Positions 1 through 64,000 of a DNA stretch of 64,000 bases are shown here, in pieces. This DNA is from Flavobacterium jumunjinense (lineage in GTDB: Bacteria; Bacteroidota; Bacteroidia; Flavobacteriales; Flavobacteriaceae), in NCBI RefSeq assembly GCF_021650975.2, contig NZ_CP091285.1, positions 2,976,001 through 3,040,000 of the forward strand. The letters are read 5' to 3'. Numbering within the stretch: the first letter of the stretch is position 1; each line of letters starts with the position of its first letter. The translations under genes were made by a program, and so were the position numbers. A model generated the notes under the pieces. The model saw only the letters and a program-made list of their open reading frames with translations, was not told the DNA's origin and made no database searches.

Positions 1-1653
1 GAAGAACAAGAAGCACTATTGTTATTTAAAAAAGGCGAAGTTTATTATGTGAATGATTTGTATTTAGAAGCGATACAAGAACACCAAAAAGCCTATACCT
101 TATTTTCAAAACAAAAAGATAATTATAATAAAACAAGAAGTTTAATTACACTAAGTGCAGCAAATTTAAGGTTTGAAAATGTAGAAAAATCACAAGAGTA
201 TGCACTAGAAGCGTTGCATGAAGCAACATTATTAAGCGACAAAAGATTACTCGCGAAAGCAAATAATCTTCTATTTCAATTGCATTTTACGTTGGAAGAT
301 TATTCAAAGGCATTAGATTATATTCAAAAAGCGGAAAAAATATTTACAGATGAAAAAGATACAGTTTCAGCTTTAGCTATAAAAAGTAATATCGCTGCGG
401 TATATTTAAAGCAAAAGAATAACCAAAAAGCATTAGCAGTTTATAAGGAGTCATTACACCTGGGAAAAAATATAAATGCTCCTCAAACTATTGTGAAAAT
501 ACTCAATAATATTGGCTTTACTTATATTGAGGTTAAAGAATATGCATTTGCAATTCAGTTCTTTGAGAGTGCAATAGACTTAAATAAAAATATAGATGCA
601 ATTAATGCAGCACCATACAAAGGGTTAGGCTATGTTTATTTTTTAAATAATGATTTTAAAAAAGCAATTACGAATTATAATGCTGCCCTTGTTATTTATA
701 AACAAAATAAAAATTTACCCGAACAAATTGAAATTCTCGATAAGTTAATTACTCTTACTATACAAGAAAAGAACCCGCAAAACGCATTAATGTATCAAGC
801 AGAAAGAGATCAATTACAAGTAGCTTTACAAACTATAGAGAAAGAACGGTTATTGCATTTTTCAACTATAAAATATAAAGCCAAAGAAAAAGAAATTGCA
901 TTGCAATATGAACAGCAAACAAATAAGAAAAACAGATGGCTCTTTGGTAGTTTATTACTTATATTGACTTTATTATTGTTTCTATTAGGTAGTTATTTAT
1001 ATATAACAAAGCTAAAAGCAGCAAATAAAGCCTCTCAATTAGAACAAAGTTTGTTGCGTGTGCAAATGAATCCACATTTTATTTTTAATACTTTGGCAGC
1101 AATACAAAATATTACCTTGGAAAATAGTCCAATAAAAGCATCGAATTATATTGCAAAATTCTCCAAGCTAATACGACAAAACTTTGATTATGTTCAAAAA
1201 GAAGAAATTACATTAGAGCAGGAAATTAATATGATTTCAAACTATATAGAAACCCAACAATTCCGATTTCAATATTCATTTCAATATGTTTTAACCCTTT
1301 CTCAAAATTGTAATAGTCAAAGTATAAAAGTACCACCAATGCTTTTACAACCCTTTGTAGAAAATGCAATTGAATACGGGTTAAAAGAAAAAAAAGAAGA
1401 TGGTCTTTTAGAAATAAATATAGACAAAGAAGGTAATCAGCTTTGTTTCGAAATAAAAGACAATGGAATTGGGCGATCAAATGAAGCAAAGCAATATAAA
1501 AAAAATGGGGTATTGCATGCTACAGAAATTTTTATTGAAAGATTGAAATTGAGAAAGAAATCGGAAGAAGAAACGTTTCAAATTATTGACTTATATGATT
1601 TAGAAAATCAACCTGTAGGTACTAAAATAGTTTTCAAAATATACATTAAATGA
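1..1653 (+). CDS. TPR-containing sensor histidine kinase, LytS/YehU type (5' end outside window)
   Basis: Sensor kinase that passes phosphate to the LytTR regulator encoded directly downstream. The frame is open from base 1, so the true start and probably a signal peptide lie upstream; the TTG at base 19 is not a convincing start. Most of the N-terminal part (to about base 800) is tetratricopeptide repeats (pattern A-x3-Y-x2-A-L). A short coiled stretch and one membrane segment (about bases 931-1005) follow, then a His_kinase (PF06580-type) domain: the NPHFIFN box with the phospho-acceptor His at bases 1069-1080, LLQPFVENAIEYG, and the ATP-binding DNGIG box. It overlaps the regulator gene by 4 bp (ATGA), implying translational coupling. 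The ligand sensed by the TPR part is unknown. Confidence 0.93.
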   Translation, partial: EEQEALLLFKKGEVYYVNDLYLEAIQEHQKAYTLFSKQKDNYNKTRSLITLSAANLRFENVEKSQEYALEALHEATLLSDKRLLAKANNLLFQLHFTLEDYSKALDYIQKAEKIFTDEKDTVSALAIKSNIAAVYLKQKNNQKALAVYKESLHLGKNINAPQTIVKILNNIGFTYIEVKEYAFAIQFFESAIDLNKNIDAINAAPYKGLGYVYFLNNDFKKAITNYNAALVIYKQNKNLPEQIEILDKLITLTIQEKNPQNALMYQAERDQLQVALQTIEKERLLHFSTIKYKAKEKEIALQYEQQTNKKNRWLFGSLLLILTLLLFLLGSYLYITKLKAANKASQLEQSLLRVQMNPHFIFNTLAAIQNITLENSPIKASNYIAKFSKLIRQNFDYVQKEEITLEQEINMISNYIETQQFRFQYSFQYVLTLSQNCNSQSIKVPPMLLQPFVENAIEYGLKEKKEDGLLEINIDKEGNQLCFEIKDNGIGRSNEAKQYKKNGVLHATEIFIERLKLRKKSEEETFQIIDLYDLENQPVGTKIVFKIYIK

Positions 1654-2390
1654 TACAAGCTGTTATAATAGAAGATGAGTTTAATGCCTTAAACACTTTG
1701 TCTAAATTACTTCAATATACACAAAAAGACATAGAAATTATAGCTAAGATAGATAGCGTTGAAGAAGCAATTACTTTTTTGAAAAGTAACAGCCCTGATT
1801 TGGTTTTTATGGATATTGAATTGATAGGAGGAAATGCTTTTTCAATATTAGAGGCATTAGAGCAGATATCATTTAAAATTATCTTCACAACTGCCTATGC
1901 TGATTTTGCTATAAAAGCTATAAAAGTAGAAGCTATTGATTATTTATTAAAACCAATCGATTCGGAAGAACTTTCTGTTTGTATTGATCGTTTTAGAGTG
2001 TCTTTCAAAAAAGAACAACACTATGTGAGTTTAATTGATAAAACGAAAACTTTAGATACATATGAAACTCAAAAAACGCTATTAATAAGAACAACTCAAG
2101 AGCAACATATGTTGCTTATAGATGAAATTATTAGATGTCAATCAGATGGGAGTTATACTACTTTTTATACAAATGATAAAAAGATAATGAGTGCTCGAAA
2201 TTTAAAATATTACGAAAATATATTAGGAGAATATGCATTTGTTAGAGTACATCAATCTCATTTAATCAATGTTAAATATATCGATTCAATAGTGTTAAAT
2301 AATATACTCTTAAAAGACGGGGGAAAAGTACCAATTGCTTCTAGGAAGAAAAGTTATTTAAAACAGTTTTTATCCAATATAGTTACTTAA
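1650..2390 (+). CDS. LytTR-family response regulator
   Basis: Cytoplasmic DNA-binding response regulator, partner of the overlapping histidine kinase gene. Residues 1-120 are a receiver domain: acidic pocket EDE at 8-10, phospho-acceptor Asp55 in VFMDIE, Thr80/81 and Lys101 in LLKPIDS. Residues about 145-243 are a LytTR DNA-binding domain (RCQSDGSYTTFYT, FVRVHQSHLINVKYI, ending in a conserved SRKKSYLK). The length of 246 aa is normal for the family. The ATG sits inside the kinase stop codon (ATGA), so this start is well supported. The target genes cannot be told from the sequence. Confidence 0.96.
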   Translation: MIQAVIIEDEFNALNTLSKLLQYTQKDIEIIAKIDSVEEAITFLKSNSPDLVFMDIELIGGNAFSILEALEQISFKIIFTTAYADFAIKAIKVEAIDYLLKPIDSEELSVCIDRFRVSFKKEQHYVSLIDKTKTLDTYETQKTLLIRTTQEQHMLLIDEIIRCQSDGSYTTFYTNDKKIMSARNLKYYENILGEYAFVRVHQSHLINVKYIDSIVLNNILLKDGGKVPIASRKKSYLKQFLSNIVT

Positions 2391-2501
2391 AACTGACGGA
2401 TATAAAATTAAAATAAGCGTTTGCAAAACCGTTTTTTTTCGAACCATTGTGTACTGTAATTTTAGACTGTTAACTTAAGAGCAATCTAAAAAAAACTGAA
2501 A

Positions 2502-2912
2502 ATGGGACTAAAAGAAAAAAGATTTACAAAAGAATTTCAAGAAGAGCAATTTCCAGCTTTAAAACAAAAAATTGAAGCTGCAGTAGGTTTTGATATAGCT
2601 ATTGATGTTCAATGGGATACTCTATTTGAAGATCGTTTTTTGCATTTATATGGCGACAGTTATACAAAAATTTATTTCCAACCTTTAATTGAAGCTTTTA
2701 CAGCAATAACTTCAGACGAAATGGGGAAAGAAGCAATACAGGAAAGTTTGCAAAAAATAGTCATAGTGAATAGAGATGACCATCATAACCCAACACACGC
2801 TTATACTTTTACAGATGGAGTTTTAGAAGTTAACCATAGTCCAATTCTTAACGCAGACAAAGTAAGCGAAAGAACAGAAGTACTAACTGATTTATTAGAA
2901 AGCAAATTATAG
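2502..2912 (+). CDS. Hypothetical cytosolic protein, 136 aa
   Basis: I do not recognise this protein. It is soluble, with no signal peptide or membrane segment, rich in charged residues and with one His-rich stretch (DDHHNPTHAY) near residue 95. An A-rich stretch precedes the ATG, the usual flavobacterial start context. It is transcribed alone: the next gene begins about 100 bp downstream, and the intervening spacer carries what may be a degenerate hairpin. It is probably a conserved flavobacterial protein of unknown function. Confidence 0.75.
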   Translation: MGLKEKRFTKEFQEEQFPALKQKIEAAVGFDIAIDVQWDTLFEDRFLHLYGDSYTKIYFQPLIEAFTAITSDEMGKEAIQESLQKIVIVNRDDHHNPTHAYTFTDGVLEVNHSPILNADKVSERTEVLTDLLESKL

Positions 2913-3018
2913 TCAAATAGAGTCTGTCGAAGTTTTTTTAGCTTAGATTTTTATTATAGTCTTCGATGGGCTCGAACTGGCTGATATCATTTTCAAACGT
3001 AATAATTACTTCATAAAT

Positions 3019-3471
3019 ATGGATTTAGCAGTTATACTTTCTCAAATTAATAATTTTAGAGTACATTCCGAGATTAAAGATTATAATATTAGCGATTTCT
3101 TCGATGCGGTTATGGAGAAAATAGATAAATTAAAAAAGCTCAATCATTCAGAGAAAGAGCAATTACTGGACACACTTTTTGCATTCTTAAATAATCACAA
3201 TCCAGAATTAGAAGAAGATTTTTCATTTATTCATTTAATAGAAAGTATCGATAAACCAAATTATACCATATATAGTAAAAAGTTATTAGAAAATAATATT
3301 AAAAGGCCATCCTTAACTTCGGTTTTGTTACTTAATAGGTATATTAATAGTTTGCATGGAAAAGCTTGGGGAAAAGCGGTAGTAGTAGTGAGAAAAGTAG
3401 TAGAAAATATAAAGAAGACTACTTTTATGACTGAAGATACTCTAAATTATTGCGAATATCAAATCAAATAA
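3019..3471 (+). CDS. Hypothetical protein, 150 aa, probably helical
   Basis: Not recognised. The protein is predicted to be soluble and alpha-helical, with many Leu, Lys and Asn. Its middle (VLLLNRYINSLHGKAWG) could suggest a HEAT-like or immunity-protein-like helical fold, but nothing is decisive. It lies 11 bp upstream of the DUF6882 gene if that gene starts at 3483, so the two are likely co-transcribed. Confidence 0.65.
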   Translation: MDLAVILSQINNFRVHSEIKDYNISDFFDAVMEKIDKLKKLNHSEKEQLLDTLFAFLNNHNPELEEDFSFIHLIESIDKPNYTIYSKKLLENNIKRPSLTSVLLLNRYINSLHGKAWGKAVVVVRKVVENIKKTTFMTEDTLNYCEYQIK

Positions 3472-3482
3472 TTAAACAAAAG

Positions 3483-4178
3483 ATGGAATCAAATCAAAAT
3501 CAATCAACAAAAATAAGTTTATCACAGTTACATAATCAAACTGTTGCATTAACAATGGAACGACAAGATGTTTTTTCTGAATTGGTAGAAGACCTATCTT
3601 GGTCTTTCGATATGATAAGTGGTACAGTAACCTTTGGAGATTATTCTTTTAGAATGCAAATGTTGGGAACCTATTCTGAAGAACAGCAATCTTGGTTATG
3701 GGCTTGGGCAAACAAACAAAGTGGCATACCAGAAGAGTTTCTACAAGCTGCGTTAGCAATGAAAGAAATAGGAGAACGTAATGGAATTGAAGATTTAGTT
3801 ACGGCAAAAATAGAAACAGATCAAGACCCTGGTCATTACTTTTCTTTTGTAGCTAATGGATTAATTAAATCGAGTTGTTATGCTCCATTAACGTTTAATA
3901 ATATAAAAGTATATGTATTATTAAACTCTGAGCTTGTAGATAATAAGAAAATTACTGATCCAGCTCTTATTTGTTCTCATTTTGCAAAAACAATTTCAAG
4001 AATGGACTTTGGACACAAACATGGTTTATTTTGTTACTTAAATCAAAAAGGATATGAAGTAAAGCTATCTGAAGATACTATTTTGGGAGAAAAAGATAAA
4101 GATCAAATTTTAGGGTCGTTTGATACTAACGGAAGATTATTAAAAATAACCAATTCAAAAATTGAAACCGCAGTTTAA
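3483..4178 (+). CDS. DUF6882 family protein
   Basis: Soluble protein of unknown function that I assign to the DUF6882 family from the block TFGDYSFRMQMLGTYSEE followed by WLWAWAN. The frame could open at 3450, inside the upstream gene, but ATG 3483 starts just after that gene ends and has an A-rich upstream stretch, giving 231 aa; I prefer it. The rest is a mixed alpha/beta domain ending in a short polar tail. A hairpin followed by T residues at 4226-4266 ends the transcript. The pairing with a small helical partner upstream is reminiscent of toxin-immunity or contact-system cassettes, but no catalytic motif supports that. Confidence 0.8.
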   Translation: MESNQNQSTKISLSQLHNQTVALTMERQDVFSELVEDLSWSFDMISGTVTFGDYSFRMQMLGTYSEEQQSWLWAWANKQSGIPEEFLQAALAMKEIGERNGIEDLVTAKIETDQDPGHYFSFVANGLIKSSCYAPLTFNNIKVYVLLNSELVDNKKITDPALICSHFAKTISRMDFGHKHGLFCYLNQKGYEVKLSEDTILGEKDKDQILGSFDTNGRLLKITNSKIETAV

Positions 4179-4225
4179 CTATCAATTTTGATGAATTGGT
4201 TGTTGTTATAAAAAGAATAATTTCT

Positions 4226-4266
4226 AAAAATCCATTTTCAATTTTTGTTTGAAATGGATTTTTTTG
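4226..4266 (+). terminator. Rho-independent terminator after the DUF6882 gene
   Basis: Inverted repeat AAAATCCATTTTCAA / TTGAAATGGATTTT with one bulged base, a short loop and a run of T. Nearly the same stem sequence recurs at 5199-5230. Confidence 0.8.
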
Positions 4267-4283
4267 TTTTCAGAATGCTATTT

Positions 4284-4523
4284 TTAAGCAATAGAATATA
4301 AACTACTAATTGCTTCTGCGAGTAATCTATCTTTTTCGGTAATAGTATTTCCTTCATCATGAGTAGTTAATATAATATCTACTTTATTATAGACGTTTTT
4401 CCATTCAGGATGATGATTCATTTTTTCGGCAATCATTGCTACTTTAGTCATAAAAGAAAAAGCTTCAATAAAATTTTTGAACTCAAATGATTTTGATAAC
4501 GAATTGTTTTCTTCTTTCCACAT
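4284..4523 (-). CDS. 4a-hydroxytetrahydrobiopterin dehydratase (pterin-4a-carbinolamine dehydratase)
   Basis: Recycles the 4a-hydroxytetrahydropterin formed by aromatic amino acid hydroxylases, by dehydrating it to quinonoid dihydropterin. The family motif is visible: MNHHPEW with His37 and His38, and the third His in the TTHDEG stretch (His55). The chain is 79 aa, shorter than the usual 95-110; the N-terminal strand is trimmed, which I believe is common in flavobacterial members. It is a single gene convergent with the DUF6882 gene. No hydroxylase gene is in the window, so the pathway context comes from the family only. Confidence 0.88.
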
Positions 4524-4574
4524 TAGATTGTTGTTTTCTCAAAGATAAGAAAATGATAATTTCTTATTACCTTT

Positions 4575-4700
4575 ATGGAGATAAAAGTGCGAAGGCTTCA
4601 AAAAAATATAGACGAAATTGAATGTGCTGAGAAAAAGAGGAAACTAATTTTAGTTTATGAAGTCTATGAAGCATCCAACTTTATTAAAAATGAATTATGA
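4575..4700 (+). CDS. Possible small coupled ORF, 41 aa
   Basis: ATG at 4575 opens a 41-codon frame, highly charged (begins MEIKVRRLQKNIDE), whose TGA stop overlaps the ATG of the next gene (ATGA). The overlap suggests translational coupling. It could equally be the 3' remnant of a longer lost gene. There is no recognisable domain. Confidence 0.35.
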   Translation: MEIKVRRLQKNIDEIECAEKKRKLILVYEVYEASNFIKNEL

Positions 4701-5098
4701 AAAAATATATAATTATTGTAGCGTTTTTTACTGTTTTGTCATCTTTTAATAAGACAGAATCTGAAATTTCTCTATTCTTATTTCAAAATTGGATTTATGA
4801 AAACTATCAAAATGGAGATCAAAGTTTTATTAGTAAGGATAGGTTTCAAAAAGATAAATCAGGAATAGCATTTAAAGAAAATGGTACTATTGTAAAAAAA
4901 CAAAATTCAGGTTGGTGCGGTACACCTCCAATTGATTATGTAAACGTTAATGGTACATGGAAAGAAATTTCAGAGTCATTATTAGAAATTCAATATGAGA
5001 GTTGGAATGGAAGGAATGTGGATACGATACAAATAGTTGAAATATCAAAAAACAAGCTCGTTTTAAGGCATATTTATACAATTAAAAAGAAAGATTAA
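4697..5098 (+). CDS. Hypothetical exported protein, lipocalin-like, 133 aa
   Basis: An N-terminal hydrophobic segment (residues 2-16, IIIVAFFTVLSS) is a probable signal peptide without a lipobox. The mature part is predominantly beta, with features of small lipocalin-like or DUF-type periplasmic proteins (FKENGTIVKKQNSGWCG, VNVNGTWKEISESLLEI): an extracellular strand pattern in which 'NGTW...' is followed by 'LEI' and 'LVLRHIYTIKK'. The function is unknown. It is preceded by, and overlaps by 4 bp, a 41-codon ORF. Confidence 0.7.
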   Translation: MKKYIIIVAFFTVLSSFNKTESEISLFLFQNWIYENYQNGDQSFISKDRFQKDKSGIAFKENGTIVKKQNSGWCGTPPIDYVNVNGTWKEISESLLEIQYESWNGRNVDTIQIVEISKNKLVLRHIYTIKKKD

Positions 5099-5198
5099 TA
5101 GTTTTAAAAAAGGAAGAAAATACTATGAGTAAATCATGCTTTGAGTTTTATAATGGTTTGTTACCGAAAACTAAGCTGATTAAGATTTAGCTATAAAA

Positions 5199-5230
5199 AA
5201 ATCCATTTCAAAATGTTTTGAAATGGATTT
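5199..5230. terminator. Bidirectional terminator hairpin
   Basis: AAATCCATTTCAAA / TTTGAAATGGATTT lies between the convergent genes ending at 5098 and 5251. The stem sequence is almost the same as the one at 4226-4266. Confidence 0.7.
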
Positions 5231-5250
5231 AATTGTTTTATAAAAAAATA

Positions 5251-5487
5251 CTAATTATTAGTTAGATAAGAGTAAATTTCATCTTTAATACGAACTCTTT
5301 CTACTCTCAATGAGTTTAAAGTGTCATCAGAAGCTGGTTCAGTATCAGATTCTATTCTGTAAATTTCATGATCTAAGTTATCATAATCGTCAAATAACTT
5401 TTTAAAATGGTTGTCTGAAGTTTTTAAATCATGAATTTTTTCTTCAAACTCAGGAAAATCTGTTGCTAATTGGTGCTTTTTAATCAT
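5251..5487 (-). CDS. YdcH-like DUF465 protein, 78 aa
   Basis: Small cytosolic helical-hairpin protein of the DUF465 (YdcH) family: an N-terminal stretch with HQLATDFPEFEEKIHDLK, then DNHFKKLFDDYDNLDHEIYR, and a C-terminal helix LNSLRVERVRIKDEIYSYL. The family's role is not established. It is a single gene with an A/T-rich upstream region of about 120 bp before the permease gene's end. Confidence 0.88.
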   Translation of the reverse strand: MIKKHQLATDFPEFEEKIHDLKTSDNHFKKLFDDYDNLDHEIYRIESDTEPASDDTLNSLRVERVRIKDEIYSYLTNN

Positions 5488-5612
5488 ACTTCTTTGTTTT
5501 AATTTGATATTATAAAATTATAAAAAGAGCATTAATTATAAAATGATATATATCATATAAAATATATTTCTTAAAAAAAAACTTTATTTCTTATTTAAAG
5601 AGTAGGGATATT

Positions 5613-6578
5613 TTAATTCACTATTATATACATATATATAGGCATTCCAATTGTTATGTTAACAGGAAATGTAACCGCTAAAGCCATTGGTATAAAAATT
5701 CCTGGGTTTGCTTTTGGTACAGCAATTTTCATAGCAGCTGGTACAGCAATGTATGAAGCACTTGCAGCTAAAACAGCCAATATGAATCGATCACCAATTT
5801 CAGAAGTAATCCAACCACTAAGATAGGCAAATACAATTCCGTTTATTAGCGGAATTACAATGGCAAAGATTGTTGTGAACCAGCCATTTTTTAAGAAATC
5901 TTTCAATTTTTTTCCACAAACAATCCCCATATCGAGTAAAAAAATAGCTAAAAAACCTTTAAATAAATCATTTGTAAATGGTTTAATACCTAAAGCTTGC
6001 TTGTCACTTGCTAAAAAACCAATTATTAAACTACCCAAAATAAGAAGTACACTTCCATTTGTGAAAGAATGTTTAATTATGGCAGATAATTTTTGCTCTG
6101 GTTTCGAGTTGTCCTTTTTAACATATAATCGTATCAAAATAACACCAATAATAATTGCAGGTGCTTCCATTAGTGCCATGATTGCCACCATATGTCCATT
6201 AAAAGTTATGTTTTGTAATTCTAAAAAAGATACGGCAGTAACAAATGTAACAGCACTTACTGAACCGTATGCAGCTGCAATAGCTCCAGAGTTAGAAATA
6301 GATAATTTTCTTTTTAATATAAAAAAGACATAAATAGGTATTGCTATAGATGCAAAAAGACCAAAAAGAATTGCCCAAATAATTTCTATGGAAAAATGAC
6401 TATGTGCTAATTCTTGTCCTCCTTTAAAGCCGATAGCAAACAATAAGTACAAGGAAATAAATTTTGAAGAGTTTTCAGGAATTGCTAAATCACTTTTTAG
6501 TTTAACAGATAGTATTCCTAGAATAAAGAATAATAATGCTGGATTTTTTAAATTGTCTATTAATAAGTCTAAATTCAT
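5613..6578 (-). CDS. SbtA-like sodium-dependent bicarbonate permease
   Basis: Inner-membrane transporter of about ten hydrophobic segments over 321 aa. The start LDLLIDNLKNPALLFFILG, then LYLLFAIGFKGGQEL, and the repeated half beginning GFLAIFLLDMGIVCGKKL, match the SbtA family, which in cyanobacteria takes up bicarbonate with sodium. It is slightly shorter than the cyanobacterial proteins (about 370 aa), lacking most of the cytoplasmic insert. It lies 11 bp downstream of the Sua5 gene on the same strand, so the two are probably co-transcribed; no PII-like SbtB gene is next to it. The substrate is inferred from the family. Confidence 0.88.
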   Translation of the reverse strand: MNLDLLIDNLKNPALLFFILGILSVKLKSDLAIPENSSKFISLYLLFAIGFKGGQELAHSHFSIEIIWAILFGLFASIAIPIYVFFILKRKLSISNSGAIAAAYGSVSAVTFVTAVSFLELQNITFNGHMVAIMALMEAPAIIIGVILIRLYVKKDNSKPEQKLSAIIKHSFTNGSVLLILGSLIIGFLASDKQALGIKPFTNDLFKGFLAIFLLDMGIVCGKKLKDFLKNGWFTTIFAIVIPLINGIVFAYLSGWITSEIGDRFILAVLAASASYIAVPAAMKIAVPKANPGIFIPMALAVTFPVNITIGMPIYMYIIVN

Positions 6579-6589
6579 CTTTGTTTTTA

Positions 6590-7546
6590 TTAGTTTTTAT
6601 ATGAAGCTCTTATAAGTCTATCGTTAATTGATTTTCCTAAGTTCTCATTTGGAAAATAATCTGCTACTATAGCATCAAAATGTAGTGTGTCAATTTTAAT
6701 TAATGTTTTGTATAGATTAGCGGCTGCTATCTCAAAATTTTGTTCAGTTGATAATAAAAAACTCTCTTTTATTTTCTTGTTTTGATTAGGTAAATTAAAA
6801 CCTAAATAGGCAATGTTTTTATAAATGGTTTTATTTAAAAATTCATTAGTGTTTTCAACTAAGTATAAAGGTGTTTTTGGTGAATAATGTTTTAAAAACA
6901 TACCGGGAGCTTCTGGATTTTGAATATTTGTTTTTTTAACATCTATTTTTCCAATAGTTTTTTCAATCTCTTCAATGGCAATTGCTCCTAACCTGTAAAG
7001 AATGGGCTTGTTGTTTTCAAAACCTATAATAGTTGATTCTAGTCCTTTGCTACATTCCCCTCCATCTAAAATATAGGGTATTTTATTACCAAAATAATCA
7101 CGTACATGTTTGTAAGAAGTTGCACTTACAGCATTTGAAGGATTAGCACTAGGCGCAGCCAATGGAAATTCAAGTTCATGTAATAAGGCTAAAGTAATTT
7201 TGTGTGAGGGTACTCTAATAGCTACTGTATCTTTGTTAGAAGTAATATAATCTGGAACGTTTGCTGCTTTTGGTAAAACCAAAGTTAATGGTCCAGGCCA
7301 AAATTTATCGGCTAATTTTTGTGCTTTTTCGGGTATGTTTTTTGTGTATTTTGGAAGCTCTTTAATATCTTTAATATGAACAATTAACGGGTTGTTTAAA
7401 GGTCTATTCTTTATTTTGTAAATTGCTGCCACAGCTTTTTTACTGAAAATATTAGCAGCCAAGCCATACACTGTTTCTGTAGGAATGGCTACTACTTTGT
7501 TTTCAGATACTATTTTTGCAGCCTTTTTGATGTCTTCTAAATTCAT
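6590..7546 (-). CDS. L-threonylcarbamoyladenylate synthase (Sua5/YrdC/YciO family)
   Basis: Makes threonylcarbamoyl-AMP from threonine, bicarbonate and ATP, the first step of t6A37 tRNA modification. The N-terminal YrdC domain (residues about 10-200) shows VVAIPTETVYGLAANIF, KIKNRPLNNPLIVHI, FWPGPLTLVLP and SANPSN. A C-terminal Sua5 domain follows (APGMFLKHYSPKTPLYL), so this is the long Sua5 form rather than TsaC. I chose ATG 7546, which leaves 2 bp after the stop of the upstream gene; the earlier start at 7570 would overlap it. It is followed by the bicarbonate permease gene; bicarbonate is a Sua5 substrate, which may or may not be meaningful. Confidence 0.95.
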   Translation of the reverse strand: MNLEDIKKAAKIVSENKVVAIPTETVYGLAANIFSKKAVAAIYKIKNRPLNNPLIVHIKDIKELPKYTKNIPEKAQKLADKFWPGPLTLVLPKAANVPDYITSNKDTVAIRVPSHKITLALLHELEFPLAAPSANPSNAVSATSYKHVRDYFGNKIPYILDGGECSKGLESTIIGFENNKPILYRLGAIAIEEIEKTIGKIDVKKTNIQNPEAPGMFLKHYSPKTPLYLVENTNEFLNKTIYKNIAYLGFNLPNQNKKIKESFLLSTEQNFEIAAANLYKTLIKIDTLHFDAIVADYFPNENLGKSINDRLIRASYKN

Positions 7547-7548
7547 AG

Positions 7549-8385
7549 TTATGGATTGCAATAGTCGCAAAATGTAGGTTCTTCAAATTTTTTATTATTC
7601 GGAAATTTTTGTTCTTGCTTAAAATCGCAATTTTTGCAACTGTACTTTAGTGCTAAAGTAGATTTTGTAGGTAAGCCGCAATTATCGCAAGGCAATCCTT
7701 TTATAATTTCTTCCACATCAAAACCTGGGAAATTACAAGATGGACAGGCCTTTTTTATTTTTGCTACTAACTTTTCAGTAGCTTTTTGAATCACTTGCAT
7801 TCGTGTTGGATTTAAATGAGCCCTCATGTCTGTTTCAATAAAAACACTACTAAATTTTGACTTTAATTCTTGAAATTTATTTAATAAATCTTCTTTTTGA
7901 ACAATTCCTTTGTAGATGATTTCTGGATTCTTTTCTGATGATTTTAAGATTAGCGCATGACTTGGAAATAATGCCTTTTCAGCAAAAGCTAAGAGTTGGT
8001 TTGAAGTATTTACTTCTTCACCAGAAAAATTCGTTTCTAAGCTTATTTCACGGCTACTGATTTCAATATTATTTTTTAAGTCTAAAAAAAGCATAAATTC
8101 GTCATCGGCAGCTGCAAAAAAAAGAGTTGGATGCGTTCCAAATGAACCTTCGCTTGCTACAATTAAATCGAATTTTTCTTCTTGAGCAGCTAAAAGACAT
8201 TTTTTACGTAAAGTTTCCATTATAGAAAAACGTCTTTCTATTTCGCCAGAAAAAGTTCCCAAAATATCTGTGTCAAAAGTTGTATTTGTATGACAAGTAA
8301 CATTGAATTCCTTTTCAAATAAAGGTTGAATTACCGATTCCTTTGCGTGCTTTGTAGCAATTAAAAGTTTTCTACCTGTAAACAT
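7549..8385 (-). CDS. DUF6671 family zinc-ribbon protein
   Basis: I assign this 278-aa protein to DUF6671; its biochemical role is unknown. The N-terminal two thirds form an alpha/beta domain (GRKLLIATKHAKESVIQPLF, FDLIVASEGSFGTHP, MLFLDLKNNIEI) with many acidic residues. The C-terminus carries four CxxC pairs (CPSC, CDNC, CKNC, CDYC), consistent with two zinc ribbons. It is tightly packed between the gene at 8386 (no gap) and sua5 (2 bp), so it is part of one minus-strand operon. An association with RNA or tRNA metabolism is suggested only by that context. Confidence 0.8.
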   Translation of the reverse strand: MFTGRKLLIATKHAKESVIQPLFEKEFNVTCHTNTTFDTDILGTFSGEIERRFSIMETLRKKCLLAAQEEKFDLIVASEGSFGTHPTLFFAAADDEFMLFLDLKNNIEISSREISLETNFSGEEVNTSNQLLAFAEKALFPSHALILKSSEKNPEIIYKGIVQKEDLLNKFQELKSKFSSVFIETDMRAHLNPTRMQVIQKATEKLVAKIKKACPSCNFPGFDVEEIIKGLPCDNCGLPTKSTLALKYSCKNCDFKQEQKFPNNKKFEEPTFCDYCNP

Positions 8386-8664
8386 TTAGTCAATAAATTC
8401 AATAGTAATTGTTCCATCGATTTTTAATTTTTTATTTTCTTTTTTTGCTAATGCAATAATTGTTTCTAAATCATTCTTAGTTTCATTTAGCTCAAAAATA
8501 CGTTTTTGAATATGATCTACATTTGCAGAAGTACGTTCAGAAATACTGAACGCTTCTAATTGATGATAACTTATTTTACTTTGAATAAGTTTGAACATTA
8601 CTTCTTTTGCATCTTCTGCTGAAAAAGTACCTTTTACGAATTTAAAGCTTGTATTTTCTTTCAT
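8386..8664 (-). CDS. Hypothetical protein, 92 aa
   Basis: Not recognised. A basic, mostly helical protein: an N-terminal strand FKFVKGTFS, a helix with AKEVMFKLIQSKISYHQLEAF, and a C-terminal helix plus strand (LKIDGTITIEFID). The N-terminal portion looks like a regulator-subunit or ferredoxin-like fold, but no motif proves it. Its stop directly abuts the DUF6671 start and its own start overlaps the preceding ORF by 23 bp. Confidence 0.7.
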   Translation of the reverse strand: MKENTSFKFVKGTFSAEDAKEVMFKLIQSKISYHQLEAFSISERTSANVDHIQKRIFELNETKNDLETIIALAKKENKKLKIDGTITIEFID

Positions 8665-8872
8665 TTTCTTTATTATTTATGTTTGTAATTGTCATTAAAA
8701 TGTGCACTAAATAGAATACACTATAAGCAATTATCATATTTGTTTTTAAGTGATCAGTTAAGTTTGTCTTGATTGTAGTAGTAATCAAAAACAACAGCAG
8801 AATAGTAGAAATAAACAATCTAAGTTTCATGTTTGAGTGGTTTGTTTTATGTTTAGTACTCTTGGTTTTCAT
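8642..8872 (-). CDS. Small membrane protein, about 76 aa
   Basis: Two hydrophobic segments (FISTILLLFLITTTI and MIIAYSVFYLVHILMTI) with a positively charged N-terminal stretch and C-terminal tail. The ATG at 8872 gives 76 aa; an internal ATG at 8830 would give a cleaner 62-aa two-helix protein, and I cannot separate them. It overlaps the downstream gene by 23 bp. The function is unknown. Confidence 0.5.
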   Translation of the reverse strand: MKTKSTKHKTNHSNMKLRLFISTILLLFLITTTIKTNLTDHLKTNMIIAYSVFYLVHILMTITNINNKENERKYKL

Positions 8873-8996
8873 TGGCAAATTACCAACTAAAAATTCATCT
8901 ATTTTTATTTATATTTATAATATTTAGTATAATTTTTTTTTATATATTAAGCAATATAATAGCTTAAGAACTATTGTATTACTTAGACTTGTTATG

Positions 8997-10433
8997 TTAT
9001 TGCCCTTGACCTAAAGAATAACTAGGCTTACCATCAAATTCGTACAGGTTTTCTGTTTTTATTACATCGATCTTTGTCTCTAATGCTTTTGTGAGCAGCG
9101 TGATAATTTGGTTCTTAAACAAAATTTTACCATTTGTTGGTTTGTATCTACATCGCCAATGATCTGTGCAAAAAGTTTCATTAAACCCTTCTGGCCATAC
9201 TTTAATGCCTCTATTGGTAATCATGGTTAATTCTTTGTTTTCAGTATTTATACTTTGCATTATTCTAGCTATTTCTTCTGGATCAGTTCCGTTCCAGTGA
9301 ACAAATAAATCAATACCTACTAATTCTTTGTTTTTTGGAGCTTTTTTAATATATTTTGGTAAGTTTAAAACAGCTTCTTTTGAATAATTTACCATTTCTA
9401 AGATTGCAGGTTTATTTCCTAAGTTGTCAATTACTGCTTGTGCAAATTCTTTTGTGCCTACTTTCTGCTTACTTATGTTTTCGTTATATATGTCAACGGT
9501 ATGAATACCATCTTCAATAGTTTTTAACCAAGCATTTTGAACTTTTTCGGCTATTTCAGTTTGGCCTATGTGCGCTAACATTAAAATAGCACCTTGAAGA
9601 ATTCCTGATGGATTTGCAATGTTTTTTCCTCCAATATCGGGAGCTGTACCATGAATGGCTTCGAACATTGCACATTCTTCACCTATGTTTGATGAACCTG
9701 CTAACCCTACAGAACCTGTAATTTGTGCAGCTATATCTGAAATGATGTCACCATATAAATTAAGGGTTACAATTACATCGAAATATTCTGGAGTATCGGC
9801 TAGTTTTGCTGCTCCAATATCAATAATCCAATGTTCGCTTTCAATTTCAGGATATTCTAAAGCAATTGTATTAAAAACTTCATGAAATAATCCGTCAGTT
9901 TGTTTCATGATATTGTCTTTTGTAAAACAAGTCACTTTTTTTCTACCATACACTTTGGCATACTCAAAGGCATATCTAATGATTTTCTCACATCCAGGTC
10001 GGCTTATTAATTTTAAACACTGTACTACTTCATCTGTTTGTTGGTGTTCAATTCCTGCATATAAATCTTCTTCATTTTCTCTTATAATTACAATATCCAT
10101 TTTAGGATGTTTTGTTTCTACAAATGGATGTAAACTTACACATGGTCTTACATTTGAATATAATCCTAAAAATTTTCGAGTCGTAACATTCAAACTTTTA
10201 TAACCACCACCTTGCGGTGTTGTAATAGGTGCTTTTAAGAAGATTTTATTTTTTCTAATGATGTTCCAAGAGTCGTTTGCTATACCCGATGTGTTTCCAG
10301 ATAAGTACACTTTTTCTCCTATTTCAATTTCGTCAATTTCAATTTTCGCACCTGCTGCTTTGATAATCTCTAACGTTGCATCCATAATTTCAGGACCAAT
10401 TCCGTCTCCTTTTGCTACTGTAATTCGTGTCAT
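8997..10433 (-). CDS. icd: NADP-dependent isocitrate dehydrogenase, long type
   Basis: Citric-acid-cycle enzyme that oxidatively decarboxylates isocitrate to 2-oxoglutarate. Visible are the N-terminal AKGDGIGPEIMD, the substrate-binding stretch KSLNVTTRKFLGLYSNVRP, IIRENEEDLYAGIEH, the metal-site region ITLNLYGD-like (VTLNLYGDIISD) and the nucleotide region EAIHGTAPDIGGKNIANPSG. The 478-aa length and extra C-terminal domain (about residues 340-478) place it with the Thermus/Rickettsia-type enzymes rather than the 416-aa E. coli type. It is divergent from the LysR gene at 10545, with 111 bp shared as a promoter region, so the LysR protein may regulate it. Confidence 0.95.
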   Translation of the reverse strand: MTRITVAKGDGIGPEIMDATLEIIKAAGAKIEIDEIEIGEKVYLSGNTSGIANDSWNIIRKNKIFLKAPITTPQGGGYKSLNVTTRKFLGLYSNVRPCVSLHPFVETKHPKMDIVIIRENEEDLYAGIEHQQTDEVVQCLKLISRPGCEKIIRYAFEYAKVYGRKKVTCFTKDNIMKQTDGLFHEVFNTIALEYPEIESEHWIIDIGAAKLADTPEYFDVIVTLNLYGDIISDIAAQITGSVGLAGSSNIGEECAMFEAIHGTAPDIGGKNIANPSGILQGAILMLAHIGQTEIAEKVQNAWLKTIEDGIHTVDIYNENISKQKVGTKEFAQAVIDNLGNKPAILEMVNYSKEAVLNLPKYIKKAPKNKELVGIDLFVHWNGTDPEEIARIMQSINTENKELTMITNRGIKVWPEGFNETFCTDHWRCRYKPTNGKILFKNQIITLLTKALETKIDVIKTENLYEFDGKPSYSLGQGQ

Positions 10434-10544
10434 TTTTTTGTTTTAGAAATTTTTAGCTTTACCTTGATAATATTTTTACAAATGTATGAGGCTTTTTGTA
10501 TAAAATTTTATTTATATTTGTAATACATTATATAAAATAATTTT

Positions 10545-11471
10545 ATGAATTATACTTTGCATCAATTACAAATTTTTTTAAAAGTTGTTGAAACAAAAAG
10601 CATAACCAAAGCAGCATTAGACTTGCATTTGACGCAACCTGCAGTTTCTATTCAATTAAGAAATTTTCAGGATCAATTTGAAATTCCGTTAACAGAAATA
10701 ATAGGAAGGCAGCTGTATGTTACAGATTTTGGAAGTGAAATTGCAGATATCTGTAAACGAATTAATAATGAAATACAGGAGATTACTTTTAAAACCTTAG
10801 CTTTTAAGGGGTATTTATCTGGCACTTTAAAAATATCTGTTGTTTCTACAGGAAAGTATATAATGCCTTATTTCTTGTCTGATTTTTTAAAAATGCATCC
10901 AGGAATTGAGCTACAACTTGACGTTACTAATAAGTCAAAAGTTGTTCAAAGCTTAGAAAATAATGAGGTAGATTTGGCATTGGTTTCTATTTTACCAGAA
11001 AACATTTCTGTTTTTAATGAAGAATTAATGCAAAACAAGTTGTTTTTAGTTGCGAATAAAGATTTTGTAAAACCGAGCAAGGTATTAACGGCTAAAGATT
11101 TAACTAAATTTTCTATAATCTATCGTGAAAAAGGATCTGGGACTCGTTTTAAAATGGAACGTTTTTTTGAAGCCAATGCTATTAGCGTTAATAATAAATT
11201 AAAATTAACTTCAAATGAAGCAGTAAAACAAGCTGTAATTGCAGGCTTAGGCTTATCAATTATGCCTTTAATAGGAATTAAAAACGAATTACAAAAAGGA
11301 GATTTACAGATTATTCCAGTAAATGGATTGCCATTAATGACGAATTGGAATTTAATATGGCAATCTCAAAAATCATTATCTCCAATTGCTAAAGAGTATT
11401 TAAAATATATAAAAGAAAAAAAACAAGATATTATTGATAGAAAATTTAATTGGTATGAAGATTATAAATAA
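10545..11471 (+). CDS. LysR-family transcriptional regulator
   Basis: Typical 308-aa LysR protein. Residues 1-60 form the winged HTH (TLHQLQIFLKVVETKSITKA, LHLTQPAVSIQLRNFQ); residues about 90-290 form the substrate-binding domain (LSGTLKISVVSTGKYIMPYFL, AVKQAVIAGLGLSIMPL). An IYREKGSGTRFKMERFF segment resembles CysB/CbbR-type effector sites. It is divergent from icd; by the family's usual habit it may control the shared intergenic region. The effector is unknown. Confidence 0.93.
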   Translation: MNYTLHQLQIFLKVVETKSITKAALDLHLTQPAVSIQLRNFQDQFEIPLTEIIGRQLYVTDFGSEIADICKRINNEIQEITFKTLAFKGYLSGTLKISVVSTGKYIMPYFLSDFLKMHPGIELQLDVTNKSKVVQSLENNEVDLALVSILPENISVFNEELMQNKLFLVANKDFVKPSKVLTAKDLTKFSIIYREKGSGTRFKMERFFEANAISVNNKLKLTSNEAVKQAVIAGLGLSIMPLIGIKNELQKGDLQIIPVNGLPLMTNWNLIWQSQKSLSPIAKEYLKYIKEKKQDIIDRKFNWYEDYK

Positions 11472-11602
11472 ACTATTTTAGCTAGAATTAGATGAAGTTA
11501 AATTTTTTTATGTGTTCCATTCAATAGTATTTCAAGTTATTATTTTCTAAACTGTATTGAAAATGACTACAAGCTAATATAAAAAACAGCATTTTAATTA
11601 AA

Positions 11603-12592
11603 CTAATTACCTTTTACTCTAATAAATAATTGATTGAATATTTTTGAATAATCGTTAGGCTCTTTTTTGCTGACTTCATATGTTCCATCTTCCTTAAATT
11701 CAAGAGGGAAAAAGAATTGTGCTTTATTATTTTCAATGTTTATTGGTCCAAATTTGGTTCCATAAATAACCATTTTTTCGCCTTCTTTTCGAGCTAATTC
11801 ATAGCCTTCGGTAAAATTGAAAAAAGGTTCTAATTCAGCAATTTTCTTTTTATCTTCAATGAAAGCGATATCATTTTTTTCATAATGAAAAATCGAAGTG
11901 GTTTTTGAGTCAAATAAACTATAATCGGAATAGTAAATACCTTCTTTAGACTTAACAATTGCTTGCCAAAGTATCGTGTTGAAAGGTGTTGGAACTACTT
12001 TAATTTTTTTATAGGTGATTTTTTGCCTGTCTAATTCTTGCTTAAAATGATTGGTTGCATAAAAATGAAGAATTAAACCAAGTACTAAATAACAAGTTGA
12101 AAGAGTTAGCGACCATTTGATGACAGTTTGTCTTTTGTTGTTGTCTTTTTTCATAAATAACAAAACAACGCAACCAAGAAGTAACCATATAGTATATAAA
12201 GGGTCGATTACAAAAACATTATCAAAGCTAAAATAAGAATTACTTAGCGGATAAAATATTCGTGTTCCATAAGTGGTACATAAATCCAGTAAGGGGTGTG
12301 TAAACAGCGCTAAAAAACTAGCCCAAAACCAAGATTTATATGATGTTTTGTATTTATAGGTAAACCATTTTGCAGAGAGAAAGCTTAGAAGAATCGAGAA
12401 AAAAACAGAGTGCGAAAACGCTCTATGAATTGCTAACTGCTCAATAGAATTAAAAAATGGATTCATTAACACATCTAGATCTGGAATTGTGCCAAGAATA
12501 GCTCCATAAAGCAATGCTTTTTTTCCTATTTCCTTGTCTTTTACTAATGCAAAAGTAGCAGCACCAAGAACAATTTGTGATAATGAATCCAT
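11603..12592 (-). CDS. YdjM/DUF457-type membrane-bound metal-dependent hydrolase
   Basis: Integral membrane protein of 329 aa. The family signatures are MDSLSQIVLGAATFALV at the N-terminus, GTIPDLDVL, HRAFSHSVFF and FTHPLLDLCTTYGTRIF, whose His and Asp residues are thought to bind metal. There are about four or five membrane segments in the first 180 residues, then a soluble C-terminal domain of about 150 residues, longer than in E. coli YdjM. The gene is convergent with the LysR gene and 50 bp downstream of the rimO stop on the minus strand. Its substrate is unknown. Confidence 0.85.
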   Translation of the reverse strand: MDSLSQIVLGAATFALVKDKEIGKKALLYGAILGTIPDLDVLMNPFFNSIEQLAIHRAFSHSVFFSILLSFLSAKWFTYKYKTSYKSWFWASFLALFTHPLLDLCTTYGTRIFYPLSNSYFSFDNVFVIDPLYTIWLLLGCVVLLFMKKDNNKRQTVIKWSLTLSTCYLVLGLILHFYATNHFKQELDRQKITYKKIKVVPTPFNTILWQAIVKSKEGIYYSDYSLFDSKTTSIFHYEKNDIAFIEDKKKIAELEPFFNFTEGYELARKEGEKMVIYGTKFGPINIENNKAQFFFPLEFKEDGTYEVSKKEPNDYSKIFNQLFIRVKGN

Positions 12593-12642
12593 TTTTTAAT
12601 TATTTTAAAGACTGAATACTAAAAAAAAATAAAATTCGAACG

Positions 12643-13956
12643 CTAGTTAATAGGTTCTGCATATAAATCAAATTCAGTAGCATCAGTTACTTTTAACATA
12701 ACGAAATCGCCTGTCTTTAAATAATGTTTAGAAGCTTCAATTAAAACTTCATTATCAACATCTGGACTGTCAAATTCGGTACGACCAATAAAGTGCTCGC
12801 CTTCTTTTCTGTCAATTACACATTTGAATACTTTTCCAATTTTTTCCTGATTCAAATCCCAAGAAATTTGTGCTTGAATATCCATTATAATTCGAGCTCT
12901 TTCTTGTTTAACATCATGAGGAACATCGTCTTCTAAGCTATATGCATGCGTATTTTCTTCATGAGAATAGGCAAAACAGCCCAAACGCTCAAAACGCATT
13001 GCTGAAACCCAATTTTTTAAAATCTCGAAATCTTCTTCTGTTTCACCAGGATAACCTACAATTAGAGTAGTACGAATAGCCATTTCTGGAACCGCTTTTC
13101 TAAAATCTTTTAAAAGATTAGTTGTTTTTTCATAAGTAGTTCCTCTTCGCATCGATTTCAAGACACTATCACTAATATGTTGTAGCGGAATATCAATATA
13201 ATTACAAATTTTAGGCTCTTTTTTCATTAAATCTAAAACTTCCATAGGGAAACCTGTAGGGAAAGCATAGTGCAAACGAATCCATTCAATACCTTCTACC
13301 TTAACTAAATTTTCTAATAATTCGGCTAAATTTCTTTTTTTGTAAATATCTAAACCGTAATACGTTAAATCTTGCGCAATTAGAATTAATTCTTTAACAC
13401 CGTTTTTAGCTAATTTTTCAGCTTCAATAACTAAATGTTCAATAGGAGTAGAGACGTGTTTTCCTCTCATTAATGGAATAGCGCAAAAACTACAAGGTCT
13501 ATCGCATCCTTCAGCAATTTTTAAATACGCATAATTTTTTGGCGTAGTTGTTAAACGTTCTCCAATTAGCTCATGCTTATAATCTGCTCCTAACGCTTTT
13601 AATAATAAAGGCAACTCCGTTGTACCAAAAAATTGGTCAACATTCGGGATTTCTTTTTCTAAATCAGGTCTGTAACGTTCAGATAAACATCCGGTAACGA
13701 AAACCTTATCTACTAAACCACGTTCTTTTTTATCGGCATATTCTAATATCATATTTACCGATTCTTCCTTTGCATTGTCAATAAAACCACATGTGTTAAT
13801 TACAATAATGTTTCCTTCGTCCTTAGTAGCCTCGTGAGTTACTTCTTTTCCGTTAGCTTTCAGTTGTCCCATTAAAACTTCACTATCGTAAACGTTTTTA
13901 GAACATCCAAGGGTAATTACGTTGATTTTATTTTTCTTTAACGATTTGGTTCTCAT
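12643..13956 (-). CDS. rimO: Ribosomal protein S12 methylthiotransferase RimO
   Basis: Radical-SAM enzyme that adds a methylthio group to an aspartate of ribosomal protein S12. The N-terminal UPF0004 domain has cluster cysteines Cys18, Cys56 and Cys90; the radical-SAM motif CDRPCSFC gives Cys151, Cys155 and Cys158; a C-terminal TRAM domain ends the chain. It is a member of the MiaB family, but TLGCSKN and HVSTPIEHL are RimO-like. I chose ATG 13956 (437 aa): the alternative at 13977 would lie within the likely -7 promoter element at 13975-13982. An insertion sequence sits 142 bp upstream but leaves that promoter intact. Confidence 0.95.
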   Translation of the reverse strand: MRTKSLKKNKINVITLGCSKNVYDSEVLMGQLKANGKEVTHEATKDEGNIIVINTCGFIDNAKEESVNMILEYADKKERGLVDKVFVTGCLSERYRPDLEKEIPNVDQFFGTTELPLLLKALGADYKHELIGERLTTTPKNYAYLKIAEGCDRPCSFCAIPLMRGKHVSTPIEHLVIEAEKLAKNGVKELILIAQDLTYYGLDIYKKRNLAELLENLVKVEGIEWIRLHYAFPTGFPMEVLDLMKKEPKICNYIDIPLQHISDSVLKSMRRGTTYEKTTNLLKDFRKAVPEMAIRTTLIVGYPGETEEDFEILKNWVSAMRFERLGCFAYSHEENTHAYSLEDDVPHDVKQERARIIMDIQAQISWDLNQEKIGKVFKCVIDRKEGEHFIGRTEFDSPDVDNEVLIEASKHYLKTGDFVMLKVTDATEFDLYAEPIN

Positions 13957-13974
13957 ATACTTAAAATTGAGGTG

Positions 13975-13982
13975 CAAAATTA
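13975..13982 (-). promoter_or_regulatory. Probable rimO promoter -7 element
   Basis: On the minus strand the sequence reads TAATTTTG, matching the Bacteroidota TAnnTTTG element, about 20 bp upstream of ATG 13956. The -33 element is weak. It decides the rimO start and lies between the gene and the insertion sequence. Confidence 0.5.
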
Positions 13983-14034
13983 CATAAAATTATTCATTAG
14001 AAGCACTAGCGGTTGCGAGTTTTTTAAAAGTTTC

Positions 14035-14098
14035 TGCCTGCTGTTCGTTCTATCTGTCATTGCTTCGTGCCTAGCAATAACAGGATGCCGCTTCCATC
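14035..14098. repeat. Left part of an interrupted palindromic intergenic element
   Basis: The stretch beginning GCCTGCTGTTCG contains an inverted repeat (CTGTcattGCT ... AGCaataACAG, about 14053-14083) and runs up to the insertion sequence. It continues after it as GCTTCCATCAGGGCTAGG at 15539. It resembles palindromic intergenic repeats common in flavobacterial genomes, in my recollection; only one copy is visible here. Confidence 0.45.
14090..14098. repeat. Target-site duplication, left copy
   Basis: GCTTCCATC immediately outside the left IS end. The identical 9-mer follows the right end at 15539-15547. Confidence 0.9.
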
Positions 14099-14117
14099 CT
14101 ACCGTGTGGACACATCT
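14099..14117. repeat. IS terminal inverted repeat, left
   Basis: CTACCGTGTGGACACATCT. The transposase stop codon (TAG on the minus strand) is formed by its outermost three bases. Confidence 0.93.
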
Positions 14118-15487
14118 TGAAATAATTGCCATCCTTGCATAATTGAAGCGAATTTTTGAATTCCAATAGAAAAAGTAGTTATTCCAGGTTTTCGAGCACT
14201 AGTATATCCTTTCCATCCTCCAAGTCTAGCAATTGCCCATACATATCTTTTCAAATCCTTTTCTTTATAAGGATTTTTTAATTTTTCTGTTTTACCTTCT
14301 AATTTTATTATCTGATATTCTAAACATTCAAGTTCTTGATTGGTAAAACAACTTCTTGATTCTATTTCATGTTCTGGCATATCGTAGGCTATTTGCATTA
14401 AAAATAGCTTAACAATTGTTTCCATCATCATTAAAGTTAATTTTCGGATGGATTTAGCTGAACCTAATTCACTGGCTTCTATATTAAATCCTTCTTTTTT
14501 TAGTATCCTAAAAATTTCTTCTATTACCCATCTACAGGTATACCAATCAATACATTGTAAAGCAGTTTCTAAATCTAAAACTTTAATAGTTGTTAATAGT
14601 TTCCAACATATTGGATTTTCAATATTCTCACCAATTTCTTTCGCTTCTATAATATATAAATCAACACTATCTGGTGCATTTTTCGAAACTAAATCGTTTT
14701 TTTGAATAGTAACAGCTGAAAACCTTACCTCTAAAGTAGCTTCTCGCTTACTTATGTTTCTTCGTTTATCTCCTTCTAGTGCAATGGTATATTTTCCTTG
14801 AAGAGGCTCATTAGCTATAAAGTCAAATAATTTTATCTTATTTAATAATGTTCTGTTGGCTCTAGCCCTTACTAGCAACTCTGTCTTTTCATCAGGTACT
14901 ATCGCAAATTGCTCATAAATATCACCTTCTCTATCTTGGATTATGATGATTTTTTTTGCCTTCTCTAGAGCTTCTTTTGATTTTTCAGAAGATTCTATCC
15001 ACTTGTATGATTCTTTTTCTTCAATAGGTAATTTATTGTAATTTCTTTCCTGTTTTGTAAGTTTCTCTAGAGGTCTATTCCATATTTTAACATCAGAAAA
15101 ACCATAAGGAATGAAATTATAAGCATCAACAACAAAGCTAGGGTGCAATAAAAAGCCAATCCCACCTTTTGCAGCATTAGTAGTGCCAATGAATCCGTCC
15201 TTTTTAATCCTATTTTTATGATTATAAAGATTTACTTCACTTGTGTCTTGTATGCATAAAACTGTTTTATCTAAACAGGAAGTGATACAATTAGAAGACA
15301 TATTTTTGATTAATTTTGATTCTGAGATCCTATTATTCTGTAAAAAACGATAAAAAGCTTTACACTCCGATTCATTTTGGGTGATTTGTCGAATAGAATG
15401 AACACTATTACAAAATAAACTGTCCAAAATCAAATTACTTCGTCTAAGTAATCGAGAATCTTCAATATCAGTAAAATGTCTACGCAT
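14099..15487 (-). CDS. IS4-family transposase
   Basis: DDE transposase of 462 aa. The first catalytic Asp is in LCIQDTSEVN, the second in IIIIQDREGDIYEQF, and the Y-(2)-R-(3)-E-(6)-K signature of the IS4 family is YTCRWVIEEIFRILKK (Tyr, Arg, Glu, Lys in register). The N-terminal region (NESECKAFYRFLQNNRIS) matches the Tn5-like DNA-binding part. The last residues (VSTR) and the stop are encoded by the terminal inverted repeat itself. There is no frameshift or internal stop, so it is likely functional. It starts 51 bp inside the right IS end. Confidence 0.96.
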   Translation of the reverse strand: MRRHFTDIEDSRLLRRSNLILDSLFCNSVHSIRQITQNESECKAFYRFLQNNRISESKLIKNMSSNCITSCLDKTVLCIQDTSEVNLYNHKNRIKKDGFIGTTNAAKGGIGFLLHPSFVVDAYNFIPYGFSDVKIWNRPLEKLTKQERNYNKLPIEEKESYKWIESSEKSKEALEKAKKIIIIQDREGDIYEQFAIVPDEKTELLVRARANRTLLNKIKLFDFIANEPLQGKYTIALEGDKRRNISKREATLEVRFSAVTIQKNDLVSKNAPDSVDLYIIEAKEIGENIENPICWKLLTTIKVLDLETALQCIDWYTCRWVIEEIFRILKKEGFNIEASELGSAKSIRKLTLMMMETIVKLFLMQIAYDMPEHEIESRSCFTNQELECLEYQIIKLEGKTEKLKNPYKEKDLKRYVWAIARLGGWKGYTSARKPGITTFSIGIQKFASIMQGWQLFQDVSTR

Positions 15488-15519
15488 AATTTATATTTGG
15501 TCTAAAATAGTGAAAATAT

Positions 15520-15538
15520 AGATGTGTCCACACGGTAG
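15520..15538. repeat. IS terminal inverted repeat, right
   Basis: AGATGTGTCCACACGGTAG, the exact complement of the left end. Confidence 0.93.
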
Positions 15539-15547
15539 GCTTCCATC
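15539..15547. repeat. Target-site duplication, right copy
   Basis: GCTTCCATC, identical to 14090-14098. It continues into AGGGCTAGGGGAAGC, the other half of the interrupted intergenic element. Confidence 0.9.
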
Positions 15548-15571
15548 AGGGCTAGGGGAAGCTTTTGGTAT

Positions 15572-15600
15572 AAAAAAAATCCTTCCGTAAAGAAGGATTT
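15572..15600 (-). terminator. Terminator of the FadL-like gene
   Basis: On the minus strand AAATCCTTC-TTTACG-GAAGGATTT is followed by a T run, 22 bp past the stop codon of the gene at 15622-17133. Confidence 0.8.
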
Positions 15601-15621
15601 GTGATATAGAAACGCTGTTAA

Positions 15622-17133
15622 TTAAAAATTAATAGAGTAGGTAAGTGTCATATTGTTTTGAATTGTTCTAATTCTAGCCGTGTCATTCATTCCAGAAGAA
15701 ACAAAACGCTGGTTGTAATTTCTGTGGCTATTTGAATAGGCTAAATCTAATCGGCTAATACCAAAATTATACCCTATACCTCCAGAAAAACCAGTTAAAT
15801 CTCCCATCGCATAGTCAACTTTGTATGGGCTTTGTTCAAAACGATAACCAGCTCTAAGACTAACTTGTTTTATTTTGTATTCTCCACCAATTCTAACTTC
15901 GTAAGCTTCTGTTAAATCTTCACTCATCGTTCTATTTATTCCAGAAAAATCTCTAACAGGTTTAAATTGTGTGTTTGAATAGTCTTTTCTTGAAACATCA
16001 GCACTAATTAAGCCTGTTTTATTGATAATATATGCACCACTTAAAGTCCATTTTGCAGGAGTTTTAATTTTGTAAGGAGCAAATTCTATAGTTATGTTTG
16101 GGTCTGTAACTTTAGTTATAAAAGTATTGTTATTTGGTGCTTCAGTTCTTTCTGTATAAAGATTTTGGTATAATTGATCGGTTAGATTTTGCCAAGTTGG
16201 AGACTCGTAAGCTAAACCTAATCTGAAATCATCTGTAATTTTAGCAATTGCACCCAAATTTAATGAAAAACCATTTCCTGTTGTGTACTGTTCATTGTTA
16301 AATATAATATAACTTACGCTTGCACCATCAGGATATAATCCATTGTTTGTTTCTTTTAATTGAGTAACACTTGTGTAATCTGTAAAGTGTAAATTTAAAT
16401 TCATCCCCAAGTATAGTCTGTCTTTGAAGGAAGTAGAAAAATTAGCAGAAAATTTGCCATTATAACCAGAAGATCTGTTGAATCTAGATTGTTGATAGAT
16501 AGTGTTATCTGGAACATTTGTAAAATACTCATTGTTTGTTGCATCATGTTCAACAATGTATGAATTATAACCTAGCCAAGCTTGTTGATCAATAAAAGGT
16601 AGCGTTTCAAAATTAGCATTAGCATCATTAATATTAAAAACACCTTCGTTTCCAATTCCATTTGCAAAACGTAAAAAGTATTGATCTATAGAGTTGGATG
16701 TGTTGTTCCCAGAAAAGGAAAGATTATTATCTAGATTCTTAGTGTTCTCATAATTAAGAGCAATAGCGAATTTTTTCCAGTTATTTTCAGGGTTATTATC
16801 CTTGAAAACAAATACTGCTCCCAATTGATTTAAATCAAGGGTGCTATAGGTCTCTTTGTTATTCGTGTTGAAGTAATTCGATTTATTTTTAGTGTTTAAG
16901 TTACTAGCAGTAACGCTAAACATATTGTGATTGAAAATAGCAGATCCAGCTGGATTTACATTTATTGAAGAAAGGTCACCTCCAACGGCACCAAAAGCTC
17001 CGCTCATTCCTCTAAAACGAGCGGTTCCTGTAATGTCGTCTACTGCATATCTCAATGCATCTTGGGTTGTTATTTCTTGGCTTATCCCTGCAAGGAAGGA
17101 TAAGAACATGGTAAGTGTATAAATTTTTTTCAT
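15622..17133 (-). CDS. FadL/OmpP1-family outer membrane transporter
   Basis: Beta-barrel outer membrane protein of 503 aa, of the FadL/TodX family that imports hydrophobic compounds; flavobacterial members are often labelled hemin receptors without proof. It has a signal peptide (residues 1-18, ending GISQ), then the FadL-like N-terminal start ALRYAVDDITGTARFRGMSGAFGAVGGDLSSINVNPAGSA. Many alternating strands follow, with a final YSINF-type C-terminal aromatic residue (ending LTYSINF) typical of BAM substrates. It is 39 bp downstream of the aromatic-rich lipoprotein gene, so likely co-transcribed. The substrate is unknown. Confidence 0.9.
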   Translation of the reverse strand: MKKIYTLTMFLSFLAGISQEITTQDALRYAVDDITGTARFRGMSGAFGAVGGDLSSINVNPAGSAIFNHNMFSVTASNLNTKNKSNYFNTNNKETYSTLDLNQLGAVFVFKDNNPENNWKKFAIALNYENTKNLDNNLSFSGNNTSNSIDQYFLRFANGIGNEGVFNINDANANFETLPFIDQQAWLGYNSYIVEHDATNNEYFTNVPDNTIYQQSRFNRSSGYNGKFSANFSTSFKDRLYLGMNLNLHFTDYTSVTQLKETNNGLYPDGASVSYIIFNNEQYTTGNGFSLNLGAIAKITDDFRLGLAYESPTWQNLTDQLYQNLYTERTEAPNNNTFITKVTDPNITIEFAPYKIKTPAKWTLSGAYIINKTGLISADVSRKDYSNTQFKPVRDFSGINRTMSEDLTEAYEVRIGGEYKIKQVSLRAGYRFEQSPYKVDYAMGDLTGFSGGIGYNFGISRLDLAYSNSHRNYNQRFVSSGMNDTARIRTIQNNMTLTYSINF

Positions 17134-17172
17134 AGCAATTTTATTCTGTAAAACTTAAATTTTTATATTCAA

Positions 17173-18177
17173 TTAACCTCTTCCGCCTCTACCACCGCTT
17201 GAGCGACTACCACCACCTGATGATCTTGTTCCAGAAGATCTTCCACCGGATGAGCTACTTCTTGTAGTAGTAGTGCTTCCAGATGAGCTTCTTGGAGTAG
17301 AGTAACTGTTAGATCTTGTTCCGCTACTTCTAGGTGTTGAGCTAGTGTTTCTTGGTGTTGAATAAGTATTTGATCTTGTACCACTATTTCTTGGTGTTGA
17401 GTAATTACTTCTTGTTCCTGAAGATCTTGGAGTGCTTATAGTATTTCTTCTTGTTCCAGAAGAAATAGTGTTTCTTCTAGTTGTCGAGTAGTTGTTTCTG
17501 CCGCTACTGTATCTTGAACCGTTTCTGTTAGAATAATAGCTATTGCCACCTCTTGTTCCAGAATTATAAGCTATGTTCCTGCCACCTCTACCGTAGTAGC
17601 CGTTATATCCATAGTAATATGGATTATAGTAAGGGTTGTTGTATCCACCCCAGCCCCAAGTGTTTCCGTAGTAAACTCCCCAACTTGGTCCGTACCAGTT
17701 GTTCCAGCCCCAGTTAGATCCATAATAAGGATTCCCCCATCCCCAATTATTTCCCCAACCCATTCCCCAGTTTGGAGAATACCAATTATTCCATCCATTG
17801 TTGTAATAATTGATGGTTACATCGCTGTTGTTATTGCCCCAGCCAGCGTATCTTTCTTCATTATCTTGGTAGTTGTTTCTATATACGGTTACTGCTGTAT
17901 CGTTAGTTTCTGATGAGTATTCTTCAACATCAGTGAAATATACATAATCATCTTGCATATTTTTAAACTGTTGTGAATACTTGTTAGATTGTTCCATATT
18001 CTGTTCCGAATATTGGTTTTCTGTTACCTGTTCATTTCTTTCTGTAGTACCATAAACGCCGTCATTATCATAGTAAGATGAGTTTTGATACGAACCACAA
18101 GAAACGATAAATAGACTTGCAATTCCAGTGAAGGAAAACAAGTGAATTTTTCTTAAAATGGATAGATTAGTTTTCAT
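17173..18177 (-). CDS. Low-complexity lipoprotein with Trp/Tyr/Gly/Asn-rich core and Ser/Arg/Gly tail
   Basis: Surface or periplasmic lipoprotein of 334 aa: signal segment with lipobox (SLFIVSC, Cys about 27). An acidic region follows (residues 30-100), then a segment of about 90 residues dominated by W, G, N, Y and P (for example GWGNNWGWGNPYY), then a tail of about 130 residues built from repeats of SGTRSN and YSTPR, ending GGRGGRG. I do not know its function. It precedes the FadL-like porin on the same strand and is divergent from proS. Composition of this kind can form condensates or adhesive layers, but that is conjecture. Confidence 0.8.
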   Translation of the reverse strand: MKTNLSILRKIHLFSFTGIASLFIVSCGSYQNSSYYDNDGVYGTTERNEQVTENQYSEQNMEQSNKYSQQFKNMQDDYVYFTDVEEYSSETNDTAVTVYRNNYQDNEERYAGWGNNNSDVTINYYNNGWNNWYSPNWGMGWGNNWGWGNPYYGSNWGWNNWYGPSWGVYYGNTWGWGGYNNPYYNPYYYGYNGYYGRGGRNIAYNSGTRGGNSYYSNRNGSRYSSGRNNYSTTRRNTISSGTRRNTISTPRSSGTRSNYSTPRNSGTRSNTYSTPRNTSSTPRSSGTRSNSYSTPRSSSGSTTTTRSSSSGGRSSGTRSSGGGSRSSGGRGGRG

Positions 18178-18190
18178 AAAGCTTTTTTTT

Positions 18191-18222
18191 ATTGTTGGAC
18201 ATTACAAAAATAGTTAGTTTTG
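18191..18222 (+). promoter_or_regulatory. Probable proS promoter
   Basis: ATTG at 18191-18194, 20 bp, then TAGTTTTG at 18215-18222, fitting the Bacteroidota consensus. It lies just upstream of ATG 18277 and overlaps an alternative in-frame start at 18220, which it therefore rules out. Confidence 0.6.
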
Positions 18223-18276
18223 CGTAACTATTTAGTTAAAATAAATATAAACAATTTTTGTGCCAAAACCTTAAAA

Positions 18277-19755
18277 ATGAGCAAAAACTTAACAAAAAGA
18301 GAAGAAGATTACTCGAAATGGTATAATGAATTGGTTGTAAAAGCCGATTTAGCTGAGAATTCGGGGGTAAGAGGATGTATGGTTATAAAACCATACGGTT
18401 ATGCAATTTGGGAGAAAATGCAAGCTGAATTAGATAAAAAATTTAAAGAGACAGGACATAGTAATGCTTATTTTCCCCTTTTTGTGCCTAAAAGTATGTT
18501 TGAAGCAGAAGAAAAAAATGCGGAAGGGTTTGCAAAAGAATGTGCTATTGTTACTCATTATAGATTGATGAATGATCCAGATAATAAAGGGAAGCTAATT
18601 GTAGATCCAAAAGCTAAGTTAGAGGAAGAGCTAATTGTTCGTCCAACAAGTGAAGCGATTATTTGGAGTACATATAAAGGTTGGGTTCAGTCTTATAGAG
18701 ATTTACCTTTGTTAATTAATCAGTGGGCTAATGTTGTGCGCTGGGAAATGAGAACGCGTCTATTTTTGAGAACTGCTGAATTTTTGTGGCAAGAAGGGCA
18801 TACGGCTCATGCAACTAAAATAGAAGCAATCGAAGAGTCAGAAAAAATGATGAACGTGTATGCGGATTTTGTTCAAAATTTTATGGCCATACCAGTTGTA
18901 AAAGGTTTGAAAACTGAGTCTGAAAGATTTGCAGGAGCGGAAGAAACGTATTGTATTGAAGCTTTAATGCAAGATGGAAAAGCGTTACAAGCAGGAACTT
19001 CACATTTCTTAGGTCAAAATTTCGCAAAAGCATTTGATGTGAAATTTGCAAATCAAGAAGGGAAGCAAGAGTATGTCTGGGGGACTTCTTGGGGGGTTTC
19101 TACACGCTTGATGGGAGCATTGGTAATGACGCATTCAGATGATAATGGATTGGTCTTGCCTCCAAATTTAGCACCTATACAGGTTGTAGTGGTTCCTATT
19201 CATAAAACAGACGAGCAATTAGAAGCGATATCCAATCAAGTGAATGAATTGGTAGTTAAATTAAGAAATCTAGGTGTCTCTGTCAAGTATGATGATAGAA
19301 CAACCCATAAGCCTGGGTTTAAATTTGCAGAATGGGAATTGAAGGGTGTGCCCTTAAGGATAGCAATTGGTCCTAAAGATTTAGAAAATGGAACTTATGA
19401 AGTTGCTAGAAGAGATATTTTGTCAAAAGAAGTCGTTTCTAAAGAAGGAATTGAAATTTTTATTAAAAATAAACTAGATCAAATCCAAGAAGAATTATTT
19501 ACTAAGGCAGTAGATTATAGAACAAATCATACTACGGAAGTGAATGATTTTGAAGAATTTAAGTCTGTTTTGGAGTCGAAAGGTGGCTTTGTTTCAGCAC
19601 ATTGGGACGGTACAATTGAAACGGAAGAAAATATAAAAAACCTTACAAAAGCGACTATTAGATGTATTCCTTTGGATAGAGTAGAAGAGACGGGAAGCTG
19701 TGTGTTTACTGGGAATCCTTCGGTAGGGAGGGTGCTTTTTGCAAAGGCTTATTAA
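18277..19755 (+). CDS. proS: Prolyl-tRNA synthetase, eukaryote/archaea-like (ProS type 3)
   Basis: Class II aminoacyl-tRNA synthetase charging tRNA-Pro in the cytoplasm. The 492-aa length without the bacterial editing insertion, and blocks [20 protein letters not shown] (motif 2 region), [16 protein letters not shown], and [20 protein letters not shown] (motif 3), identify the archaeal-type ProS used by Bacteroidota. An anticodon-binding domain (about residues 290-390) and a C-terminal zinc-domain-like part complete it. Start 18277 ([18 protein letters not shown]) is preferred because the promoter overlaps the upstream alternative. Confidence 0.96.
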
Positions 19756-19782
19756 AAAAAAACAAAAAAAGTTTGTCCAACT

Positions 19783-19813
19783 ATTGCAAGAATAATAAAT
19801 AGATGTATCTTTG
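19783..19813 (+). promoter_or_regulatory. Probable promoter of the tRNA-Glu cluster
   Basis: ATTG (19783-19786), 19 bp, TATCTTTG (19806-19813), about 43 bp upstream of the first tRNA. The -7 element is an exact match to TAnnTTTG. Confidence 0.65.
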
Positions 19814-19856
19814 CACCGCATTAGAGAAATAACGATATGCATTTAGTGAAACAAAT

Positions 19857-19928
19857 GGTCCGTTCGTCTAGGGGTTAGGACGCATGGTTTTCATCCATGT
19901 AACACGGGTTCGATTCCCGTACGGACTA
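19857..19928 (+). tRNA. tRNA-Glu (anticodon TTC), copy 1
   Basis: 72 nt cloverleaf: acceptor GGTCCGT/ACGGACT with G1-T72 wobble, anticodon arm CATGG-TTTTCAT-CCATG reading TTC, T arm with GGTTCGATTCC. CCA is not encoded. It differs from copies 2 and 3 by compensatory changes (T3-A70 for C3-G70) and in the D loop. Confidence 0.95.
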
Positions 19929-19941
19929 CTACATTTCCTCC

Positions 19942-20013
19942 GGCCCGTTCGTCTATCGGTTAGGACGCATGGTTTTCATCCATGTAAGAGGGGTTCGATT
20001 CCCCTACGGGCTA
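19942..20013 (+). tRNA. tRNA-Glu (anticodon TTC), copy 2
   Basis: 72 nt, acceptor GGCCCGT/ACGGGCT, the same anticodon arm as copy 1, 13 bp after copy 1. Identical to copy 3. Confidence 0.95.
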
Positions 20014-20032
20014 CTAAATAGATATTTCTCAC

Positions 20033-20104
20033 GGCCCGTTCGTCTATCGGTTAGGACGCATGGTTTTCATCCATGTAAGAGGGGTTCGATTCCCCTACGG
20101 GCTA
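20033..20104 (+). tRNA. tRNA-Glu (anticodon TTC), copy 3
   Basis: 72 nt, identical to copy 2 over its whole length, 19 bp after it. The three genes presumably share one transcript. Confidence 0.95.
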
Positions 20105-20250
20105 CAAAGTTTTATAAGATTAAAGTTCAGTGTCTCGAATTTTAATTTTATTAGTTAAAACCAAAGTGATTGTTCGATGCAATTGTGGGAGGTTTTTCTT
20201 TTTTAACTAGTAGTTTATAATAATTATTAAAATTAAAAAGAAACAATAAA
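20105..20250 (+). promoter_or_regulatory. rpsT upstream region, possible leader
   Basis: 146 bp between the last tRNA and rpsT. An AAAACC ... GGTTTTT pairing (about 20157-20197) around an inner ATTG/CAAT stem could be a tRNA-operon terminator or an S20 leader; I cannot choose. No clear promoter was seen. Confidence 0.3.
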
Positions 20251-20502
20251 ATGGCAAATCATAAGTCGGCTTTAAAAAGAATTAGAAGCAACGAAAAGAA
20301 AAGAGTGTTAAATAAATATCAACACAAAACAACTCGTAACGCAATTAAAGCTATACGTTTAGCAACAGAAAAAGCTGATGCTGTAGCAAAATTACCAGTT
20401 GTAATTTCAATGATTGATAAATTAGCTAAAAAGAATGTAATTCATTCTAATAAAGCTTCTAACTTAAAATCAAAATTAACAAGATTTGTAGCTTCTATCT
20501 AG
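20251..20502 (+). CDS. rpsT: 30S ribosomal protein S20
   Basis: Binds 16S rRNA during assembly of the small subunit. 83 aa, highly basic and all-helical, starting MANHKSALKRIRSNEKKRVL, with an AIRLATEKADAVA helix and a C-terminal LKSKLTRFVASI, the standard S20 pattern. Its length is normal for the phylum. A strong terminator follows 24 bp after the stop. Confidence 0.97.
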   Translation: MANHKSALKRIRSNEKKRVLNKYQHKTTRNAIKAIRLATEKADAVAKLPVVISMIDKLAKKNVIHSNKASNLKSKLTRFVASI

Positions 20503-20526
20503 TTGCTTATTCTTGAAAAAATATTT

Positions 20527-20553
20527 AAAGCTCTCTTCGTGAGAGCTTTTTTT
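20527..20553 (+). terminator. Terminator of rpsT
   Basis: AAAGCTCTC-TTCGT-GAGAGCTTT followed by T residues. Confidence 0.9.
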
Positions 20554-20648
20554 ATGGAATAAATTTAGTAAATAATAATATAGTAAACTACATTATAGTG
20601 TTTTATCCAAAAATAAAGTTTACTTTTGCACCTTGAAAAAAATATAGC

Positions 20649-22445
20649 ATGACGCCAATTAGAAACATTGCAATTATTGCACACGTTGACCACGGAAAGA
20701 CAACTTTGGTTGACAAAATTATGTATCACTGTCAATTATTTCGTGAAAACGAAAATACAGGAGACTTGATATTGGACAACAATGATTTAGAACGTGAAAG
20801 AGGAATTACTATTACTTCTAAAAATGTATCAGTTACCTACAAAGGGACTAAGATTAACATTATTGATACTCCAGGTCACGCGGATTTCGGGGGTGAGGTA
20901 GAAAGAGTATTAAACATGGCCGATGGAGTTTGTCTACTTGTAGATGCTTTTGAAGGACCAATGCCACAAACTCGTTTCGTATTACAAAAAGCAATCGACT
21001 TAGGATTAAAGCCTTGTGTGGTTATTAATAAAGTAGATAAAGAAAACTGTACTCCTGAAGAAGTTCATGAAAAAGTTTTTGACTTAATGTTTGAATTAGG
21101 TGCTACTGAAGAACAATTAGATTTTCCAGCTGTTTATGGTTCAGCTAAAAATAACTGGATGTCTGATCATTGGGAAAATATAACTGATAATGTTGAAGCA
21201 TTATTGGATATGGTTGTTGAAAATGTACCTGCTCCTAAAGTTTCTGAAGGAACACCACAAATGTTGATTACATCTTTAGACTTTTCTAGTTTTACAGGTC
21301 GTATAGCAATTGGGCGTTTAGAAAGAGGAGTTTTAAGAGAAGGTATGCCAATTTCTTTAGTAAAAAGAGATGGTAAAGTAATAAAATCTAGAATTAAAGA
21401 ATTACATACATTCGAAGGTTTAGGACGTAGAAAAGTAGAAGAGGTAATTGCTGGAGATATTTGTGCAATTATTGGTGTTGAAGGTTTTGAAATTGGTGAT
21501 ACTATTGCTGATTTTGAAAATCCAGAAGCATTAAAAACGATTACTATTGACGAGCCTACAATGAGTATGTTGTTTACAATTAACGATTCGCCATTCTTCG
21601 GTAAAGAAGGTAAATTTGTAACATCTAGACATATTAGAGATAGACTAACTAAAGAATTAGAGAAAAACCTAGCGATGAAGATGGGTGAGACTGATTCTGC
21701 GGATAAATTTATGGTTTTTGGTCGTGGAGTACTTCACTTGTCTGTTCTTATTGAAACAATGAGAAGAGAAGGGTATGAGTTACAAATTGGTCAACCGCAA
21801 GTTATTATTAAAGAAGTTGACGGTGTTAAATGTGAGCCAATAGAAGAATTAACAATCGATTTACCAGAAAATCTTTCTGGACGTGCAGTAGAGTTTGTTA
21901 CTTTACGTAAAGGAGAGATGTTAAGTATGGAAGGTAAAGGTGAGCGTATGATTATTAAATTTAACATTCCATCTCGTGGAATTATTGGATTACGTAATCA
22001 ATTGCTAACTGCTACTGCTGGAGAAGCTATTATGTCTCACCGTTACATTGGATACGAGCCTTTTAAAGGAGCAATTCCAGGACGTAATAATGGTTCTTTG
22101 ATTTCTATGGAAAATGGAAAAGCAATTCCTTATTCTATTGATAAATTACAAGATCGTGGTAAATTCTTCGTTGAGCCAAATGCTGAAATTTATGAAGGTC
22201 AGGTAATTGGAGAAAATAGCCGTAGTGATGATATGTGTATTAATGTTACTAAAGCTAAGAAGCAATCTAACGTTCGTTCGTCTGGAAATGATGAAAAAGC
22301 AAGGATTATACCTCCAATTATTTTCTCATTAGAGGAGGCTTTAGAGTATATTCAAAAGGATGAGTATGTTGAGGTAACTCCAAAATCTATTCGTTTAAGA
22401 AAAATATATTTAACAGAAACAGATAGAAAACGTTTTAAATTGTAA
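20649..22445 (+). CDS. typA: Ribosome-associated GTPase TypA/BipA
   Basis: Translational GTPase of the EF-G family that acts on ribosomes under cold or other stress and in 50S assembly. 598 aa. G domain: AHVDHGKTT (G1, residues 10-18), RGITI (G2), DTPGHADF (G3), NKVD (G4). A beta-barrel domain II, EF-G-like domains III and V ([36 protein letters not shown]) and a BipA-specific C-terminal domain follow. The length is as expected. A TAnnTTTG-like element (TACTTTTG at 20621-20628) just upstream may be its promoter. Confidence 0.97.
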
Positions 22446-22479
22446 TGAATTTAAATGTTTTTGATTAATATAATACTTT

Positions 22480-22508
22480 AAACCATCATGCTTTTGTATG
22501 ATGGTTTT
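22480..22508 (+). terminator. Terminator of typA
   Basis: AAACCATCAT-loop-ATGATGGTTT followed by T residues, 35 bp after the typA stop. Confidence 0.85.
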
Positions 22509-22529
22509 TAATTTTAAAAAACAATAAAG

Positions 22530-22967
22530 ATGGAAGTAAAATTAAAATATGGAATTGGTAAATTGCTTTTTGGAATGAAGCAAAAAGATGTTGAAGTTAT
22601 TTATGGGAAGCCGAATAAACAATACTCTGATGAAGAAGAAAATATTGTATATGTTTATAATGACCACAAAATGAGATTAACATTTTATGATGAGGAAGAA
22701 TATCAGTTGGGCTATATAACTTCTATAAATGAAGAATTAGAGCTGTTTGGAGAAAAAATAATAGGTAGAAAATGGAATGATATTGAGTCGGTTTTAGCTA
22801 ACAATAAGTTAAATCAGTTTGAAACTGAAATTGTTGATGGAACTGAAAATTATTTCTTTGAAGATAATTGGCTTTTTGTAAATGTTGATTATGATAAAAT
22901 TTTTAAAATAGAAATTGGCGCGGTTTTTAATAATAACGACGAATTCGATTGGAAGTTTAAAGGGTAA
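22530..22967 (+). CDS. Hypothetical protein, 145 aa
   Basis: Not recognised at family level. Acidic, soluble and beta-rich. Two repeat-like halves each begin with a 'G-K/R-x-W/F-G' type element (KYGIGKLLFGMKQKDVEVIYG; FGEKIIGRKWNDIESVLA), a pattern seen in BamE/SmpA-like and some immunity proteins. There is no signal peptide. It stands alone between two terminators. Confidence 0.7.
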   Translation: MEVKLKYGIGKLLFGMKQKDVEVIYGKPNKQYSDEEENIVYVYNDHKMRLTFYDEEEYQLGYITSINEELELFGEKIIGRKWNDIESVLANNKLNQFETEIVDGTENYFFEDNWLFVNVDYDKIFKIEIGAVFNNNDEFDWKFKG

Positions 22968-22993
22968 TATTCGTGTTAATTCTTTATTACATA

Positions 22994-23020
22994 AAAAAAG
23001 CTCCAGTTGGAGCTTTTTTT
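22994..23020. terminator. Bidirectional terminator
   Basis: AAAAAAAGCTCCA-GTT-GGAGCTTTTTTT between the convergent genes ending at 22967 and 23038; T runs on both strands. Confidence 0.92.
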
Positions 23021-23037
23021 ATTCTGTAATTGTTATA

Positions 23038-24213
23038 TTATTGTTTGTCCAATAATTCTATTTCGAATATTAGATTTGCGTTTGGTGGAATTACTCCTCC
23101 AGCACCAGCTTCTCCGTAGCCTAAAGCAGGTGGAATAAATATAATTGCTTTGTCTCCAATATTCATGTTGTTTATGCCTTCTAAGAAACCTGGAATTAAT
23201 CCCCCTTTTTTTCCGTATTGGAAAGGGAAAGGTTTGTATCCATTTTGATTGGCTCTGTTTTGATCGTATTTACCAAACTCTTTAGAAACATCTTCGTAGC
23301 TACTATCAAAAAGTTTACCGTCTTCAAAGAAGCCTGCATAATGAATGAAAACCTGAGAACCTTCTTTTGGTTTTACACCTGTTCCTTGTTTTATAATAAT
23401 ATATTCTAAACCTGAAGGTAATTTTAAGGATTGCGCTTTTTGAGTTGCAAAATAGGCAACCTTGCTTTGGCAGGTTGCCATTAATTTAGCCTCTAATTCT
23501 TTTCTTTTTAGAGCTTCAGCTTCAGCCTGTTTTTTTCTATTTGCTTCTTGAATTTTTGTTATTTTCTTTAGGTTTTCAATGTTTAAGTCAGAAATTTTTT
23601 TATCTTCCTCTTCTTTGTTTTCCATGTAGTTTTTAAAGACTTTGTCTGCTTTAAATCTTTTTGCAGCTTTTCCTTTTTTAATAATAGTTACTTTTTCTAT
23701 AATATCATTTTGAGCAATAGCATTGACTACGTCTAAACCTTCAACGACATGACCAAAAACAGTATGTTTTCCGTCTAACCAAGGAGTTTCTTTGTGTGTA
23801 ATGAAGAATTGGCTTCCGTTGGTTTTTGGACCAGAATTTGCCATTGATAATATACCAGCTTTATCATGAATTAAATCGGATACTTCATCAGTAAATTTGT
23901 ATCCAGGATCTCCAGAACCAGTTCCTAATGGATCACCACCTTGAATCATAAAGTTTTCGATTACTCTATGGAATTTTAATCCGTCATAAAATGGCTTTCC
24001 TTGTAACTCTTTTTTAACAGACTCATTTTTTCCTTCTGCTAAAGAAACGAAATTAGCTACTGTGATTGGTGTTTTTTCAAACTCCAATTGTAGAACTATT
24101 TTTCCTTTAGAAGTTTGTAATTCAGCAAATAGTCCATCTGTTTTTTGTGCAAATCCAGAAAAAATTGTTGTTAAAAGTAGAAAGAGTAAAGATTTCATTT
24201 TTTTAGTATTCAT
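23038..24213 (-). CDS. Periplasmic peptidyl-prolyl isomerase, cyclophilin plus FKBP fusion
   Basis: Protein-folding catalyst with two unrelated isomerase domains. A signal peptide (about residues 6-22, ending FAQ) is followed by a cyclophilin domain at about 28-190 ([42 protein letters not shown]). A charged helical linker lies at about 195-265, and a C-terminal FKBP domain at about 275-390 ([38 protein letters not shown]). The start could be the ATG at 24198 instead. It is 11 bp downstream of a paralog with the same architecture, and forms a run with it and gldI. Confidence 0.92.
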
Positions 24214-24224
24214 TTATAAAAGTA

Positions 24225-25331
24225 TTATTTAGTTGGTTTTTCTAACATTTCAATTTCAAAAACTAAATCTGTATTTGGTGGAATCATTTGAAAACCTTGA
24301 GTTCCATAAGCTAGATTAGAAGGGATGTAAGCGATTAGTTTATCTCCATAGTTAAGTATGTCTAAACATTCTAAAAAGCCTGTAATGAGTCCTTGTTTGT
24401 TTCCGTACGGGAAAGGAAAAGGAGCGTATGCATTGTGCTGAGCTCTTGCTGGGTCGAATTTCCCAAATGTCATAGCTATTTCTTGTCTATTGCTATCAAA
24501 AAGTTCTCCGTTTTGTAGCCAACCAGCATAATTTACTAATATTTCAGTTCCTTGGTTTGGCTTTTTACCGTCACCTTTGGTTAGTATTTTGTAGATTAAA
24601 CCCGATTTTGTCTTTGTGCCTTCGGCTTTTAGCATGTTAATGTCAACTGCTTTTTGAGCTTTTATTACTTCAATTTTCTCAGCTAATTTTCGTTGCTTTT
24701 CTTCTTCAATTTTTTGTTCTTCTAATGCAGAAGGAAAGTAGTTTTTGAAAATTTTCTCAGCATCAAATTTCTTAGCATCCGTACCTTTTTTTACAATTGT
24801 AATTTTTTTGATGATATCTCCAACCGCAATTGAATCTACAATTTCTATGCCTGTAACTACTTCTCCAAAAACAGTATGTTTGTCATCTAACCAAGGGGTT
24901 TCTTTATGTGTGATGAAAAATTGACTTCCATTTGTGTTTGGACCAGCATTTGCCATAGATAATATTCCTTTCTTATTGTGTCGTAATTCGGGATGAAATT
25001 CATCTTTGAACCTGTAATCAGGCCCTCCTGATCCGTCACCAGCTGGATCACCACCTTGTATCATGAAATCTGGAATTACTCTATGGAATGTCAATCCATC
25101 ATAGAAAGGTTTTCCTGTATAACTTTCGTTTACATAAGGGTTTTTTCCTTCAGCTAAGCTAACAAAATTGGCTACTGTAATTGGTGTTTTTTCAAATTCT
25201 AATTTTACAATGATAGAACCCTTATTGGTAGAAATGTCTGCGTACATTCCATCTTCTAATTTTGAATATGGATTAGAGCATGAACTGAAAATGACTAATA
25301 GTCCTAAAACTAGATGTGTTAAGTGTTTCAT
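24225..25331 (-). CDS. Peptidyl-prolyl isomerase lipoprotein, cyclophilin plus FKBP fusion
   Basis: Paralog of the downstream gene with the same order of domains: cyclophilin ([42 protein letters not shown]) then FKBP (ILVNYAGWLQNGELFDSN, AYIPSNLAYGTQGFQMIPPN). Its signal peptide ends in a lipobox with Cys18 (VIFSSC), so it is membrane anchored, whereas the neighbour appears to be soluble. The FKBP active-site Tyr and hydrophobic pocket residues look partly changed, so this domain may mainly bind substrates. It is 12 bp downstream of gldI on the same strand. Confidence 0.92.
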   Translation of the reverse strand: MKHLTHLVLGLLVIFSSCSNPYSKLEDGMYADISTNKGSIIVKLEFEKTPITVANFVSLAEGKNPYVNESYTGKPFYDGLTFHRVIPDFMIQGGDPAGDGSGGPDYRFKDEFHPELRHNKKGILSMANAGPNTNGSQFFITHKETPWLDDKHTVFGEVVTGIEIVDSIAVGDIIKKITIVKKGTDAKKFDAEKIFKNYFPSALEEQKIEEEKQRKLAEKIEVIKAQKAVDINMLKAEGTKTKSGLIYKILTKGDGKKPNQGTEILVNYAGWLQNGELFDSNRQEIAMTFGKFDPARAQHNAYAPFPFPYGNKQGLITGFLECLDILNYGDKLIAYIPSNLAYGTQGFQMIPPNTDLVFEIEMLEKPTK

Positions 25332-25343
25332 GAAATATATTAA

Positions 25344-25892
25344 TTATTTGTTTGAGTTTTCTTGTTGTAAATCGATTAAATTAACGGTGCAAATTAGTGG
25401 TTCATTTGGATTTATTTCATTGTCATCTCCATGATAACCAAATGCCATATGTGAAGGGAAAAGAAAAGTTATTGTTTCCCCTTTTTTCATTAATTTTATT
25501 CCATCACGTAATCCCATCATTATATTTTGTTTGTCGACAACATATTTTTGTGGCTTTAAATCTTCTTTAGAATAAATGACTTTATTGTTGATGTCGTGAA
25601 TTTGATAATCAAAATAGGCAATGTCTCCTTTTTTCGGTAAAATCGATTCTTCGTTAATTTTAGTCTCGTATTTGTACCAATATCCTTTACTAGAAGCTAT
25701 ATATTCTTTTAAAGTGTCCTGTTTGATTATTGAATCAATCAGTTTTTCTTCACCTGCAATTAATTCCTTATTTCTTTCAATGGATTCTTTTATGAAGCTT
25801 CCGTTGGTTTGAGAAATAGGTTTTCTAGCTTTTTGTTGTGAGCAGCTAGTTAATAGAATGCTAGCGATGAATAATTGAAATAATATTTTCAT
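25344..25892 (-). CDS. gldI: Gliding-motility-associated peptidyl-prolyl isomerase lipoprotein GldI
   Basis: FKBP-type isomerase lipoprotein required for gliding in Flavobacterium johnsoniae, probably by folding gliding/T9SS envelope proteins. 182 aa; lipobox with Cys17 (ILLTSC); helical region at 30-75; FKBP fold at about 85-175 with GDIAYFDYQIHD, MMGLRDGIKLMKKGETITF and FLFPSHMAFGYHG. It heads or lies within the isomerase run, 5 bp downstream of the DHH phosphoesterase gene. Its presence implies that the host has the gliding/T9SS machinery. Confidence 0.92.
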   Translation of the reverse strand: MKILFQLFIASILLTSCSQQKARKPISQTNGSFIKESIERNKELIAGEEKLIDSIIKQDTLKEYIASSKGYWYKYETKINEESILPKKGDIAYFDYQIHDINNKVIYSKEDLKPQKYVVDKQNIMMGLRDGIKLMKKGETITFLFPSHMAFGYHGDDNEINPNEPLICTVNLIDLQQENSNK

Positions 25893-25897
25893 TTTTA

Positions 25898-26905
25898 TTA
25901 ATTTTCTTTTGCTAAAATAGTAATAAATTGTTTTGCAGTTTCTTCTAAGCTAGAAAAAGATTTACCACCTGCAGCATTTATATGTCCGCCACCTTGAAAA
26001 TGATTTCGAGCAAATTCATTAACATCAAATCCTCCTTGGGAACGGAAGGAAATTTTGATTATACCTTCTTCTTTGTTTTCAATAAAAATCGCTGTAACAA
26101 GTATTCCTTCAATGCTTAATCCGTAATTTACAATTCCTTCTGTATCACCTTTTTTGTAATCAAAAGAATCTAATTCTTCTTGGCTAAGTGTAATGTATGA
26201 TGCGTTTAATTCTGGAAAAACTTTTAAATTTTGAAGTGCTTTTCCAAGTAATTGTAATCTAGCGTAACTAGAATTATCGAATAAAGCGCTATGAATTTGA
26301 CTATTGTTTGCTCCTTTTTCTATTAAATCAGCCACACAAATGTGTGTTTCTGATGTTGTTTTAGGGAAACGAAAACTACCAGAATCGGTTACGATTCCAG
26401 TATATAAACACGAAGCTATTTCTGTATTAATTAAATCGTTATAGCCTAAAGTATTTATAAAGTCATAAACCATTTGACAAGTTGATCCGTAGGTTACATC
26501 GGAAAAAGTATATTTTGCATAATCATCTGGCAATTGATGATGATCTATCATTATCATTAGATTGGTAAGCGTGTCTAATGTTTTTTGCATTGCATCTCCA
26601 GTTCTGTGTAAGGCATTGAAATCTAATGTAAAAATGATATCACTATTTTGTAATATAGGTAATGCTTTGTCGTATTCTCTTTCAAAAATCACCACTTTAT
26701 TAGTCTCAGGTAACCAAGCTAAAAAATCTGGATATTCGTTTGGAGAAATATAAACTACTTCGTGATTTAATTGTTTTAAAAAGTGTAATAGTCCTAATGA
26801 AGATCCCATGGCATCACCATCTGGATTTCTATGAGAAATAATTGTGATTTTTTTTGGACTACTAAGTAGTTCTTTTATTTCTGTAATCTCTATATTGTTT
26901 AACAT
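25898..26905 (-). CDS. DHH/DHHA1 phosphoesterase (NrnA-like nano-RNase / pAp phosphatase)
   Basis: Cytoplasmic Mn-dependent phosphoesterase that degrades very short RNAs and/or 3'-phosphoadenosine phosphate. Metal-binding motifs are SHRNPDGDAMGSS, FTLDFNALHRTGD and MIDHHQLPD (the DHH motif), and the C-terminal DHHA1 domain has GGGHINAAGG. The 335-aa length fits NrnA. It is the first gene of the minus-strand run leading into gldI and two isomerases; this neighbourhood is, to my knowledge, conserved in Flavobacterium. Confidence 0.93.
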   Translation of the reverse strand: MLNNIEITEIKELLSSPKKITIISHRNPDGDAMGSSLGLLHFLKQLNHEVVYISPNEYPDFLAWLPETNKVVIFEREYDKALPILQNSDIIFTLDFNALHRTGDAMQKTLDTLTNLMIMIDHHQLPDDYAKYTFSDVTYGSTCQMVYDFINTLGYNDLINTEIASCLYTGIVTDSGSFRFPKTTSETHICVADLIEKGANNSQIHSALFDNSSYARLQLLGKALQNLKVFPELNASYITLSQEELDSFDYKKGDTEGIVNYGLSIEGILVTAIFIENKEEGIIKISFRSQGGFDVNEFARNHFQGGGHINAAGGKSFSSLEETAKQFITILAKEN

Positions 26906-26973
26906 TTTGTGTTTTTCTTATTTCTTACTATTAATGGAAAGGTCTGTAAGTAAGGAATTATATTATTTTTGAT

Positions 26974-28992
26974 TTATCTTTTTAATGAAAAGTGGTTTTT
27001 GATTTTTTTTCCATTAGCTAATTCTAATACAAACCAATAATCTCCTGATGGTAAAGGTTTTTCATTGAAAGTACCATTCCAACCAGTTCCATCTGGATGA
27101 ATTTGTTTTAATAATTTACCATAGCGGTCAAAAATATAGATTTTGCTATTTTCAAGTCCTTTTTTCTCAAGGTTTTTAATCGTCCAAGTTTCGTTGTATC
27201 CATCTCCATTTGGTGTGAAGAATTTTGGATAATCTATGATGTAAAAAATTTGAGAGCTAATTCCACATCCATTTTTATCTTTAACAAAAACAGTATATTC
27301 TCCAGCAGCTAAATTTTGAAATACAATTGATTCTTGGTAATTTATTTCATTAAGTGAATAAACATATTCTCCGTCTCCTATCGCAATAATTGTTGCGGTG
27401 TTGTTTTCTGCAAGATCAATAATTTCGATATTTTGAATAATAGCAATATCGGAAGGAAGTACGGTTATAGTTTTTGTTTTTAAACAGCCATTTGCGTTCT
27501 CTAGAATTACTTCATAAGTGCCTGCTGAGTCTATTGTAATGGATTGAGTAGTTTGTATAGGTGTTGTATTCCAAGAATAAGATATGAATCCAGCACCAGC
27601 ATCTAAGACTTTTGTTGTTCCTGCACAAAGATGTATTGTTTCATCTATAGCAATTTCACTGAATATGTCTACATTTAATTCTACGGGTATGTTTCCAAAA
27701 CATTCTATATTGGTTGTTCTAGCGTAAATTGTTTGTTGAAACGGAGTTGTGTTTGTGTAGTTTAAAGCTAGAGGAGTTGTTGATGTTGTACTATCGAAAA
27801 AGGCAACAGTATAACCAGCTGGTAAACCTGGAAATAGAAGAGGAATTATTGAATTCAAATCAAATGTGCGAATCCCATCTTGCGCACCTTCATAGTCACA
27901 TTCTCTATAGCTATCTTGTCCAATAGTTAAATCGGGTACAAACTCTAAATCTATTTCAGATCTAGGGGTACATAAAGTGCTGTAAAATAAATCGACACCG
28001 TAGGTTCCATTTTGAGCAGTTGTATGTGGAGGCGTTAATGTTAATATAGGGTTTGTTTCTCCAAGAATTGGATTTCCTTCGTAGAACCATTGATAAGAAG
28101 TTACTCCTGTAGTAGTAGCATCTATTGTAAGTATTTCGTCAGGACAAACTGGGTTTCCTGAGGCTATAGATCTAGGGTCTCCAAGATTCGGACCTAAATT
28201 AAAGCTGCCTCCTTTTAGGAAAATAGCAGAATCGAAATTAGAATCACTTTCGTCTGCAATTACTAATTTAATATGATATTGAGTCCCAGGTATTACATTT
28301 GCTTGTGCTGTTAAAACAACCGTTTGACCATTATATACAGTTGGGTGCTCTGTGCCATTAAAGGCATCGAAATATTGTTCGTTTTCAGCAGGACAACCAC
28401 CTGCAGCAGTTATAGCTGGGTGAACAGTAGTCACTTTTACAGGTATATTTGTATTTGGAATTAGTGCTAAGTTTTGATAGTTAGTTGCACCTACAGCTTT
28501 TAATAAAAAGGCAAATCCATCTGAAAATCGACATGGATAATTGGTATTGTCTTCATATTCTTCGGATGAAAAGATGTAGTCAAAACTAATTCGATCACCA
28601 GTTGGTATAAAATCAAATTCTAAAACTGTAGCATTATTAGAAGAAACGCTTAATGTTTGATCTAAATCGTTATCTCCTAACCATCCAATACCATTTCCAC
28701 TATCAGCTAAAGGTGTTGTTGGTCCGGGTGACTCCGAAACTTTACCAGTACTAAGTATGATTCCATCTTGAAAAGGAAATGTTGTTCCTGCTCCACTGAA
28801 ATAACCATAAGACTTTTCTCCTGAAGCAAAATTTGCTCCAGAAACAGTTACATTAGTTATTGATGCACAAGGACTGTTAATTAGTACATCTTCAATAAGC
28901 TGTTGAGCAGTGTAAGTTTCATCAACGGATATATATTGAGCGATGTTTTTTTGAATTATAAAAAACGTAAGAAAGGTAAAGAAATATTTCAT
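26974..28992 (-). CDS. Choice-of-anchor-L protein with T9SS type B sorting domain, copy 1
   Basis: Secreted surface protein of 672 aa. After a signal peptide (residues 1-18) comes a choice-of-anchor-L domain (about 25-280: TAQQLIEDVLINSPCASITNV, YFDAFNGTEHPTVYNGQTV, SNFDSAIFLKGGSF). Ig-like/PKD-like repeats follow, and a C-terminal type B (gliding-motility associated) sorting domain from about residue 590 (FFTPNGDGYNETWTIKNL ... FDRYGKLLKQI ... GWNGTFN). It crosses the outer membrane by T9SS; whether it is adhesive is unknown. It is a tandem paralog of the gene at 29140, with a matching promoter. Confidence 0.92.
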   Translation of the reverse strand: MKYFFTFLTFFIIQKNIAQYISVDETYTAQQLIEDVLINSPCASITNVTVSGANFASGEKSYGYFSGAGTTFPFQDGIILSTGKVSESPGPTTPLADSGNGIGWLGDNDLDQTLSVSSNNATVLEFDFIPTGDRISFDYIFSSEEYEDNTNYPCRFSDGFAFLLKAVGATNYQNLALIPNTNIPVKVTTVHPAITAAGGCPAENEQYFDAFNGTEHPTVYNGQTVVLTAQANVIPGTQYHIKLVIADESDSNFDSAIFLKGGSFNLGPNLGDPRSIASGNPVCPDEILTIDATTTGVTSYQWFYEGNPILGETNPILTLTPPHTTAQNGTYGVDLFYSTLCTPRSEIDLEFVPDLTIGQDSYRECDYEGAQDGIRTFDLNSIIPLLFPGLPAGYTVAFFDSTTSTTPLALNYTNTTPFQQTIYARTTNIECFGNIPVELNVDIFSEIAIDETIHLCAGTTKVLDAGAGFISYSWNTTPIQTTQSITIDSAGTYEVILENANGCLKTKTITVLPSDIAIIQNIEIIDLAENNTATIIAIGDGEYVYSLNEINYQESIVFQNLAAGEYTVFVKDKNGCGISSQIFYIIDYPKFFTPNGDGYNETWTIKNLEKKGLENSKIYIFDRYGKLLKQIHPDGTGWNGTFNEKPLPSGDYWFVLELANGKKIKNHFSLKR

Positions 28993-29014
28993 TTAATAAA
29001 AATAATAATACCAG

Positions 29015-29045
29015 CAAAGATACTATAAATCTATTTTTTAACTAC
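29015..29045 (-). promoter_or_regulatory. Promoter region of T9SS copy 1, duplicate of that of copy 2
   Basis: On the minus strand TAGTTAAAAAAT/AGATTTATAG is followed by TATCTTTG (forward CAAAGATA at 29015-29022), a TAnnTTTG -7 element. The same block occurs at 31175-31206. Confidence 0.65.
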
Positions 29046-29139
29046 CTCCTTTTAATAATAAATACCCGTTATTTTGTGAAAAACTAATAAAATTTAATTT
29101 ATTTTTGAAACTTACCTAGTTTTATATATTTCTTCTTTA

Positions 29140-31152
29140 TTACCGTTTAAGCGAAAAATGATTTTTTACTGTTTTTCCGTTTGATAATTCTAAGACAAAC
29201 CAATAATCTTCGGAAGGTAACTGAGCGTTGTTGAAATTTCCGTTCCAGCCTTCTCCTTGCGGATTTATTTGTTTTAATAATTTTCCATAACGATCAAAAA
29301 TGTATATTTTACTATTTTCTAACCCTCTTTTATTTAGATTTTTAATTTGCCAACTGTCATTATAACCATCGCCATTTGGAGTGAAAAACTTTGGATAATC
29401 TAAGATATAGAATGATTCCGAAACTATTCCACATCCGTTTTTATCTTTAACATAAACGGTATATTCACCAGCGGAAAGATTATTGAATACATTACTGTTT
29501 TGATAGTTTATTTCGTTTAATGAAAATTCATAATCACTATTTCCAGTATAACTAATTGTAGCTGTATTGTTTTCTTCAAAATCATTAATTATAATGGTAG
29601 TAATTGTAGCTATTTGTGAATCTACAACAGTAAAAGTCTTAATTTTTTTACAACCAAGAGCATTTGTAATAGTTACTGAATATGTACCAGAAGCGTTTAC
29701 AGTAATACTTTGAGTGTTTTGAATTGGTGTTGTGTTCCAAGAATAAGATGGGAAACCATTATCGGCTGTTAGAATGATATTTGTGTTCTCACAGATACTT
29801 TTTGTTTCATCTAGAATAATGTTACTAAAAGTATTTACTCTTAATGTTATTGGGGTATTTATTGTAGAATAACAATTTGGAATATTTGTTATTCGTGCAT
29901 ATATAATTTGCTGATTAGGTGTTGTGTTTTGATAGGAGAGCGGTAAAGGAACTGTTGCTGTTGTACTTTCAAATAATTCTACCTGATAGTTTGATGGTAA
30001 ATTTAAATAGATTTCAGGTATAATTAGAGATAAATCAAAAGTATGTATTCCGTCTTGAACACTATCTCCGTCACACTCCGTAAAAGGTGTAGGATTGGTG
30101 ACTAAATCGGGAGCAAATTCAATCGTTATTGAATCGGTCGCATTCGGTGTACAGCCAGGAATGATTATTTCTACTGAATATTCACCATCTTGAGGTGATG
30201 TTATTGTTAATGTTGAATTTGTTTCTCCAATTAATTCAATTCCGTTTAAAAACCACTTATGATTTCCGCTTGTATTGGTGTCTAAAGTATATGGAAGTTC
30301 TCCATTACAAACTGGATTATTTCCTGTCACAGTTCTATCATCACCTAAGGTTATGTTAGTATTGAAACTGCCTCCTTTTAAGAAAATTGCAGAATCATAA
30401 CGATGGTTTCCTTCATCTGCAATCACTAGTTTTATATGATATTGGTTTCCAGCAATCACATTAGATTCAGCGGTTAATGTTTTTGTTTGACCGTTAAAGT
30501 TTGTTGGGTAATTACTACCATTAAAGGCATCAAAATATTGTTCATTTGCAGGTGGACAAATGGTTCCAGATCCGCGAACAGTATTCACTTTTATTGGTAT
30601 TGTTGTTCCAGGAACTAATGCTAAATTTTGATAGTTGGTTGCTCCAACTTCCTTTAAAAGAAAAGCAAAACCATCAGTGAAATTACATTGATTAGAACTA
30701 GGATTGGTTAAATATTGCTCGGAGGATAAAAGAAATTCAAAGCTAATTTTTGAACCTTGTGGAATAAAATCAAACTCCAAAACTGTTGCGTTAAAACTAT
30801 TTGATAAGTTTAAAGCTGTATTTAAATCATTGTCTCCGGGCCAATTAATATCTCCACCATCATCTAATAAACTGTTGTTTGGACCAGGAGCATTAATAAT
30901 CTTTCCTGTACTTAAAATGACTCCTTCATTCATTGGAAACGAAGAGCCATTACTGTTAAAATAACCATATGTTTTTTCTCCAGAAGTATAATTCCCGCCA
31001 GATACTACTACATTGGTAACAGCTGCACAACCACCGTTTAGAAGTATGTCTTCCACAAGTTGTTGTGCAGTGTAGGTTTCATCTACTATTATGTTTTGTG
31101 TAAAACCATTTTGGAATGATAAAAATATAATAATGATTAAAAAATGTCTCAT
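29140..31152 (-). CDS. Choice-of-anchor-L protein with T9SS type B sorting domain, copy 2
   Basis: 670-aa paralog of the previous gene with the same layout: signal peptide (ends GFTQ), choice-of-anchor-L domain (TAQQLVEDILLNGGCAAVTNV; YFDAFNGSNYPTNFNGQTK), Ig-like segments, and a type B sorting domain (FFTPNGDGYNDSWQIKNL). The N- and C-terminal parts are most similar; the middle has diverged. The -7 element of its promoter overlaps the stop codon end of the ABC permease gene upstream. The tandem arrangement points to local duplication. Confidence 0.92.
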   Translation of the reverse strand: MRHFLIIIIFLSFQNGFTQNIIVDETYTAQQLVEDILLNGGCAAVTNVVVSGGNYTSGEKTYGYFNSNGSSFPMNEGVILSTGKIINAPGPNNSLLDDGGDINWPGDNDLNTALNLSNSFNATVLEFDFIPQGSKISFEFLLSSEQYLTNPSSNQCNFTDGFAFLLKEVGATNYQNLALVPGTTIPIKVNTVRGSGTICPPANEQYFDAFNGSNYPTNFNGQTKTLTAESNVIAGNQYHIKLVIADEGNHRYDSAIFLKGGSFNTNITLGDDRTVTGNNPVCNGELPYTLDTNTSGNHKWFLNGIELIGETNSTLTITSPQDGEYSVEIIIPGCTPNATDSITIEFAPDLVTNPTPFTECDGDSVQDGIHTFDLSLIIPEIYLNLPSNYQVELFESTTATVPLPLSYQNTTPNQQIIYARITNIPNCYSTINTPITLRVNTFSNIILDETKSICENTNIILTADNGFPSYSWNTTPIQNTQSITVNASGTYSVTITNALGCKKIKTFTVVDSQIATITTIIINDFEENNTATISYTGNSDYEFSLNEINYQNSNVFNNLSAGEYTVYVKDKNGCGIVSESFYILDYPKFFTPNGDGYNDSWQIKNLNKRGLENSKIYIFDRYGKLLKQINPQGEGWNGNFNNAQLPSEDYWFVLELSNGKTVKNHFSLKR

Positions 31153-31174
31153 TTTCTTTGTTTAATAGCTTCTG

Positions 31175-31206
31175 CAAAGATACTATAAATCTCTTTTTTT
31201 AACTAT
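31175..31206 (-). promoter_or_regulatory. Promoter of T9SS copy 2, inside the end of the permease gene
   Basis: Minus strand TATCTTTG (forward CAAAGATA, 31175-31182) follows TAGTTAAAAAAAGAGATTTATAG. Bases 31183 onward are also the last codons of the permease gene. Confidence 0.65.
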
Positions 31207-32022
31207 CCAAAATGATAAATATATAAATATCAATGTCCAAATTAGAACAATTAGAATTTCTCCAGAATGAACTCCAAAATCTCTTACAATTTCTTCTCCC
31301 GATATTGTTGTTTCAATGTTTTTAATTGCAGATAATCTTGTAAAAGGAGCTTTGATAAGATTACTCATAGCTTCTAAAGGGAAAAATTGGTCTATAGATT
31401 GATAAATATCAGTTCGTGGAAATATTTGCCATCTTAAAAGGCCACTAACAATGTTTTCAAAAATATACCATACTAAAAGAAAACCTAATGCAAAAGCACT
31501 TCTCTTGATTAAAATACCTAGGAAAAGGCAAAAAGAGAAAAATCCAATAAGCTTTACAAAATAAGCTAAAAGGTATTCTAAATCTGAGAAAACTATTGAT
31601 AATTCTGTATAAGAAGAGAACGAATATCCTAGAATTAAGGATAAAATAAAGATAAAGGCAGTTGATGCAAATGCGAAAACAATTACCATTAAAAACTTAG
31701 ATATTATAAATTCTTTTTTACTTAAGCCATCAATTAAATTTTGTTTTAAAGTACCATAACTGTATTCATTGGCCATCATTGAGACAATTACAATTGCCAG
31801 AAATAATTTAAAAATAGAAGCCATGAAAGTGTTGAAATGCCATATAAATGGGAAATTAAAAATTCCTTGTTCAGCAATATGTAGTCTAAAGGTTCCAATT
31901 TCAAATTTAATAGAAGCAATTAATGCAATAAAGGATAAGAGAACAAAGTAGGTTGCAATTAAAAACTTACTAGCTCTGTTTTTATATAATTTTTGAAATT
32001 CTATTGAGAGTAATCGTTTCAT
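31183..32022 (-). CDS. ABC transporter permease, ABC-2 type
   Basis: Integral membrane subunit of 279 aa with about six membrane segments. The N-terminus (LLSIEFQKLYKNRASKFLI) and the YGTLKQNLIDGLSKKEFIISK segment are typical of ABC-2 (NatB/bacitracin-export-like) permeases, where the latter forms the coupling helix. It is 3 bp downstream of its ATPase gene, so the two form one transporter. The substrate cannot be read from the sequence; lantibiotic/bacitracin resistance or gliding (GldA-like) roles are possible, but GldA/GldF identity is not supported. Confidence 0.88.
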   Translation of the reverse strand: MKRLLSIEFQKLYKNRASKFLIATYFVLLSFIALIASIKFEIGTFRLHIAEQGIFNFPFIWHFNTFMASIFKLFLAIVIVSMMANEYSYGTLKQNLIDGLSKKEFIISKFLMVIVFAFASTAFIFILSLILGYSFSSYTELSIVFSDLEYLLAYFVKLIGFFSFCLFLGILIKRSAFALGFLLVWYIFENIVSGLLRWQIFPRTDIYQSIDQFFPLEAMSNLIKAPFTRLSAIKNIETTISGEEIVRDFGVHSGEILIVLIWTLIFIYLSFWIVKKRDL

Positions 32023-32025
32023 CGT

Positions 32026-32925
32026 TTATTTGTTTTTTGTTAGTTCAAGGAATTGTTCTTCAAGACTATTTTTTCGTTTAACAAGATGTTGTAGTATAAT
32101 TCCGTTTTTAAACAAATATTCATTTAAGTCTTTAGCTTCTAAATTTTCTTTTAGATGTACTACTAATTTGTCTTCTTCTTGCAATATGTTTTCTACAGCA
32201 ACATGTTGTGTTAATTTTTCTTTTAACAAATTTAGGTTTTCGGATTTAAGTTCGAAAAAACCTTCAGTAGAAAGCATTCCGTCAACTGAGCCTTGATATA
32301 GCATTTCTCCATGTCTTAAAACAACTACATGACTACATACTTTTTCAACCTCGTCTAAAAGATGTGAAGCTAATAATATAGTAGTTCCTTGCGAAGCAAT
32401 TATTTTTATAAGGTCTCTAATTTGTCTAATTCCTTGTGGATCTAGCCCGTTTGTTGGTTCGTCTAAAATTAGAATTTCCGGGTCGTTTAATAGAGCAGAA
32501 GCAATGGCTAAACGTTGTTTCATTCCTAGTGAAAAAGTTCTAAACTTACTGTCTTTACGGTCTAATAAGCCAACTAATTCTAGTTTTTCATATACTTTGG
32601 TAAGTGGAATACTTTTAATTTTACAAACTAACTTCAGGTTTTCTTCAGCCGTCATGTAGGGATAGAAATTTGGACGTTCAATAATTGCACCTACTTTTTT
32701 AAGTGCATCATGTGTTTCTAGATTTCCATTAAACCATTGGTATTCACCAGAAGTTTTGTTAACAACATTGAGTACAATTCCTAAGGTAGTTGATTTTCCA
32801 GAACCATTTGGTCCTAAAATTCCATAAACATTTCCTTTATAAATTTCGAAAGACACATTTTTTACAGCGTGTACTTTTTTATTGTAAACTTTGTCAAGGT
32901 TTTTAATTGTTAGTATAGTTTCCAA
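32026..32925 (-). CDS. ABC transporter ATP-binding protein
   Basis: Cytoplasmic ATPase of 299 aa paired with the permease 3 bp downstream. Walker A GPNGSGKST (about residues 38-46), signature FSLGMKQRLAIASALL, Walker B LILDEPTNGLDPQG, and the H-loop in LLASHLLDEVEKVCSH. The C-terminal 80 residues form the extra domain seen in ABC-2 (CcmA-type) ATPases. The start is supported by the typical N-terminal ILTIKNLDKVYNKKVHAV. Confidence 0.94.
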   Translation of the reverse strand: METILTIKNLDKVYNKKVHAVKNVSFEIYKGNVYGILGPNGSGKSTTLGIVLNVVNKTSGEYQWFNGNLETHDALKKVGAIIERPNFYPYMTAEENLKLVCKIKSIPLTKVYEKLELVGLLDRKDSKFRTFSLGMKQRLAIASALLNDPEILILDEPTNGLDPQGIRQIRDLIKIIASQGTTILLASHLLDEVEKVCSHVVVLRHGEMLYQGSVDGMLSTEGFFELKSENLNLLKEKLTQHVAVENILQEEDKLVVHLKENLEAKDLNEYLFKNGIILQHLVKRKNSLEEQFLELTKNK

Positions 32926-33240
32926 AATAGTTTATTTTTATAATAACAAGACGAAATTAATAGGTGTTTGTTACATATAAATATAAAACACTTTAAAAAA
33001 TCTTATATTTTTATTTATTGAGTACTAAAAATAAAGCTTAAAAATCATGTAGAATTTAGTGTTTGCTTTTAATTTCTTTGTATTGGGTTTATTTATCAAA
33101 GAAATAATGTAGAAATGATGAAATAAAAGTTAAAAATTGAGAAGAGAATAGTTGAAGTAGGAAGAAGCAGTTTTATAGCGAAGTGGAAATAAAAAAATCG
33201 TGTAAGTTAATTAAATGCGGACTTACACGATTTTTTTGGT
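32926..33240. other. Intergenic region, no gene seen
   Basis: 315 bp of very AT-rich sequence upstream of the ABC ATPase gene. The only structure I can support is the terminator at 33191-33237. No ORF with a plausible start, and no tRNA or repeat, was found. Confidence 0.6.
33191..33237 (-). terminator. Long terminator hairpin of the DUF1328 gene
   Basis: Perfect 17-bp stem (AAAAAAATCGTGTAAGT / ACTTACACGATTTTTTT) with a 13-nt loop, ending 4 bp after the stop codon of the small gene at 33241. Confidence 0.9.
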
Positions 33241-33402
33241 TTAAAATTTTCTTTTTCCATTGATGAGAGATAGTATAAAAAGTACAATAAAAACAAAGAA
33301 AAGTATTTTTGCAATACTAGCTGCTCCAGCTGCAATTCCACTAAATCCGAAAATTCCAGCAACTATTGCTAAAATAATAAATGTAACTGTCCATCTTAAC
33401 AT
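33241..33402 (-). CDS. DUF1328 (UPF0391, YtjA-like) small membrane protein, 53 aa
   Basis: Short gene: ATG at 33402, TAA at 33241. The product begins MLRWTVTFIILAIVAGIFGF, then SGIAAGAASIAKILFFVFIV and a polar tail LINGKRKF. This is the two-helix pattern of the DUF1328/YtjA family, small stress-associated inner-membrane proteins of unknown function (often 50-60 aa). A perfect terminator follows directly, showing that it is a real transcription unit. Confidence 0.88.
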   Translation of the reverse strand: MLRWTVTFIILAIVAGIFGFSGIAAGAASIAKILFFVFIVLFILSLINGKRKF

Positions 33403-33554
33403 AATAATAAATTTTTAGTTTGTAAATTGTTTGTTTGAGAGTGATATATAATTCTACTCTCATTTTCTTTTACAAATTTATGTATGTTTAAAGGTTTTTG
33501 ATTTACAATATTTTTTAACATTGTTATACTATTTCCATAATTAATAGGAAACCA

Positions 33555-34319
33555 TTAAAATTTTTCAAAAACGCCCAATCCAAATAGAGCAAAATCATAC
33601 TTTACAGGATCATTGCTATCTAATAAACGTAGGTTGGTATCGAGTTCTAAAAGTGCTTTTGCATCATTTTGTTTTCGAGAAAGAAGCCCAAGTTTTCGTG
33701 CCATATTTCCAGAATGAACATCTAGTGGGCAAGAAAGGGAAGAAGTTGGGATGGATTTCCAAATGCCGAAATCCACACCTTTTTTGTCATTTCTAACCAT
33801 CCAACGAAGGTACATGTTGATCCTTTTTGCTGCAGAATTATTAAGAGGATCTGATATATGTTTTGTAGTTCTTTGTTGATGAGGAATTTCAAAAAAGACT
33901 TTTTTAAACTCAGAAATACTTTTTTGAGTAGAATTGTTTTTTATGTTTTTTGAAAGAACGTTTTCTAAACCATTATGGTTTTTATAAATATTCTGTAACG
34001 ATTTTATAAAAGTAACGGCATCAATACTATTAAAAGTTCTATGAACGAAATTTTCTAGTTTTTCTAAATCATTTTCAGAATGGGACATGACAAAATCATA
34101 TGGAGAGTTTCCCATGATATCCATTAATTTTTTTGCATTGTTGATAATCATTTTTCTATTTCCCCAAGCTATTGTTGCAGCTAGAAAACCAGAAATCTCG
34201 ATATCTTCTTTTAATGAGTATAGATGTGGAATTTGTATTGGATCGGATGTTATGAAATCGGGATTGTTGTATAATACTACTTTTTCGTCTAAAAATTCTT
34301 TTAGTTCAGTTTGAGTCAT
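33555..34319 (-). CDS. TIGR02757 (DUF2400) family protein
   Basis: Soluble protein of 254 aa widespread in Bacteroidota, function unknown. Family features are the N-terminal LKEFLDEKVVLYNNPDFI, DPIQIPHLY, a Trp-containing IAWGNRKMI, NSIDAVTFI, and a C-terminal half with RINMYLRWMVRNDKKGVDFG followed by PLDVHSGNMARKLGLL, resembling HhH-type DNA glycosylase helices. I start at ATG 34319 (MTQTELKEF), just after the lolD stop; the upstream in-frame start would overlap lolD. It is co-transcribed with lolD. Confidence 0.92.
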   Translation of the reverse strand: MTQTELKEFLDEKVVLYNNPDFITSDPIQIPHLYSLKEDIEISGFLAATIAWGNRKMIINNAKKLMDIMGNSPYDFVMSHSENDLEKLENFVHRTFNSIDAVTFIKSLQNIYKNHNGLENVLSKNIKNNSTQKSISEFKKVFFEIPHQQRTTKHISDPLNNSAAKRINMYLRWMVRNDKKGVDFGIWKSIPTSSLSCPLDVHSGNMARKLGLLSRKQNDAKALLELDTNLRLLDSNDPVKYDFALFGLGVFEKF

Positions 34320-34326
34320 TATTGTG

Positions 34327-34998
34327 TTAATTATCTGAAACAATTTTTCCGTCAACCATAACTAATTTCCGATCAGCCATGTTGGCTAAATCTTCATTAT
34401 GAGTAACAATTACAAAGGTTTGTCCAAACTCATCTCTAAGCTTAAAAAATAACTGATGTAAGTTTTCTGCTGTGGCTTTATCTAAGTTTCCAGAAGGTTC
34501 GTCGGCAAAAATAACTGCTGGTTTATTGATTAATGCTCTTGCTACTGCTACCCGTTGTTGTTCTCCACCAGAAAGTTCTCCTGGTTTGTGGTGTATTCTA
34601 TTTGATAAACCTAAATATTCTAATAGCTTAGTTGCTTCTTCTTCTAATTCTTTTTTATTTCTTTTTGCTATTAAACCAGGAAGGTATACATTTTCTAATG
34701 CTGTAAATTCTGGTAGTAATTGATGAAATTGAAAAATGAAACCTAAATGCTTATTTCTAAAATTAGATAAACTTTTGTCGTTCAAATCTGTTACATCTAC
34801 ATTATTAATTTCTAAAGATGAATTTTCTGTTTTAGATAATTTGTCTAAAGTTCCTAGAATCTGTAATAATGTTGTTTTTCCAGCACCTGATGCTCCAACA
34901 ATAGAAACAATTTCTCCTTTTTTAATATGTAGATTAACACCTTTTAAAACGTGTAAAGTGTCATAGTACTTGTGTAAATTAGTTGCTTTTATCATCAA
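34327..34998 (-). CDS. lolD: LolD-like ABC transporter ATP-binding protein
   Basis: ATPase of the LolCDE/MacB class, which extracts lipoproteins from the inner membrane for outer-membrane delivery. 223 aa: Walker [11 protein letters not shown]-loop [18 protein letters not shown], signature [16 protein letters not shown], Walker [13 protein letters not shown]. The Q-loop sequence [15 protein letters not shown] is characteristic of LolD. The permease is not adjacent, so the partner is elsewhere. It is followed 7 bp later by the TIGR02757 gene. Confidence 0.9.
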
Positions 34999-35234
34999 AA
35001 ATCATTTGTACAAAGAAACCATTTTTTTTTCTATTTTTTAATTCTAATCTACTTTGATTTTTCTTAGCGTAAATAATAAATATAAGTTAAAATGTATTTT
35101 TGTTTAACTATTTAACTATATTTGTTGAACAAAATAATTGTTTATCGTGTCTATTGTAATTATTATATAATTGTAGTGGCTACAAAATTAGAAAATAGTA
35201 TAAGTCGTAACTCGAATAGAAATAGAATATTATA

Positions 35235-35903
35235 ATGAATACAACTATTAAAAAAGAAATATTTGATGCTATAGGAGATAATCATCAAATGACGTCAGCA
35301 GAAACTCCGCTTAGAAAGGATGCTTTTGAAAAAACGGATGAAGCTAAAATGCAAGTGATTGAGGAACATTTTGAAATTATCATGAAAGAGTTAGGTTTGG
35401 ATCTTACAGATGATAGTTTGAAAGGAACTCCACACAGAGTTGCAAAAATGTTTGTTAAAGAAATTTTTTCAGGTTTAAATCCTGCCAATAAGCCTAAAAT
35501 ATCAGTTTTTGATAATTCTTATCACTATGATAAAATGCTTGTTGAAGCAAATATTAGCTTTAATTCTACTTGTGAGCATCATTTTTTGCCTATAGTTGGA
35601 AAAGCACATGTTGGATATGTTTCTTCAGGAAAAGTTATAGGATTGTCTAAATTAAATAGAATTGTTGATTATTATGCAAGAAGACCACAAGTTCAAGAGC
35701 GCATGATTATGCAAATTTTTAATGAATTGAAAACTGTTTTAGATACTGAAAACGTTATGGTTGTTGTTGAAGCGACTCATCTTTGTGTTTCGAGTAGGGG
35801 AATTAAAGATGAAAGTAGTTATACTTCAACTTTACAATATGGAGGAGTGTTTAATCAAAAAGAATTTAGAGATGATTTTTATAAGTTAATTAAAAAAGAT
35901 TAA
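35235..35903 (+). CDS. folE: GTP cyclohydrolase I
   Basis: Converts GTP to dihydroneopterin triphosphate, first step of tetrahydrofolate and pterin synthesis. 222 aa. Zinc and active-site residues lie in STCEHHFLPIVGKAHVGY (Cys and His pair) and THLCVSSRGI (second Cys); LSKLNRIVDYYARRPQVQERM is the conserved core. The N-terminal 40 residues are a lineage extension. A 330-bp upstream spacing contains TATTTTTG (35095) and TATATTTG (35117), either of which could be its -7 element. The pterin dehydratase at 4284 uses a product of this pathway's branch. Confidence 0.96.
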   Translation: MNTTIKKEIFDAIGDNHQMTSAETPLRKDAFEKTDEAKMQVIEEHFEIIMKELGLDLTDDSLKGTPHRVAKMFVKEIFSGLNPANKPKISVFDNSYHYDKMLVEANISFNSTCEHHFLPIVGKAHVGYVSSGKVIGLSKLNRIVDYYARRPQVQERMIMQIFNELKTVLDTENVMVVVEATHLCVSSRGIKDESSYTSTLQYGGVFNQKEFRDDFYKLIKKD

Positions 35904-35959
35904 TTACTTTGGCATTCATTTTGCTTTAATAGAGGTAATTAACTTTAAAAGTATACTAC

Positions 35960-36262
35960 ATGTCTGAAGAAATAGAAGTAATAACTACTCCAAAAAAATC
36001 GAGTAAAAAGTCAAAATTAATCTTGAGTATTGTTTTTGACCTCATTGGAATGTTGTCTTACATTGTTCCAGGTTATGCAGAAAGCATTGACATTGTTTGG
36101 GCACCTGTTTCTTTTCTATTATTACGTAAAATGTATAAAGGAAAGATTGGAGAAGTTGCAAGTGTTATCGGATTTATAGAAGAAGCTTTTCCTTTTATAG
36201 ACATTATTCCTACCTTTACTATAACTTGGATTTATAAATTCCTTATTAAGAAAGAAGAATAG
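35960..36262 (+). CDS. Small hypothetical membrane protein, 100 aa
   Basis: Two or three hydrophobic segments (LILSIVFDLIGMLSYIVPG, VWAPVSFLLLRKMY, FPFIDIIPTFTITWIY) after a Lys/Ser-rich N-terminus. It resembles small conserved flavobacterial membrane proteins of unknown function. It lies 56 bp downstream of folE on the same strand and may share its transcript; a strong terminator follows at once. Confidence 0.75.
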   Translation: MSEEIEVITTPKKSSKKSKLILSIVFDLIGMLSYIVPGYAESIDIVWAPVSFLLLRKMYKGKIGEVASVIGFIEEAFPFIDIIPTFTITWIYKFLIKKEE

Positions 36263-36263
36263 C

Positions 36264-36291
36264 AAAAATCCCGAGAAATCGGGATTTTTTT
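36264..36291. terminator. Bidirectional terminator
   Basis: AAAAATCCCGA-GAAA-TCGGGATTTTTTT between the convergent genes ending at 36262 and 36290. Confidence 0.92.
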
Positions 36292-36613
36292 ATTTTAGTT
36301 TTTGATCAACATAGTCAGCTATAAAACCTAGTTTCATTCTAAATAACATTTTCTTTTCGAATTCCCAAAAGAACTTAAATTGACCAAATAGTGCTCCAAT
36401 TATAACAAGCATAATTTGATAAATAGGAAATAAGATCATTATTCGTAACGGCCAATATAAAGACCAATGTAGATTTTCTTTTGTAACACCTAATAATGAT
36501 GTTACCGGTTTTGAAAGATATGCAGCAGTTGAACCTGTAATTGCAAAAACTATGAATATAATTGTTAGTTGTATATTACTTGTAACGTTCCAGCGTTCTT
36601 TTAATTTATTCAT
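36290..36613 (-). CDS. DUF6787 family membrane protein
   Basis: 107 aa with two membrane segments (IQLTIIFIVFAITGSTAAYL and IMILFPIYQIMLVIIGALFG) between conserved N-terminal LKERWNVTSN and C-terminal FWEFEKKMLFRM. I place it in DUF6787. Some databases label relatives prolipoprotein diacylglyceryl transferase, but it lacks that enzyme's size and motifs. Its start overlaps the stop of the upstream gene by 8 bp, implying coupling. Confidence 0.85.
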   Translation of the reverse strand: MNKLKERWNVTSNIQLTIIFIVFAITGSTAAYLSKPVTSLLGVTKENLHWSLYWPLRIMILFPIYQIMLVIIGALFGQFKFFWEFEKKMLFRMKLGFIADYVDQKLK

Positions 36614-37151
36614 TGAGTAGAAATTTTTGAGAAAAATCGATTTCTTTTCCTTTTAAAGGGTAAAGTACGCTATCTTTTTTTGAAAAATAAAATTTGTCAC
36701 AAGAATATTCATCTTTTTTAATATTTGTAGTTTCAATAATCGAATCAATAATAGTATAATTGCCATAATAATAACGACCACTAATGTCAGAATAATCATA
36801 GATGACGCAAGTTTTGTCTTTTTTTAAATCAATTCGTGTACCATTAATATTACTGCTGAATTCGAAAGTTAATACTGATTCTTTGTTTAAGTTGTAGTCT
36901 AAATTTAAATAAAAAAGATAAAGTAATCCTAAAGAAATTAAACCTAGAAACGTTGCAGAAAAGGACATTAGCCTTTTTGATTTTTGAAATGCTTTAAAAT
37001 CCTTTATAAAATTTACAGTAAAAATAGCAAAGAAGGAAATATAAATAAAAGGAAGAATAATTATGCTATATATTGGAAAATCATCAAAGTAAAACATACG
37101 AAGATTATAACCAAAGAATAAAGCAAAAATGATAATTAGTATATTTTTCAA
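36606..37151 (-). CDS. Hypothetical membrane protein, 181 aa
   Basis: Three hydrophobic helices in the first 85 residues (ILIIIFALFFGYNL, IYSIIILPFIYISFFAIFTV, LGLISLGLLYLFYL), then an extracytoplasmic-looking domain of about 90 residues with strands and the dyad GRYYYGNYTIIDS. Family not recognised. It lies 5 bp downstream of the DUF6146 gene and overlaps the DUF6787 gene, so all three appear to form one operon. Confidence 0.75.
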   Translation of the reverse strand: MKNILIIIFALFFGYNLRMFYFDDFPIYSIIILPFIYISFFAIFTVNFIKDFKAFQKSKRLMSFSATFLGLISLGLLYLFYLNLDYNLNKESVLTFEFSSNINGTRIDLKKDKTCVIYDYSDISGRYYYGNYTIIDSIIETTNIKKDEYSCDKFYFSKKDSVLYPLKGKEIDFSQKFLLNE

Positions 37152-37156
37152 AATAA

Positions 37157-37585
37157 TTATAGTCTTGCTGAAAAAACGCCTAATTTCTGATTGTGTCTCT
37201 GTTGAAAATAGAGGAGATAATTATAGAGCATATAATTCACTTCATAACCATAATCAGTATAACTATTATAGTCTATTTGCATTTCATAGAGATTACTATT
37301 GTAGTTCATAGGGGAATTTGCTCTAATATTCCATTCTAAAACCCAAACTCTATTTCTAGCTTCAAGATAGGTTTGAGAGTAAAAAGATCGCGGTCTAGAA
37401 TTGGTGTTAAACCAAGAAGTAAAGCCACCATCTATAATAGTTATTTCGTATTCAATTTCTTCATTGGCAATGGTTACAGTGTCGCTTACTAGTTTTGGAT
37501 CTTCATTTGTAGAAAAGTTTTTTGTAGAATTACAAGAGATTGTAATTCCAATGATGCATACTATTATGGATATGTATAATCTCAT
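37157..37585 (-). CDS. DUF6146 family lipoprotein
   Basis: 142 aa with a lipoprotein signal (Cys about 18 in ITISC). The core has EYEITIIDGGFTSWFNT, SQTYLEARNRVWVLEWN, and DYGYEVNYMLYNYLLYF, the pattern I know as DUF6146, a flavobacterial family of unknown function. It is the first gene of the three-gene minus-strand unit 37585-36290. Confidence 0.85.
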   Translation of the reverse strand: MRLYISIIVCIIGITISCNSTKNFSTNEDPKLVSDTVTIANEEIEYEITIIDGGFTSWFNTNSRPRSFYSQTYLEARNRVWVLEWNIRANSPMNYNSNLYEMQIDYNSYTDYGYEVNYMLYNYLLYFQQRHNQKLGVFSARL

Positions 37586-37611
37586 TATTGCTACTTTTCA
37601 GACATAAAGAT

Positions 37612-37642
37612 AAAAAAAAGCATCAACATTGTTGACGCTTTT
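37612..37642 (-). terminator. Terminator after the DUF937 gene
   Basis: On the minus strand AAAGCGTCAAC-AAT-GTTGATGCTTT (one G-T pair) followed by a run of T, just past the stop at 37665. Confidence 0.85.
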
Positions 37643-37664
37643 AACATATTATAAGTAAGAGTAA

Positions 37665-38285
37665 TTATTTTTTTCCAAATAGCCCTCCTAAAAGTCCTCC
37701 AAGACCTCCTTTTTTCTTTCCACTTAAAGCCGACATTGCATCGCTAATATCGAGCTTACCATCTCCGTTTTGGTCTAATACAGAAGTTAAAATAGAGCTT
37801 CCTCCATCTGTTCCGCTTAGTAGGCCTCCTAAAAGTCCACCAAGACCAGCACCATCAGAAACACCATTGCTTTTAGTTTGTTTCCCTAAATATCCCATGA
37901 TAATAGGAGTAAGCATAGGTAGAATTTTTGAAATAATTCCAGAATCTACACCACTATTTTGACTAATGTTGTTTACAACGGTGTCTTGTTTGTTTCCTAA
38001 AACGTGTCCTAATATTTTAGATCCATCAGAAAAATCACCACTATTAAAAAAACCTCCTAAATTGTCAAGTATGCTACCGTCATGCTTTCCACCGTTTAAG
38101 GCACCTAAAAGACCTGCGGCCCCGTCACCAGAGGTTACGTTATCTTTCATAGCTCCTAATATAGCAGGAAGACCTGATGAAACAACACTTGTTGCTTGGG
38201 AAGCATTTATTCCCGTTTTTTCTGTAATATTTCCTATGAGTTGTTTACCCATATCACTGTTTAATAAATCTAAAATTCCAGACAT
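37665..38285 (-). CDS. DUF937 domain protein with EF-hand-like loop
   Basis: 206-aa Gly-rich helical protein: N-terminal MSGILDLLNSDMGKQLIG, repeated DUF937 blocks, Gly/Leu stretches (GLGGLLGGLLSGTDGG), and near the C-terminus DQNGDGKLDIS, a canonical EF-hand calcium-binding loop (D1, N3, D5, K7, D9). The protein lies 45 bp downstream of serA and may be in the same transcript. Its function is unknown. Confidence 0.85.
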   Translation of the reverse strand: MSGILDLLNSDMGKQLIGNITEKTGINASQATSVVSSGLPAILGAMKDNVTSGDGAAGLLGALNGGKHDGSILDNLGGFFNSGDFSDGSKILGHVLGNKQDTVVNNISQNSGVDSGIISKILPMLTPIIMGYLGKQTKSNGVSDGAGLGGLLGGLLSGTDGGSSILTSVLDQNGDGKLDISDAMSALSGKKKGGLGGLLGGLFGKK

Positions 38286-38329
38286 GATTATAAAAATTAA
38301 GGTTTGATGTTTAAAGTTACTAATTTTTT

Positions 38330-39286
38330 TTAATTATTTTTCAATAAACTTATAATCTGCTCTGCAAGTTCTGTGCCAATTCTATCTTGTGCTTCGAAAG
38401 TGGCTGCTCCAATATGTGGCGTTAATGATACTTTTGGGTGCATTAAAACGCGCATTGCAGGAGTTGGTTCTTCTTCAAAAACATCTAAACCAGCAAATAG
38501 AACTCTATCTTCATCTAAAGCTTCAATTAAGGCAACTTCATCTATTACACCTCCGCGAGCTGCATTGACAATACCTACATTATCTTTCATTAGTTTTAAT
38601 TCATCGCGTCCAATAATATAACCTTTTTGAGAAGGAACATGTAATGTGATAAAATCGGAATGCTTTAAAAGATCTTCCATTGGCTCTGTTTTAATATCAA
38701 CATTGATAAATTGTCCATTATAAAAGTCTACTCTAATTATTGCTTCACCTACATATTTATCTGATGCAATAACTTTCATTCCTAATCCTAAGGCAATTTT
38801 TGCAACTGCTTGACCAATTCTTCCAAAACCAATTATACCTAAGGTTTTTCCTTTTAGTTCAATACCGTTTGCATATGCTTTTTTCAAACCATTAAAGTTC
38901 GTGTCTCCTTCAAGTGGCATTACTCGGTTAGAGTCATAAAGGAAACGAACACCAGAAAATAAGTGTGCAAAAACAAGCTCTGCAACGCTTTCACTTGAGG
39001 CAGCTGGTGTGTTGATGACATGAATTCCTTGTTGACGTGCATAATCAACATCAATATTGTCCATTCCAACACCACCACGTCCTATGATTTTTAATCCTGG
39101 ACAAGCGTCGATAATATCTTTTTTTACTTTTGTAGCACTTCGTACTAAAATTACTTTAACATCGTGAGTATTAATAAAACTGGCAACTTGTTCTTGAGCT
39201 ACTTTTGTTGTTATTACTTCAAAACCAGCTTTTTCTAGAGCTTTTATACCTTTTTTAGAAACACCGTCATTAGCTAATACTTTCAT
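38330..39286 (-). CDS. serA: D-3-phosphoglycerate dehydrogenase (short, ACT-less)
   Basis: First enzyme of serine synthesis, oxidising 3-phosphoglycerate with NAD. 318 aa. N-terminal MKVLANDGVSKKGIKALE; Rossmann loop GIIGFGRIGQAVA; catalytic Arg, Glu and His in AARGGVIDEVALI, VFEEEP and LTPHIGAAT. It lacks the regulatory ACT and intervening domains, so feedback control by serine is not expected. It follows serC by 55 bp, supporting SerA rather than another 2-hydroxyacid dehydrogenase. Confidence 0.9.
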   Translation of the reverse strand: MKVLANDGVSKKGIKALEKAGFEVITTKVAQEQVASFINTHDVKVILVRSATKVKKDIIDACPGLKIIGRGGVGMDNIDVDYARQQGIHVINTPAASSESVAELVFAHLFSGVRFLYDSNRVMPLEGDTNFNGLKKAYANGIELKGKTLGIIGFGRIGQAVAKIALGLGMKVIASDKYVGEAIIRVDFYNGQFINVDIKTEPMEDLLKHSDFITLHVPSQKGYIIGRDELKLMKDNVGIVNAARGGVIDEVALIEALDEDRVLFAGLDVFEEEPTPAMRVLMHPKVSLTPHIGAATFEAQDRIGTELAEQIISLLKNN

Positions 39287-39340
39287 ATTTATTTTGTTGT
39301 AAGGAAAGAGTTTGTCTATTCCTAAATATTATTATTTGTT

Positions 39341-40411
39341 TTAAATTTTATTTTCTAGTTCTTTCATTACATCAACTAAAACTTGTACGCTTTCTAATGG
39401 CAAAGCATTATACATTGATGCTCTATAACCGCCAACAGATCGATGTCCATTAATTCCAGAAATTCCAGCTTCTTTCCACATTGTATCGAATAGTTCTTGA
39501 TGCTCTGGATTTACAAGGGTAAAAGTAGCATTCATGATGCTTCTGTCTTCTTTTACAGCAACACCATTAAATAATGTATTTCGGTCAATTTCATTATAAA
39601 GTAAATTAGCTTTTGCTTCATTTATTTTTTCAATTGCAGGAACTCCTCCTAGTTTTTTTAACCATTGTAGTGTTAGTAATGAAGTATAAACTGCAAATAC
39701 AGGAGGAGTATTATACATACTTTCCTTGGTAATATGTTGTTGGTAGTTTAAGATATTAGGAATTGCTCTTCCTGTTTTTCCTAAAATTTCTTCTTTAATT
39801 ACAACTAAAGTTGTTCCAGCTGGCCCCATGTTTTTCTGTGCACCAGCATAAATGATATCAAATTTTGAAAAATCTAATGTTCTTGAAAAAATGTCTGAAC
39901 TCATATCGCAAACTAGAGGAATATCCGTTTTAGGGAAATCTTTAATTTGAGTTCCAAAAATTGTATTATTTGAAGTGCAATGAAAATAATTTGCATCAGA
40001 AGGAATTGTGAATCCTTTTGGAATGTGATTGTAATTTTCATCTTTAGATGATGCAACAACAACTGTTTCTCCAAACGCTTTAGCTTCTTTAATGGCTCCA
40101 TTTGCCCAAGTTCCTGTATCTAAATAGGCTGCTTTTCCGCTTTCTTTCATTAAATTATAAGGTACTCTTAAAAACTCTAAGCTTGCGCCTCCTTGTAAAA
40201 ATAAAGCTTGATAGCCTTTCCCTTCTAAGTTTAATAACTCAAGTACTAATGCTCTAGCTTCATCCATTACAGCAACAAAATCTTTACTTCTATGGGAAAT
40301 TTCTAGAATGGAAAGTCCTGAGTTGTTAAAATTTAAAACGGCTTGTGCTGCTTTTTCAAAAACTTCTTGAGGTAAAATACAAGGTCCTGCGCTATAATTG
40401 TGTTTTTTCAT
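39341..40411 (-). CDS. serC: Phosphoserine aminotransferase
   Basis: PLP enzyme, second step of serine synthesis (3-phosphohydroxypyruvate plus glutamate to phosphoserine). 356 aa starting MKKHNYSAGPCILP; PLP lysine in AGAQKNMGPAGTT; NHHRSVGG-like GINGHRSVGGYRASMYNALP at the C-terminus is typical. Start 40411 is chosen because the family begins directly before NYSAGP; the upstream extension is hydrophobic and not conserved. It is in a serine operon with serA, and 114 bp after an acyl-CoA reductase gene. Confidence 0.96.
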   Translation of the reverse strand: MKKHNYSAGPCILPQEVFEKAAQAVLNFNNSGLSILEISHRSKDFVAVMDEARALVLELLNLEGKGYQALFLQGGASLEFLRVPYNLMKESGKAAYLDTGTWANGAIKEAKAFGETVVVASSKDENYNHIPKGFTIPSDANYFHCTSNNTIFGTQIKDFPKTDIPLVCDMSSDIFSRTLDFSKFDIIYAGAQKNMGPAGTTLVVIKEEILGKTGRAIPNILNYQQHITKESMYNTPPVFAVYTSLLTLQWLKKLGGVPAIEKINEAKANLLYNEIDRNTLFNGVAVKEDRSIMNATFTLVNPEHQELFDTMWKEAGISGINGHRSVGGYRASMYNALPLESVQVLVDVMKELENKI

Positions 40412-40524
40412 TATGATATGTATAGTGGTTGTTATGATACAAATTTCGGAAATAGACTTTATAGAAACTATTAAAATGTGTATCAATTATTCAATTTTAT
40501 TAACAATAACGTTGTAGTAAATTG

Positions 40525-41583
40525 TTATAAATTGATTAAAAATTGCAAAGTATCTATATTATCTGCGTAATCCCAAAGGTTTGGTTTCTGTGTTTCACCG
40601 AATGAAATACTGTCCAGAATTTGATTTTTTGAAACAATACATTGAATTTTTTCTTTATCTTTTTCTAGTTTATTAGTTAACGATTCAATGGATGTGTAAT
40701 ATTCGTAAAAAACAGATGAAATTGGAGAAGAAAAGTTGGTGTCTTCTTTTAGAGTTAAAAAACCATTATCAAGTAATTTAAAATTACTCATTAAATAAAC
40801 TGCTTTGTTGTAATCATAATTATTAGCATATTTTTCATATTTAACAACTTCTTGAAACTCAAAAATAGCATTAAAAAAGTTATCGAAATTATAGCCTTCT
40901 GGAATAAAAAGTTTAGAAACATTACGACAACCCAAACCAAAATATCTAAAAACATCATCACCTAATTCAACTAATTCTTCTTTAGTTTCTTCACCAGTAA
41001 GGATTGCTACAGAATTCCTGTTTTTTCTAATGATATTTGGTTTGTTTTTAAAGTAATATTCAAAATAACGTGCTGTATTATTACTTCCAGTAGCAATAAC
41101 AGCGTCAAAACCTTCTAATTTTCCTTCTGCTAAAGTGATTCTTTCACTAATTCTGTCATCTAAAGAAATTAAATATTTGATTAAGAATTTAACTAAATAT
41201 TGATCATTTGATGATGTTTTAATTAAGGCCTTGTGTCCAGCTATTAATACAGATAATAAATCATGAAAGCCAACAAGAGGAATGTTTCCAGCGAGTACTA
41301 AGCCTACAGTTTTAGGCTTACAGTCTTCAAGTTTATAAGGTGATAACCATTTATTTAGATTTTCTTCTTTTAAAGCAGTAGCCCAAGATTGGATAGCAAA
41401 ATGAACATTTTCTGGCGTAAACCAACCATTATGAGATTGAGATAGTTCAATAAGTTTACTGAATTCTTCTTGAAATAAATCGTTGTTTTTAACAGCGGTG
41501 TTTACATGAAATCCGTCTAGTTGAAATTGACTTAAAAATAGACCTAAATCCGTAAAACTTTTTTTTATTTCATTTTGTAACAT
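40525..41583 (-). CDS. LuxC-family acyl-CoA reductase
   Basis: 352-aa member of the LuxC/acyl-CoA reductase family, which reduces acyl-CoA to aldehyde with NADPH. Conserved blocks: KTVGLVLAGNIPLVGFHDLLS, GHKALIKTSSND, RYFEYYFKNKPNIIRKNRNS and the Cys-containing GLGCRNVSKLF, whose Cys would carry the thioester. It is located between serC and the divergent ferredoxin gene, an arrangement I recall as common in Bacteroidota. The true substrate is unknown. Confidence 0.88.
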   Translation of the reverse strand: MLQNEIKKSFTDLGLFLSQFQLDGFHVNTAVKNNDLFQEEFSKLIELSQSHNGWFTPENVHFAIQSWATALKEENLNKWLSPYKLEDCKPKTVGLVLAGNIPLVGFHDLLSVLIAGHKALIKTSSNDQYLVKFLIKYLISLDDRISERITLAEGKLEGFDAVIATGSNNTARYFEYYFKNKPNIIRKNRNSVAILTGEETKEELVELGDDVFRYFGLGCRNVSKLFIPEGYNFDNFFNAIFEFQEVVKYEKYANNYDYNKAVYLMSNFKLLDNGFLTLKEDTNFSSPISSVFYEYYTSIESLTNKLEKDKEKIQCIVSKNQILDSISFGETQKPNLWDYADNIDTLQFLINL

Positions 41584-41589
41584 TTGTTT

Positions 41590-41621
41590 TTTGCTTTTAA
41601 GTGGTTTACGTTGTATTTTTG
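41590..41621 (+). promoter_or_regulatory. Ferredoxin gene promoter
   Basis: TTTG (41590-41593), 20 bp, TATTTTTG (41614-41621): a clean Bacteroidota promoter about 88 bp upstream of ATG 41709. Confidence 0.7.
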
Positions 41622-41708
41622 CACAAAAATAAGTAATAAGTTAGAAAGAATTGGAGAAATAGAAGTAATTCTTCAAACTTACGAACTTCAAAGTTTAAAC
41701 TTAAAGAG

Positions 41709-42059
41709 ATGGCAATAAAGATAACCGACGAGTGTATTAATTGTGGAGCTTGTGAACCAGAGTGTCCTAATACAGCAATTTATGAAGGTGCAGATGATTG
41801 GAGATATAAAGACGGAACAAAATTATCAGGTAAAATAGTTTTACCAGATGGTACCGAGGTGGACTCTGATGCTGCACAAACACCTTTTTCTGATGATGTG
41901 TATTATATTGTTCCTGGAAAATGTACAGAATGTAAAGGATTTCATGAAGAACCGCAGTGTGCTGCAGTTTGTCCTGTAGATTGTTGTGTTCCAGATGATG
42001 AATATGTAGAGTCTGAAGAAACCTTGCTTAATAGGCAATCATTTTTACACAATGAGTAA
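41709..42059 (+). CDS. Ferredoxin with two 4Fe-4S clusters
   Basis: Low-potential electron carrier of 116 aa. First cluster motif CINCGACEPECPN; second in CTECKGFHEEPQCAAVCPVDCC, with the longer C-x8-C spacing of the Allochromatium (Alvin) type. A 45-residue insert separates them (DWRYKDGTKLSGKIVLPDG). The gene is divergent from the acyl-CoA reductase, a possible redox partner by context only. Confidence 0.95.
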   Translation: MAIKITDECINCGACEPECPNTAIYEGADDWRYKDGTKLSGKIVLPDGTEVDSDAAQTPFSDDVYYIVPGKCTECKGFHEEPQCAAVCPVDCCVPDDEYVESEETLLNRQSFLHNE

Positions 42060-42062
42060 CAT

Positions 42063-42089
42063 ATTCCCTTCTTTGTGAAGGGATTTTTT
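42063..42089 (+). terminator. Terminator of the ferredoxin gene
   Basis: ATTCCCTTC-TTTGT-GAAGGGATTTTTT. The next gene starts only 3 bp later, so it may be read by leakage. Confidence 0.85.
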
Positions 42090-42091
42090 AT

Positions 42092-42517
42092 ATGATTAAG
42101 AAGAAGATACCGTTTAATATCATTTTTGCTTTTCTTTTTTTAGGATGTTTACTGTTTAACTTTTGTAGCAAACTATATACATACGTAGTTTCGGAAAAGT
42201 ATGTAGGGAAAATTATTGGTTTTAGTATTTATCAGCCAATATATCCCATTATAGAATTTGTAGATAAAAACAACAGTATTCATGTTTTAAAAGAGGAAAA
42301 GTGGTTCTATGCTTTTACAGATGATCAAATTAAAGGCTATGAGAAAGATTTGAACAGAGATGTGACTATTTTGTATGATGCTTCTAATTCTTCCTATGAA
42401 TATGTTACTTTCTATAATTACTGGTTAACAGTTACTAATTTGTTAACTTGGTTTTGTATTCTTTTTTTTGGAGTTATAATTTTTGAACTTATCCAATCGA
42501 TATTTTTTAAGAATTAA
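42092..42517 (+). CDS. Hypothetical membrane protein, 141 aa
   Basis: Two membrane segments (IIFAFLFLGCLLFNFCSKLYT and WLTVTNLLTWFCILFFGVIIF) flank an extracytoplasmic beta domain of about 85 residues (YVGKIIGFSIYQPIYPIIEFV, DVTILYDASN), the topology of DUF3592-type proteins. No enzymatic motif. It begins immediately after the ferredoxin terminator. Confidence 0.75.
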   Translation: MIKKKIPFNIIFAFLFLGCLLFNFCSKLYTYVVSEKYVGKIIGFSIYQPIYPIIEFVDKNNSIHVLKEEKWFYAFTDDQIKGYEKDLNRDVTILYDASNSSYEYVTFYNYWLTVTNLLTWFCILFFGVIIFELIQSIFFKN

Positions 42518-42644
42518 ATTCAACTCAATTTCAATTATTAATCTATTAAATTAATTCTTTTTGACCTCGATAAGCAACATTTTATCGACAAGGTTTGGTG
42601 TTTTAATTTAATATTTGTTAAATTCGTTAAAATTGTTAATTAAA

Positions 42645-43856
42645 ATGAGAAAATTATTTTTCCTTTTTTTAGTTTTTTATTCTTTACATTGTTTTTCTCA
42701 AACAAAAGAGATAACCATCTTATTTGTTGATGCTGACACGCTATTACCTGTTGAAGAAGTTACTGTTACCTCATTAAGAACAAAGGAGAACTTTGTTTCT
42801 AATGTTGATGGAATTGTAAAAGTAGTGTTTGAAAGATCTGTTTATTTAGAAATAAATCATTCTTCTTATAAAAAGTTTATTTTAAAAACGATTACTTTAA
42901 AAGATGAAGTGAATACTGTCTACTTGGAAAGTACTGTTAATAAACTTCCAGAGATAATATTAACAAAAAATCATCCTCAAGATATATTACAATCTTTAGT
43001 TGATAATTCTAAGGCAAAATTGTCAATTCCATCAAATTTAAGAATCTATATTAGAGAATTTTTCAAAAAGAATGATGCAAATATTCTCTATAACGATGGT
43101 TTAGTGAATTTTCAAATAGAAAGAAATAAATCAACTGTAAAAACAGATATATTAATAGAACAGAATAGAGTATTAGGTATTCTTGATGAAAAATCAGACA
43201 ATGATATTTATGGATACAATCTGAATGATTTGATGGAGAATTATTATCAATTTAAATATCTAGATGAAATTTTAACATCAAGAGTAAAAGATAAATATAA
43301 TTTTCAAATCAATTCATATCCAGAAAATGAAAATTATTATAGATTAACGGTTAGTCCATTAGAAGAGGAAAAAGGTTTTTTGTTTAATTTTTCTATTTTA
43401 TACGACCATAATAAAAGGATAATTATAGAAATTAATAATTTTATTTCACCGGAAAGGGCTGAAGAAAATACAAATTACTCGGTTTCTAGTAGAAAAAACA
43501 TTTATAAATCGGCCTTTAAGACAACCTATAGAGTTAAAGGAAACGATTATTATTTAGTCTATGCTAAAGAAGAAATAGGCTATTTATCTAAGAAAAAAGA
43601 AGAAATAATTAAAACAGAAATAAGGAATTACTTTGTTACTTCTAAATTTACAACACGATTATTTACCTATGATCCAAAAGATGTTTTTAAGGATAAAACA
43701 CTATTGAACAGACAAAATACTATTCTTACAGATTTTTGGAATATAGAATCTGGTTTGCTTTTAACACAAGATGAACAAGATTTTATTGATAGTTTATCAC
43801 CTCCTCCTTCAACAGAAGTTGAAGAAATTGAAGTTGAAGAGATTAAAGAAGACTAA
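42645..43856 (+). CDS. Exported protein with carboxypeptidase-like regulatory domain
   Basis: 403 aa with signal peptide (ends CFSQ). Residues about 22-95 form a CarboxypepD_reg-like beta domain (ITILFVDADTLLPVEEVTVTS, NVDGIVKVVF). A longer domain follows with YIREFFKKNDANILYNDGLVNFQIE, typical of Bacteroidota cell-envelope proteins, and an acidic C-terminal tail (EVEEIEVEEIKED). I chose ATG 42645 over 42615 because it starts the signal peptide directly. Its stop abuts the stop of the convergent anti-sigma-like gene with no spacer. Confidence 0.82.
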   Translation: MRKLFFLFLVFYSLHCFSQTKEITILFVDADTLLPVEEVTVTSLRTKENFVSNVDGIVKVVFERSVYLEINHSSYKKFILKTITLKDEVNTVYLESTVNKLPEIILTKNHPQDILQSLVDNSKAKLSIPSNLRIYIREFFKKNDANILYNDGLVNFQIERNKSTVKTDILIEQNRVLGILDEKSDNDIYGYNLNDLMENYYQFKYLDEILTSRVKDKYNFQINSYPENENYYRLTVSPLEEEKGFLFNFSILYDHNKRIIIEINNFISPERAEENTNYSVSSRKNIYKSAFKTTYRVKGNDYYLVYAKEEIGYLSKKKEEIIKTEIRNYFVTSKFTTRLFTYDPKDVFKDKTLLNRQNTILTDFWNIESGLLLTQDEQDFIDSLSPPPSTEVEEIEVEEIKED

Positions 43857-44669
43857 TTATAGCTTCATATTTAGAGTTTCTTGATAATTATAATTGTTTT
43901 TGTCTTTCAGAATAATCTTAGAGATTTCATTTGCTTTTTCTTTATTGTCTAATTTTAGATGTATTAATAATTGATACCAAAAACCTTTTGTATGTTCTTC
44001 AAATTCAGTAAGCTGGCTCAGTTTATTAAAGTAGTCTAATGCTTTTTCATTCTCATTTAATACATCATAGGAAGCACCAATATACATAAGCGAATAAGGA
44101 TATAATTCGTTCGTGGTTTCAATATTTTCAAAAGACAGGATTGCACTTTTGTATTCTTTCTTTTTAAAAGCAATTTCACCTTTTGTAAAATTATCTAAAG
44201 CATTTCCTTTATCTATGAAAGAGGGTAAATTTTCCCAATTAACATTTTCGCTGTAATAGGATTCTAAACTTGATTCAGAATTGAAAAAAAATAACGTAGC
44301 AAAGAAAATTGTAACACTTGCGGCAATAAAATAGTTAAGGTAATGTGTTTTCCTTTTTCTTGGTTTTCCATTTGAAATTCTATTTTCATTACCAATAGTT
44401 CTAATTTTGTTAGATAAACGTAGGTATTCGTCAGTTTTTAGTTTTTCTTTTAGCAATGCTATAGCTTCAAAATCAGTTTCATTAGATGAAATATCTGTGG
44501 TAGAAGTTCCGTGCATAGCAAATAGTTGTTTTTGAATAATTACATCTTCTTGTAATTGTTCATCTTCTTGTAATAGCTTTTCAAAAGACAATCTTTCTTG
44601 TTCCGATAACTCTCCTTTGAGGTATTGGTCTATTTTATCTAATAATTCTTCGGTTAAAATTCTCCCCAT
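43857..44669 (-). CDS. Membrane-anchored TPR protein, probable anti-sigma factor
   Basis: 270 aa. Residues 1-100 are cytoplasmic (LLDKIDQYLKGELSEQERLS, a fold like the first helices of anti-sigma zinc-finger-type domains, without the zinc ligands). One membrane segment lies at about 110-130 (YFIAASVTIFFATLFFF), and residues 150-265 are extracytoplasmic tetratricopeptide repeats (ALDNFTKGEIAFKKKEYKSAI, LMYIGASYDVLNENEKALDYF). It overlaps the sigma gene by 16 bp and is translated after it, the usual sigma/anti-sigma arrangement. That it inhibits the sigma factor is inferred, not shown. TPR domains may sense or bind an envelope partner such as the TPR-CHAT protein encoded nearby. Confidence 0.75.
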   Translation of the reverse strand: MGRILTEELLDKIDQYLKGELSEQERLSFEKLLQEDEQLQEDVIIQKQLFAMHGTSTTDISSNETDFEAIALLKEKLKTDEYLRLSNKIRTIGNENRISNGKPRKRKTHYLNYFIAASVTIFFATLFFFNSESSLESYYSENVNWENLPSFIDKGNALDNFTKGEIAFKKKEYKSAILSFENIETTNELYPYSLMYIGASYDVLNENEKALDYFNKLSQLTEFEEHTKGFWYQLLIHLKLDNKEKANEISKIILKDKNNYNYQETLNMKL

Positions 44670-45214
44670 TTTTTTATCTTTTGAAATTCAAGGTCTGATT
44701 TTATTAGTTCAATTAATTTCGATCTACATTTAAAAACTCTTTGTCTAACTGTATTAATGTTAGAGTAGGCATACTCTATAACTAGTTCTTCATAGCTTGC
44801 ACCATTAAAATAACTACTCAAAATGTCTTTACAGTTTATTGATAAAAGATTGAATTTTTCTAAATAGAATTCGATGCATTGTTGTTCTAAAATTATAGTA
44901 CTTAAATCGGTTTCTTTTTCTTCTAGTGTTGAAACATCTGTTTTTATTACCCTATTTTTTAAACTTTTCTTCCAAATGTTTTTGCAAATCACAAAAAGAT
45001 AAGCTTCAAAAGAAAGAATAATTGTTCTTTTTTCTTTCTGAGTAATAATAATATACATCAAAGCATCATGAAAAACATCAAGAGCATCATCAGTATTTCC
45101 TTTATTAGAGAAAATATAGGAAGCAATTTTGGGATATATTTTACTGTATATTTCTTTAATAACGAAATCGTCTCCTTCAATTAGAGCATTGATATATCGT
45201 TCTGTATTTTCCAT
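44654..45214 (-). CDS. ECF-type RNA polymerase sigma factor
   Basis: 186 aa with region 2 (about residues 20-75, DALDVFHDALMYIIITQ) and region 4 (about 120-175, CKDILSSYFNGASYEELVI ... NTVRQRVFKCRSKLIELI), separated by a short linker; no region 1 or 3. This is the ECF layout. It is transcribed divergently from the protease gene, with a 275-bp region between them. Its targets may include the TTGGGTAAT-N13-ACACACT promoters at 45431 and 49652; none was found upstream of the sigma gene itself. Confidence 0.9.
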   Translation of the reverse strand: MENTERYINALIEGDDFVIKEIYSKIYPKIASYIFSNKGNTDDALDVFHDALMYIIITQKEKRTIILSFEAYLFVICKNIWKKSLKNRVIKTDVSTLEEKETDLSTIILEQQCIEFYLEKFNLLSINCKDILSSYFNGASYEELVIEYAYSNINTVRQRVFKCRSKLIELIKSDLEFQKIKKWGEF

Positions 45215-45489
45215 TATAATATTTTTTTTGAGCTTTATAGACTCATAATCATATGATTATATAGCAAAAGTGAATTTTTAAATCTAACTTTAGTAAATTA
45301 TTAAAAATTTAAGAATTCAGTTTTTTTAGTACGTTAAAAGTACAGAAATTATTTATATAATGAGAAAATTATAGGTAAAAGGAAAATAAGATTGATTTTT
45401 TAAAAAAATAGAGTAACAATTTTCGAAATATTGGGTAATATATTTATGTAATACACACTATTAAAAAGTAACTTAAAACTTATAAAAAA
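45215..45489. promoter_or_regulatory. Divergent promoter region of the sigma and protease genes
   Basis: 275 bp of AT-rich DNA. The part next to the protease holds the bipartite motif (45431-45459). On the minus strand the sequence shows TTTTGCTATATAAT around 45262-45275, a weak candidate for the sigma gene's own promoter. Confidence 0.5.
45431..45459 (+). promoter_or_regulatory. Bipartite motif, site 1 (candidate ECF promoter)
   Basis: TTGGGTAAT (45431-45439), 13 bp, ACACACT (45453-45459), 30 bp upstream of the protease ATG. Identical halves and spacing at 49652-49680. It does not fit the TTTG/TAnnTTTG promoter type. Confidence 0.7.
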
Positions 45490-46800
45490 ATGAAAAGCTT
45501 AAAAAAAATAATTGTTCTTTTTGTGTTGTCAATTTTTTCTCTTTCGTGTAGCGAAGATCATTTATACACTGAGGAGGAATCTCAAAAGAGCTTATTAAAG
45601 GAAAACAGTCTAAGGAATAATAACAATAACATTTCAAATCTTCCTGTCTATTCTCGTAATAAACTAATCATTCAATATTTATTAGGAACACCAAATAGTG
45701 TAAAATCTAATTTAAGAGATATTTTCGGTGTTCAAAATTATGAAATTTGTGAGCATTGTGAAGATAAAAACATAGAGTTGTGGATTTTTGATAAAGGAAT
45801 TCTAATTGAGCCTAAGAAGACAACTATCGAAACAGGAAGTGGTGGTGGAATTGAATATATTGTAGAAGTAGATTATGAGTTTGTGTTCGGTATAGATTTA
45901 TCTAACCCTTATTTAGGTTCAGATTCCGATACAAGTTTTTATCCATATATAAAATCCGATAATGAAGGAGTAACAGTTGCTGTTTTAGATACTGGAATCG
46001 CTCCAACAATTGGTGCAGATACATCACCAATTTTTACATCACCATTTTTGTATAATGCAAGTAATGATGGTTATACGGGAGTAGAGTCTGGTTGGGATTT
46101 TGTAAATGATGATCCAAATTGCTTTGATGATAATGGGGGAAGACATGGAACAGTTGTTTCATCAATAATACATAATGTGTTAAATAATGACGAAATTCCA
46201 CATCAAATATTACCTATTAAAATTGCTAATCGAAGAGGTCAAATAAGTTATTTTGGGCTTTTATGTGGTTTTAACTTTGCATTAAATCATGCTCAAGTGG
46301 TTCAAATGAGTTTCGGTTGGTATGATGATGGTTCTGGAGATCAATTGAATACTATTTTTTCAGAACTATTAAATTTATATCCAAATGTAATGGTTGTTAC
46401 TTCGGCTGGAAATGATGGTTTCAATAATGATGTAGTGTCACATTACCCTTCTAATTATCCGCAAGATAATTTAATCGCAGTTGCAGCAGCAAATAAGAAA
46501 GTATTGTTTCCAAGTTCAATAGGTTTACCCGATCCAAATATTGCTGGTTTTTCAAACTATGGAATTGTAAATGTCGATTTTTTTGCTCCTGGTGAAGGAA
46601 TTCCATTTTTAGGTTATGATATGGATGGAACTTCTTTTGCTGCTCCATTTGTTTCTGGTGTTGTTGCAAGAATAGTTCAATCGAATCCTGGATTCACTCC
46701 AAATAATGTGTTAGATGCATTAACTTCATATGGAGAACCTTGTCCAGTAACTTTTAGCACAACACGAAAAGTAAAGCACAATAGAATAATTATGCCATAA
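45490..46800 (+). CDS. Subtilisin-like S8 serine protease lipoprotein
   Basis: 436 aa with lipobox (IFSLSC, Cys20), so membrane-anchored on the outer face. A region of about 130 residues, probably an inhibitory propeptide-like part, precedes the catalytic domain. The catalytic triad is clear: Asp167 (VAVLDTG), His219 (GRHGT), Ser382 (DGTSFAAPFVSG), with oxyanion Asn308 (SAGNDG). It ends at the domain, without a T9SS sorting domain. It is 30 bp downstream of bipartite motif site 1. The substrate is unknown; the adjacent anti-sigma-like protein is a plausible one. Confidence 0.94.
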   Translation: MKSLKKIIVLFVLSIFSLSCSEDHLYTEEESQKSLLKENSLRNNNNNISNLPVYSRNKLIIQYLLGTPNSVKSNLRDIFGVQNYEICEHCEDKNIELWIFDKGILIEPKKTTIETGSGGGIEYIVEVDYEFVFGIDLSNPYLGSDSDTSFYPYIKSDNEGVTVAVLDTGIAPTIGADTSPIFTSPFLYNASNDGYTGVESGWDFVNDDPNCFDDNGGRHGTVVSSIIHNVLNNDEIPHQILPIKIANRRGQISYFGLLCGFNFALNHAQVVQMSFGWYDDGSGDQLNTIFSELLNLYPNVMVVTSAGNDGFNNDVVSHYPSNYPQDNLIAVAAANKKVLFPSSIGLPDPNIAGFSNYGIVNVDFFAPGEGIPFLGYDMDGTSFAAPFVSGVVARIVQSNPGFTPNNVLDALTSYGEPCPVTFSTTRKVKHNRIIMP

Positions 46801-46808
46801 ATTAATGT

Positions 46809-46866
46809 AAAACAAGCAAAGTCATGAGGTTCTTTAAAAAAGCATATTGGTTTTGCTTGTTTTTTT
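46809..46866 (+). terminator. Terminator or attenuator between protease and CHAT genes
   Basis: AAAACAAGCAAA ... TTTGCTTGTTTTTTT with a 30-nt loop, 25 bp before the CHAT gene. The long loop makes full termination uncertain. Confidence 0.55.
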
Positions 46867-46890
46867 ATAAATTACATGGAAAAATAGGCC

Positions 46891-49629
46891 ATGTTATTTT
46901 TCCTTAAGTATTTTTATGTTTTTATTCTATTTTTCTTTTCATTAACGGGAACTTCTCAAAAGTTTTTGAAGGAAGAAATGGATGCAATTTTGGCTATTGA
47001 AGGAAACAATAAATTAAATGAACTACATTATTTATTGTCAAATCAAAATAAGCTTTTAAAAACACAAGAGTTGGCATTGTTATATGTTGAAATTGGTAAG
47101 CAATTTTATAAAAACAAAGACAATGAAAATGCAATTTTGTTTTTCAAAAAAGCAATTGTCATTCAAGAAATGTATAAAAAAAATAATCTTGAAGTACTTA
47201 ATAGAACAAGAAATAATTTAGCATGGATTTATTATTATGAAGAGAAAAACAATGAACGGTTTAAAACTTTAAAACAAATTGTTGATGATGCTGGAAAAGA
47301 TAAATATACCTTCAATGCCATAATCGATTTTTCTATTTTAGAAGCAAAAAGAGGCGATTTTTATTCTGGCTTACATCGATTAAATATAGAATTAGCAAAA
47401 AATAAAGAGGTTGAAAAGGAAATTAAACTTAGAGCTATTTTAATTTACATCTATAGTAAAAAATATGAAAACGCTTTCACTTCTGTTAATCAATCTGATT
47501 TGAATATTGTAAAGCAACATCATTTAAAAATTGAACAAAAATTTCACGAATCTAATTTAGAGCAAAATGAAAAATATGATATCTATAATAATCTAGCAAA
47601 TGTTTATGAAGCATTTAATGAGATAGATGTTGCATTAGCATTATATGAAAAAGTTAGAAAATATTATGATGATGACACTCTGAATAAGCTAAAAGCAGTT
47701 AATAATATTGGAATACTACATGCAAAACAACAAAAATACAGTAAAGCAAATAATTGTTTTCAAGAAGTAATAAACAAATCAACCGATATTGAACAAATTG
47801 CAACAGCATATAATAATTGGGGTTATTTTTTGCAAACAAATTCTTCTTCAAGCAAAATTCCATATTTTCAAAAAGCAATACATATAATATTAGAAGAAAA
47901 CCAGACAGATTTTACTATTCCATCGTTAGATCAAATTAAGAAATCTGGATATGAACAAGAAATTTTAGTCTATTTAGTAGATTTAGCCTATCATTATGTT
48001 GAAGCCTATAAGGAAGAAAAAAAGAAACATTATTTACTGAAAGCAAAAGAAATAGCATATAGAGTTGATGAGCTTGTTTCTTTAATTCGGTATGAAAGTA
48101 ATGCAGAGCAATCTAAACTTTTTTGGATAGAAAAAGGAGTAAATACCTATATGTTAGCGGTTGAAGTTTGTTATTTTTTGAATAGTCCAGAAGAAGCATT
48201 CTATTTTATGGAAAAGAACAAAGCTCTTTTGTTGTTAGAAAACATAAAGACTTTGCAAGCTAAATTAGCATTAGATATTCCTAAAGAAATTCAAGATAGA
48301 GAATACAAATTGCATTATGAACTACTCACTTTAGAGCGACTGTTTCAAGAGCAATCAAGCAATAAATTAATTAAACAAAAATACTCTAGTAAAAACAAAG
48401 AATTTCAGCAGTTCATTGATTCGGTTGAAAGTGAGTATCCTAAATATGTTAAAACGAAGCAAAAAATCGAAACAGTAACACTCAATGAAGTTATTGCAAA
48501 TACCATTTCTAAAGAGGAAGTTTTTGTTTCTTATATTTTAAATGAAAATCATGGTTTTGGAATCTTTTGTACATCTAATGAGAAGCTACTTTTTAAGTTG
48601 AATAATGTAATTCAGCTACAATCAGATTTGGTACTTTTAAAGCAATTAATGAAACAACGCTTTATGGATAAAGTCGCAAAAGCAGATTTTAATAGAATTA
48701 GTAATAGCGTTTTTCAATCATTATTTCCTTTTAAAGATGCTTTGTCTAAGTTGAAAAATAAAAAAATAATTATTGTTCCAGATGATGCCCTACTTAGTTT
48801 GCCTTTTGAAGCATTATTAACTTCGCATAGTGAAGATTTTTCAAAACATTATTTAGTTAACTTTTCAGAAATATCTTACCTACAATCTTTTTCTGTTTTT
48901 GAAAAAATAAAACAAAAAATAAATCATCCACAAAAAAAGATAATGGCAATAGTTCCGTATCAATTCGAGAACAATTCTTTACCCGAATTATTAGGCTCTA
49001 AAGAAATGATGCATACATTAGAAAGATATAAGAAATCAGATGTGTTTGAAGAAAACCAAGCAACTAAGGAGAATTTTTATAATTTCAGTAATGAATATGA
49101 AATAATTCACTTAAACACACACGCAGGAATTGATAATATTACGAGAACACCTTGGATTGCCTTTAGAAATAAAAAATTGACTTTGGATGAATTATATGGA
49201 ATTGAAAACGAAGCTAGTTTAGTTATTTTAGATGCCTGTAAAACGAATGATGGGGTTTTTGTTTCTGGTGAAGGAATATTAAGTTTGTCGAGAGGTTTTT
49301 TTTATAACGGATCAAAAAGTGTTTTAGCTTCAATATGGAATGTGAATCAAAAAGCAGGAAATACAATAATAAAAACATTCTATGATGAATTAGAACAAAA
49401 AAAAAGTAAATCGAAATCCTTACAAAACGCGAAGATAAAATATTTACAAGAGCATAAATTTTCTGAAGCTTTACCTTATTACTGGGCTTCATTTACATTG
49501 ACGGGTAGTACTTCATCCCTCGAAATTTCAAAAGGAATAACTTTTGAAACCATTTTGATTATCGTTTTCATATTCATTTTGCTAGTATATATTTGGAGTA
49601 AAAAAAGCAATAAATTTTCAAAAAAATAA
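46891..49629 (+). CDS. TPR-CHAT domain (caspase-like) protein, C-terminally membrane anchored
   Basis: 912 aa. Signal peptide (residues 1-23, ends GTSQ), tetratricopeptide repeats over about 60-340, a helical middle region, then a CHAT domain (about 560-870) of the caspase/separase peptidase clan. The catalytic dyad is His744 (LNTHAG) and Cys783 (ILDACKT), followed by the typical LSLSRGFFYNGSKSVLASIW block. One membrane segment lies near the C-terminus (about 886-904) with a short Lys-rich cytoplasmic tail, so the TPR and CHAT parts should face the periplasm. It is in the same orientation as the S8 protease gene and separated from it by a hairpin. Its substrate is unknown. Confidence 0.92.
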   Translation: MLFFLKYFYVFILFFFSLTGTSQKFLKEEMDAILAIEGNNKLNELHYLLSNQNKLLKTQELALLYVEIGKQFYKNKDNENAILFFKKAIVIQEMYKKNNLEVLNRTRNNLAWIYYYEEKNNERFKTLKQIVDDAGKDKYTFNAIIDFSILEAKRGDFYSGLHRLNIELAKNKEVEKEIKLRAILIYIYSKKYENAFTSVNQSDLNIVKQHHLKIEQKFHESNLEQNEKYDIYNNLANVYEAFNEIDVALALYEKVRKYYDDDTLNKLKAVNNIGILHAKQQKYSKANNCFQEVINKSTDIEQIATAYNNWGYFLQTNSSSSKIPYFQKAIHIILEENQTDFTIPSLDQIKKSGYEQEILVYLVDLAYHYVEAYKEEKKKHYLLKAKEIAYRVDELVSLIRYESNAEQSKLFWIEKGVNTYMLAVEVCYFLNSPEEAFYFMEKNKALLLLENIKTLQAKLALDIPKEIQDREYKLHYELLTLERLFQEQSSNKLIKQKYSSKNKEFQQFIDSVESEYPKYVKTKQKIETVTLNEVIANTISKEEVFVSYILNENHGFGIFCTSNEKLLFKLNNVIQLQSDLVLLKQLMKQRFMDKVAKADFNRISNSVFQSLFPFKDALSKLKNKKIIIVPDDALLSLPFEALLTSHSEDFSKHYLVNFSEISYLQSFSVFEKIKQKINHPQKKIMAIVPYQFENNSLPELLGSKEMMHTLERYKKSDVFEENQATKENFYNFSNEYEIIHLNTHAGIDNITRTPWIAFRNKKLTLDELYGIENEASLVILDACKTNDGVFVSGEGILSLSRGFFYNGSKSVLASIWNVNQKAGNTIIKTFYDELEQKKSKSKSLQNAKIKYLQEHKFSEALPYYWASFTLTGSTSSLEISKGITFETILIIVFIFILLVYIWSKKSNKFSKK

Positions 49630-49651
49630 ATTTTCATTTTTTTGTTATTTT

Positions 49652-49680
49652 TTGGGTAATGATTTTTTATTAAACACACT
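49652..49680 (+). promoter_or_regulatory. Bipartite motif, site 2 (candidate ECF promoter)
   Basis: TTGGGTAAT (49652-49660), 13 bp, ACACACT (49674-49680), 80 bp upstream of the T9SS cargo ATG. The same halves and spacing as site 1. A predicted start about 7 bp later would begin at the palindrome at 49687. Confidence 0.7.
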
Positions 49681-49686
49681 TATAGA

Positions 49687-49740
49687 TAGATCGATCTAAG
49701 GGTGGAACCTGAAAAACCCTAATACAGAATAGAGTAAGGG
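49687..49740 (+). promoter_or_regulatory. Palindrome and small hairpin in the leader of the T9SS cargo gene
   Basis: TAGATCGATCTA (49687-49698) is a perfect 12-bp palindrome. It is followed by AGGGT (49699-49703) that can pair with ACCCT (49716-49720), and a later AGGG that could compete. This may be an mRNA leader structure or an operator. Confidence 0.4.
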
Positions 49741-49760
49741 AAAACAAATAAACATTAAAA

Positions 49761-50852
49761 ATGAAAAAAATTATTCTATTTGTCGCAATGTTGTTAATGG
49801 GGATGACTAGCAATGCAGCCTTAGTAGCAAACTTGACTTTAAATCCTGCACCAACGCCAAGTGCATCTTATCCAGGTTATCATGTTGTTAGTCTTCGTGT
49901 AACTACAAATGGACCAGGGTGCTATGGAAAGTTTTCTTTTCTTTGTCAAAGTAGAGAAGTTGGTACAATTTCGTGGTCAAATTTCACACCAAGTGTTCAA
50001 CAATTTCCATTTACAACAAGTCTCTTAGAGGTGTATTCAGGAACTGCGAAAACATTACAATTGGAAGGTACTAATTATGAGTATAGAATAAGGGTAAGTT
50101 TTAATCCTCAAGGAATTAATGGTTGTGATTCTGCACCTACACTTTATGATTACACAAATAGTGTAACAGTAAACATTCCAGGAGTATCAGTGCCTTGTTT
50201 CACGATGTATAATGTTTTATCTACACAAAACGAATCTTCTCTTTATGGGCCAATGCCTGTAAAGACTATTTGTCAAAATGCAGTAACAATAAATGGGAGC
50301 TGTAGTAAATTTGAGAGTGGTTATCATATTCGTATCTCTGAATTTAATTTGACAACGTGGTCGTTTGTTTCTGATTATTATAATGATTGGGCTGGTACAG
50401 GAGAAGCACCATCATTTATTAGCTTAAATGCACTTGCAAATGAAAATGATAAGTATTTTCAGACAGGAAAATTATATGCTGTAGGTTTTTCTATTGGACC
50501 CGTTTGGAAATCTGCACCAGTTCAGTTTTTTAGAGTGGTATCTTGTAAAACATCTGGAACTTCAGATGGACAGGATATTATTTCATTTTTAGATATAGAA
50601 AATGATACTATTGATGCGTTAAAACTATATCCAAATCCAGTGAAAGATGTTTTAATCATAACAGTTGATAAGGAAGAAAAAATAATTTCTTATGAAATTT
50701 TTGATAATTATGGCTCAAGGGTTAAAAAAGAAAAATTAACAGCAGCTTCAAACGAACAGAATGTTAATTTGACCGAATTGAAAAAAGGATTTTATATTAT
50801 TAATATAGAAACTGATAAAGGAAGTTATAAAGAAAAAATTATAAAAGAATAA
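49761..50852 (+). CDS. T9SS type A sorting domain protein, secreted
   Basis: 363 aa with signal peptide (ends SNAA). The body has no family that I recognise; it has about six cysteines (CYGKFSFLC, CFTMYN, CSKFESG, VSCKTSG) and is beta-rich. Residues about 285-363 form a type A sorting domain (LKLYPNPVKDVLIITV ... LKKGFYIINIETDKGSYKEKIIKE), so it is exported by T9SS and attached to or released from the surface. It shares the bipartite motif with the S8 protease gene, suggesting that it belongs to the same regulon. Confidence 0.85.
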   Translation: MKKIILFVAMLLMGMTSNAALVANLTLNPAPTPSASYPGYHVVSLRVTTNGPGCYGKFSFLCQSREVGTISWSNFTPSVQQFPFTTSLLEVYSGTAKTLQLEGTNYEYRIRVSFNPQGINGCDSAPTLYDYTNSVTVNIPGVSVPCFTMYNVLSTQNESSLYGPMPVKTICQNAVTINGSCSKFESGYHIRISEFNLTTWSFVSDYYNDWAGTGEAPSFISLNALANENDKYFQTGKLYAVGFSIGPVWKSAPVQFFRVVSCKTSGTSDGQDIISFLDIENDTIDALKLYPNPVKDVLIITVDKEEKIISYEIFDNYGSRVKKEKLTAASNEQNVNLTELKKGFYIINIETDKGSYKEKIIKE

Positions 50853-50878
50853 GTTTATTACTGTAGGTTAACAATGTA

Positions 50879-50916
50879 GAAAATCCGATTATAGCAAAAG
50901 TTATAATCGGATTTTT
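50879..50916. terminator. Bidirectional terminator
   Basis: AAATCCGATTATA-loop-TATAATCGGATTTTT between the convergent genes ending at 50852 and 50936. Confidence 0.88.
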
Positions 50917-50935
50917 AAGTTTATTAGATAACTGT

Positions 50936-53674
50936 TTATTCTACAATTAACTTAGCTGTGAATAGTTTTCTAGAATGAATCTTTATAATGTAGATTCCTT
51001 TTGGTAAATCTTGTGTTAATAGTGAGTATTTATTATTGTTTACATTTTTTGTAGCATATAATAATTGTCCTTCAGTATTAAATAATTCAATCTCATCAAT
51101 AGGATAATCACATTGAATGAAAGTTTGCTTATTGTTATTGGTCGGATTTGGATAGAGTTTAATGCCTTTGTCTATTTCAAATGCTGTGTTTTTTAAGGGA
51201 GAAACAATTTCAAAGGACACTCTATTGGAAACCTCATTATAAGAATCATTAGTGAACATCACAATAAAGTAATTACCTTCTTGGTTTGGCATGTTTTGAT
51301 TCTCAATTTGGGAGCTACCATTTGCTAAACCTTGAAAATATTGATAACTTATTAAAGGTTGTACATTTGGGTTGTCTCCTTCGTTATAAACACCCAACCA
51401 GTCTTTAACAATTCCTGGAGCATCTGTCCAAGAAGCGTTAATTTGTTCCCCAAGTTCATATACAGGTTTGTCAATCCAAAGTTCGGTAACAATATCACCA
51501 ACTTTAAAGAACACTTTGTTTCCAATTGCATCATAATCATCTTCTAAATAATAGGAAGCGTAATAATATCCTTTTGGGAGGTTTTGGAAAGTTAACGAGC
51601 CATTTGTGCTAGTTACATATTCATACGCTGTAGAAGGAGCATCTCCAGCATTAATACCCATTTTGTAAATACCTATCCAATCATTAGATAAATTAGGGCC
51701 ATTGGTAAAAGAAACAATAACATCAGTTCCTAACGCATATTCTGTTTCGTCGGTACTAATTGTTGGAACAGGTCCTACATAGAAGTAGATTCTATCGGCT
51801 ACTTCAGTATATCCGTTATTTATAAAAAGAGCAACGTAATAACGACCACTATTGGCTAAACCAGAAGTGAAATTGGTTGTACCACTAGACGTACCATTTG
51901 TATATTGCCAAGATTGAGAAGATGGTGTTCCTGGTGTTTGTCCGTCTTTGTAAATACCAATCCAAGTGTTGTTTGTTGTTGGAGCATTTACATAATTTAC
52001 ATTTATTGTTTGGTTTATGTTGTAGGTATTCGTTGGACTATCAATAGATAGAGTAACGGTTCCAGTATTACTATTTGTAATTTCAAAAGAAACTGCATCA
52101 CTCCAATCAGACCACTCTAGGTTTCTATCTCTATATCTAAGTTTTGCAAAGTAAGTTCCATTATCTAACGAGTTTGTTGGAATTTCCATTTTGGTAATAT
52201 CTACCCCTAGATTAACATCTACAGTAGAATCACGTTGTGTAGCATATTTTCCAAATAAATTCTCATAATCTCTATATGATTCTTTTTCAATTACATTAAA
52301 ATCTTGAAATTTAGAAATAACAAACTGAGAAGTGTTTAGTAACTCAGGTTCATTAGTAGAAAACGGGCTTCCTTCTAAGGTAATTGGTAATTGAACAGTG
52401 CTAGAAAAAGTATTTGTAATTGATGGTTTGTTAGGTTTTGTTTTGTTTTTATAACGGTGAAATTCATCCATCAATTGGTTATTTTTCCATTTATAAATAC
52501 TTCCAATAGAATAACTTTCAATATCCATTGTTCCATTGGTAACGTCAATATCTACAATTTGATACATCCAGTTACTTATTGTTTTTTGAACATCTTCAAA
52601 ATCTTTCTCAGTAGACATTGACCAGTATTGATCCCAAGCAGTTCCTCCAGAAATGATATTATAAGTAGGTGTGTTTTTTAATTGACCTCTATGATATAGG
52701 TGATGATGTGCACCTACATGCATGATATATTTGTCTGTGGTAGTTAAAAGTGGGACAGCCGTTTCTCTTACCCAATTTGAAATATCACCAACATATTGTT
52801 CCGCTTGATAAGGACGATGGCTTAAAGAAATAACCCAATCTACTGTTGTGTCATTTTTAGCAGCTGTTAAAACTTGCTGTAACCAGTTGAATTGAGTTGT
52901 GCCAGTATGCTCTGAGCTTAAACTAATAAAAAGAACATTTCCAGCTTGTTGTGCATAATAATTTTCAGAATTAGATGAAATTCCTTGATAGTTCAACTCA
53001 CTCATGTAAAAGTGGCTATAATAAGAGTTCATTCCTAAAGTTCCATAGGTTTCGTGATTTCCTACTGTAGTTTGGATAGGTAAATAGCCAGATAATGCTC
53101 TGTTCTTTTTAAAATGTACATTTTCATAATGATCTAATGTTCCAACATCTACTTGATCTCCAACCATAAATGTCATGGCAATATTGTCATTAGGATCGAG
53201 AGATGCACCCCATTTTTCTTTCACTTTTCTTTTTGCGGCAGCAACTAAAGAATCATATCGAGGTTCATTTTTTAGTTGATTGTCACCCATGATTAAGAAT
53301 CGAATATGTCCGTCTGCTGTAGCTGCTTCACCTGGATTAGGAAGTGTTTTAAACGAAAAAATAGCAGAGGTTGCACTTCCTGTTTTTATCTTGTAATAAT
53401 ATTTAGTGTTAGGGCTTAAGTTTGTTAGTTTAGCAGAATGATAGTAATAATTACCTGGATAACCCACATCGGTTAGGATATTGGTGTTTCCTGTAACGGT
53501 TACATTTAAATTAGTCGAGTTTGTTCCATATTCTACAATAGTTTCATTATTATTACTTGTTTTCCAGTTGACATAAATAGAAGTTGGAGTAACGTTTTGT
53601 AAATAAGGATGTAGTGCTTGAGAAACACTAAAATTGAAGAGTAGAATACTTAAAATAAGTAATGCTTTTTTCAT
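50936..53674 (-). CDS. Secreted metallophosphoesterase with T9SS type A domain
   Basis: 912 aa. Signal peptide (ends SVSQA), purple-acid-phosphatase-type fibronectin-like N domain (about 25-110), calcineurin-like phosphoesterase domain (about 120-400) with metal motifs GDNQ, GDQVDVG, GNHETYG, SHRPYQ and GAHHHLYH, then a series of Ig-like beta domains (DWIGIYK repeated three times), and a type A sorting domain (KLYPNPTNNNKQTF). It likely cleaves phosphate esters outside the cell; the repeats may bind the surface. The repeated beta modules distinguish it from intracellular enzymes. Confidence 0.92.
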   Translation of the reverse strand: MKKALLILSILLFNFSVSQALHPYLQNVTPTSIYVNWKTSNNNETIVEYGTNSTNLNVTVTGNTNILTDVGYPGNYYYHSAKLTNLSPNTKYYYKIKTGSATSAIFSFKTLPNPGEAATADGHIRFLIMGDNQLKNEPRYDSLVAAAKRKVKEKWGASLDPNDNIAMTFMVGDQVDVGTLDHYENVHFKKNRALSGYLPIQTTVGNHETYGTLGMNSYYSHFYMSELNYQGISSNSENYYAQQAGNVLFISLSSEHTGTTQFNWLQQVLTAAKNDTTVDWVISLSHRPYQAEQYVGDISNWVRETAVPLLTTTDKYIMHVGAHHHLYHRGQLKNTPTYNIISGGTAWDQYWSMSTEKDFEDVQKTISNWMYQIVDIDVTNGTMDIESYSIGSIYKWKNNQLMDEFHRYKNKTKPNKPSITNTFSSTVQLPITLEGSPFSTNEPELLNTSQFVISKFQDFNVIEKESYRDYENLFGKYATQRDSTVDVNLGVDITKMEIPTNSLDNGTYFAKLRYRDRNLEWSDWSDAVSFEITNSNTGTVTLSIDSPTNTYNINQTINVNYVNAPTTNNTWIGIYKDGQTPGTPSSQSWQYTNGTSSGTTNFTSGLANSGRYYVALFINNGYTEVADRIYFYVGPVPTISTDETEYALGTDVIVSFTNGPNLSNDWIGIYKMGINAGDAPSTAYEYVTSTNGSLTFQNLPKGYYYASYYLEDDYDAIGNKVFFKVGDIVTELWIDKPVYELGEQINASWTDAPGIVKDWLGVYNEGDNPNVQPLISYQYFQGLANGSSQIENQNMPNQEGNYFIVMFTNDSYNEVSNRVSFEIVSPLKNTAFEIDKGIKLYPNPTNNNKQTFIQCDYPIDEIELFNTEGQLLYATKNVNNNKYSLLTQDLPKGIYIIKIHSRKLFTAKLIVE

Positions 53675-53815
53675 TAGAATTGTTGTTTAGTTTAGTAACG
53701 ACGAAATTACCTCGAATCTATAAGGTAAGTTTTTTCTTAATGTTACCAATAGACCTCAATCTTTATTAAAAAGTTATATAGTTTAAGAGAAGTTTAAGAG
53801 AAGTGGAGTGGTATG

Positions 53816-53847
53816 AAAAAAAACCTAACGTAATACGTTAGGTTTTT
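53816..53847 (-). terminator. Terminator of the gene at 53872
   Basis: AAACCTAACG-TAATA-CGTTAGGTTT with T runs, 25 bp after the stop on the minus strand. Confidence 0.88.
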
Positions 53848-53871
53848 GTAGTTTAAAATTTTTATGAAGAT

Positions 53872-54408
53872 CTACTTTTCAATTGTAAATTTCTCCATGG
53901 TAATTTGATCGTTTTTATAATCAAATGTTTCTAGGATAAGATTACCCTCATTATCTAAATAACCAAAAGACACTTTATCTTTACTTCTGAAAATATAATT
54001 GTTATTTGATGTTTTTCTTAGAACTCCAGTCTCACTGTTTGCAGAGTTCATCATCGAATAGCCATTTCCCTTTTGAATAATTTGATATTTTCTACCATTC
54101 AAATTGTAATAGGCAGATTGATCTATGTCAATAAATTTAGTTTCACCATCAATTTTTATTTTGGTTGTTTTTGTAACATCTACTTTAGCTTCTTCCTTTA
54201 TTGGAATATTCTTTCCTTTTTGTTCTGATAATGCAAGTTCTACATTTTGAGTTTCTTTTGTTTCTATTGTTTTTACTATTTCTTGTTCTCCTTTAGAATC
54301 TTTAATAGTTTTAGTTACAGTTTTTGTTTCTTTCTTTACATTTTTGTTTTGTGCTACAATATTTAATGTGCTAAATGATAATAGAGCAGTTAAAATTAAA
54401 CTTTTCAT
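53872..54408 (-). CDS. Hypothetical exported protein, 178 aa
   Basis: Signal peptide (residues 1-20, ending NIVAQ), then a Lys/Thr/Glu-rich charged region (residues 21-90, KNVKKETKTVTKTIKD) and a C-terminal beta domain with FIDIDQSAYYNLNGRKYQII and NYIFRSKDKVSFGYLDNEG. Not recognised as a named family. Single gene with its own terminator. Confidence 0.75.
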   Translation of the reverse strand: MKSLILTALLSFSTLNIVAQNKNVKKETKTVTKTIKDSKGEQEIVKTIETKETQNVELALSEQKGKNIPIKEEAKVDVTKTTKIKIDGETKFIDIDQSAYYNLNGRKYQIIQKGNGYSMMNSANSETGVLRKTSNNNYIFRSKDKVSFGYLDNEGNLILETFDYKNDQITMEKFTIEK

Positions 54409-54542
54409 GATTTCTTGTTTTAAAATTATAGTACAAATGTATAACTGATTGATATGTTTTATGTTATATCATTTTGAGAGCTTGTTATATAATTATAAGG
54501 TAAGATGAGTTATACAATTCTAGTTAATCTCAAGAAATAAAA

Positions 54543-54569
54543 AAAGCTGTCCTAATTTAGAACAGCTTT
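54543..54569 (-). terminator. Terminator of the TonB receptor gene
   Basis: Minus strand AAAGCTGT-TCTAAATTAGG-ACAGCTTT followed by T residues, 22 bp past the stop. Confidence 0.8.
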
Positions 54570-54590
54570 ATATTGTATATTAATGTTTAG

Positions 54591-57215
54591 TTAAAAATTG
54601 AAACCAATTCTAGCATAATAATAAGCACCACTAAACCCCATTTGCACAGAATCCCAATATCCACCAGCTTCAGTATCACCAATTTCATCTTGTTTGTCAG
54701 GGTAAACGTTTAATAGGTTGTTACTTCCTAATGTTAACTTTAAACTTTTTGTAAATTGATAACCCAATGTTAAATCGGTAACTGTTTTTGCGTCATATAC
54801 ATCATCCTGATCTGAATAATCAACCAAAACAACTTTACTAAAACGAGTTAATGCAAGTCCAGCATCAAACTTATTTCTATTATAAGCAATGTTTAAACCA
54901 AATTTGTTTGCTGGGGCAGAAGCTAAAAGAAAAGCTTTTTCTCTTTTACCAAAAAATGTAGCTTCATCTAAAGAGCTATTTTTTACATTATCAATTTTCA
55001 TATCGTTGATGTTTCCAACTAAAGTAGCAGAGTACATTGCGTTACCAATGTTTCTTTTCCAAGAAAAAACTAAATCTAAACCAGCTGTTCTTGTATCGAC
55101 ACCATTAGCGAAAAATTGCGCTTCAGAAACACCAATGTTTAAAGCAGTTGCATCAAAATATCCAGTTAAAATAATACGATTATTAACAGCAATCAAGTAT
55201 CCATCAATAGTTGTTGTGAAGTCACCAAAAGAAGCAGTAAAACCTAATGAAGCATTTGCTGCTTTTTCTTGATTTAGTTTTTGAATTCCAAAAGCACGGG
55301 TAACTGGACTATTGTTTGGAGACAATAAAACTTCAGTTGCACCACCAGAATTAAAGTTAGTAAATCTTAAATTATAATATATTTGAGCCAATGAGGGTGC
55401 TCTAAAACCAGTACTAACAGATCCTCTAAGATTTATTTTTTGACTTAATTTAACTCTTGTTGCTAGTTTCCAGTTTAAAGCAGAACCAAAATCACTGTAA
55501 TTTTCAAATCGTAACGCAGTACTTAGTAAGAAAGATTCAGATATATCTAATTCAGTATCGGCATAAAGTGATAAATTTGACCTGTTTTTTGTAAGTTCAT
55601 TTTCTAGGCTATATCCAGGGAAACCTTGAGAGCCTCCAGGTCTTGGATTCCCAGAAATAGGATCGGTAGGTATCGTTTGGTTCCCAGGGTCTGTAACTAC
55701 TTGTCCATTTACATCATACGTTGCATAAGAACCTTCTTCTCCAGCAAAAATGCTAAACTGTTCGGTTCTAAATTCTGCCCCCAATGCTAAATTGAATCCT
55801 TTTAATATAGTTTCATAGCTTTTAGAAAAATCAAAATTCAATGTGTTTTGACTTAAACTGTGTCCACCAGCATCAAATTCTGTTGGAGATGCTGCTTCTA
55901 AAGAAGCATTTAATGTTCCTTTTATAGTATAATGAAATAAGTTTTTACCAAAAGTATTACTAATGTCAATATTCCAACCATTATCAGTTTTTGTACGTAT
56001 TCCAGCGGCTATTGAAGTATCAAAAATAACCGAAGCAATTCTAGGTGTAAAACCACCAGGATAAATGCTTTCAACCACTCTTTCGCCATCATTTCTAGTA
56101 AATGCATAAGCATCAGTGTTACGATAGTTTCGACCACCAAAAATATAAAAATCGGTTTTGTCTGCAATCTTAGTTTTAACGTTTCCAAAGAAATTAAAAC
56201 CATTAATTTCTGCTTCACCAAAACCTCTTCTAAAATCGTAACCAGGACGAAGTGTTTTGTTTTTGTCTAAATATTCAAGTGTAAAATTTGCAAATCCTTC
56301 TTTACCAAGCTTTACGCCATAGTTAGTAGCTATTTTTAAAGAACCACCATCAAAATTTTGATCTTTTCCAACTGAAGTTCCATTACCATTTTGATCTAAA
56401 CGATTGCCTTTTGTGTTTGGAGTTCCTGGAAGAAAATCGCCATCAGCATTTGTATTATAAGCACCATAAGTAATGTTTCCAGAAATACCTTCATCATTAT
56501 CATTTAAAACAATGTTAATTACACCCGCAATAGCATCAGAACCATACTGAGCCGAAGCACCATCTCTTAAAATTTCGATTCTTTTAATTGAACTAGATGG
56601 TATTGCGTTTAAATCGGTACCTGTATTTCCTCTACCTCTTGTACCAAATAGATTAATCAAGGAAGATTGATGTCTTCTTTTTCCGTTAATTAAAACCAAA
56701 GTTTGATCTGGACCTAAACCTCTAAGAGAAGCTGGGTCAACGTGGTCAGCACCATCGGAACCTGATTGTTTATTGGCATTAAAAGAAGGAGCAACATATT
56801 GTAAAAGCTGATTAATTTCAATTTTACCACTTTGGGTACTAATGTCTTTTACATCAATAACATCAATTGCAACAGGAGATTCTGTTACTGTTCTTTTCGG
56901 ACTTCTAGAACCGACAACTTGAATTTCATCTAATTCTTGACCTTCAATTAAAATAACGTCTAATGTGTAACCTTCTACTTTTTTTTCAAGGGTGTTAAAA
57001 CCAATATAACTAAAAACAAGTGTTGTTCCTAGATTTGCAGTTATTTTGAATTTACCATTAAAATCAGAAACGACTCCGTTTTTAGTGTTTTTTTCAATGA
57101 CATTAACTCCTACTAGAGGTTCTCCAAATTCATCTGACACACTTCCTGTTACTTGCTTTTGGGAAAATAGCAACTGGAAACCACTCAGGAATAGTAATAC
57201 TACTAATTTTTTCAT
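54591..57215 (-). CDS. TonB-dependent outer membrane receptor with carboxypeptidase-like domain
   Basis: 874 aa. Signal peptide (ends LLFSQ), carboxypeptidase-regulatory-like domain (about 22-95: VTGSVSDEFGEPLVGVNVIEK), plug domain (about 105-235: SLRGLGPDQTLVLINGKRRH, IEILRDGASAQYGSDAIAGVINI), and a beta barrel ending in a terminal Phe (YARIGFNF). It transports a large ligand with TonB energy; the ligand is unknown and there is no SusD partner, so it is not a complete polysaccharide locus. Iron or vitamin uptake is as likely. Confidence 0.93.
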   Translation of the reverse strand: MKKLVVLLFLSGFQLLFSQKQVTGSVSDEFGEPLVGVNVIEKNTKNGVVSDFNGKFKITANLGTTLVFSYIGFNTLEKKVEGYTLDVILIEGQELDEIQVVGSRSPKRTVTESPVAIDVIDVKDISTQSGKIEINQLLQYVAPSFNANKQSGSDGADHVDPASLRGLGPDQTLVLINGKRRHQSSLINLFGTRGRGNTGTDLNAIPSSSIKRIEILRDGASAQYGSDAIAGVINIVLNDNDEGISGNITYGAYNTNADGDFLPGTPNTKGNRLDQNGNGTSVGKDQNFDGGSLKIATNYGVKLGKEGFANFTLEYLDKNKTLRPGYDFRRGFGEAEINGFNFFGNVKTKIADKTDFYIFGGRNYRNTDAYAFTRNDGERVVESIYPGGFTPRIASVIFDTSIAAGIRTKTDNGWNIDISNTFGKNLFHYTIKGTLNASLEAASPTEFDAGGHSLSQNTLNFDFSKSYETILKGFNLALGAEFRTEQFSIFAGEEGSYATYDVNGQVVTDPGNQTIPTDPISGNPRPGGSQGFPGYSLENELTKNRSNLSLYADTELDISESFLLSTALRFENYSDFGSALNWKLATRVKLSQKINLRGSVSTGFRAPSLAQIYYNLRFTNFNSGGATEVLLSPNNSPVTRAFGIQKLNQEKAANASLGFTASFGDFTTTIDGYLIAVNNRIILTGYFDATALNIGVSEAQFFANGVDTRTAGLDLVFSWKRNIGNAMYSATLVGNINDMKIDNVKNSSLDEATFFGKREKAFLLASAPANKFGLNIAYNRNKFDAGLALTRFSKVVLVDYSDQDDVYDAKTVTDLTLGYQFTKSLKLTLGSNNLLNVYPDKQDEIGDTEAGGYWDSVQMGFSGAYYYARIGFNF

Positions 57216-57312
57216 AAAAAAATGTTTATTTGTTTGTTAAAACAAATATAGGTTAAAAAAAAAGCATTTTTTCATTGTAAATTTTAGAATAAATAACTAA
57301 AATTAAAGGAGC

Positions 57313-57344
57313 TTTGAGACTTTGTAACTTTTAAAGTATATTTG
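57313..57344 (+). promoter_or_regulatory. ychF promoter
   Basis: TTTG (57313-57316), 20 bp, TATATTTG (57337-57344). It overlaps an upstream in-frame start at 57342, which shows that translation must begin later, at 57384. Confidence 0.75.
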
Positions 57345-57383
57345 CAAACTTTAAAACGAATTACTTGTAAAAAAATATACTAT

Positions 57384-58478
57384 ATGAAAGCAGGAATTGT
57401 AGGATTACCAAATGTTGGAAAATCAACACTATTTAATTGTTTGTCAAATGCAAAAGCGCAAAGTGCAAACTTCCCATTCTGTACTATTGAACCAAATATT
57501 GGAGTTGTAAATGTACCTGATCCAAGAATAGTAAGATTAGAAGAGTTAGTAAAACCAGAACGTGTTCAAATGGCAACTGTTGATATTGTAGATATTGCAG
57601 GATTAGTAAAAGGAGCAAGTAAAGGAGAAGGTTTAGGAAATCAGTTTTTAGGAAATATTAGAGAATGTAACGCGATTATTCATGTTTTACGTTGTTTTGA
57701 TAATGATAATATTATACATGTTGATGGAAACGTTAATCCTATTCGTGATAAAGAAACAATTGATATCGAATTGCAATTGAAAGATTTAGAAACGGTTGAA
57801 AAGCGTTTGGAAAAAACAAATCGTGCTGCAAAAACTGGAAATAAAGAAGCACAAGCGGAAAAAGCATTATTAGACAGAATTCGTGAAGCCTTATTACAAG
57901 CAAAATCGGCTCGTACAGTTATTCCTCAAAATCAAGATGAAGAGGAGATGATGGAAGAATTTCAATTAATTACTTTAAAACCAGTTTTATATGTGTGTAA
58001 CGTAGACGAGAATTCTGCAGTTAAAGGAAACGCATATGTAGAGCAAGTTAGAGAATTAGTTAAAGATGAAAATGCTGAGGTAATTATCCTTTCGGTAGGA
58101 GCAGAGGCAGATATTACTGAATTAGAGAGCTATGAAGAGCGTCAAGTATTCTTAGAAGACATGGGTTTAAAAGAACCAGGTTCTGCAGTTTTAATTCGTG
58201 CGGCCTATAAATTATTAAACTTACAAACGTATTTTACAGCAGGTGTAAAAGAAGTGAGAGCTTGGACTATTCAGATAGGAGACACAGCTCCACAAGCTGC
58301 TGGAGTTATTCATACAGATTTTGAGAAAGGATTCATTCGTGCAGAGGTTATCGCTTATGAAGACTACTCTAATTTTGGTACTGAAGCGAAAGTAAAAGAA
58401 GCAGGAAAACTTAGAGTTGAAGGAAAAGAATATATCGTTAAAGATGGTGATGTTATGCACTTTAGATTTAATGTATAG
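57384..58478 (+). CDS. ychF: Redox-regulated ATPase YchF (OLA1-type)
   Basis: Obg-family P-loop protein that prefers ATP and acts in stress and ribosome-linked control. 364 aa starting MKAGIVGLPNVGKSTLFN (Walker A); switch NFPFCTIEPNIGVV; DIAGLVKGASKGEGLGNQF (G3); NVDE in VCNVDENSAVKG; C-terminal TGS domain with FTAGVKEVRAWTIQIGD and a closing KDGDVMHFRFNV. The length is exactly that of the family. The start is fixed by the promoter at 57313-57344. Confidence 0.97.
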   Translation: MKAGIVGLPNVGKSTLFNCLSNAKAQSANFPFCTIEPNIGVVNVPDPRIVRLEELVKPERVQMATVDIVDIAGLVKGASKGEGLGNQFLGNIRECNAIIHVLRCFDNDNIIHVDGNVNPIRDKETIDIELQLKDLETVEKRLEKTNRAAKTGNKEAQAEKALLDRIREALLQAKSARTVIPQNQDEEEMMEEFQLITLKPVLYVCNVDENSAVKGNAYVEQVRELVKDENAEVIILSVGAEADITELESYEERQVFLEDMGLKEPGSAVLIRAAYKLLNLQTYFTAGVKEVRAWTIQIGDTAPQAAGVIHTDFEKGFIRAEVIAYEDYSNFGTEAKVKEAGKLRVEGKEYIVKDGDVMHFRFNV

Positions 58479-58504
58479 TTTTTTCGAAGAAAGAAAAAAG
58501 ATAG

Positions 58505-58534
58505 AACCTGTAAAGAAATTTACAGGTTTTTTTA
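58505..58534 (+). terminator. Terminator of ychF
   Basis: AACCTGTAAA-GAAA-TTTACAGGTT followed by T residues. Confidence 0.9.
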
Positions 58535-58662
58535 TTTATATTTGACTTATAATGCTTGTAGCTTTATTATTAAATTTATTAATTGAACCTTTTTCTAAAT
58601 TAGATTAAAGATTTAGGGAGTAACGAAATAAATAGTTTAATTTTTATTCAAAAAGGTGAAAA

Positions 58663-59145
58663 ATGAGAGTAGTTATCGTTTATATTTTCTTTTTTAGTTT
58701 CTTCGCTTTTTCTCAAGAAAAGAAAGTAGTTGATTTATTGAATAAGCAACTTATGAAAGAAATTAAGAAGTTTGCAGATGAAGATTCTTTGAAAATAATT
58801 CAACCTTTTTACATAGATGAAAGCAAAAAACTAATTCTCGAAGTTGAAAAATACAATACTTATAACGAGCAATGGGAAGTCATTAAAGCGGAAGTGCCAT
58901 TAGATAAAATAACAGGTTTTATTAGAGATATTAATGTCATTTTTGAAACAGAAGGTAAGGATGTTTTGGAAACGATTAGCACTTATAATGAAAAAGGAGA
59001 ACTTTTAACAACGAATACCCACAATACTAATTTGTTTTTTACCCAAATTAGTAAAGAAGATAATACTAAATCTTTTAGGAAAGCCATACTGAGAGCGTTT
59101 GAAAAAGAAGGCTTTTCAATTAATTCTGAGTTTTGGGCTAATTAA
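58663..59145 (+). CDS. Hypothetical exported protein, 160 aa
   Basis: Signal peptide (residues 1-18, ending FAFSQ) and a mixed alpha/beta mature part: VVDLLNKQLMKEIKKFADE, LILEVEKYNTYNEQWEV, and a C-terminal ILRAFEKEGFSI. Not recognised. It is the first of two closely spaced genes (9 bp to the next). Confidence 0.7.
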   Translation: MRVVIVYIFFFSFFAFSQEKKVVDLLNKQLMKEIKKFADEDSLKIIQPFYIDESKKLILEVEKYNTYNEQWEVIKAEVPLDKITGFIRDINVIFETEGKDVLETISTYNEKGELLTTNTHNTNLFFTQISKEDNTKSFRKAILRAFEKEGFSINSEFWAN

Positions 59146-59154
59146 TTGTAGCAA

Positions 59155-59631
59155 ATGAGATTATCCAAAAGTAGAGAAAAATATTTGTCACAAAAATATT
59201 TCAACACAAAAAGTGATAAGAATATTCCAGACCATTTGAGTCAGTTTGGTATGCGTTCAGGTGATACAACTGATGAAGATTTGTGTTTTATTACCCAACA
59301 TGTCTCAGCAATAGATAGACTTGCATTAGGAGATTCTTTTGTTACAATTCAGGGATTAGACTATCTTAAAAAGTTAAAGAAGGTTTTGTTTTTAGACTTA
59401 AGAGGAATTCCTTTAACAGATGAAAAACTAGATTGTCTGCTTCATTTGGCTGAATTAGAATATTTGGATATTAAGAATTCAGAAGTTACTGCAGCTGGTA
59501 TTTTGAAGATTTTAGTGTCTTTTCCAAAACTAGAAACATTACGAATTGATATTCCTATTGAAGAGGAAGCGCATTTAAATAGTTGGAAAAAGAAGTTTAT
59601 CAATTGCGAATTACTAATAAACTTAAAATAA
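59155..59631 (+). CDS. Small leucine-rich-repeat-like protein, 158 aa
   Basis: Cytosolic, no signal peptide. Residues about 55-140 contain three or four LRR-type units (LKKVLFLDLRGIPLTDEKL, LAELEYLDIKNSEVTAAGI, FPKLETLRIDIP), of the DUF-type 'ribonuclease-inhibitor' spacing. It is probably a protein-binding scaffold; the partner is unknown. Co-transcription with the previous gene is likely from the short gap. Confidence 0.75.
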   Translation: MRLSKSREKYLSQKYFNTKSDKNIPDHLSQFGMRSGDTTDEDLCFITQHVSAIDRLALGDSFVTIQGLDYLKKLKKVLFLDLRGIPLTDEKLDCLLHLAELEYLDIKNSEVTAAGILKILVSFPKLETLRIDIPIEEEAHLNSWKKKFINCELLINLK

Positions 59632-59676
59632 ATGTATTTTTGTTTTATTACTAGTATTATATTTTAAAATCGTTTC

Positions 59677-60348
59677 ATGAAAGGAATAGTGGTCATTTTT
59701 TTATTAGTTTTTATTTCTTGTAAAGACGTCTCAGGAGATCTTGAAATCGCTGGAAATACTTTTTATTTTGAAAATCCACAACCTATTAATGATTCCGAAT
59801 TAAAATCATTTCCAAATAAATTTTTAGGTAGTTATATGGATTTGGATTCTACTTTTTTAATTTTTCAAAAAGAATATATTTTTAAGGAATATTATGATAC
59901 TTTTAAAGTAAGCAATAATTTTCTAGATTCTCTAAAATTAGAATATGATATTTTAGAAAGTGAAATAGTTTCTAAAAATTATAAGGATGTGAGATTTCCA
60001 TTCCGAAAATTAAAAGATTCAATTGAAATTACAGATATTAGAATTGATACTATTTTTCAGTTTTCTGATTTTCAAAAGGCAAAACGGATTAACGGGAATC
60101 TTGTTATTAGTGAAAAAGATTCTATTTATTGGAATGTAAAAATGTTTATCTTTGATAAAGACAAACTAATTGTGAAACAGTTATATTCCGATTCCGATTT
60201 ATTTAAGATGGATTCTATTACAGCAACGAAATCTAGAAGAATTGATTCCACTACTTTTGTTATTGCACCAAAGAGAAACGAATTTAAACAGTTTTTTAAG
60301 TTGAAAAATTTCGGATATGATTCGAATTATAGCAAGATAAAGAAATGA
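59677..60348 (+). CDS. Hypothetical lipoprotein, 223 aa
   Basis: Lipobox with Cys15 (LVFISC). The mature part has repeated short strands (YFENPQPINDSELKSFPNKF, YMDLDSTFLIF, NGNLVISEKDSIYWNVKMF), suggesting a beta-sandwich or lipocalin-like fold. Not recognised. Its stop overlaps the start of the next gene by 4 bp (ATGA), so it is coupled to the DUF2459 gene. Confidence 0.75.
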   Translation: MKGIVVIFLLVFISCKDVSGDLEIAGNTFYFENPQPINDSELKSFPNKFLGSYMDLDSTFLIFQKEYIFKEYYDTFKVSNNFLDSLKLEYDILESEIVSKNYKDVRFPFRKLKDSIEITDIRIDTIFQFSDFQKAKRINGNLVISEKDSIYWNVKMFIFDKDKLIVKQLYSDSDLFKMDSITATKSRRIDSTTFVIAPKRNEFKQFFKLKNFGYDSNYSKIKK

Positions 60349-61028
60349 AAATAATAAAAAAGACAATCAGAATAATACTAAAGTCAGCGCTTGGACTTCT
60401 ACTTTTTTTATTAGTTTATGGATTTGTTATTTTTATTACGTCGATTATTTCTGTAAACGAAAAAAATAAAGTTACTGATAAAAAAATCACCATTTATATT
60501 CTCTCCAACGGAGTACATACAGATATTGTTGTTCCTTTAAAAAATGAAATAAAAGATTGGTCGAAAGAAATTTCACATTCTCAAACAAAAGCACAAGATA
60601 CAACAAGGCAAAATTTAGCTTTTGGTTGGGGCGATAAAGGTTTTTATTTAGATACACCTACTTGGGCAGACTTGAAAGCATCTACAGCACTAAAAGCCGT
60701 TACAGGGCTTAGTAATTCTGCTATGCATCTTACTTTTTATGGTAGTTTGAATGAAAGTGAGACTTGTAAAAAAATAGTAGTTTCTGAATCACAATACAAA
60801 AAGTTAATTGCCTATTTTGAAAATAGTTTTCTGTTAGATGAAGATAATAAAATACAACGTATTGGCTCACATTCCTATGGTAAACACGATCTGTTTTACG
60901 AAGCCAAAGGAAGTTATAACTTGTTCTACACTTGTAATACTTGGGCAAACCAAGCCTTAAAAGCAGGGAATCAAAAAGCAGCCCTTTGGACGGTTTTAGA
61001 TAAAGGAATTTTTTATCATTATGAGTAA
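60345..61028 (+). CDS. TIGR02117 / DUF2459 family protein
   Basis: 227 aa with one N-terminal membrane segment (about 12-34, GLLLFLLVYGFVIFITSII). The extracytoplasmic part has VHTDIVVPLKNEIKDW, AFGWGDKGFYLDTPTWADL and NLFYTCNTWANQALKAG, the conserved signature of DUF2459, where His, Asp and Cys residues suggest an enzyme (an NlpC/P60-like arrangement has been speculated; I cannot confirm it). Translationally coupled to the upstream lipoprotein gene. Confidence 0.9.
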   Translation: MKIIKKTIRIILKSALGLLLFLLVYGFVIFITSIISVNEKNKVTDKKITIYILSNGVHTDIVVPLKNEIKDWSKEISHSQTKAQDTTRQNLAFGWGDKGFYLDTPTWADLKASTALKAVTGLSNSAMHLTFYGSLNESETCKKIVVSESQYKKLIAYFENSFLLDEDNKIQRIGSHSYGKHDLFYEAKGSYNLFYTCNTWANQALKAGNQKAALWTVLDKGIFYHYE

Positions 61029-61159
61029 TCAATTTAAGTATTACTTTTTCTCTAATGCTATCAATTTTTCTTTTGCATTGCTATTCTTATGTAAATCCTG
61101 AACTCTTTTTATAAATATCTTTCTGGGCCGAATATTATGGTTCAGAAACTACTGCTTTT

Positions 61160-61729
61160 TTAACAATTATCGATTTCGAATTTCAGTTTACCTTTTTTAT
61201 GTTCTATAATAACAGGAATTTTCTCTAGAGTGCATCGAGGTTCAATAGTAAACTGAATGTAGCCTCTAACTTCAAAGTCTTCTTTAGTTGTAATTTCAAG
61301 TTGCTGATTATAGGATGTATTTACACGAACCCAGTTTGTCAAGCCATTATCATTTGTGCTGGATTCATGTTTCTTATTTGAGAGCGGTGTTTTAATAAGA
61401 CTATTTTTTAGTACGAACGAGTTATTATTTTCAATAAAAAAAGTAAACTTACCCTTTAAGTCTTCTTTAGTATTTGGAGAAGCATAATAAGCATTATTGT
61501 ATAATAACATCTGTATTTCTAAATCATAAATGCTATTATTTAATTGTTGGATGTCGAGTTTTAGTTCATAAGGTTCAGATGGTAAATTTGGACCATAAAG
61601 ATGTATCATACTAGGTACTACATTTGTATTTTGAACGAAAACACTATCAATATTAGATTGAGTTTTTGAAGAATCTATTTTGCAACTTAGAACGAATAAT
61701 AGACAAAAGAAAAGAAGTGCATTTTTCAT
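61160..61729 (-). CDS. Hypothetical lipoprotein, 189 aa
   Basis: Lipobox with Cys16 (FVLSC). The mature part is beta-rich, with PSMIHLYGPNLPSEPYELKLD, FTFFIENNNSFVLKNSL and a C-terminal EKIPVIIEHKKGKLKF. Not recognised. It is divergent from the winged-helix regulator; the TGTC repeat cluster lies between them, so it may be that regulator's target. Confidence 0.75.
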   Translation of the reverse strand: MKNALLFFCLLFVLSCKIDSSKTQSNIDSVFVQNTNVVPSMIHLYGPNLPSEPYELKLDIQQLNNSIYDLEIQMLLYNNAYYASPNTKEDLKGKFTFFIENNNSFVLKNSLIKTPLSNKKHESSTNDNGLTNWVRVNTSYNQQLEITTKEDFEVRGYIQFTIEPRCTLEKIPVIIEHKKGKLKFEIDNC

Positions 61730-61827
61730 TTTTATTATTTTTAGGAATTAGTATTGAGTTAAAAACCGCAACAAACTTTGCGATTATTTGATGACAGTGT
61801 AAAACTACTATTCGCTTCATCTTAGAG

Positions 61828-61871
61828 TGTCAAAAAAATGTCAAAAAAGTGTCAACAGTTGTAAAATGTCA
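61828..61871. promoter_or_regulatory. TGTCA direct repeats, 11-bp period (Pho-box-like operator)
   Basis: TGTC(A) occurs at 61828, 61839 and 61850 with exact 11-bp spacing, and again at 61867. The 11-bp period equals one helical turn and that of the PhoB box (CTGTCAT repeats). It sits between the lipoprotein gene and the PhoB-type regulator. Confidence 0.55.
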
Positions 61872-61899
61872 TAAAATTGTATGTTATTTACAAATAATT

Positions 61900-62768
61900 A
61901 TGAATAACTATATCAAATATTCCTGTAGATTTTTAGTCATTTTCGGATTGTTTTCTTGTATGATTTCCTGTTCAAAGGAATCAAATGAAGATGCTTCTGC
62001 AATGGTGAAAGTTGCATTACGTAATGTGGGCCATCAATTACTATCAATCAATCAAGATTCTATATCAGTAGTAAAGCCAATAGTGAAGATAGAGAATTCA
62101 CAATACCAATTATCTTTTGAAGAACAGTTGGAGATAAATCCAGATAGTCTGATTGTTTTTCTGAAAAATAGTTTTCAAAAAGCAAATCTACCACAACACT
62201 ATTTGGTTGAAGTGTTGCAATGTAAGGACAACGAAGTCGCTTATAGTTTTCAAATGAAGCAAAATATAGAAAAAGGCATCGTTCCTTGTAGAGGAAGACA
62301 GTTAAAAAAAGACTGCTACCTTATAAATGTTCGATTTGCCAAAAGAATTGAGACGAATTGCAGTTATTCTTATATTTGGCTTGTCTCTATTTTCTTGTTT
62401 GGTATTTTTGGAATCATAACATTTTTTTATTTCAAACGAAAAACTAAAGTTTCTTCAGAAGAAAATTCCGAAAGTTTTACATTTATTGGTACATATAAGT
62501 TCTATCCAGAACAAAATAAACTGATTAAAGAAGCTGTGAGATCAGTCTTTCCAAAAAAGAATGTGAATTGTTAACTATTTTTATTGCCCAACCCAATCAA
62601 ATTATTAAAAGGGAAGAATTGACTAAAAAAGTTTGGGAAGACAATGGTGTGTTTGTAGGAAGAAGTTTGGATACTTATATTTCAAAACTTCGTATTAAAT
62701 TAAAAGCGGACGAATCTGTCAAATTAATAAATATTCATGGAGTAGGGTATAAGTTAGAGATTGATTAA
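61900..62768 (+). pseudogene. Membrane-anchored winged-helix (PhoB-type) regulator, frame broken by one base
   Basis: The N-terminal part has a lipobox-like signal (CMISC), an extracytoplasmic domain to about residue 160, and a membrane segment (YIWLVSIFLFGIFGIITFFYF) followed by a cytoplasmic winged-helix DNA-binding domain. The frame ends at 62574 after FPKKNVNC, whereas the -1 frame continues ECELLTIFIAQPNQIIKREE ... GRSLDTYISKLR ... HGVGYKLEID to 62768. Joined, they give 289 aa with an intact helix-turn-helix. The shift can be a one-base deletion near 62546 (LSKKECELL would be the usual family sequence), or programmed -1 frameshifting at A AAA AAG (62553-62559). I cannot decide between them. 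Confidence 0.85.
62553..62559 (+). other. Slippery heptamer A AAA AAG at the frame break
   Basis: The zero frame reads cca aaa aag aat; slipping back one base gives aaa aaa gaa tgt gaa, exactly the continuation frame of the winged helix. The same heptamer drives frameshifting in E. coli dnaX. No strong downstream stem-loop is visible. Confidence 0.5.
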
Positions 62769-63070
62769 ATTGATTCAGGTTTTTGTATAAGGAAATTAAA
62801 AAGTACTTTATGGAAGATTTTTTGATAAAGAGATTTTTTAGCATTATGATTGGAAATGTTTTATAATATCATTTTTTTGATGAATTCCATTTAAGAATAC
62901 GACTTCTTTATCTTCATAATCATATAGTACAGTTTTTTCAATTTTTATTGCTATCTAATTTTCTTTCTTCTTTTCTTTATGTTCTTTCTTCTTTTGTCAA
63001 TAACTTATAAACACTCCTCTTTTATTTTTTATGGAGAAATAGTATATTGCACAAAATCCGAAATCTGTTT
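62769..63070. other. Intergenic region upstream of parE
   Basis: 302 bp, AT-rich, with a pyrimidine-rich stretch of TTCTTTCTTCTTTTC type around 62957-62990. On the minus strand a 34-codon open stretch ends at 62844 (contains LYDYEDKEVVFLNGIHQKND) without an ATG; it might be a decayed gene fragment. No other feature is supported. Confidence 0.4.
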
Positions 63071-64000
63071 ATGTTAGAGCAAGATCAATATACCGAAGAC
63101 AATATACGTTCCCTCGATTGGAAAGAGCATATTCGTATGCGTCCAGGAATGTACATTGGAAAACTAGGAGATGGTTCATCACCCGATGATGGTATTTATA
63201 TACTTCTTAAAGAAGTTATGGATAACTGTATCGATGAATTTGTAATGGGTGCTGGAAAAACCATAGAAGTAACCATAAAAGATAAATTGGTAACCGTTCG
63301 CGATTACGGACGTGGAATTCCACTTGGAAAAGTGATAGATGTGGTTTCCAAGATGAATACTGGAGGTAAATATGACTCGAAAGCCTTTAAAAAATCAGTA
63401 GGTTTAAATGGAGTAGGTACAAAAGCAGTAAATGCACTCTCTAATTTCTTTAGAGTAGAATCAGTTCGTGATAATCAACAAAAAGCTGCTGAATTTTCTG
63501 CGGGTAATCTAACTTCTGAAGAAGAAGTAATAGAAACCACAAAACGAAAAGGTACAAAAGTGTCTTTTATTGCCGATGATACAATTTTTAAAAATTATAA
63601 GTTTCGTAATGAGTACATCATTAAGATGCTTAAGAATTACTGTTATTTAAATCGTGGTTTAACCATCATTTATAACGGTGAGAAATTTGTTTCGGAACAT
63701 GGTTTAAAAGATTTATTAGAAGAGAATATTGCAGAAGAAGATATGGTATATCCAATCATTCATCTTGAAGGTGAGGATATCGAAATAGCAATTACACATA
63801 GTAAAACTCAATATTCAGAAGAATATCATTCTTTTGTAAACGGACAAAATACAACGCAAGGTGGAACACATTTAAGTGCGTTTCGTGAAGCAATAGTAAG
63901 AGCTATAAAAGAATTCTATAATAAAAGTTTTGAGGCTTCCGATGTAAGAAAATCGATTGTTTCCGCAGTAGCTATTAAAGTTGAAGAACCCGTTTTTGAA
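63071..64000 (+). CDS. parE: DNA topoisomerase IV subunit B (3' end outside window)
   Basis: ATPase subunit of a type IIA topoisomerase that decatenates daughter chromosomes. The window holds the first 310 codons: N-terminal [19 protein letters not shown], the ATP-binding EVMDNCIDE (Glu and Asn), VRDYGRGIP, and [14 protein letters not shown] (lid), then the transducer domain with [16 protein letters not shown]. The N-terminal pattern and the short segment before RMRPGMYIG fit ParE more than GyrB of this phylum; the final assignment needs the C-terminus. The start ATG is at 63071. Confidence 0.9.

Follow-up and report, generated by a model that had tools for sequence, protein, structure and literature searches.

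A candidate protease-controlled sigma factor module in the envelope of Flavobacterium jumunjinense and other Bacteroidota

A five-gene locus in Flavobacterium jumunjinense seems to be a copy of an envelope-signalling module that is widespread in Bacteroidota and apparently undescribed. The phylum has many CHAT (caspase/separase-like) proteins that have no known job. In the reading favoured here, given a probability of about two in three, the TPR-CHAT protease would cut a membrane anti-sigma factor after K154 and free the sigma factor, which would then start transcription of the S8-CHAT operon and of payload genes. The anti-sigma factor, a membrane TPR protein, would hold the ECF-like sigma factor at the inner membrane. 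We infer that the protease, which is of the separase/caspase class and is predicted to be periplasmic and membrane-anchored, would make its cut in the linker that joins the membrane helix to the TPR domain, and that once this domain is lost, more proteolysis of the kind seen in other regulated-proteolysis systems would follow and release the sigma factor. Transcription would begin at TTGGGTAAT-N16-CACT, serving the S8-CHAT operon (a feedback of presumed sign) and exported payload genes, including that of the adjoining T9SS protein. The reading draws on gene order, topology, a promoter motif, a conserved linker site and the co-variation of that site with the CHAT pocket, all obtained by computation.

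Gene set and conservation of the locus

The window, a stretch of 64,000 nucleotides, contains the five genes that had been named in an earlier note made from the sequence; all were recovered at the positions given there, from the list of open reading frames and by profile matches (Table 1). The genes for the sigma factor and the anti-sigma-like protein overlap by 16 bases.

Table 1. Features of the locus, numbered from the first base of the window
Feature	Position	Strand	Details
Membrane TPR anti-sigma-like protein	43857–44669	-	270 aa; profile matched in 60/63 loci
Predicted cut site (K154 and G155 codons) in the TM–TPR linker	44205–44210	-	K/R 81/89, G/S/N 85/89; co-variation with CHAT column 820
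ECF-like sigma factor	44654–45214	-	186 aa; TIGR02985 E 3.7e-9, under cut-off
Predicted sigma-dependent promoter of the S8-CHAT operon	45432–45459	+	TGGGTAAT-N16-CACT; genome 3021432–3021459
Lipoprotein-like S8 (subtilisin) protease	45490–46800	+	PF00082 98 bits; triad D167/H219/S382; prodomain-like fold at residues 53–134 (45646–45891)
T-run hairpin in the S8–CHAT gap	46808–46867		Sequence reading
TPR-CHAT protease	46891–49629	+	PF12770 157 bits; H744 49120–49122, C783 49237–49239
Further residues of TPR-CHAT		+	D781 49231–49233, Q820 49348–49350
Predicted promoter of the T9SS gene	49653–49680	+	TGGGTAAT-N16-CACT; genome 3025653–3025680
Leader of the T9SS gene	49689–49740	+	GATCGATC 49689–49696, then DUF805b-like RNA element 49699–49740
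T9SS type A protein, predicted payload	49761–50852	+	PF18962 54 bits, TIGR04183 52 bits

The sigma factor scored 37 bits against TIGR02985, 25.4 bits against TIGR02937 and 16.7 bits (E 0.006) against PF04542; E-values were significant for the first two models, yet all three scores fell under the cut-offs (126.4, 42.9 and 24, respectively). One solved sigma factor was matched (5uxx, E 8.8e-4). Two features expected of an ECF sigma factor, an adjacent co-encoded anti-sigma factor and a predicted promoter type of its own, were found among the related loci (anti-sigma profile in 60 of 63, GGGTAA in 40 of 48). Matches to this sigma factor at E<=1e-6 were present in 120 of 299 family genomes, with nine in a single genome, while close relatives (E<=1e-30) occurred in only 4 of 199 genomes of the genus, that of F. 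jumunjinense among them.

Conservation of the neighbourhood, which the earlier note had set as a test, was evident in a sample of 63 loci: the window, two paralogous loci from its own genome and 60 loci picked among the sigma matches. Beside the anti-sigma-like protein, CHAT was present in 56 of these loci and S8 in 35, although several of the S8 matches were to small proteins only. The constant core is thus three genes, encoding the sigma factor, the membrane TPR anti-sigma-like protein and the TPR-CHAT protease. When loci were sampled through CHAT instead, at least 27 of 40 matches from 60 family genomes lay near such a sigma factor, eight had none nearby and four were outside the examined set. 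Beyond Flavobacteriaceae, both sigma factor and CHAT were seen in only 8 of 26 inspected loci. Neighbours of Bacteroidales CHAT genes that were considered as possible sigma factors (loci L197, L199, L202 and L193) were rejected, being unlike sigma or anti-sigma factors when read by eye.

The anti-sigma-like protein and its linker site

The membrane TPR protein is predicted to consist of cytoplasmic helices, one TM helix (residues ~110–130), a periplasmic linker and a TPR domain (~153–270). TPR matches of the window protein were under the Pfam cut-offs, and its AlphaFold model has a confident TPR fold over residues ~153–270 (pLDDT about 95), with N-terminal helices at about 80 and a TM region below 50. 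When this model was compared with known structures, TPR folds took up the matches listed, which were uninformative on the N-terminal part. By hydropathy, a TM helix was found in 55 of 60 family proteins, with the N side more positive in 53 of those 55, and the resulting topology, for which hydropathy is the only guide, puts the TPR parts of both this protein and CHAT in the periplasm. NF052375, the NCBIfam model 'anti-sigma factor', was weakly matched (E<=0.1, cut-off not applied) by 9 of 32 close relatives, the best at 9.3e-4. The FecR model, expected for a FecI/FecR pair, was not among the Pfam matches listed for the window protein, nor among the 25 of 45 matched families listed for its 32 relatives. 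The overlapping gene, the TM helix, its orientation and the weak NF052375 matches are consistent with the proposal in the earlier note, and the protein looks like the cognate membrane anti-sigma factor of the adjoining sigma factor.

The CHAT domain scored 156.6 bits against PF12770 (cut-off 24), and its His/Cys dyad was kept in 56 of 56 proteins. With CHAT domain, dyad and TPRs all present, the protein belongs to the TPR-CHAT class, and proteolytic activity is predicted. A C-terminal TM helix with a positive tail and an N-terminal hydrophobic, signal-like segment were each detected in 53 of the 56 proteins.

Between membrane and TPR domain, window residue 154 is basic (K/R) in 81 of 89 family proteins, and the next residue is G/S/N in 85 of 89; the site falls in a lower-confidence loop of the AlphaFold model. 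R[GS] occurred in 60 of 89 linkers, against 0.08–0.10 per control window. For [KR][GSN] the figure was 83 of 89, where shuffled linkers averaged 42.5 with a maximum of 52, although by itself this pair is frequent in control windows taken from these proteins (0.52–0.62). An LPS tripeptide was rejected as a family-wide motif, since it occurs in 31 of the 38 members of the window's sigma clade and in 4 of the 54 others; the basic residue is the common part.

The identity of residue 154 tracks column 820 of CHAT. Arginine at 154 was paired with aspartate at 820 in 63 of 63 cases and lysine with glutamate in 12 of 14, with one locus (L172) having lysine with aspartate, contrary to this rule. Changes at the two positions (six and five) shared five branches, placing column 820 first of 739 CHAT columns; on the sigma tree it ranked 1 of 745 and, in reverse, residue 154 ranked 1 of 221. 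With Cys464 as the catalytic cysteine of MALT-1, Asp462 and Glu500 of that protease would correspond, by spacing from the catalytic cysteine, to CHAT 781 and 820. Together with Asp365 they bind the P1 arginine, as described in the available text of PMC4626109. Because a profile alignment with the Craspase TPR-CHAT places Ser666 at column 820, and K670, which available passages of PMC9729208 equate with the P1-binding aspartate of separase, sits four positions further on, equivalence of position 820 with the P1 pocket rests on spacing, not structure.

Joint inheritance could also produce such a pattern: the two residues might be clade markers in proteins that need not touch, given that the genes travel together and that independent changes are few (three on the sigma tree and five on the TPR tree, where two of the five are reversals within one clade and two Met branches may be one event). 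However, other columns should then track as well, and the Jaccard index of the pair was 0.75–0.83 against 0.29–0.33 for the next best CHAT column, and 0.75 against 0.40 for the next best anti-sigma column in the reverse test. The best pair, moreover, brings together the expected P1 residue and an expected residue of its pocket, and shared ancestry is regarded as a quite improbable explanation. Since the conserved basic linker site co-varies with CHAT 820, CHAT is predicted to be the cutter of the periplasmic part, much as the earlier note had supposed, and most likely acts after residue 154.

Promoters, payload and the S8 protease

GGGTAA faces the operon in 40 of 48 divergent CHAT operons (0.83 expected), and TGGGTAAT-N16-CACT lies 5' of the S8-CHAT operon and again 5' of the T9SS gene. 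The same promoter site precedes the payload gene in six of six close relatives, while the payload itself differs among loci and CHAT stays constant. The T9SS protein scored over the cut-offs of both PF18962 and TIGR04183, as expected of type A cargo, and the predicted promoter that its gene has in common with the S8-CHAT operon supports its role as an output, as proposed in the earlier note. One correction follows: the S8 and CHAT genes are themselves predicted targets of the sigma factor and would thus form a feedback loop.

With the predicted sigma promoter ahead of both protease genes, a system is also conceivable in which CHAT and S8 are outputs only, processing the payload while another protease removes the anti-sigma factor. 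That alternative is judged unlikely; it leaves unexplained the conserved linker site and its co-variation with the CHAT pocket column, as well as the constancy of CHAT against a varying payload.

A genus-wide count of the short promoter, TGGGTAAT-N16-CAC, was rejected as proof: it gave five matches in this genome (reversed control 1) and up to five in unrelated genomes; overall, the reversed control was similar to the signal. The same promoter in convergent loci was within noise. Of the loci with GGGT[AC]A 5' of the CHAT operon, 8 (of 14) were divergent, 7 (of 21) convergent and 4 (of 22) sigma-less, and the control gave 11 of 181 genes; sites that were clear by eye were seen only in L216, L218, L220, L222 and L223.

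In the leader of the T9SS gene, GATCGATC was found at four places in the genome (reversed control 0). The adjoining DUF805b-like element (RF02914; 25.6 bits, E 6.3e-4) is under the gathering score of 35.6 and falls short of membership; copies over that score were found in L049, L051, L053, L054, L059 and L067. DUF805b RNA was rejected as a specific marker of the regulon: 14 elements in the genome had E<1e-3, with a promoter at the right distance in five (L099, L105, L106, L110 and L111; L103, with a site at -72, was excluded). The top 30 elements of other family genomes, each from a different genome, comprised one with GGGTAA, five with a sigma-54-like site and 24 with neither. The hairpin between S8 and CHAT is possibly an attenuator; a long inverted repeat there lies in a chance-level Rfam match (E 1.2).

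The S8 protein is a subtilase with an I9-like prodomain. Its triad is kept in all 21 full-length proteins, among them that of the window, the structure model contains a prodomain-like fold, unprocessed pro-subtilisins are matched from residue 56, and a lipobox was read by eye. Among the 38 loci of the window's sigma clade, 20 have full-length S8, 15 a small exported protein in that position and three were assigned to neither. S8 is thus optional in the module, and its candidacy as an obligatory regulator was rejected. Of the interpretation put forward in the earlier note, the anti-sigma factor, CHAT as cutter and the T9SS output stand as predictions, whereas joint control by two proteases is not supported. 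S8 rather than CHAT as the activating cutter is very improbable: it adjoins the sigma factor in the 20 loci with its triad intact, but is missing from 15 of 38 that retain CHAT and the linker site, and the co-variation is with CHAT, whose columns were those tested.

A profile of the small proteins, built from 11 of the 15 sequences (four were excluded as too divergent or low in complexity), matched the N-terminal part of S8 (96.3 %, 48 columns) and the protease part (0.4 %). Singly, 6 of 15 matched the N-terminal part at E<1e-3, the others having weak or no resemblance, so that it is as a group that the small exported proteins resemble the S8 prodomain. S8 or the prodomain-like exported protein may act as sensor or activator beside CHAT.

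Relation to known systems

The nearest likeness is to Csx29/Csx30/CASP-sigma of type III-E CRISPR (DiCASP, Craspase), where, in the available text of PMC10028731 and PMC9729208, an ECF-type sigma factor is held by a protein whose cutting by a TPR-CHAT protease relieves the inhibition. Csx29 is cytoplasmic and activated by a guide-RNA effector, whereas the F. jumunjinense CHAT is predicted to be periplasmic. The type III-E inhibitor is soluble, and reports place its cut either at residues 427–429 or after L407; in the present locus the anti-sigma factor spans the membrane and the predicted cut is at a basic residue in a periplasmic linker. No Cas7-11/gRAMP effector, the mark of the type III-E protease branch, was seen by eye among the open reading frames at 40000–55000 of the window, which places the locus outside that branch, and PADLOC gave no Cas match for the five proteins.

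We lean, with some reserve, towards the wider view that many TPR-CHAT proteins of Bacteroidota are dedicated periplasmic anti-sigma cutters acting at one R/K|G/S bond, with site and pocket co-evolving. If so, the type III-E Csx29-Csx30-sigma set would be a cytoplasmic, CRISPR-coupled relative of a far commoner signalling device and would take its place next to a broader class of protease-sigma switches. Multi-copy genomes, such as that with nine sigma matches, would then operate insulated switches side by side, with a separate promoter and payload for every one. A large set of CHAT proteins would thereby be tied to transcription, with likely substrate, exact bond, promoters and payload genes predicted. 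Nature would thus provide, in this module, a series of protease pockets with cut sites and promoters to match, and the predicted cut bond and pocket residues make each step testable by point mutants.

Cutting of a membrane anti-sigma factor outside the cytoplasm to free a sigma factor is also described for RseA-DegS and RsiW (available text of PMC10028731); here, the first cutter would differ in being a CHAT-class cysteine protease encoded beside its target and under the same sigma factor. Separase, MALT-1 and gingipain-R, which are caspase-fold proteases specific for arginine, resemble CHAT in their His/Cys dyad and, in the portions available of PMC4626109 and PMC9729208, bind P1 arginine in an acidic pocket, whereas CHAT is a bacterial envelope protein with TPRs, a C-terminal membrane anchor and a predicted substrate. 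An ECF sigma factor is linked to the type IX system in PorXY-SigP of Porphyromonas gingivalis, according to the available part of PMC7712824. In that bacterium a two-component system drives the sigma factor for T9SS machinery genes; in F. jumunjinense a protease module would act as the regulator, with a cargo gene as predicted target.

Composition and conservation of the locus

The earlier note had described an ECF-like sigma gene, a membrane TPR anti-sigma-like gene (anti-sigma below), an S8 (subtilisin) gene, a TPR-CHAT protease gene (CHAT) and a T9SS protein gene, here termed the predicted payload, at window 43857..50852, and the positions, domains and catalytic residues of all five were found to be as it had stated. 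The genome carrying the window is 4.68 Mb in size and the named relatives nearest to the window, among those found, were Flavobacterium species. The order anti-sigma, sigma, S8, CHAT and T9SS-type protein was kept (by profile) in six close relatives (F. jejuense, F. sp. J27, F. profundi, F. sp. NRK F7, a Flavobacteriales MAG and F. sp. 9AF), with differing proteins filling the payload slot.

Sigma matches at E<=1e-6 were present in 120 of 299 family genomes. A set of 63 loci, consisting of the window, two paralogous loci of this genome and 60 fetched sigma matches (most of the strongest and a selection of weaker ones), contained the anti-sigma profile in 60, CHAT in 56 and S8 in 35. As sampling through sigma was to be avoided, a second sampling began at CHAT, for which 40 matches at E<=1e-20 were detected in 26 of 60 family genomes. 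Sigma was located within about 7.5 kb for 15 of the 40 matches (sigma-search coordinates, one by profile). When 20 more CHAT loci (21 matches) were read, which brought the matches covered to 36 of 40, sigma and anti-sigma were found within six genes in 12, anti-sigma only in one and neither in seven (eight matches). In this genome CHAT was detected three times, each time within a sigma/anti-sigma locus. Sigma and anti-sigma were both present in 17 of 37 loci picked from phylum-wide CHAT matches, one of which had no match to the CHAT profile; they made up 9 of the 11 family loci and 8 of the 26 loci from elsewhere, the latter spread over four other families.

A second branch of the module, with one representative in this genome, was observed at L007, L080-L092 and L097, where sigma, anti-sigma and CHAT occur with an exported protein of ~330 aa and a protein of ~650 aa with a WEFGDG segment that reads as PKD-like. 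Two other family genomes had nine (G195) and eight (G177) sigma matches with 22 and 10 DUF805b matches, respectively; these are possible parallel switches within one cell.

Co-variation of the anti-sigma linker with CHAT

The AlphaFold model of the anti-sigma (32 sequences, mean pLDDT 76, pTM 0.51) placed helices at residues 7-18, 23-35 and 37-52; the membrane helix near 110-130 was modelled poorly, and the TPR domain, confident from about residue 153, resembled the TPRs of YbgF, BamD and LapB in structure comparison. A transmembrane segment was recognised in 89 of 91 family anti-sigma proteins. In the linker joining membrane helix and TPR domain, the K154-G155 pair follows a short helix (135-142) and precedes the first TPR helix (160); this block has a pLDDT of 67. 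In 89 anti-sigma proteins the column of K154 comprised R 66, K 15, Q 4, M 3 and S 1, followed by G, S or N in 85, and only one other low-gap column was as basic. R[GS] was present in 60 of 89 linkers versus 0.08-0.10 per control window, and [KR][GSN] in 83 of 89 versus 42.5 in shuffled linkers, although the latter, looser pattern was also frequent elsewhere (0.52-0.62 per control window). Such a pattern is what would be expected of a protease site whose P1 residue is basic.

CHAT columns, numbered by the window protein (catalytic H744/C783), were scored for change along with residue 154 in 85 anti-sigma/CHAT pairs. Arg at 154 was paired with Asp at CHAT 820 in 63/63 pairs and with Glu at CHAT 706 in the same 63/63, while Lys was paired with Glu820 in 12 of 14, the exceptions being the window (Gln) and the L172 locus (Asp). 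Gln was found with Glu820 (2) or Gln820 (2), Met with Glu (3) and Ser with Glu (1). An association with residue 154 was also seen for columns 742, 788 and 781, of which 781 lies two positions ahead of the catalytic Cys. An alignment-free reading of 820 agreed in 84 of 85 pairs, with one missing. All six named relatives, one of which also belongs to the 85-pair set, have Lys154, Asp781 and Glu820, fitting the rule, but belong to the same clade.

On a tree built from the TPR part of the CHAT protein, residue 154 changed six times and 820 five times, with all five on common branches; random placement of changes by branch length never gave more than three shared in 20,000 draws. Column 820 ranked first of 739, with a Jaccard of 0.29 for the runner-up. 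Of the six changes of 154, two are reversals within a single clade, and the two on Met branches may represent the same event. On the sigma tree (83 of 85 loci), all three changes of 820 were among the four changes of 154, with 820 first of 745 CHAT columns and, in reverse, 154 first of 221 anti-sigma columns. This co-variation is the main evidence for the predicted cleavage of the anti-sigma by CHAT after residue 154.

CHAT 781 and 820 match Asp462 and Glu500 of MALT-1 by spacing from the catalytic cysteine (Cys464 in MALT-1). MALT-1 holds the P1 Arg by Asp365, Asp462 and Glu500, and acidic residues perform the same task in separases (PMC4626109). Profile alignment with the Craspase TPR-CHAT counts against pocket equivalence, as 820 falls on Ser666, four positions before K670, the residue compared with the P1-binding Asp of separase in PMC9729208.

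The earlier note had proposed that two envelope proteases, CHAT and S8, may control sigma by cutting the periplasmic part of the anti-sigma, with a surface protein as output; the CHAT half gained strong indirect support and the S8 half no such support. Within the literature covered, the closest described logic is Csx29-Csx30-CASP-sigma of type III-E CRISPR (PMC10028731, PMC9729208). Literature searches on CHAT with a sigma factor, an anti-sigma or flavobacteria, with few subscription papers covered, yielded no papers, CRISPR papers or unrelated ones. The module is predicted to control a membrane anti-sigma through regulated proteolysis in a new way, with CHAT making the first cut.

Predicted promoters, leaders and regulon

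GGGTAA was the most enriched 6-mer (count over expectation) between sigma and the CHAT operon, occurring in 40 of 48 loci with 0.83 expected from composition; as controls, the reverse complement gave one, the reversed word five and more distant genes 12 of 295. In the six close relatives, TGGGTAA was located upstream of S8 in five and before the payload in six. A flavobacterial transcription start map reports six sigma motifs (three housekeeping variants, sigma-54, a TAnnTTGY box and a CGT box), and GGGTAA is not among them in the passages covered (PMC9723704).

In this genome, TGGGTAAT-N12..17-CACT had six sites versus three for the reversed pattern, with a spacer of exactly 16 bases in five of six, among them the predicted promoters of S8 and of the T9SS gene at the window locus. 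GGGTAA-N20..34-GATCGATC had four sites versus none in the control, each followed by a DUF805b-like leader. As the GGGTAA motif is confined to the divergent sub-family and the short promoter pattern alone was no commoner than its control across the genus, the case for a distal regulon depends on the constant spacing and the shared leader. Further sites shared 14.5 of 28 positions with the first promoter of their own locus versus 11.4 with those of other loci (46 sites, 32 loci; reached in 0 of 20,000 permutations), and the own promoter was the best match within one genome in 14 of 21 cases (7.2 expected).

In this genome, the distal sites are located ahead of a RiPP-like precursor with a radical SAM gene behind it, a T9SS protein and a small lipoprotein-like gene; a variant site (CCCT) lies ahead of another lipoprotein-like gene. 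These RiPP and lipoprotein labels, and the RiPP-precursor-like label of the small gene with a GG-type leader at L159, are readings of sequence. As the promoter and leader lie ahead of both this gene and a radical SAM gene at L159, a modified peptide may be a further output of sigma.

DUF805b RNA was also observed past the GGGTAA promoter in other family genomes and, in 5 of 30 sampled genomes, 28-31 nt past sigma-54-like sites (L122, L137, L141, L145 and L147). Within the family it appears to be a 5' leader common to alternative-sigma genes in general; a literature search on this Rfam family, with few subscription papers covered, gave no paper.

Features at the window locus and elsewhere in this genome (C1, genome coordinates)
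Feature	Position	Context	Remarks
Small GG-leader gene, hairpin, radical SAM gene (PF04055)	L159:2419-4043 (C1 about 2201418-2203042)	Same promoter type and DUF805b-like leader
Cluster of small proteins	L163 (C1:403500-423000)		Four transcripts begin with repeated AG(T/A)AGAGTTCAG..CTACT-like sequence, then DUF805b-like elements
Strong inverted repeat	Window 50876-50935	Between locus T9SS gene and metallophosphoesterase gene	Appears in chance-level Rfam match
Purple-acid-phosphatase-like metallophosphoesterase with T9SS sorting tail	Window 50936-53674 (-)		Next gene after the locus

S8 and small exported proteins

The S8 model (mean pLDDT 89) contained a b-a-b-b-a-b domain at 53-134 ahead of the catalytic domain, and, starting at residue 56, S8 aligned with unprocessed pro-subtilisins. 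The window's sigma clade (support 100/99) comprises 38 loci, and in 15 of them a small exported protein is encoded by the gene before CHAT. Collectively, these small proteins were like the S8 prodomain and unlike the protease part; taken singly, only six of 15 resembled the prodomain. CHAT thus seems usually to be paired with an exported, prodomain-like part, proposed to act as a sensor or activator beside CHAT. At another locus, L220, the small exported gene and CHAT were duplicated in tandem, with a near-identical GGGTAACATTTTAAAGTTTTATAAACAA promoter at each copy.
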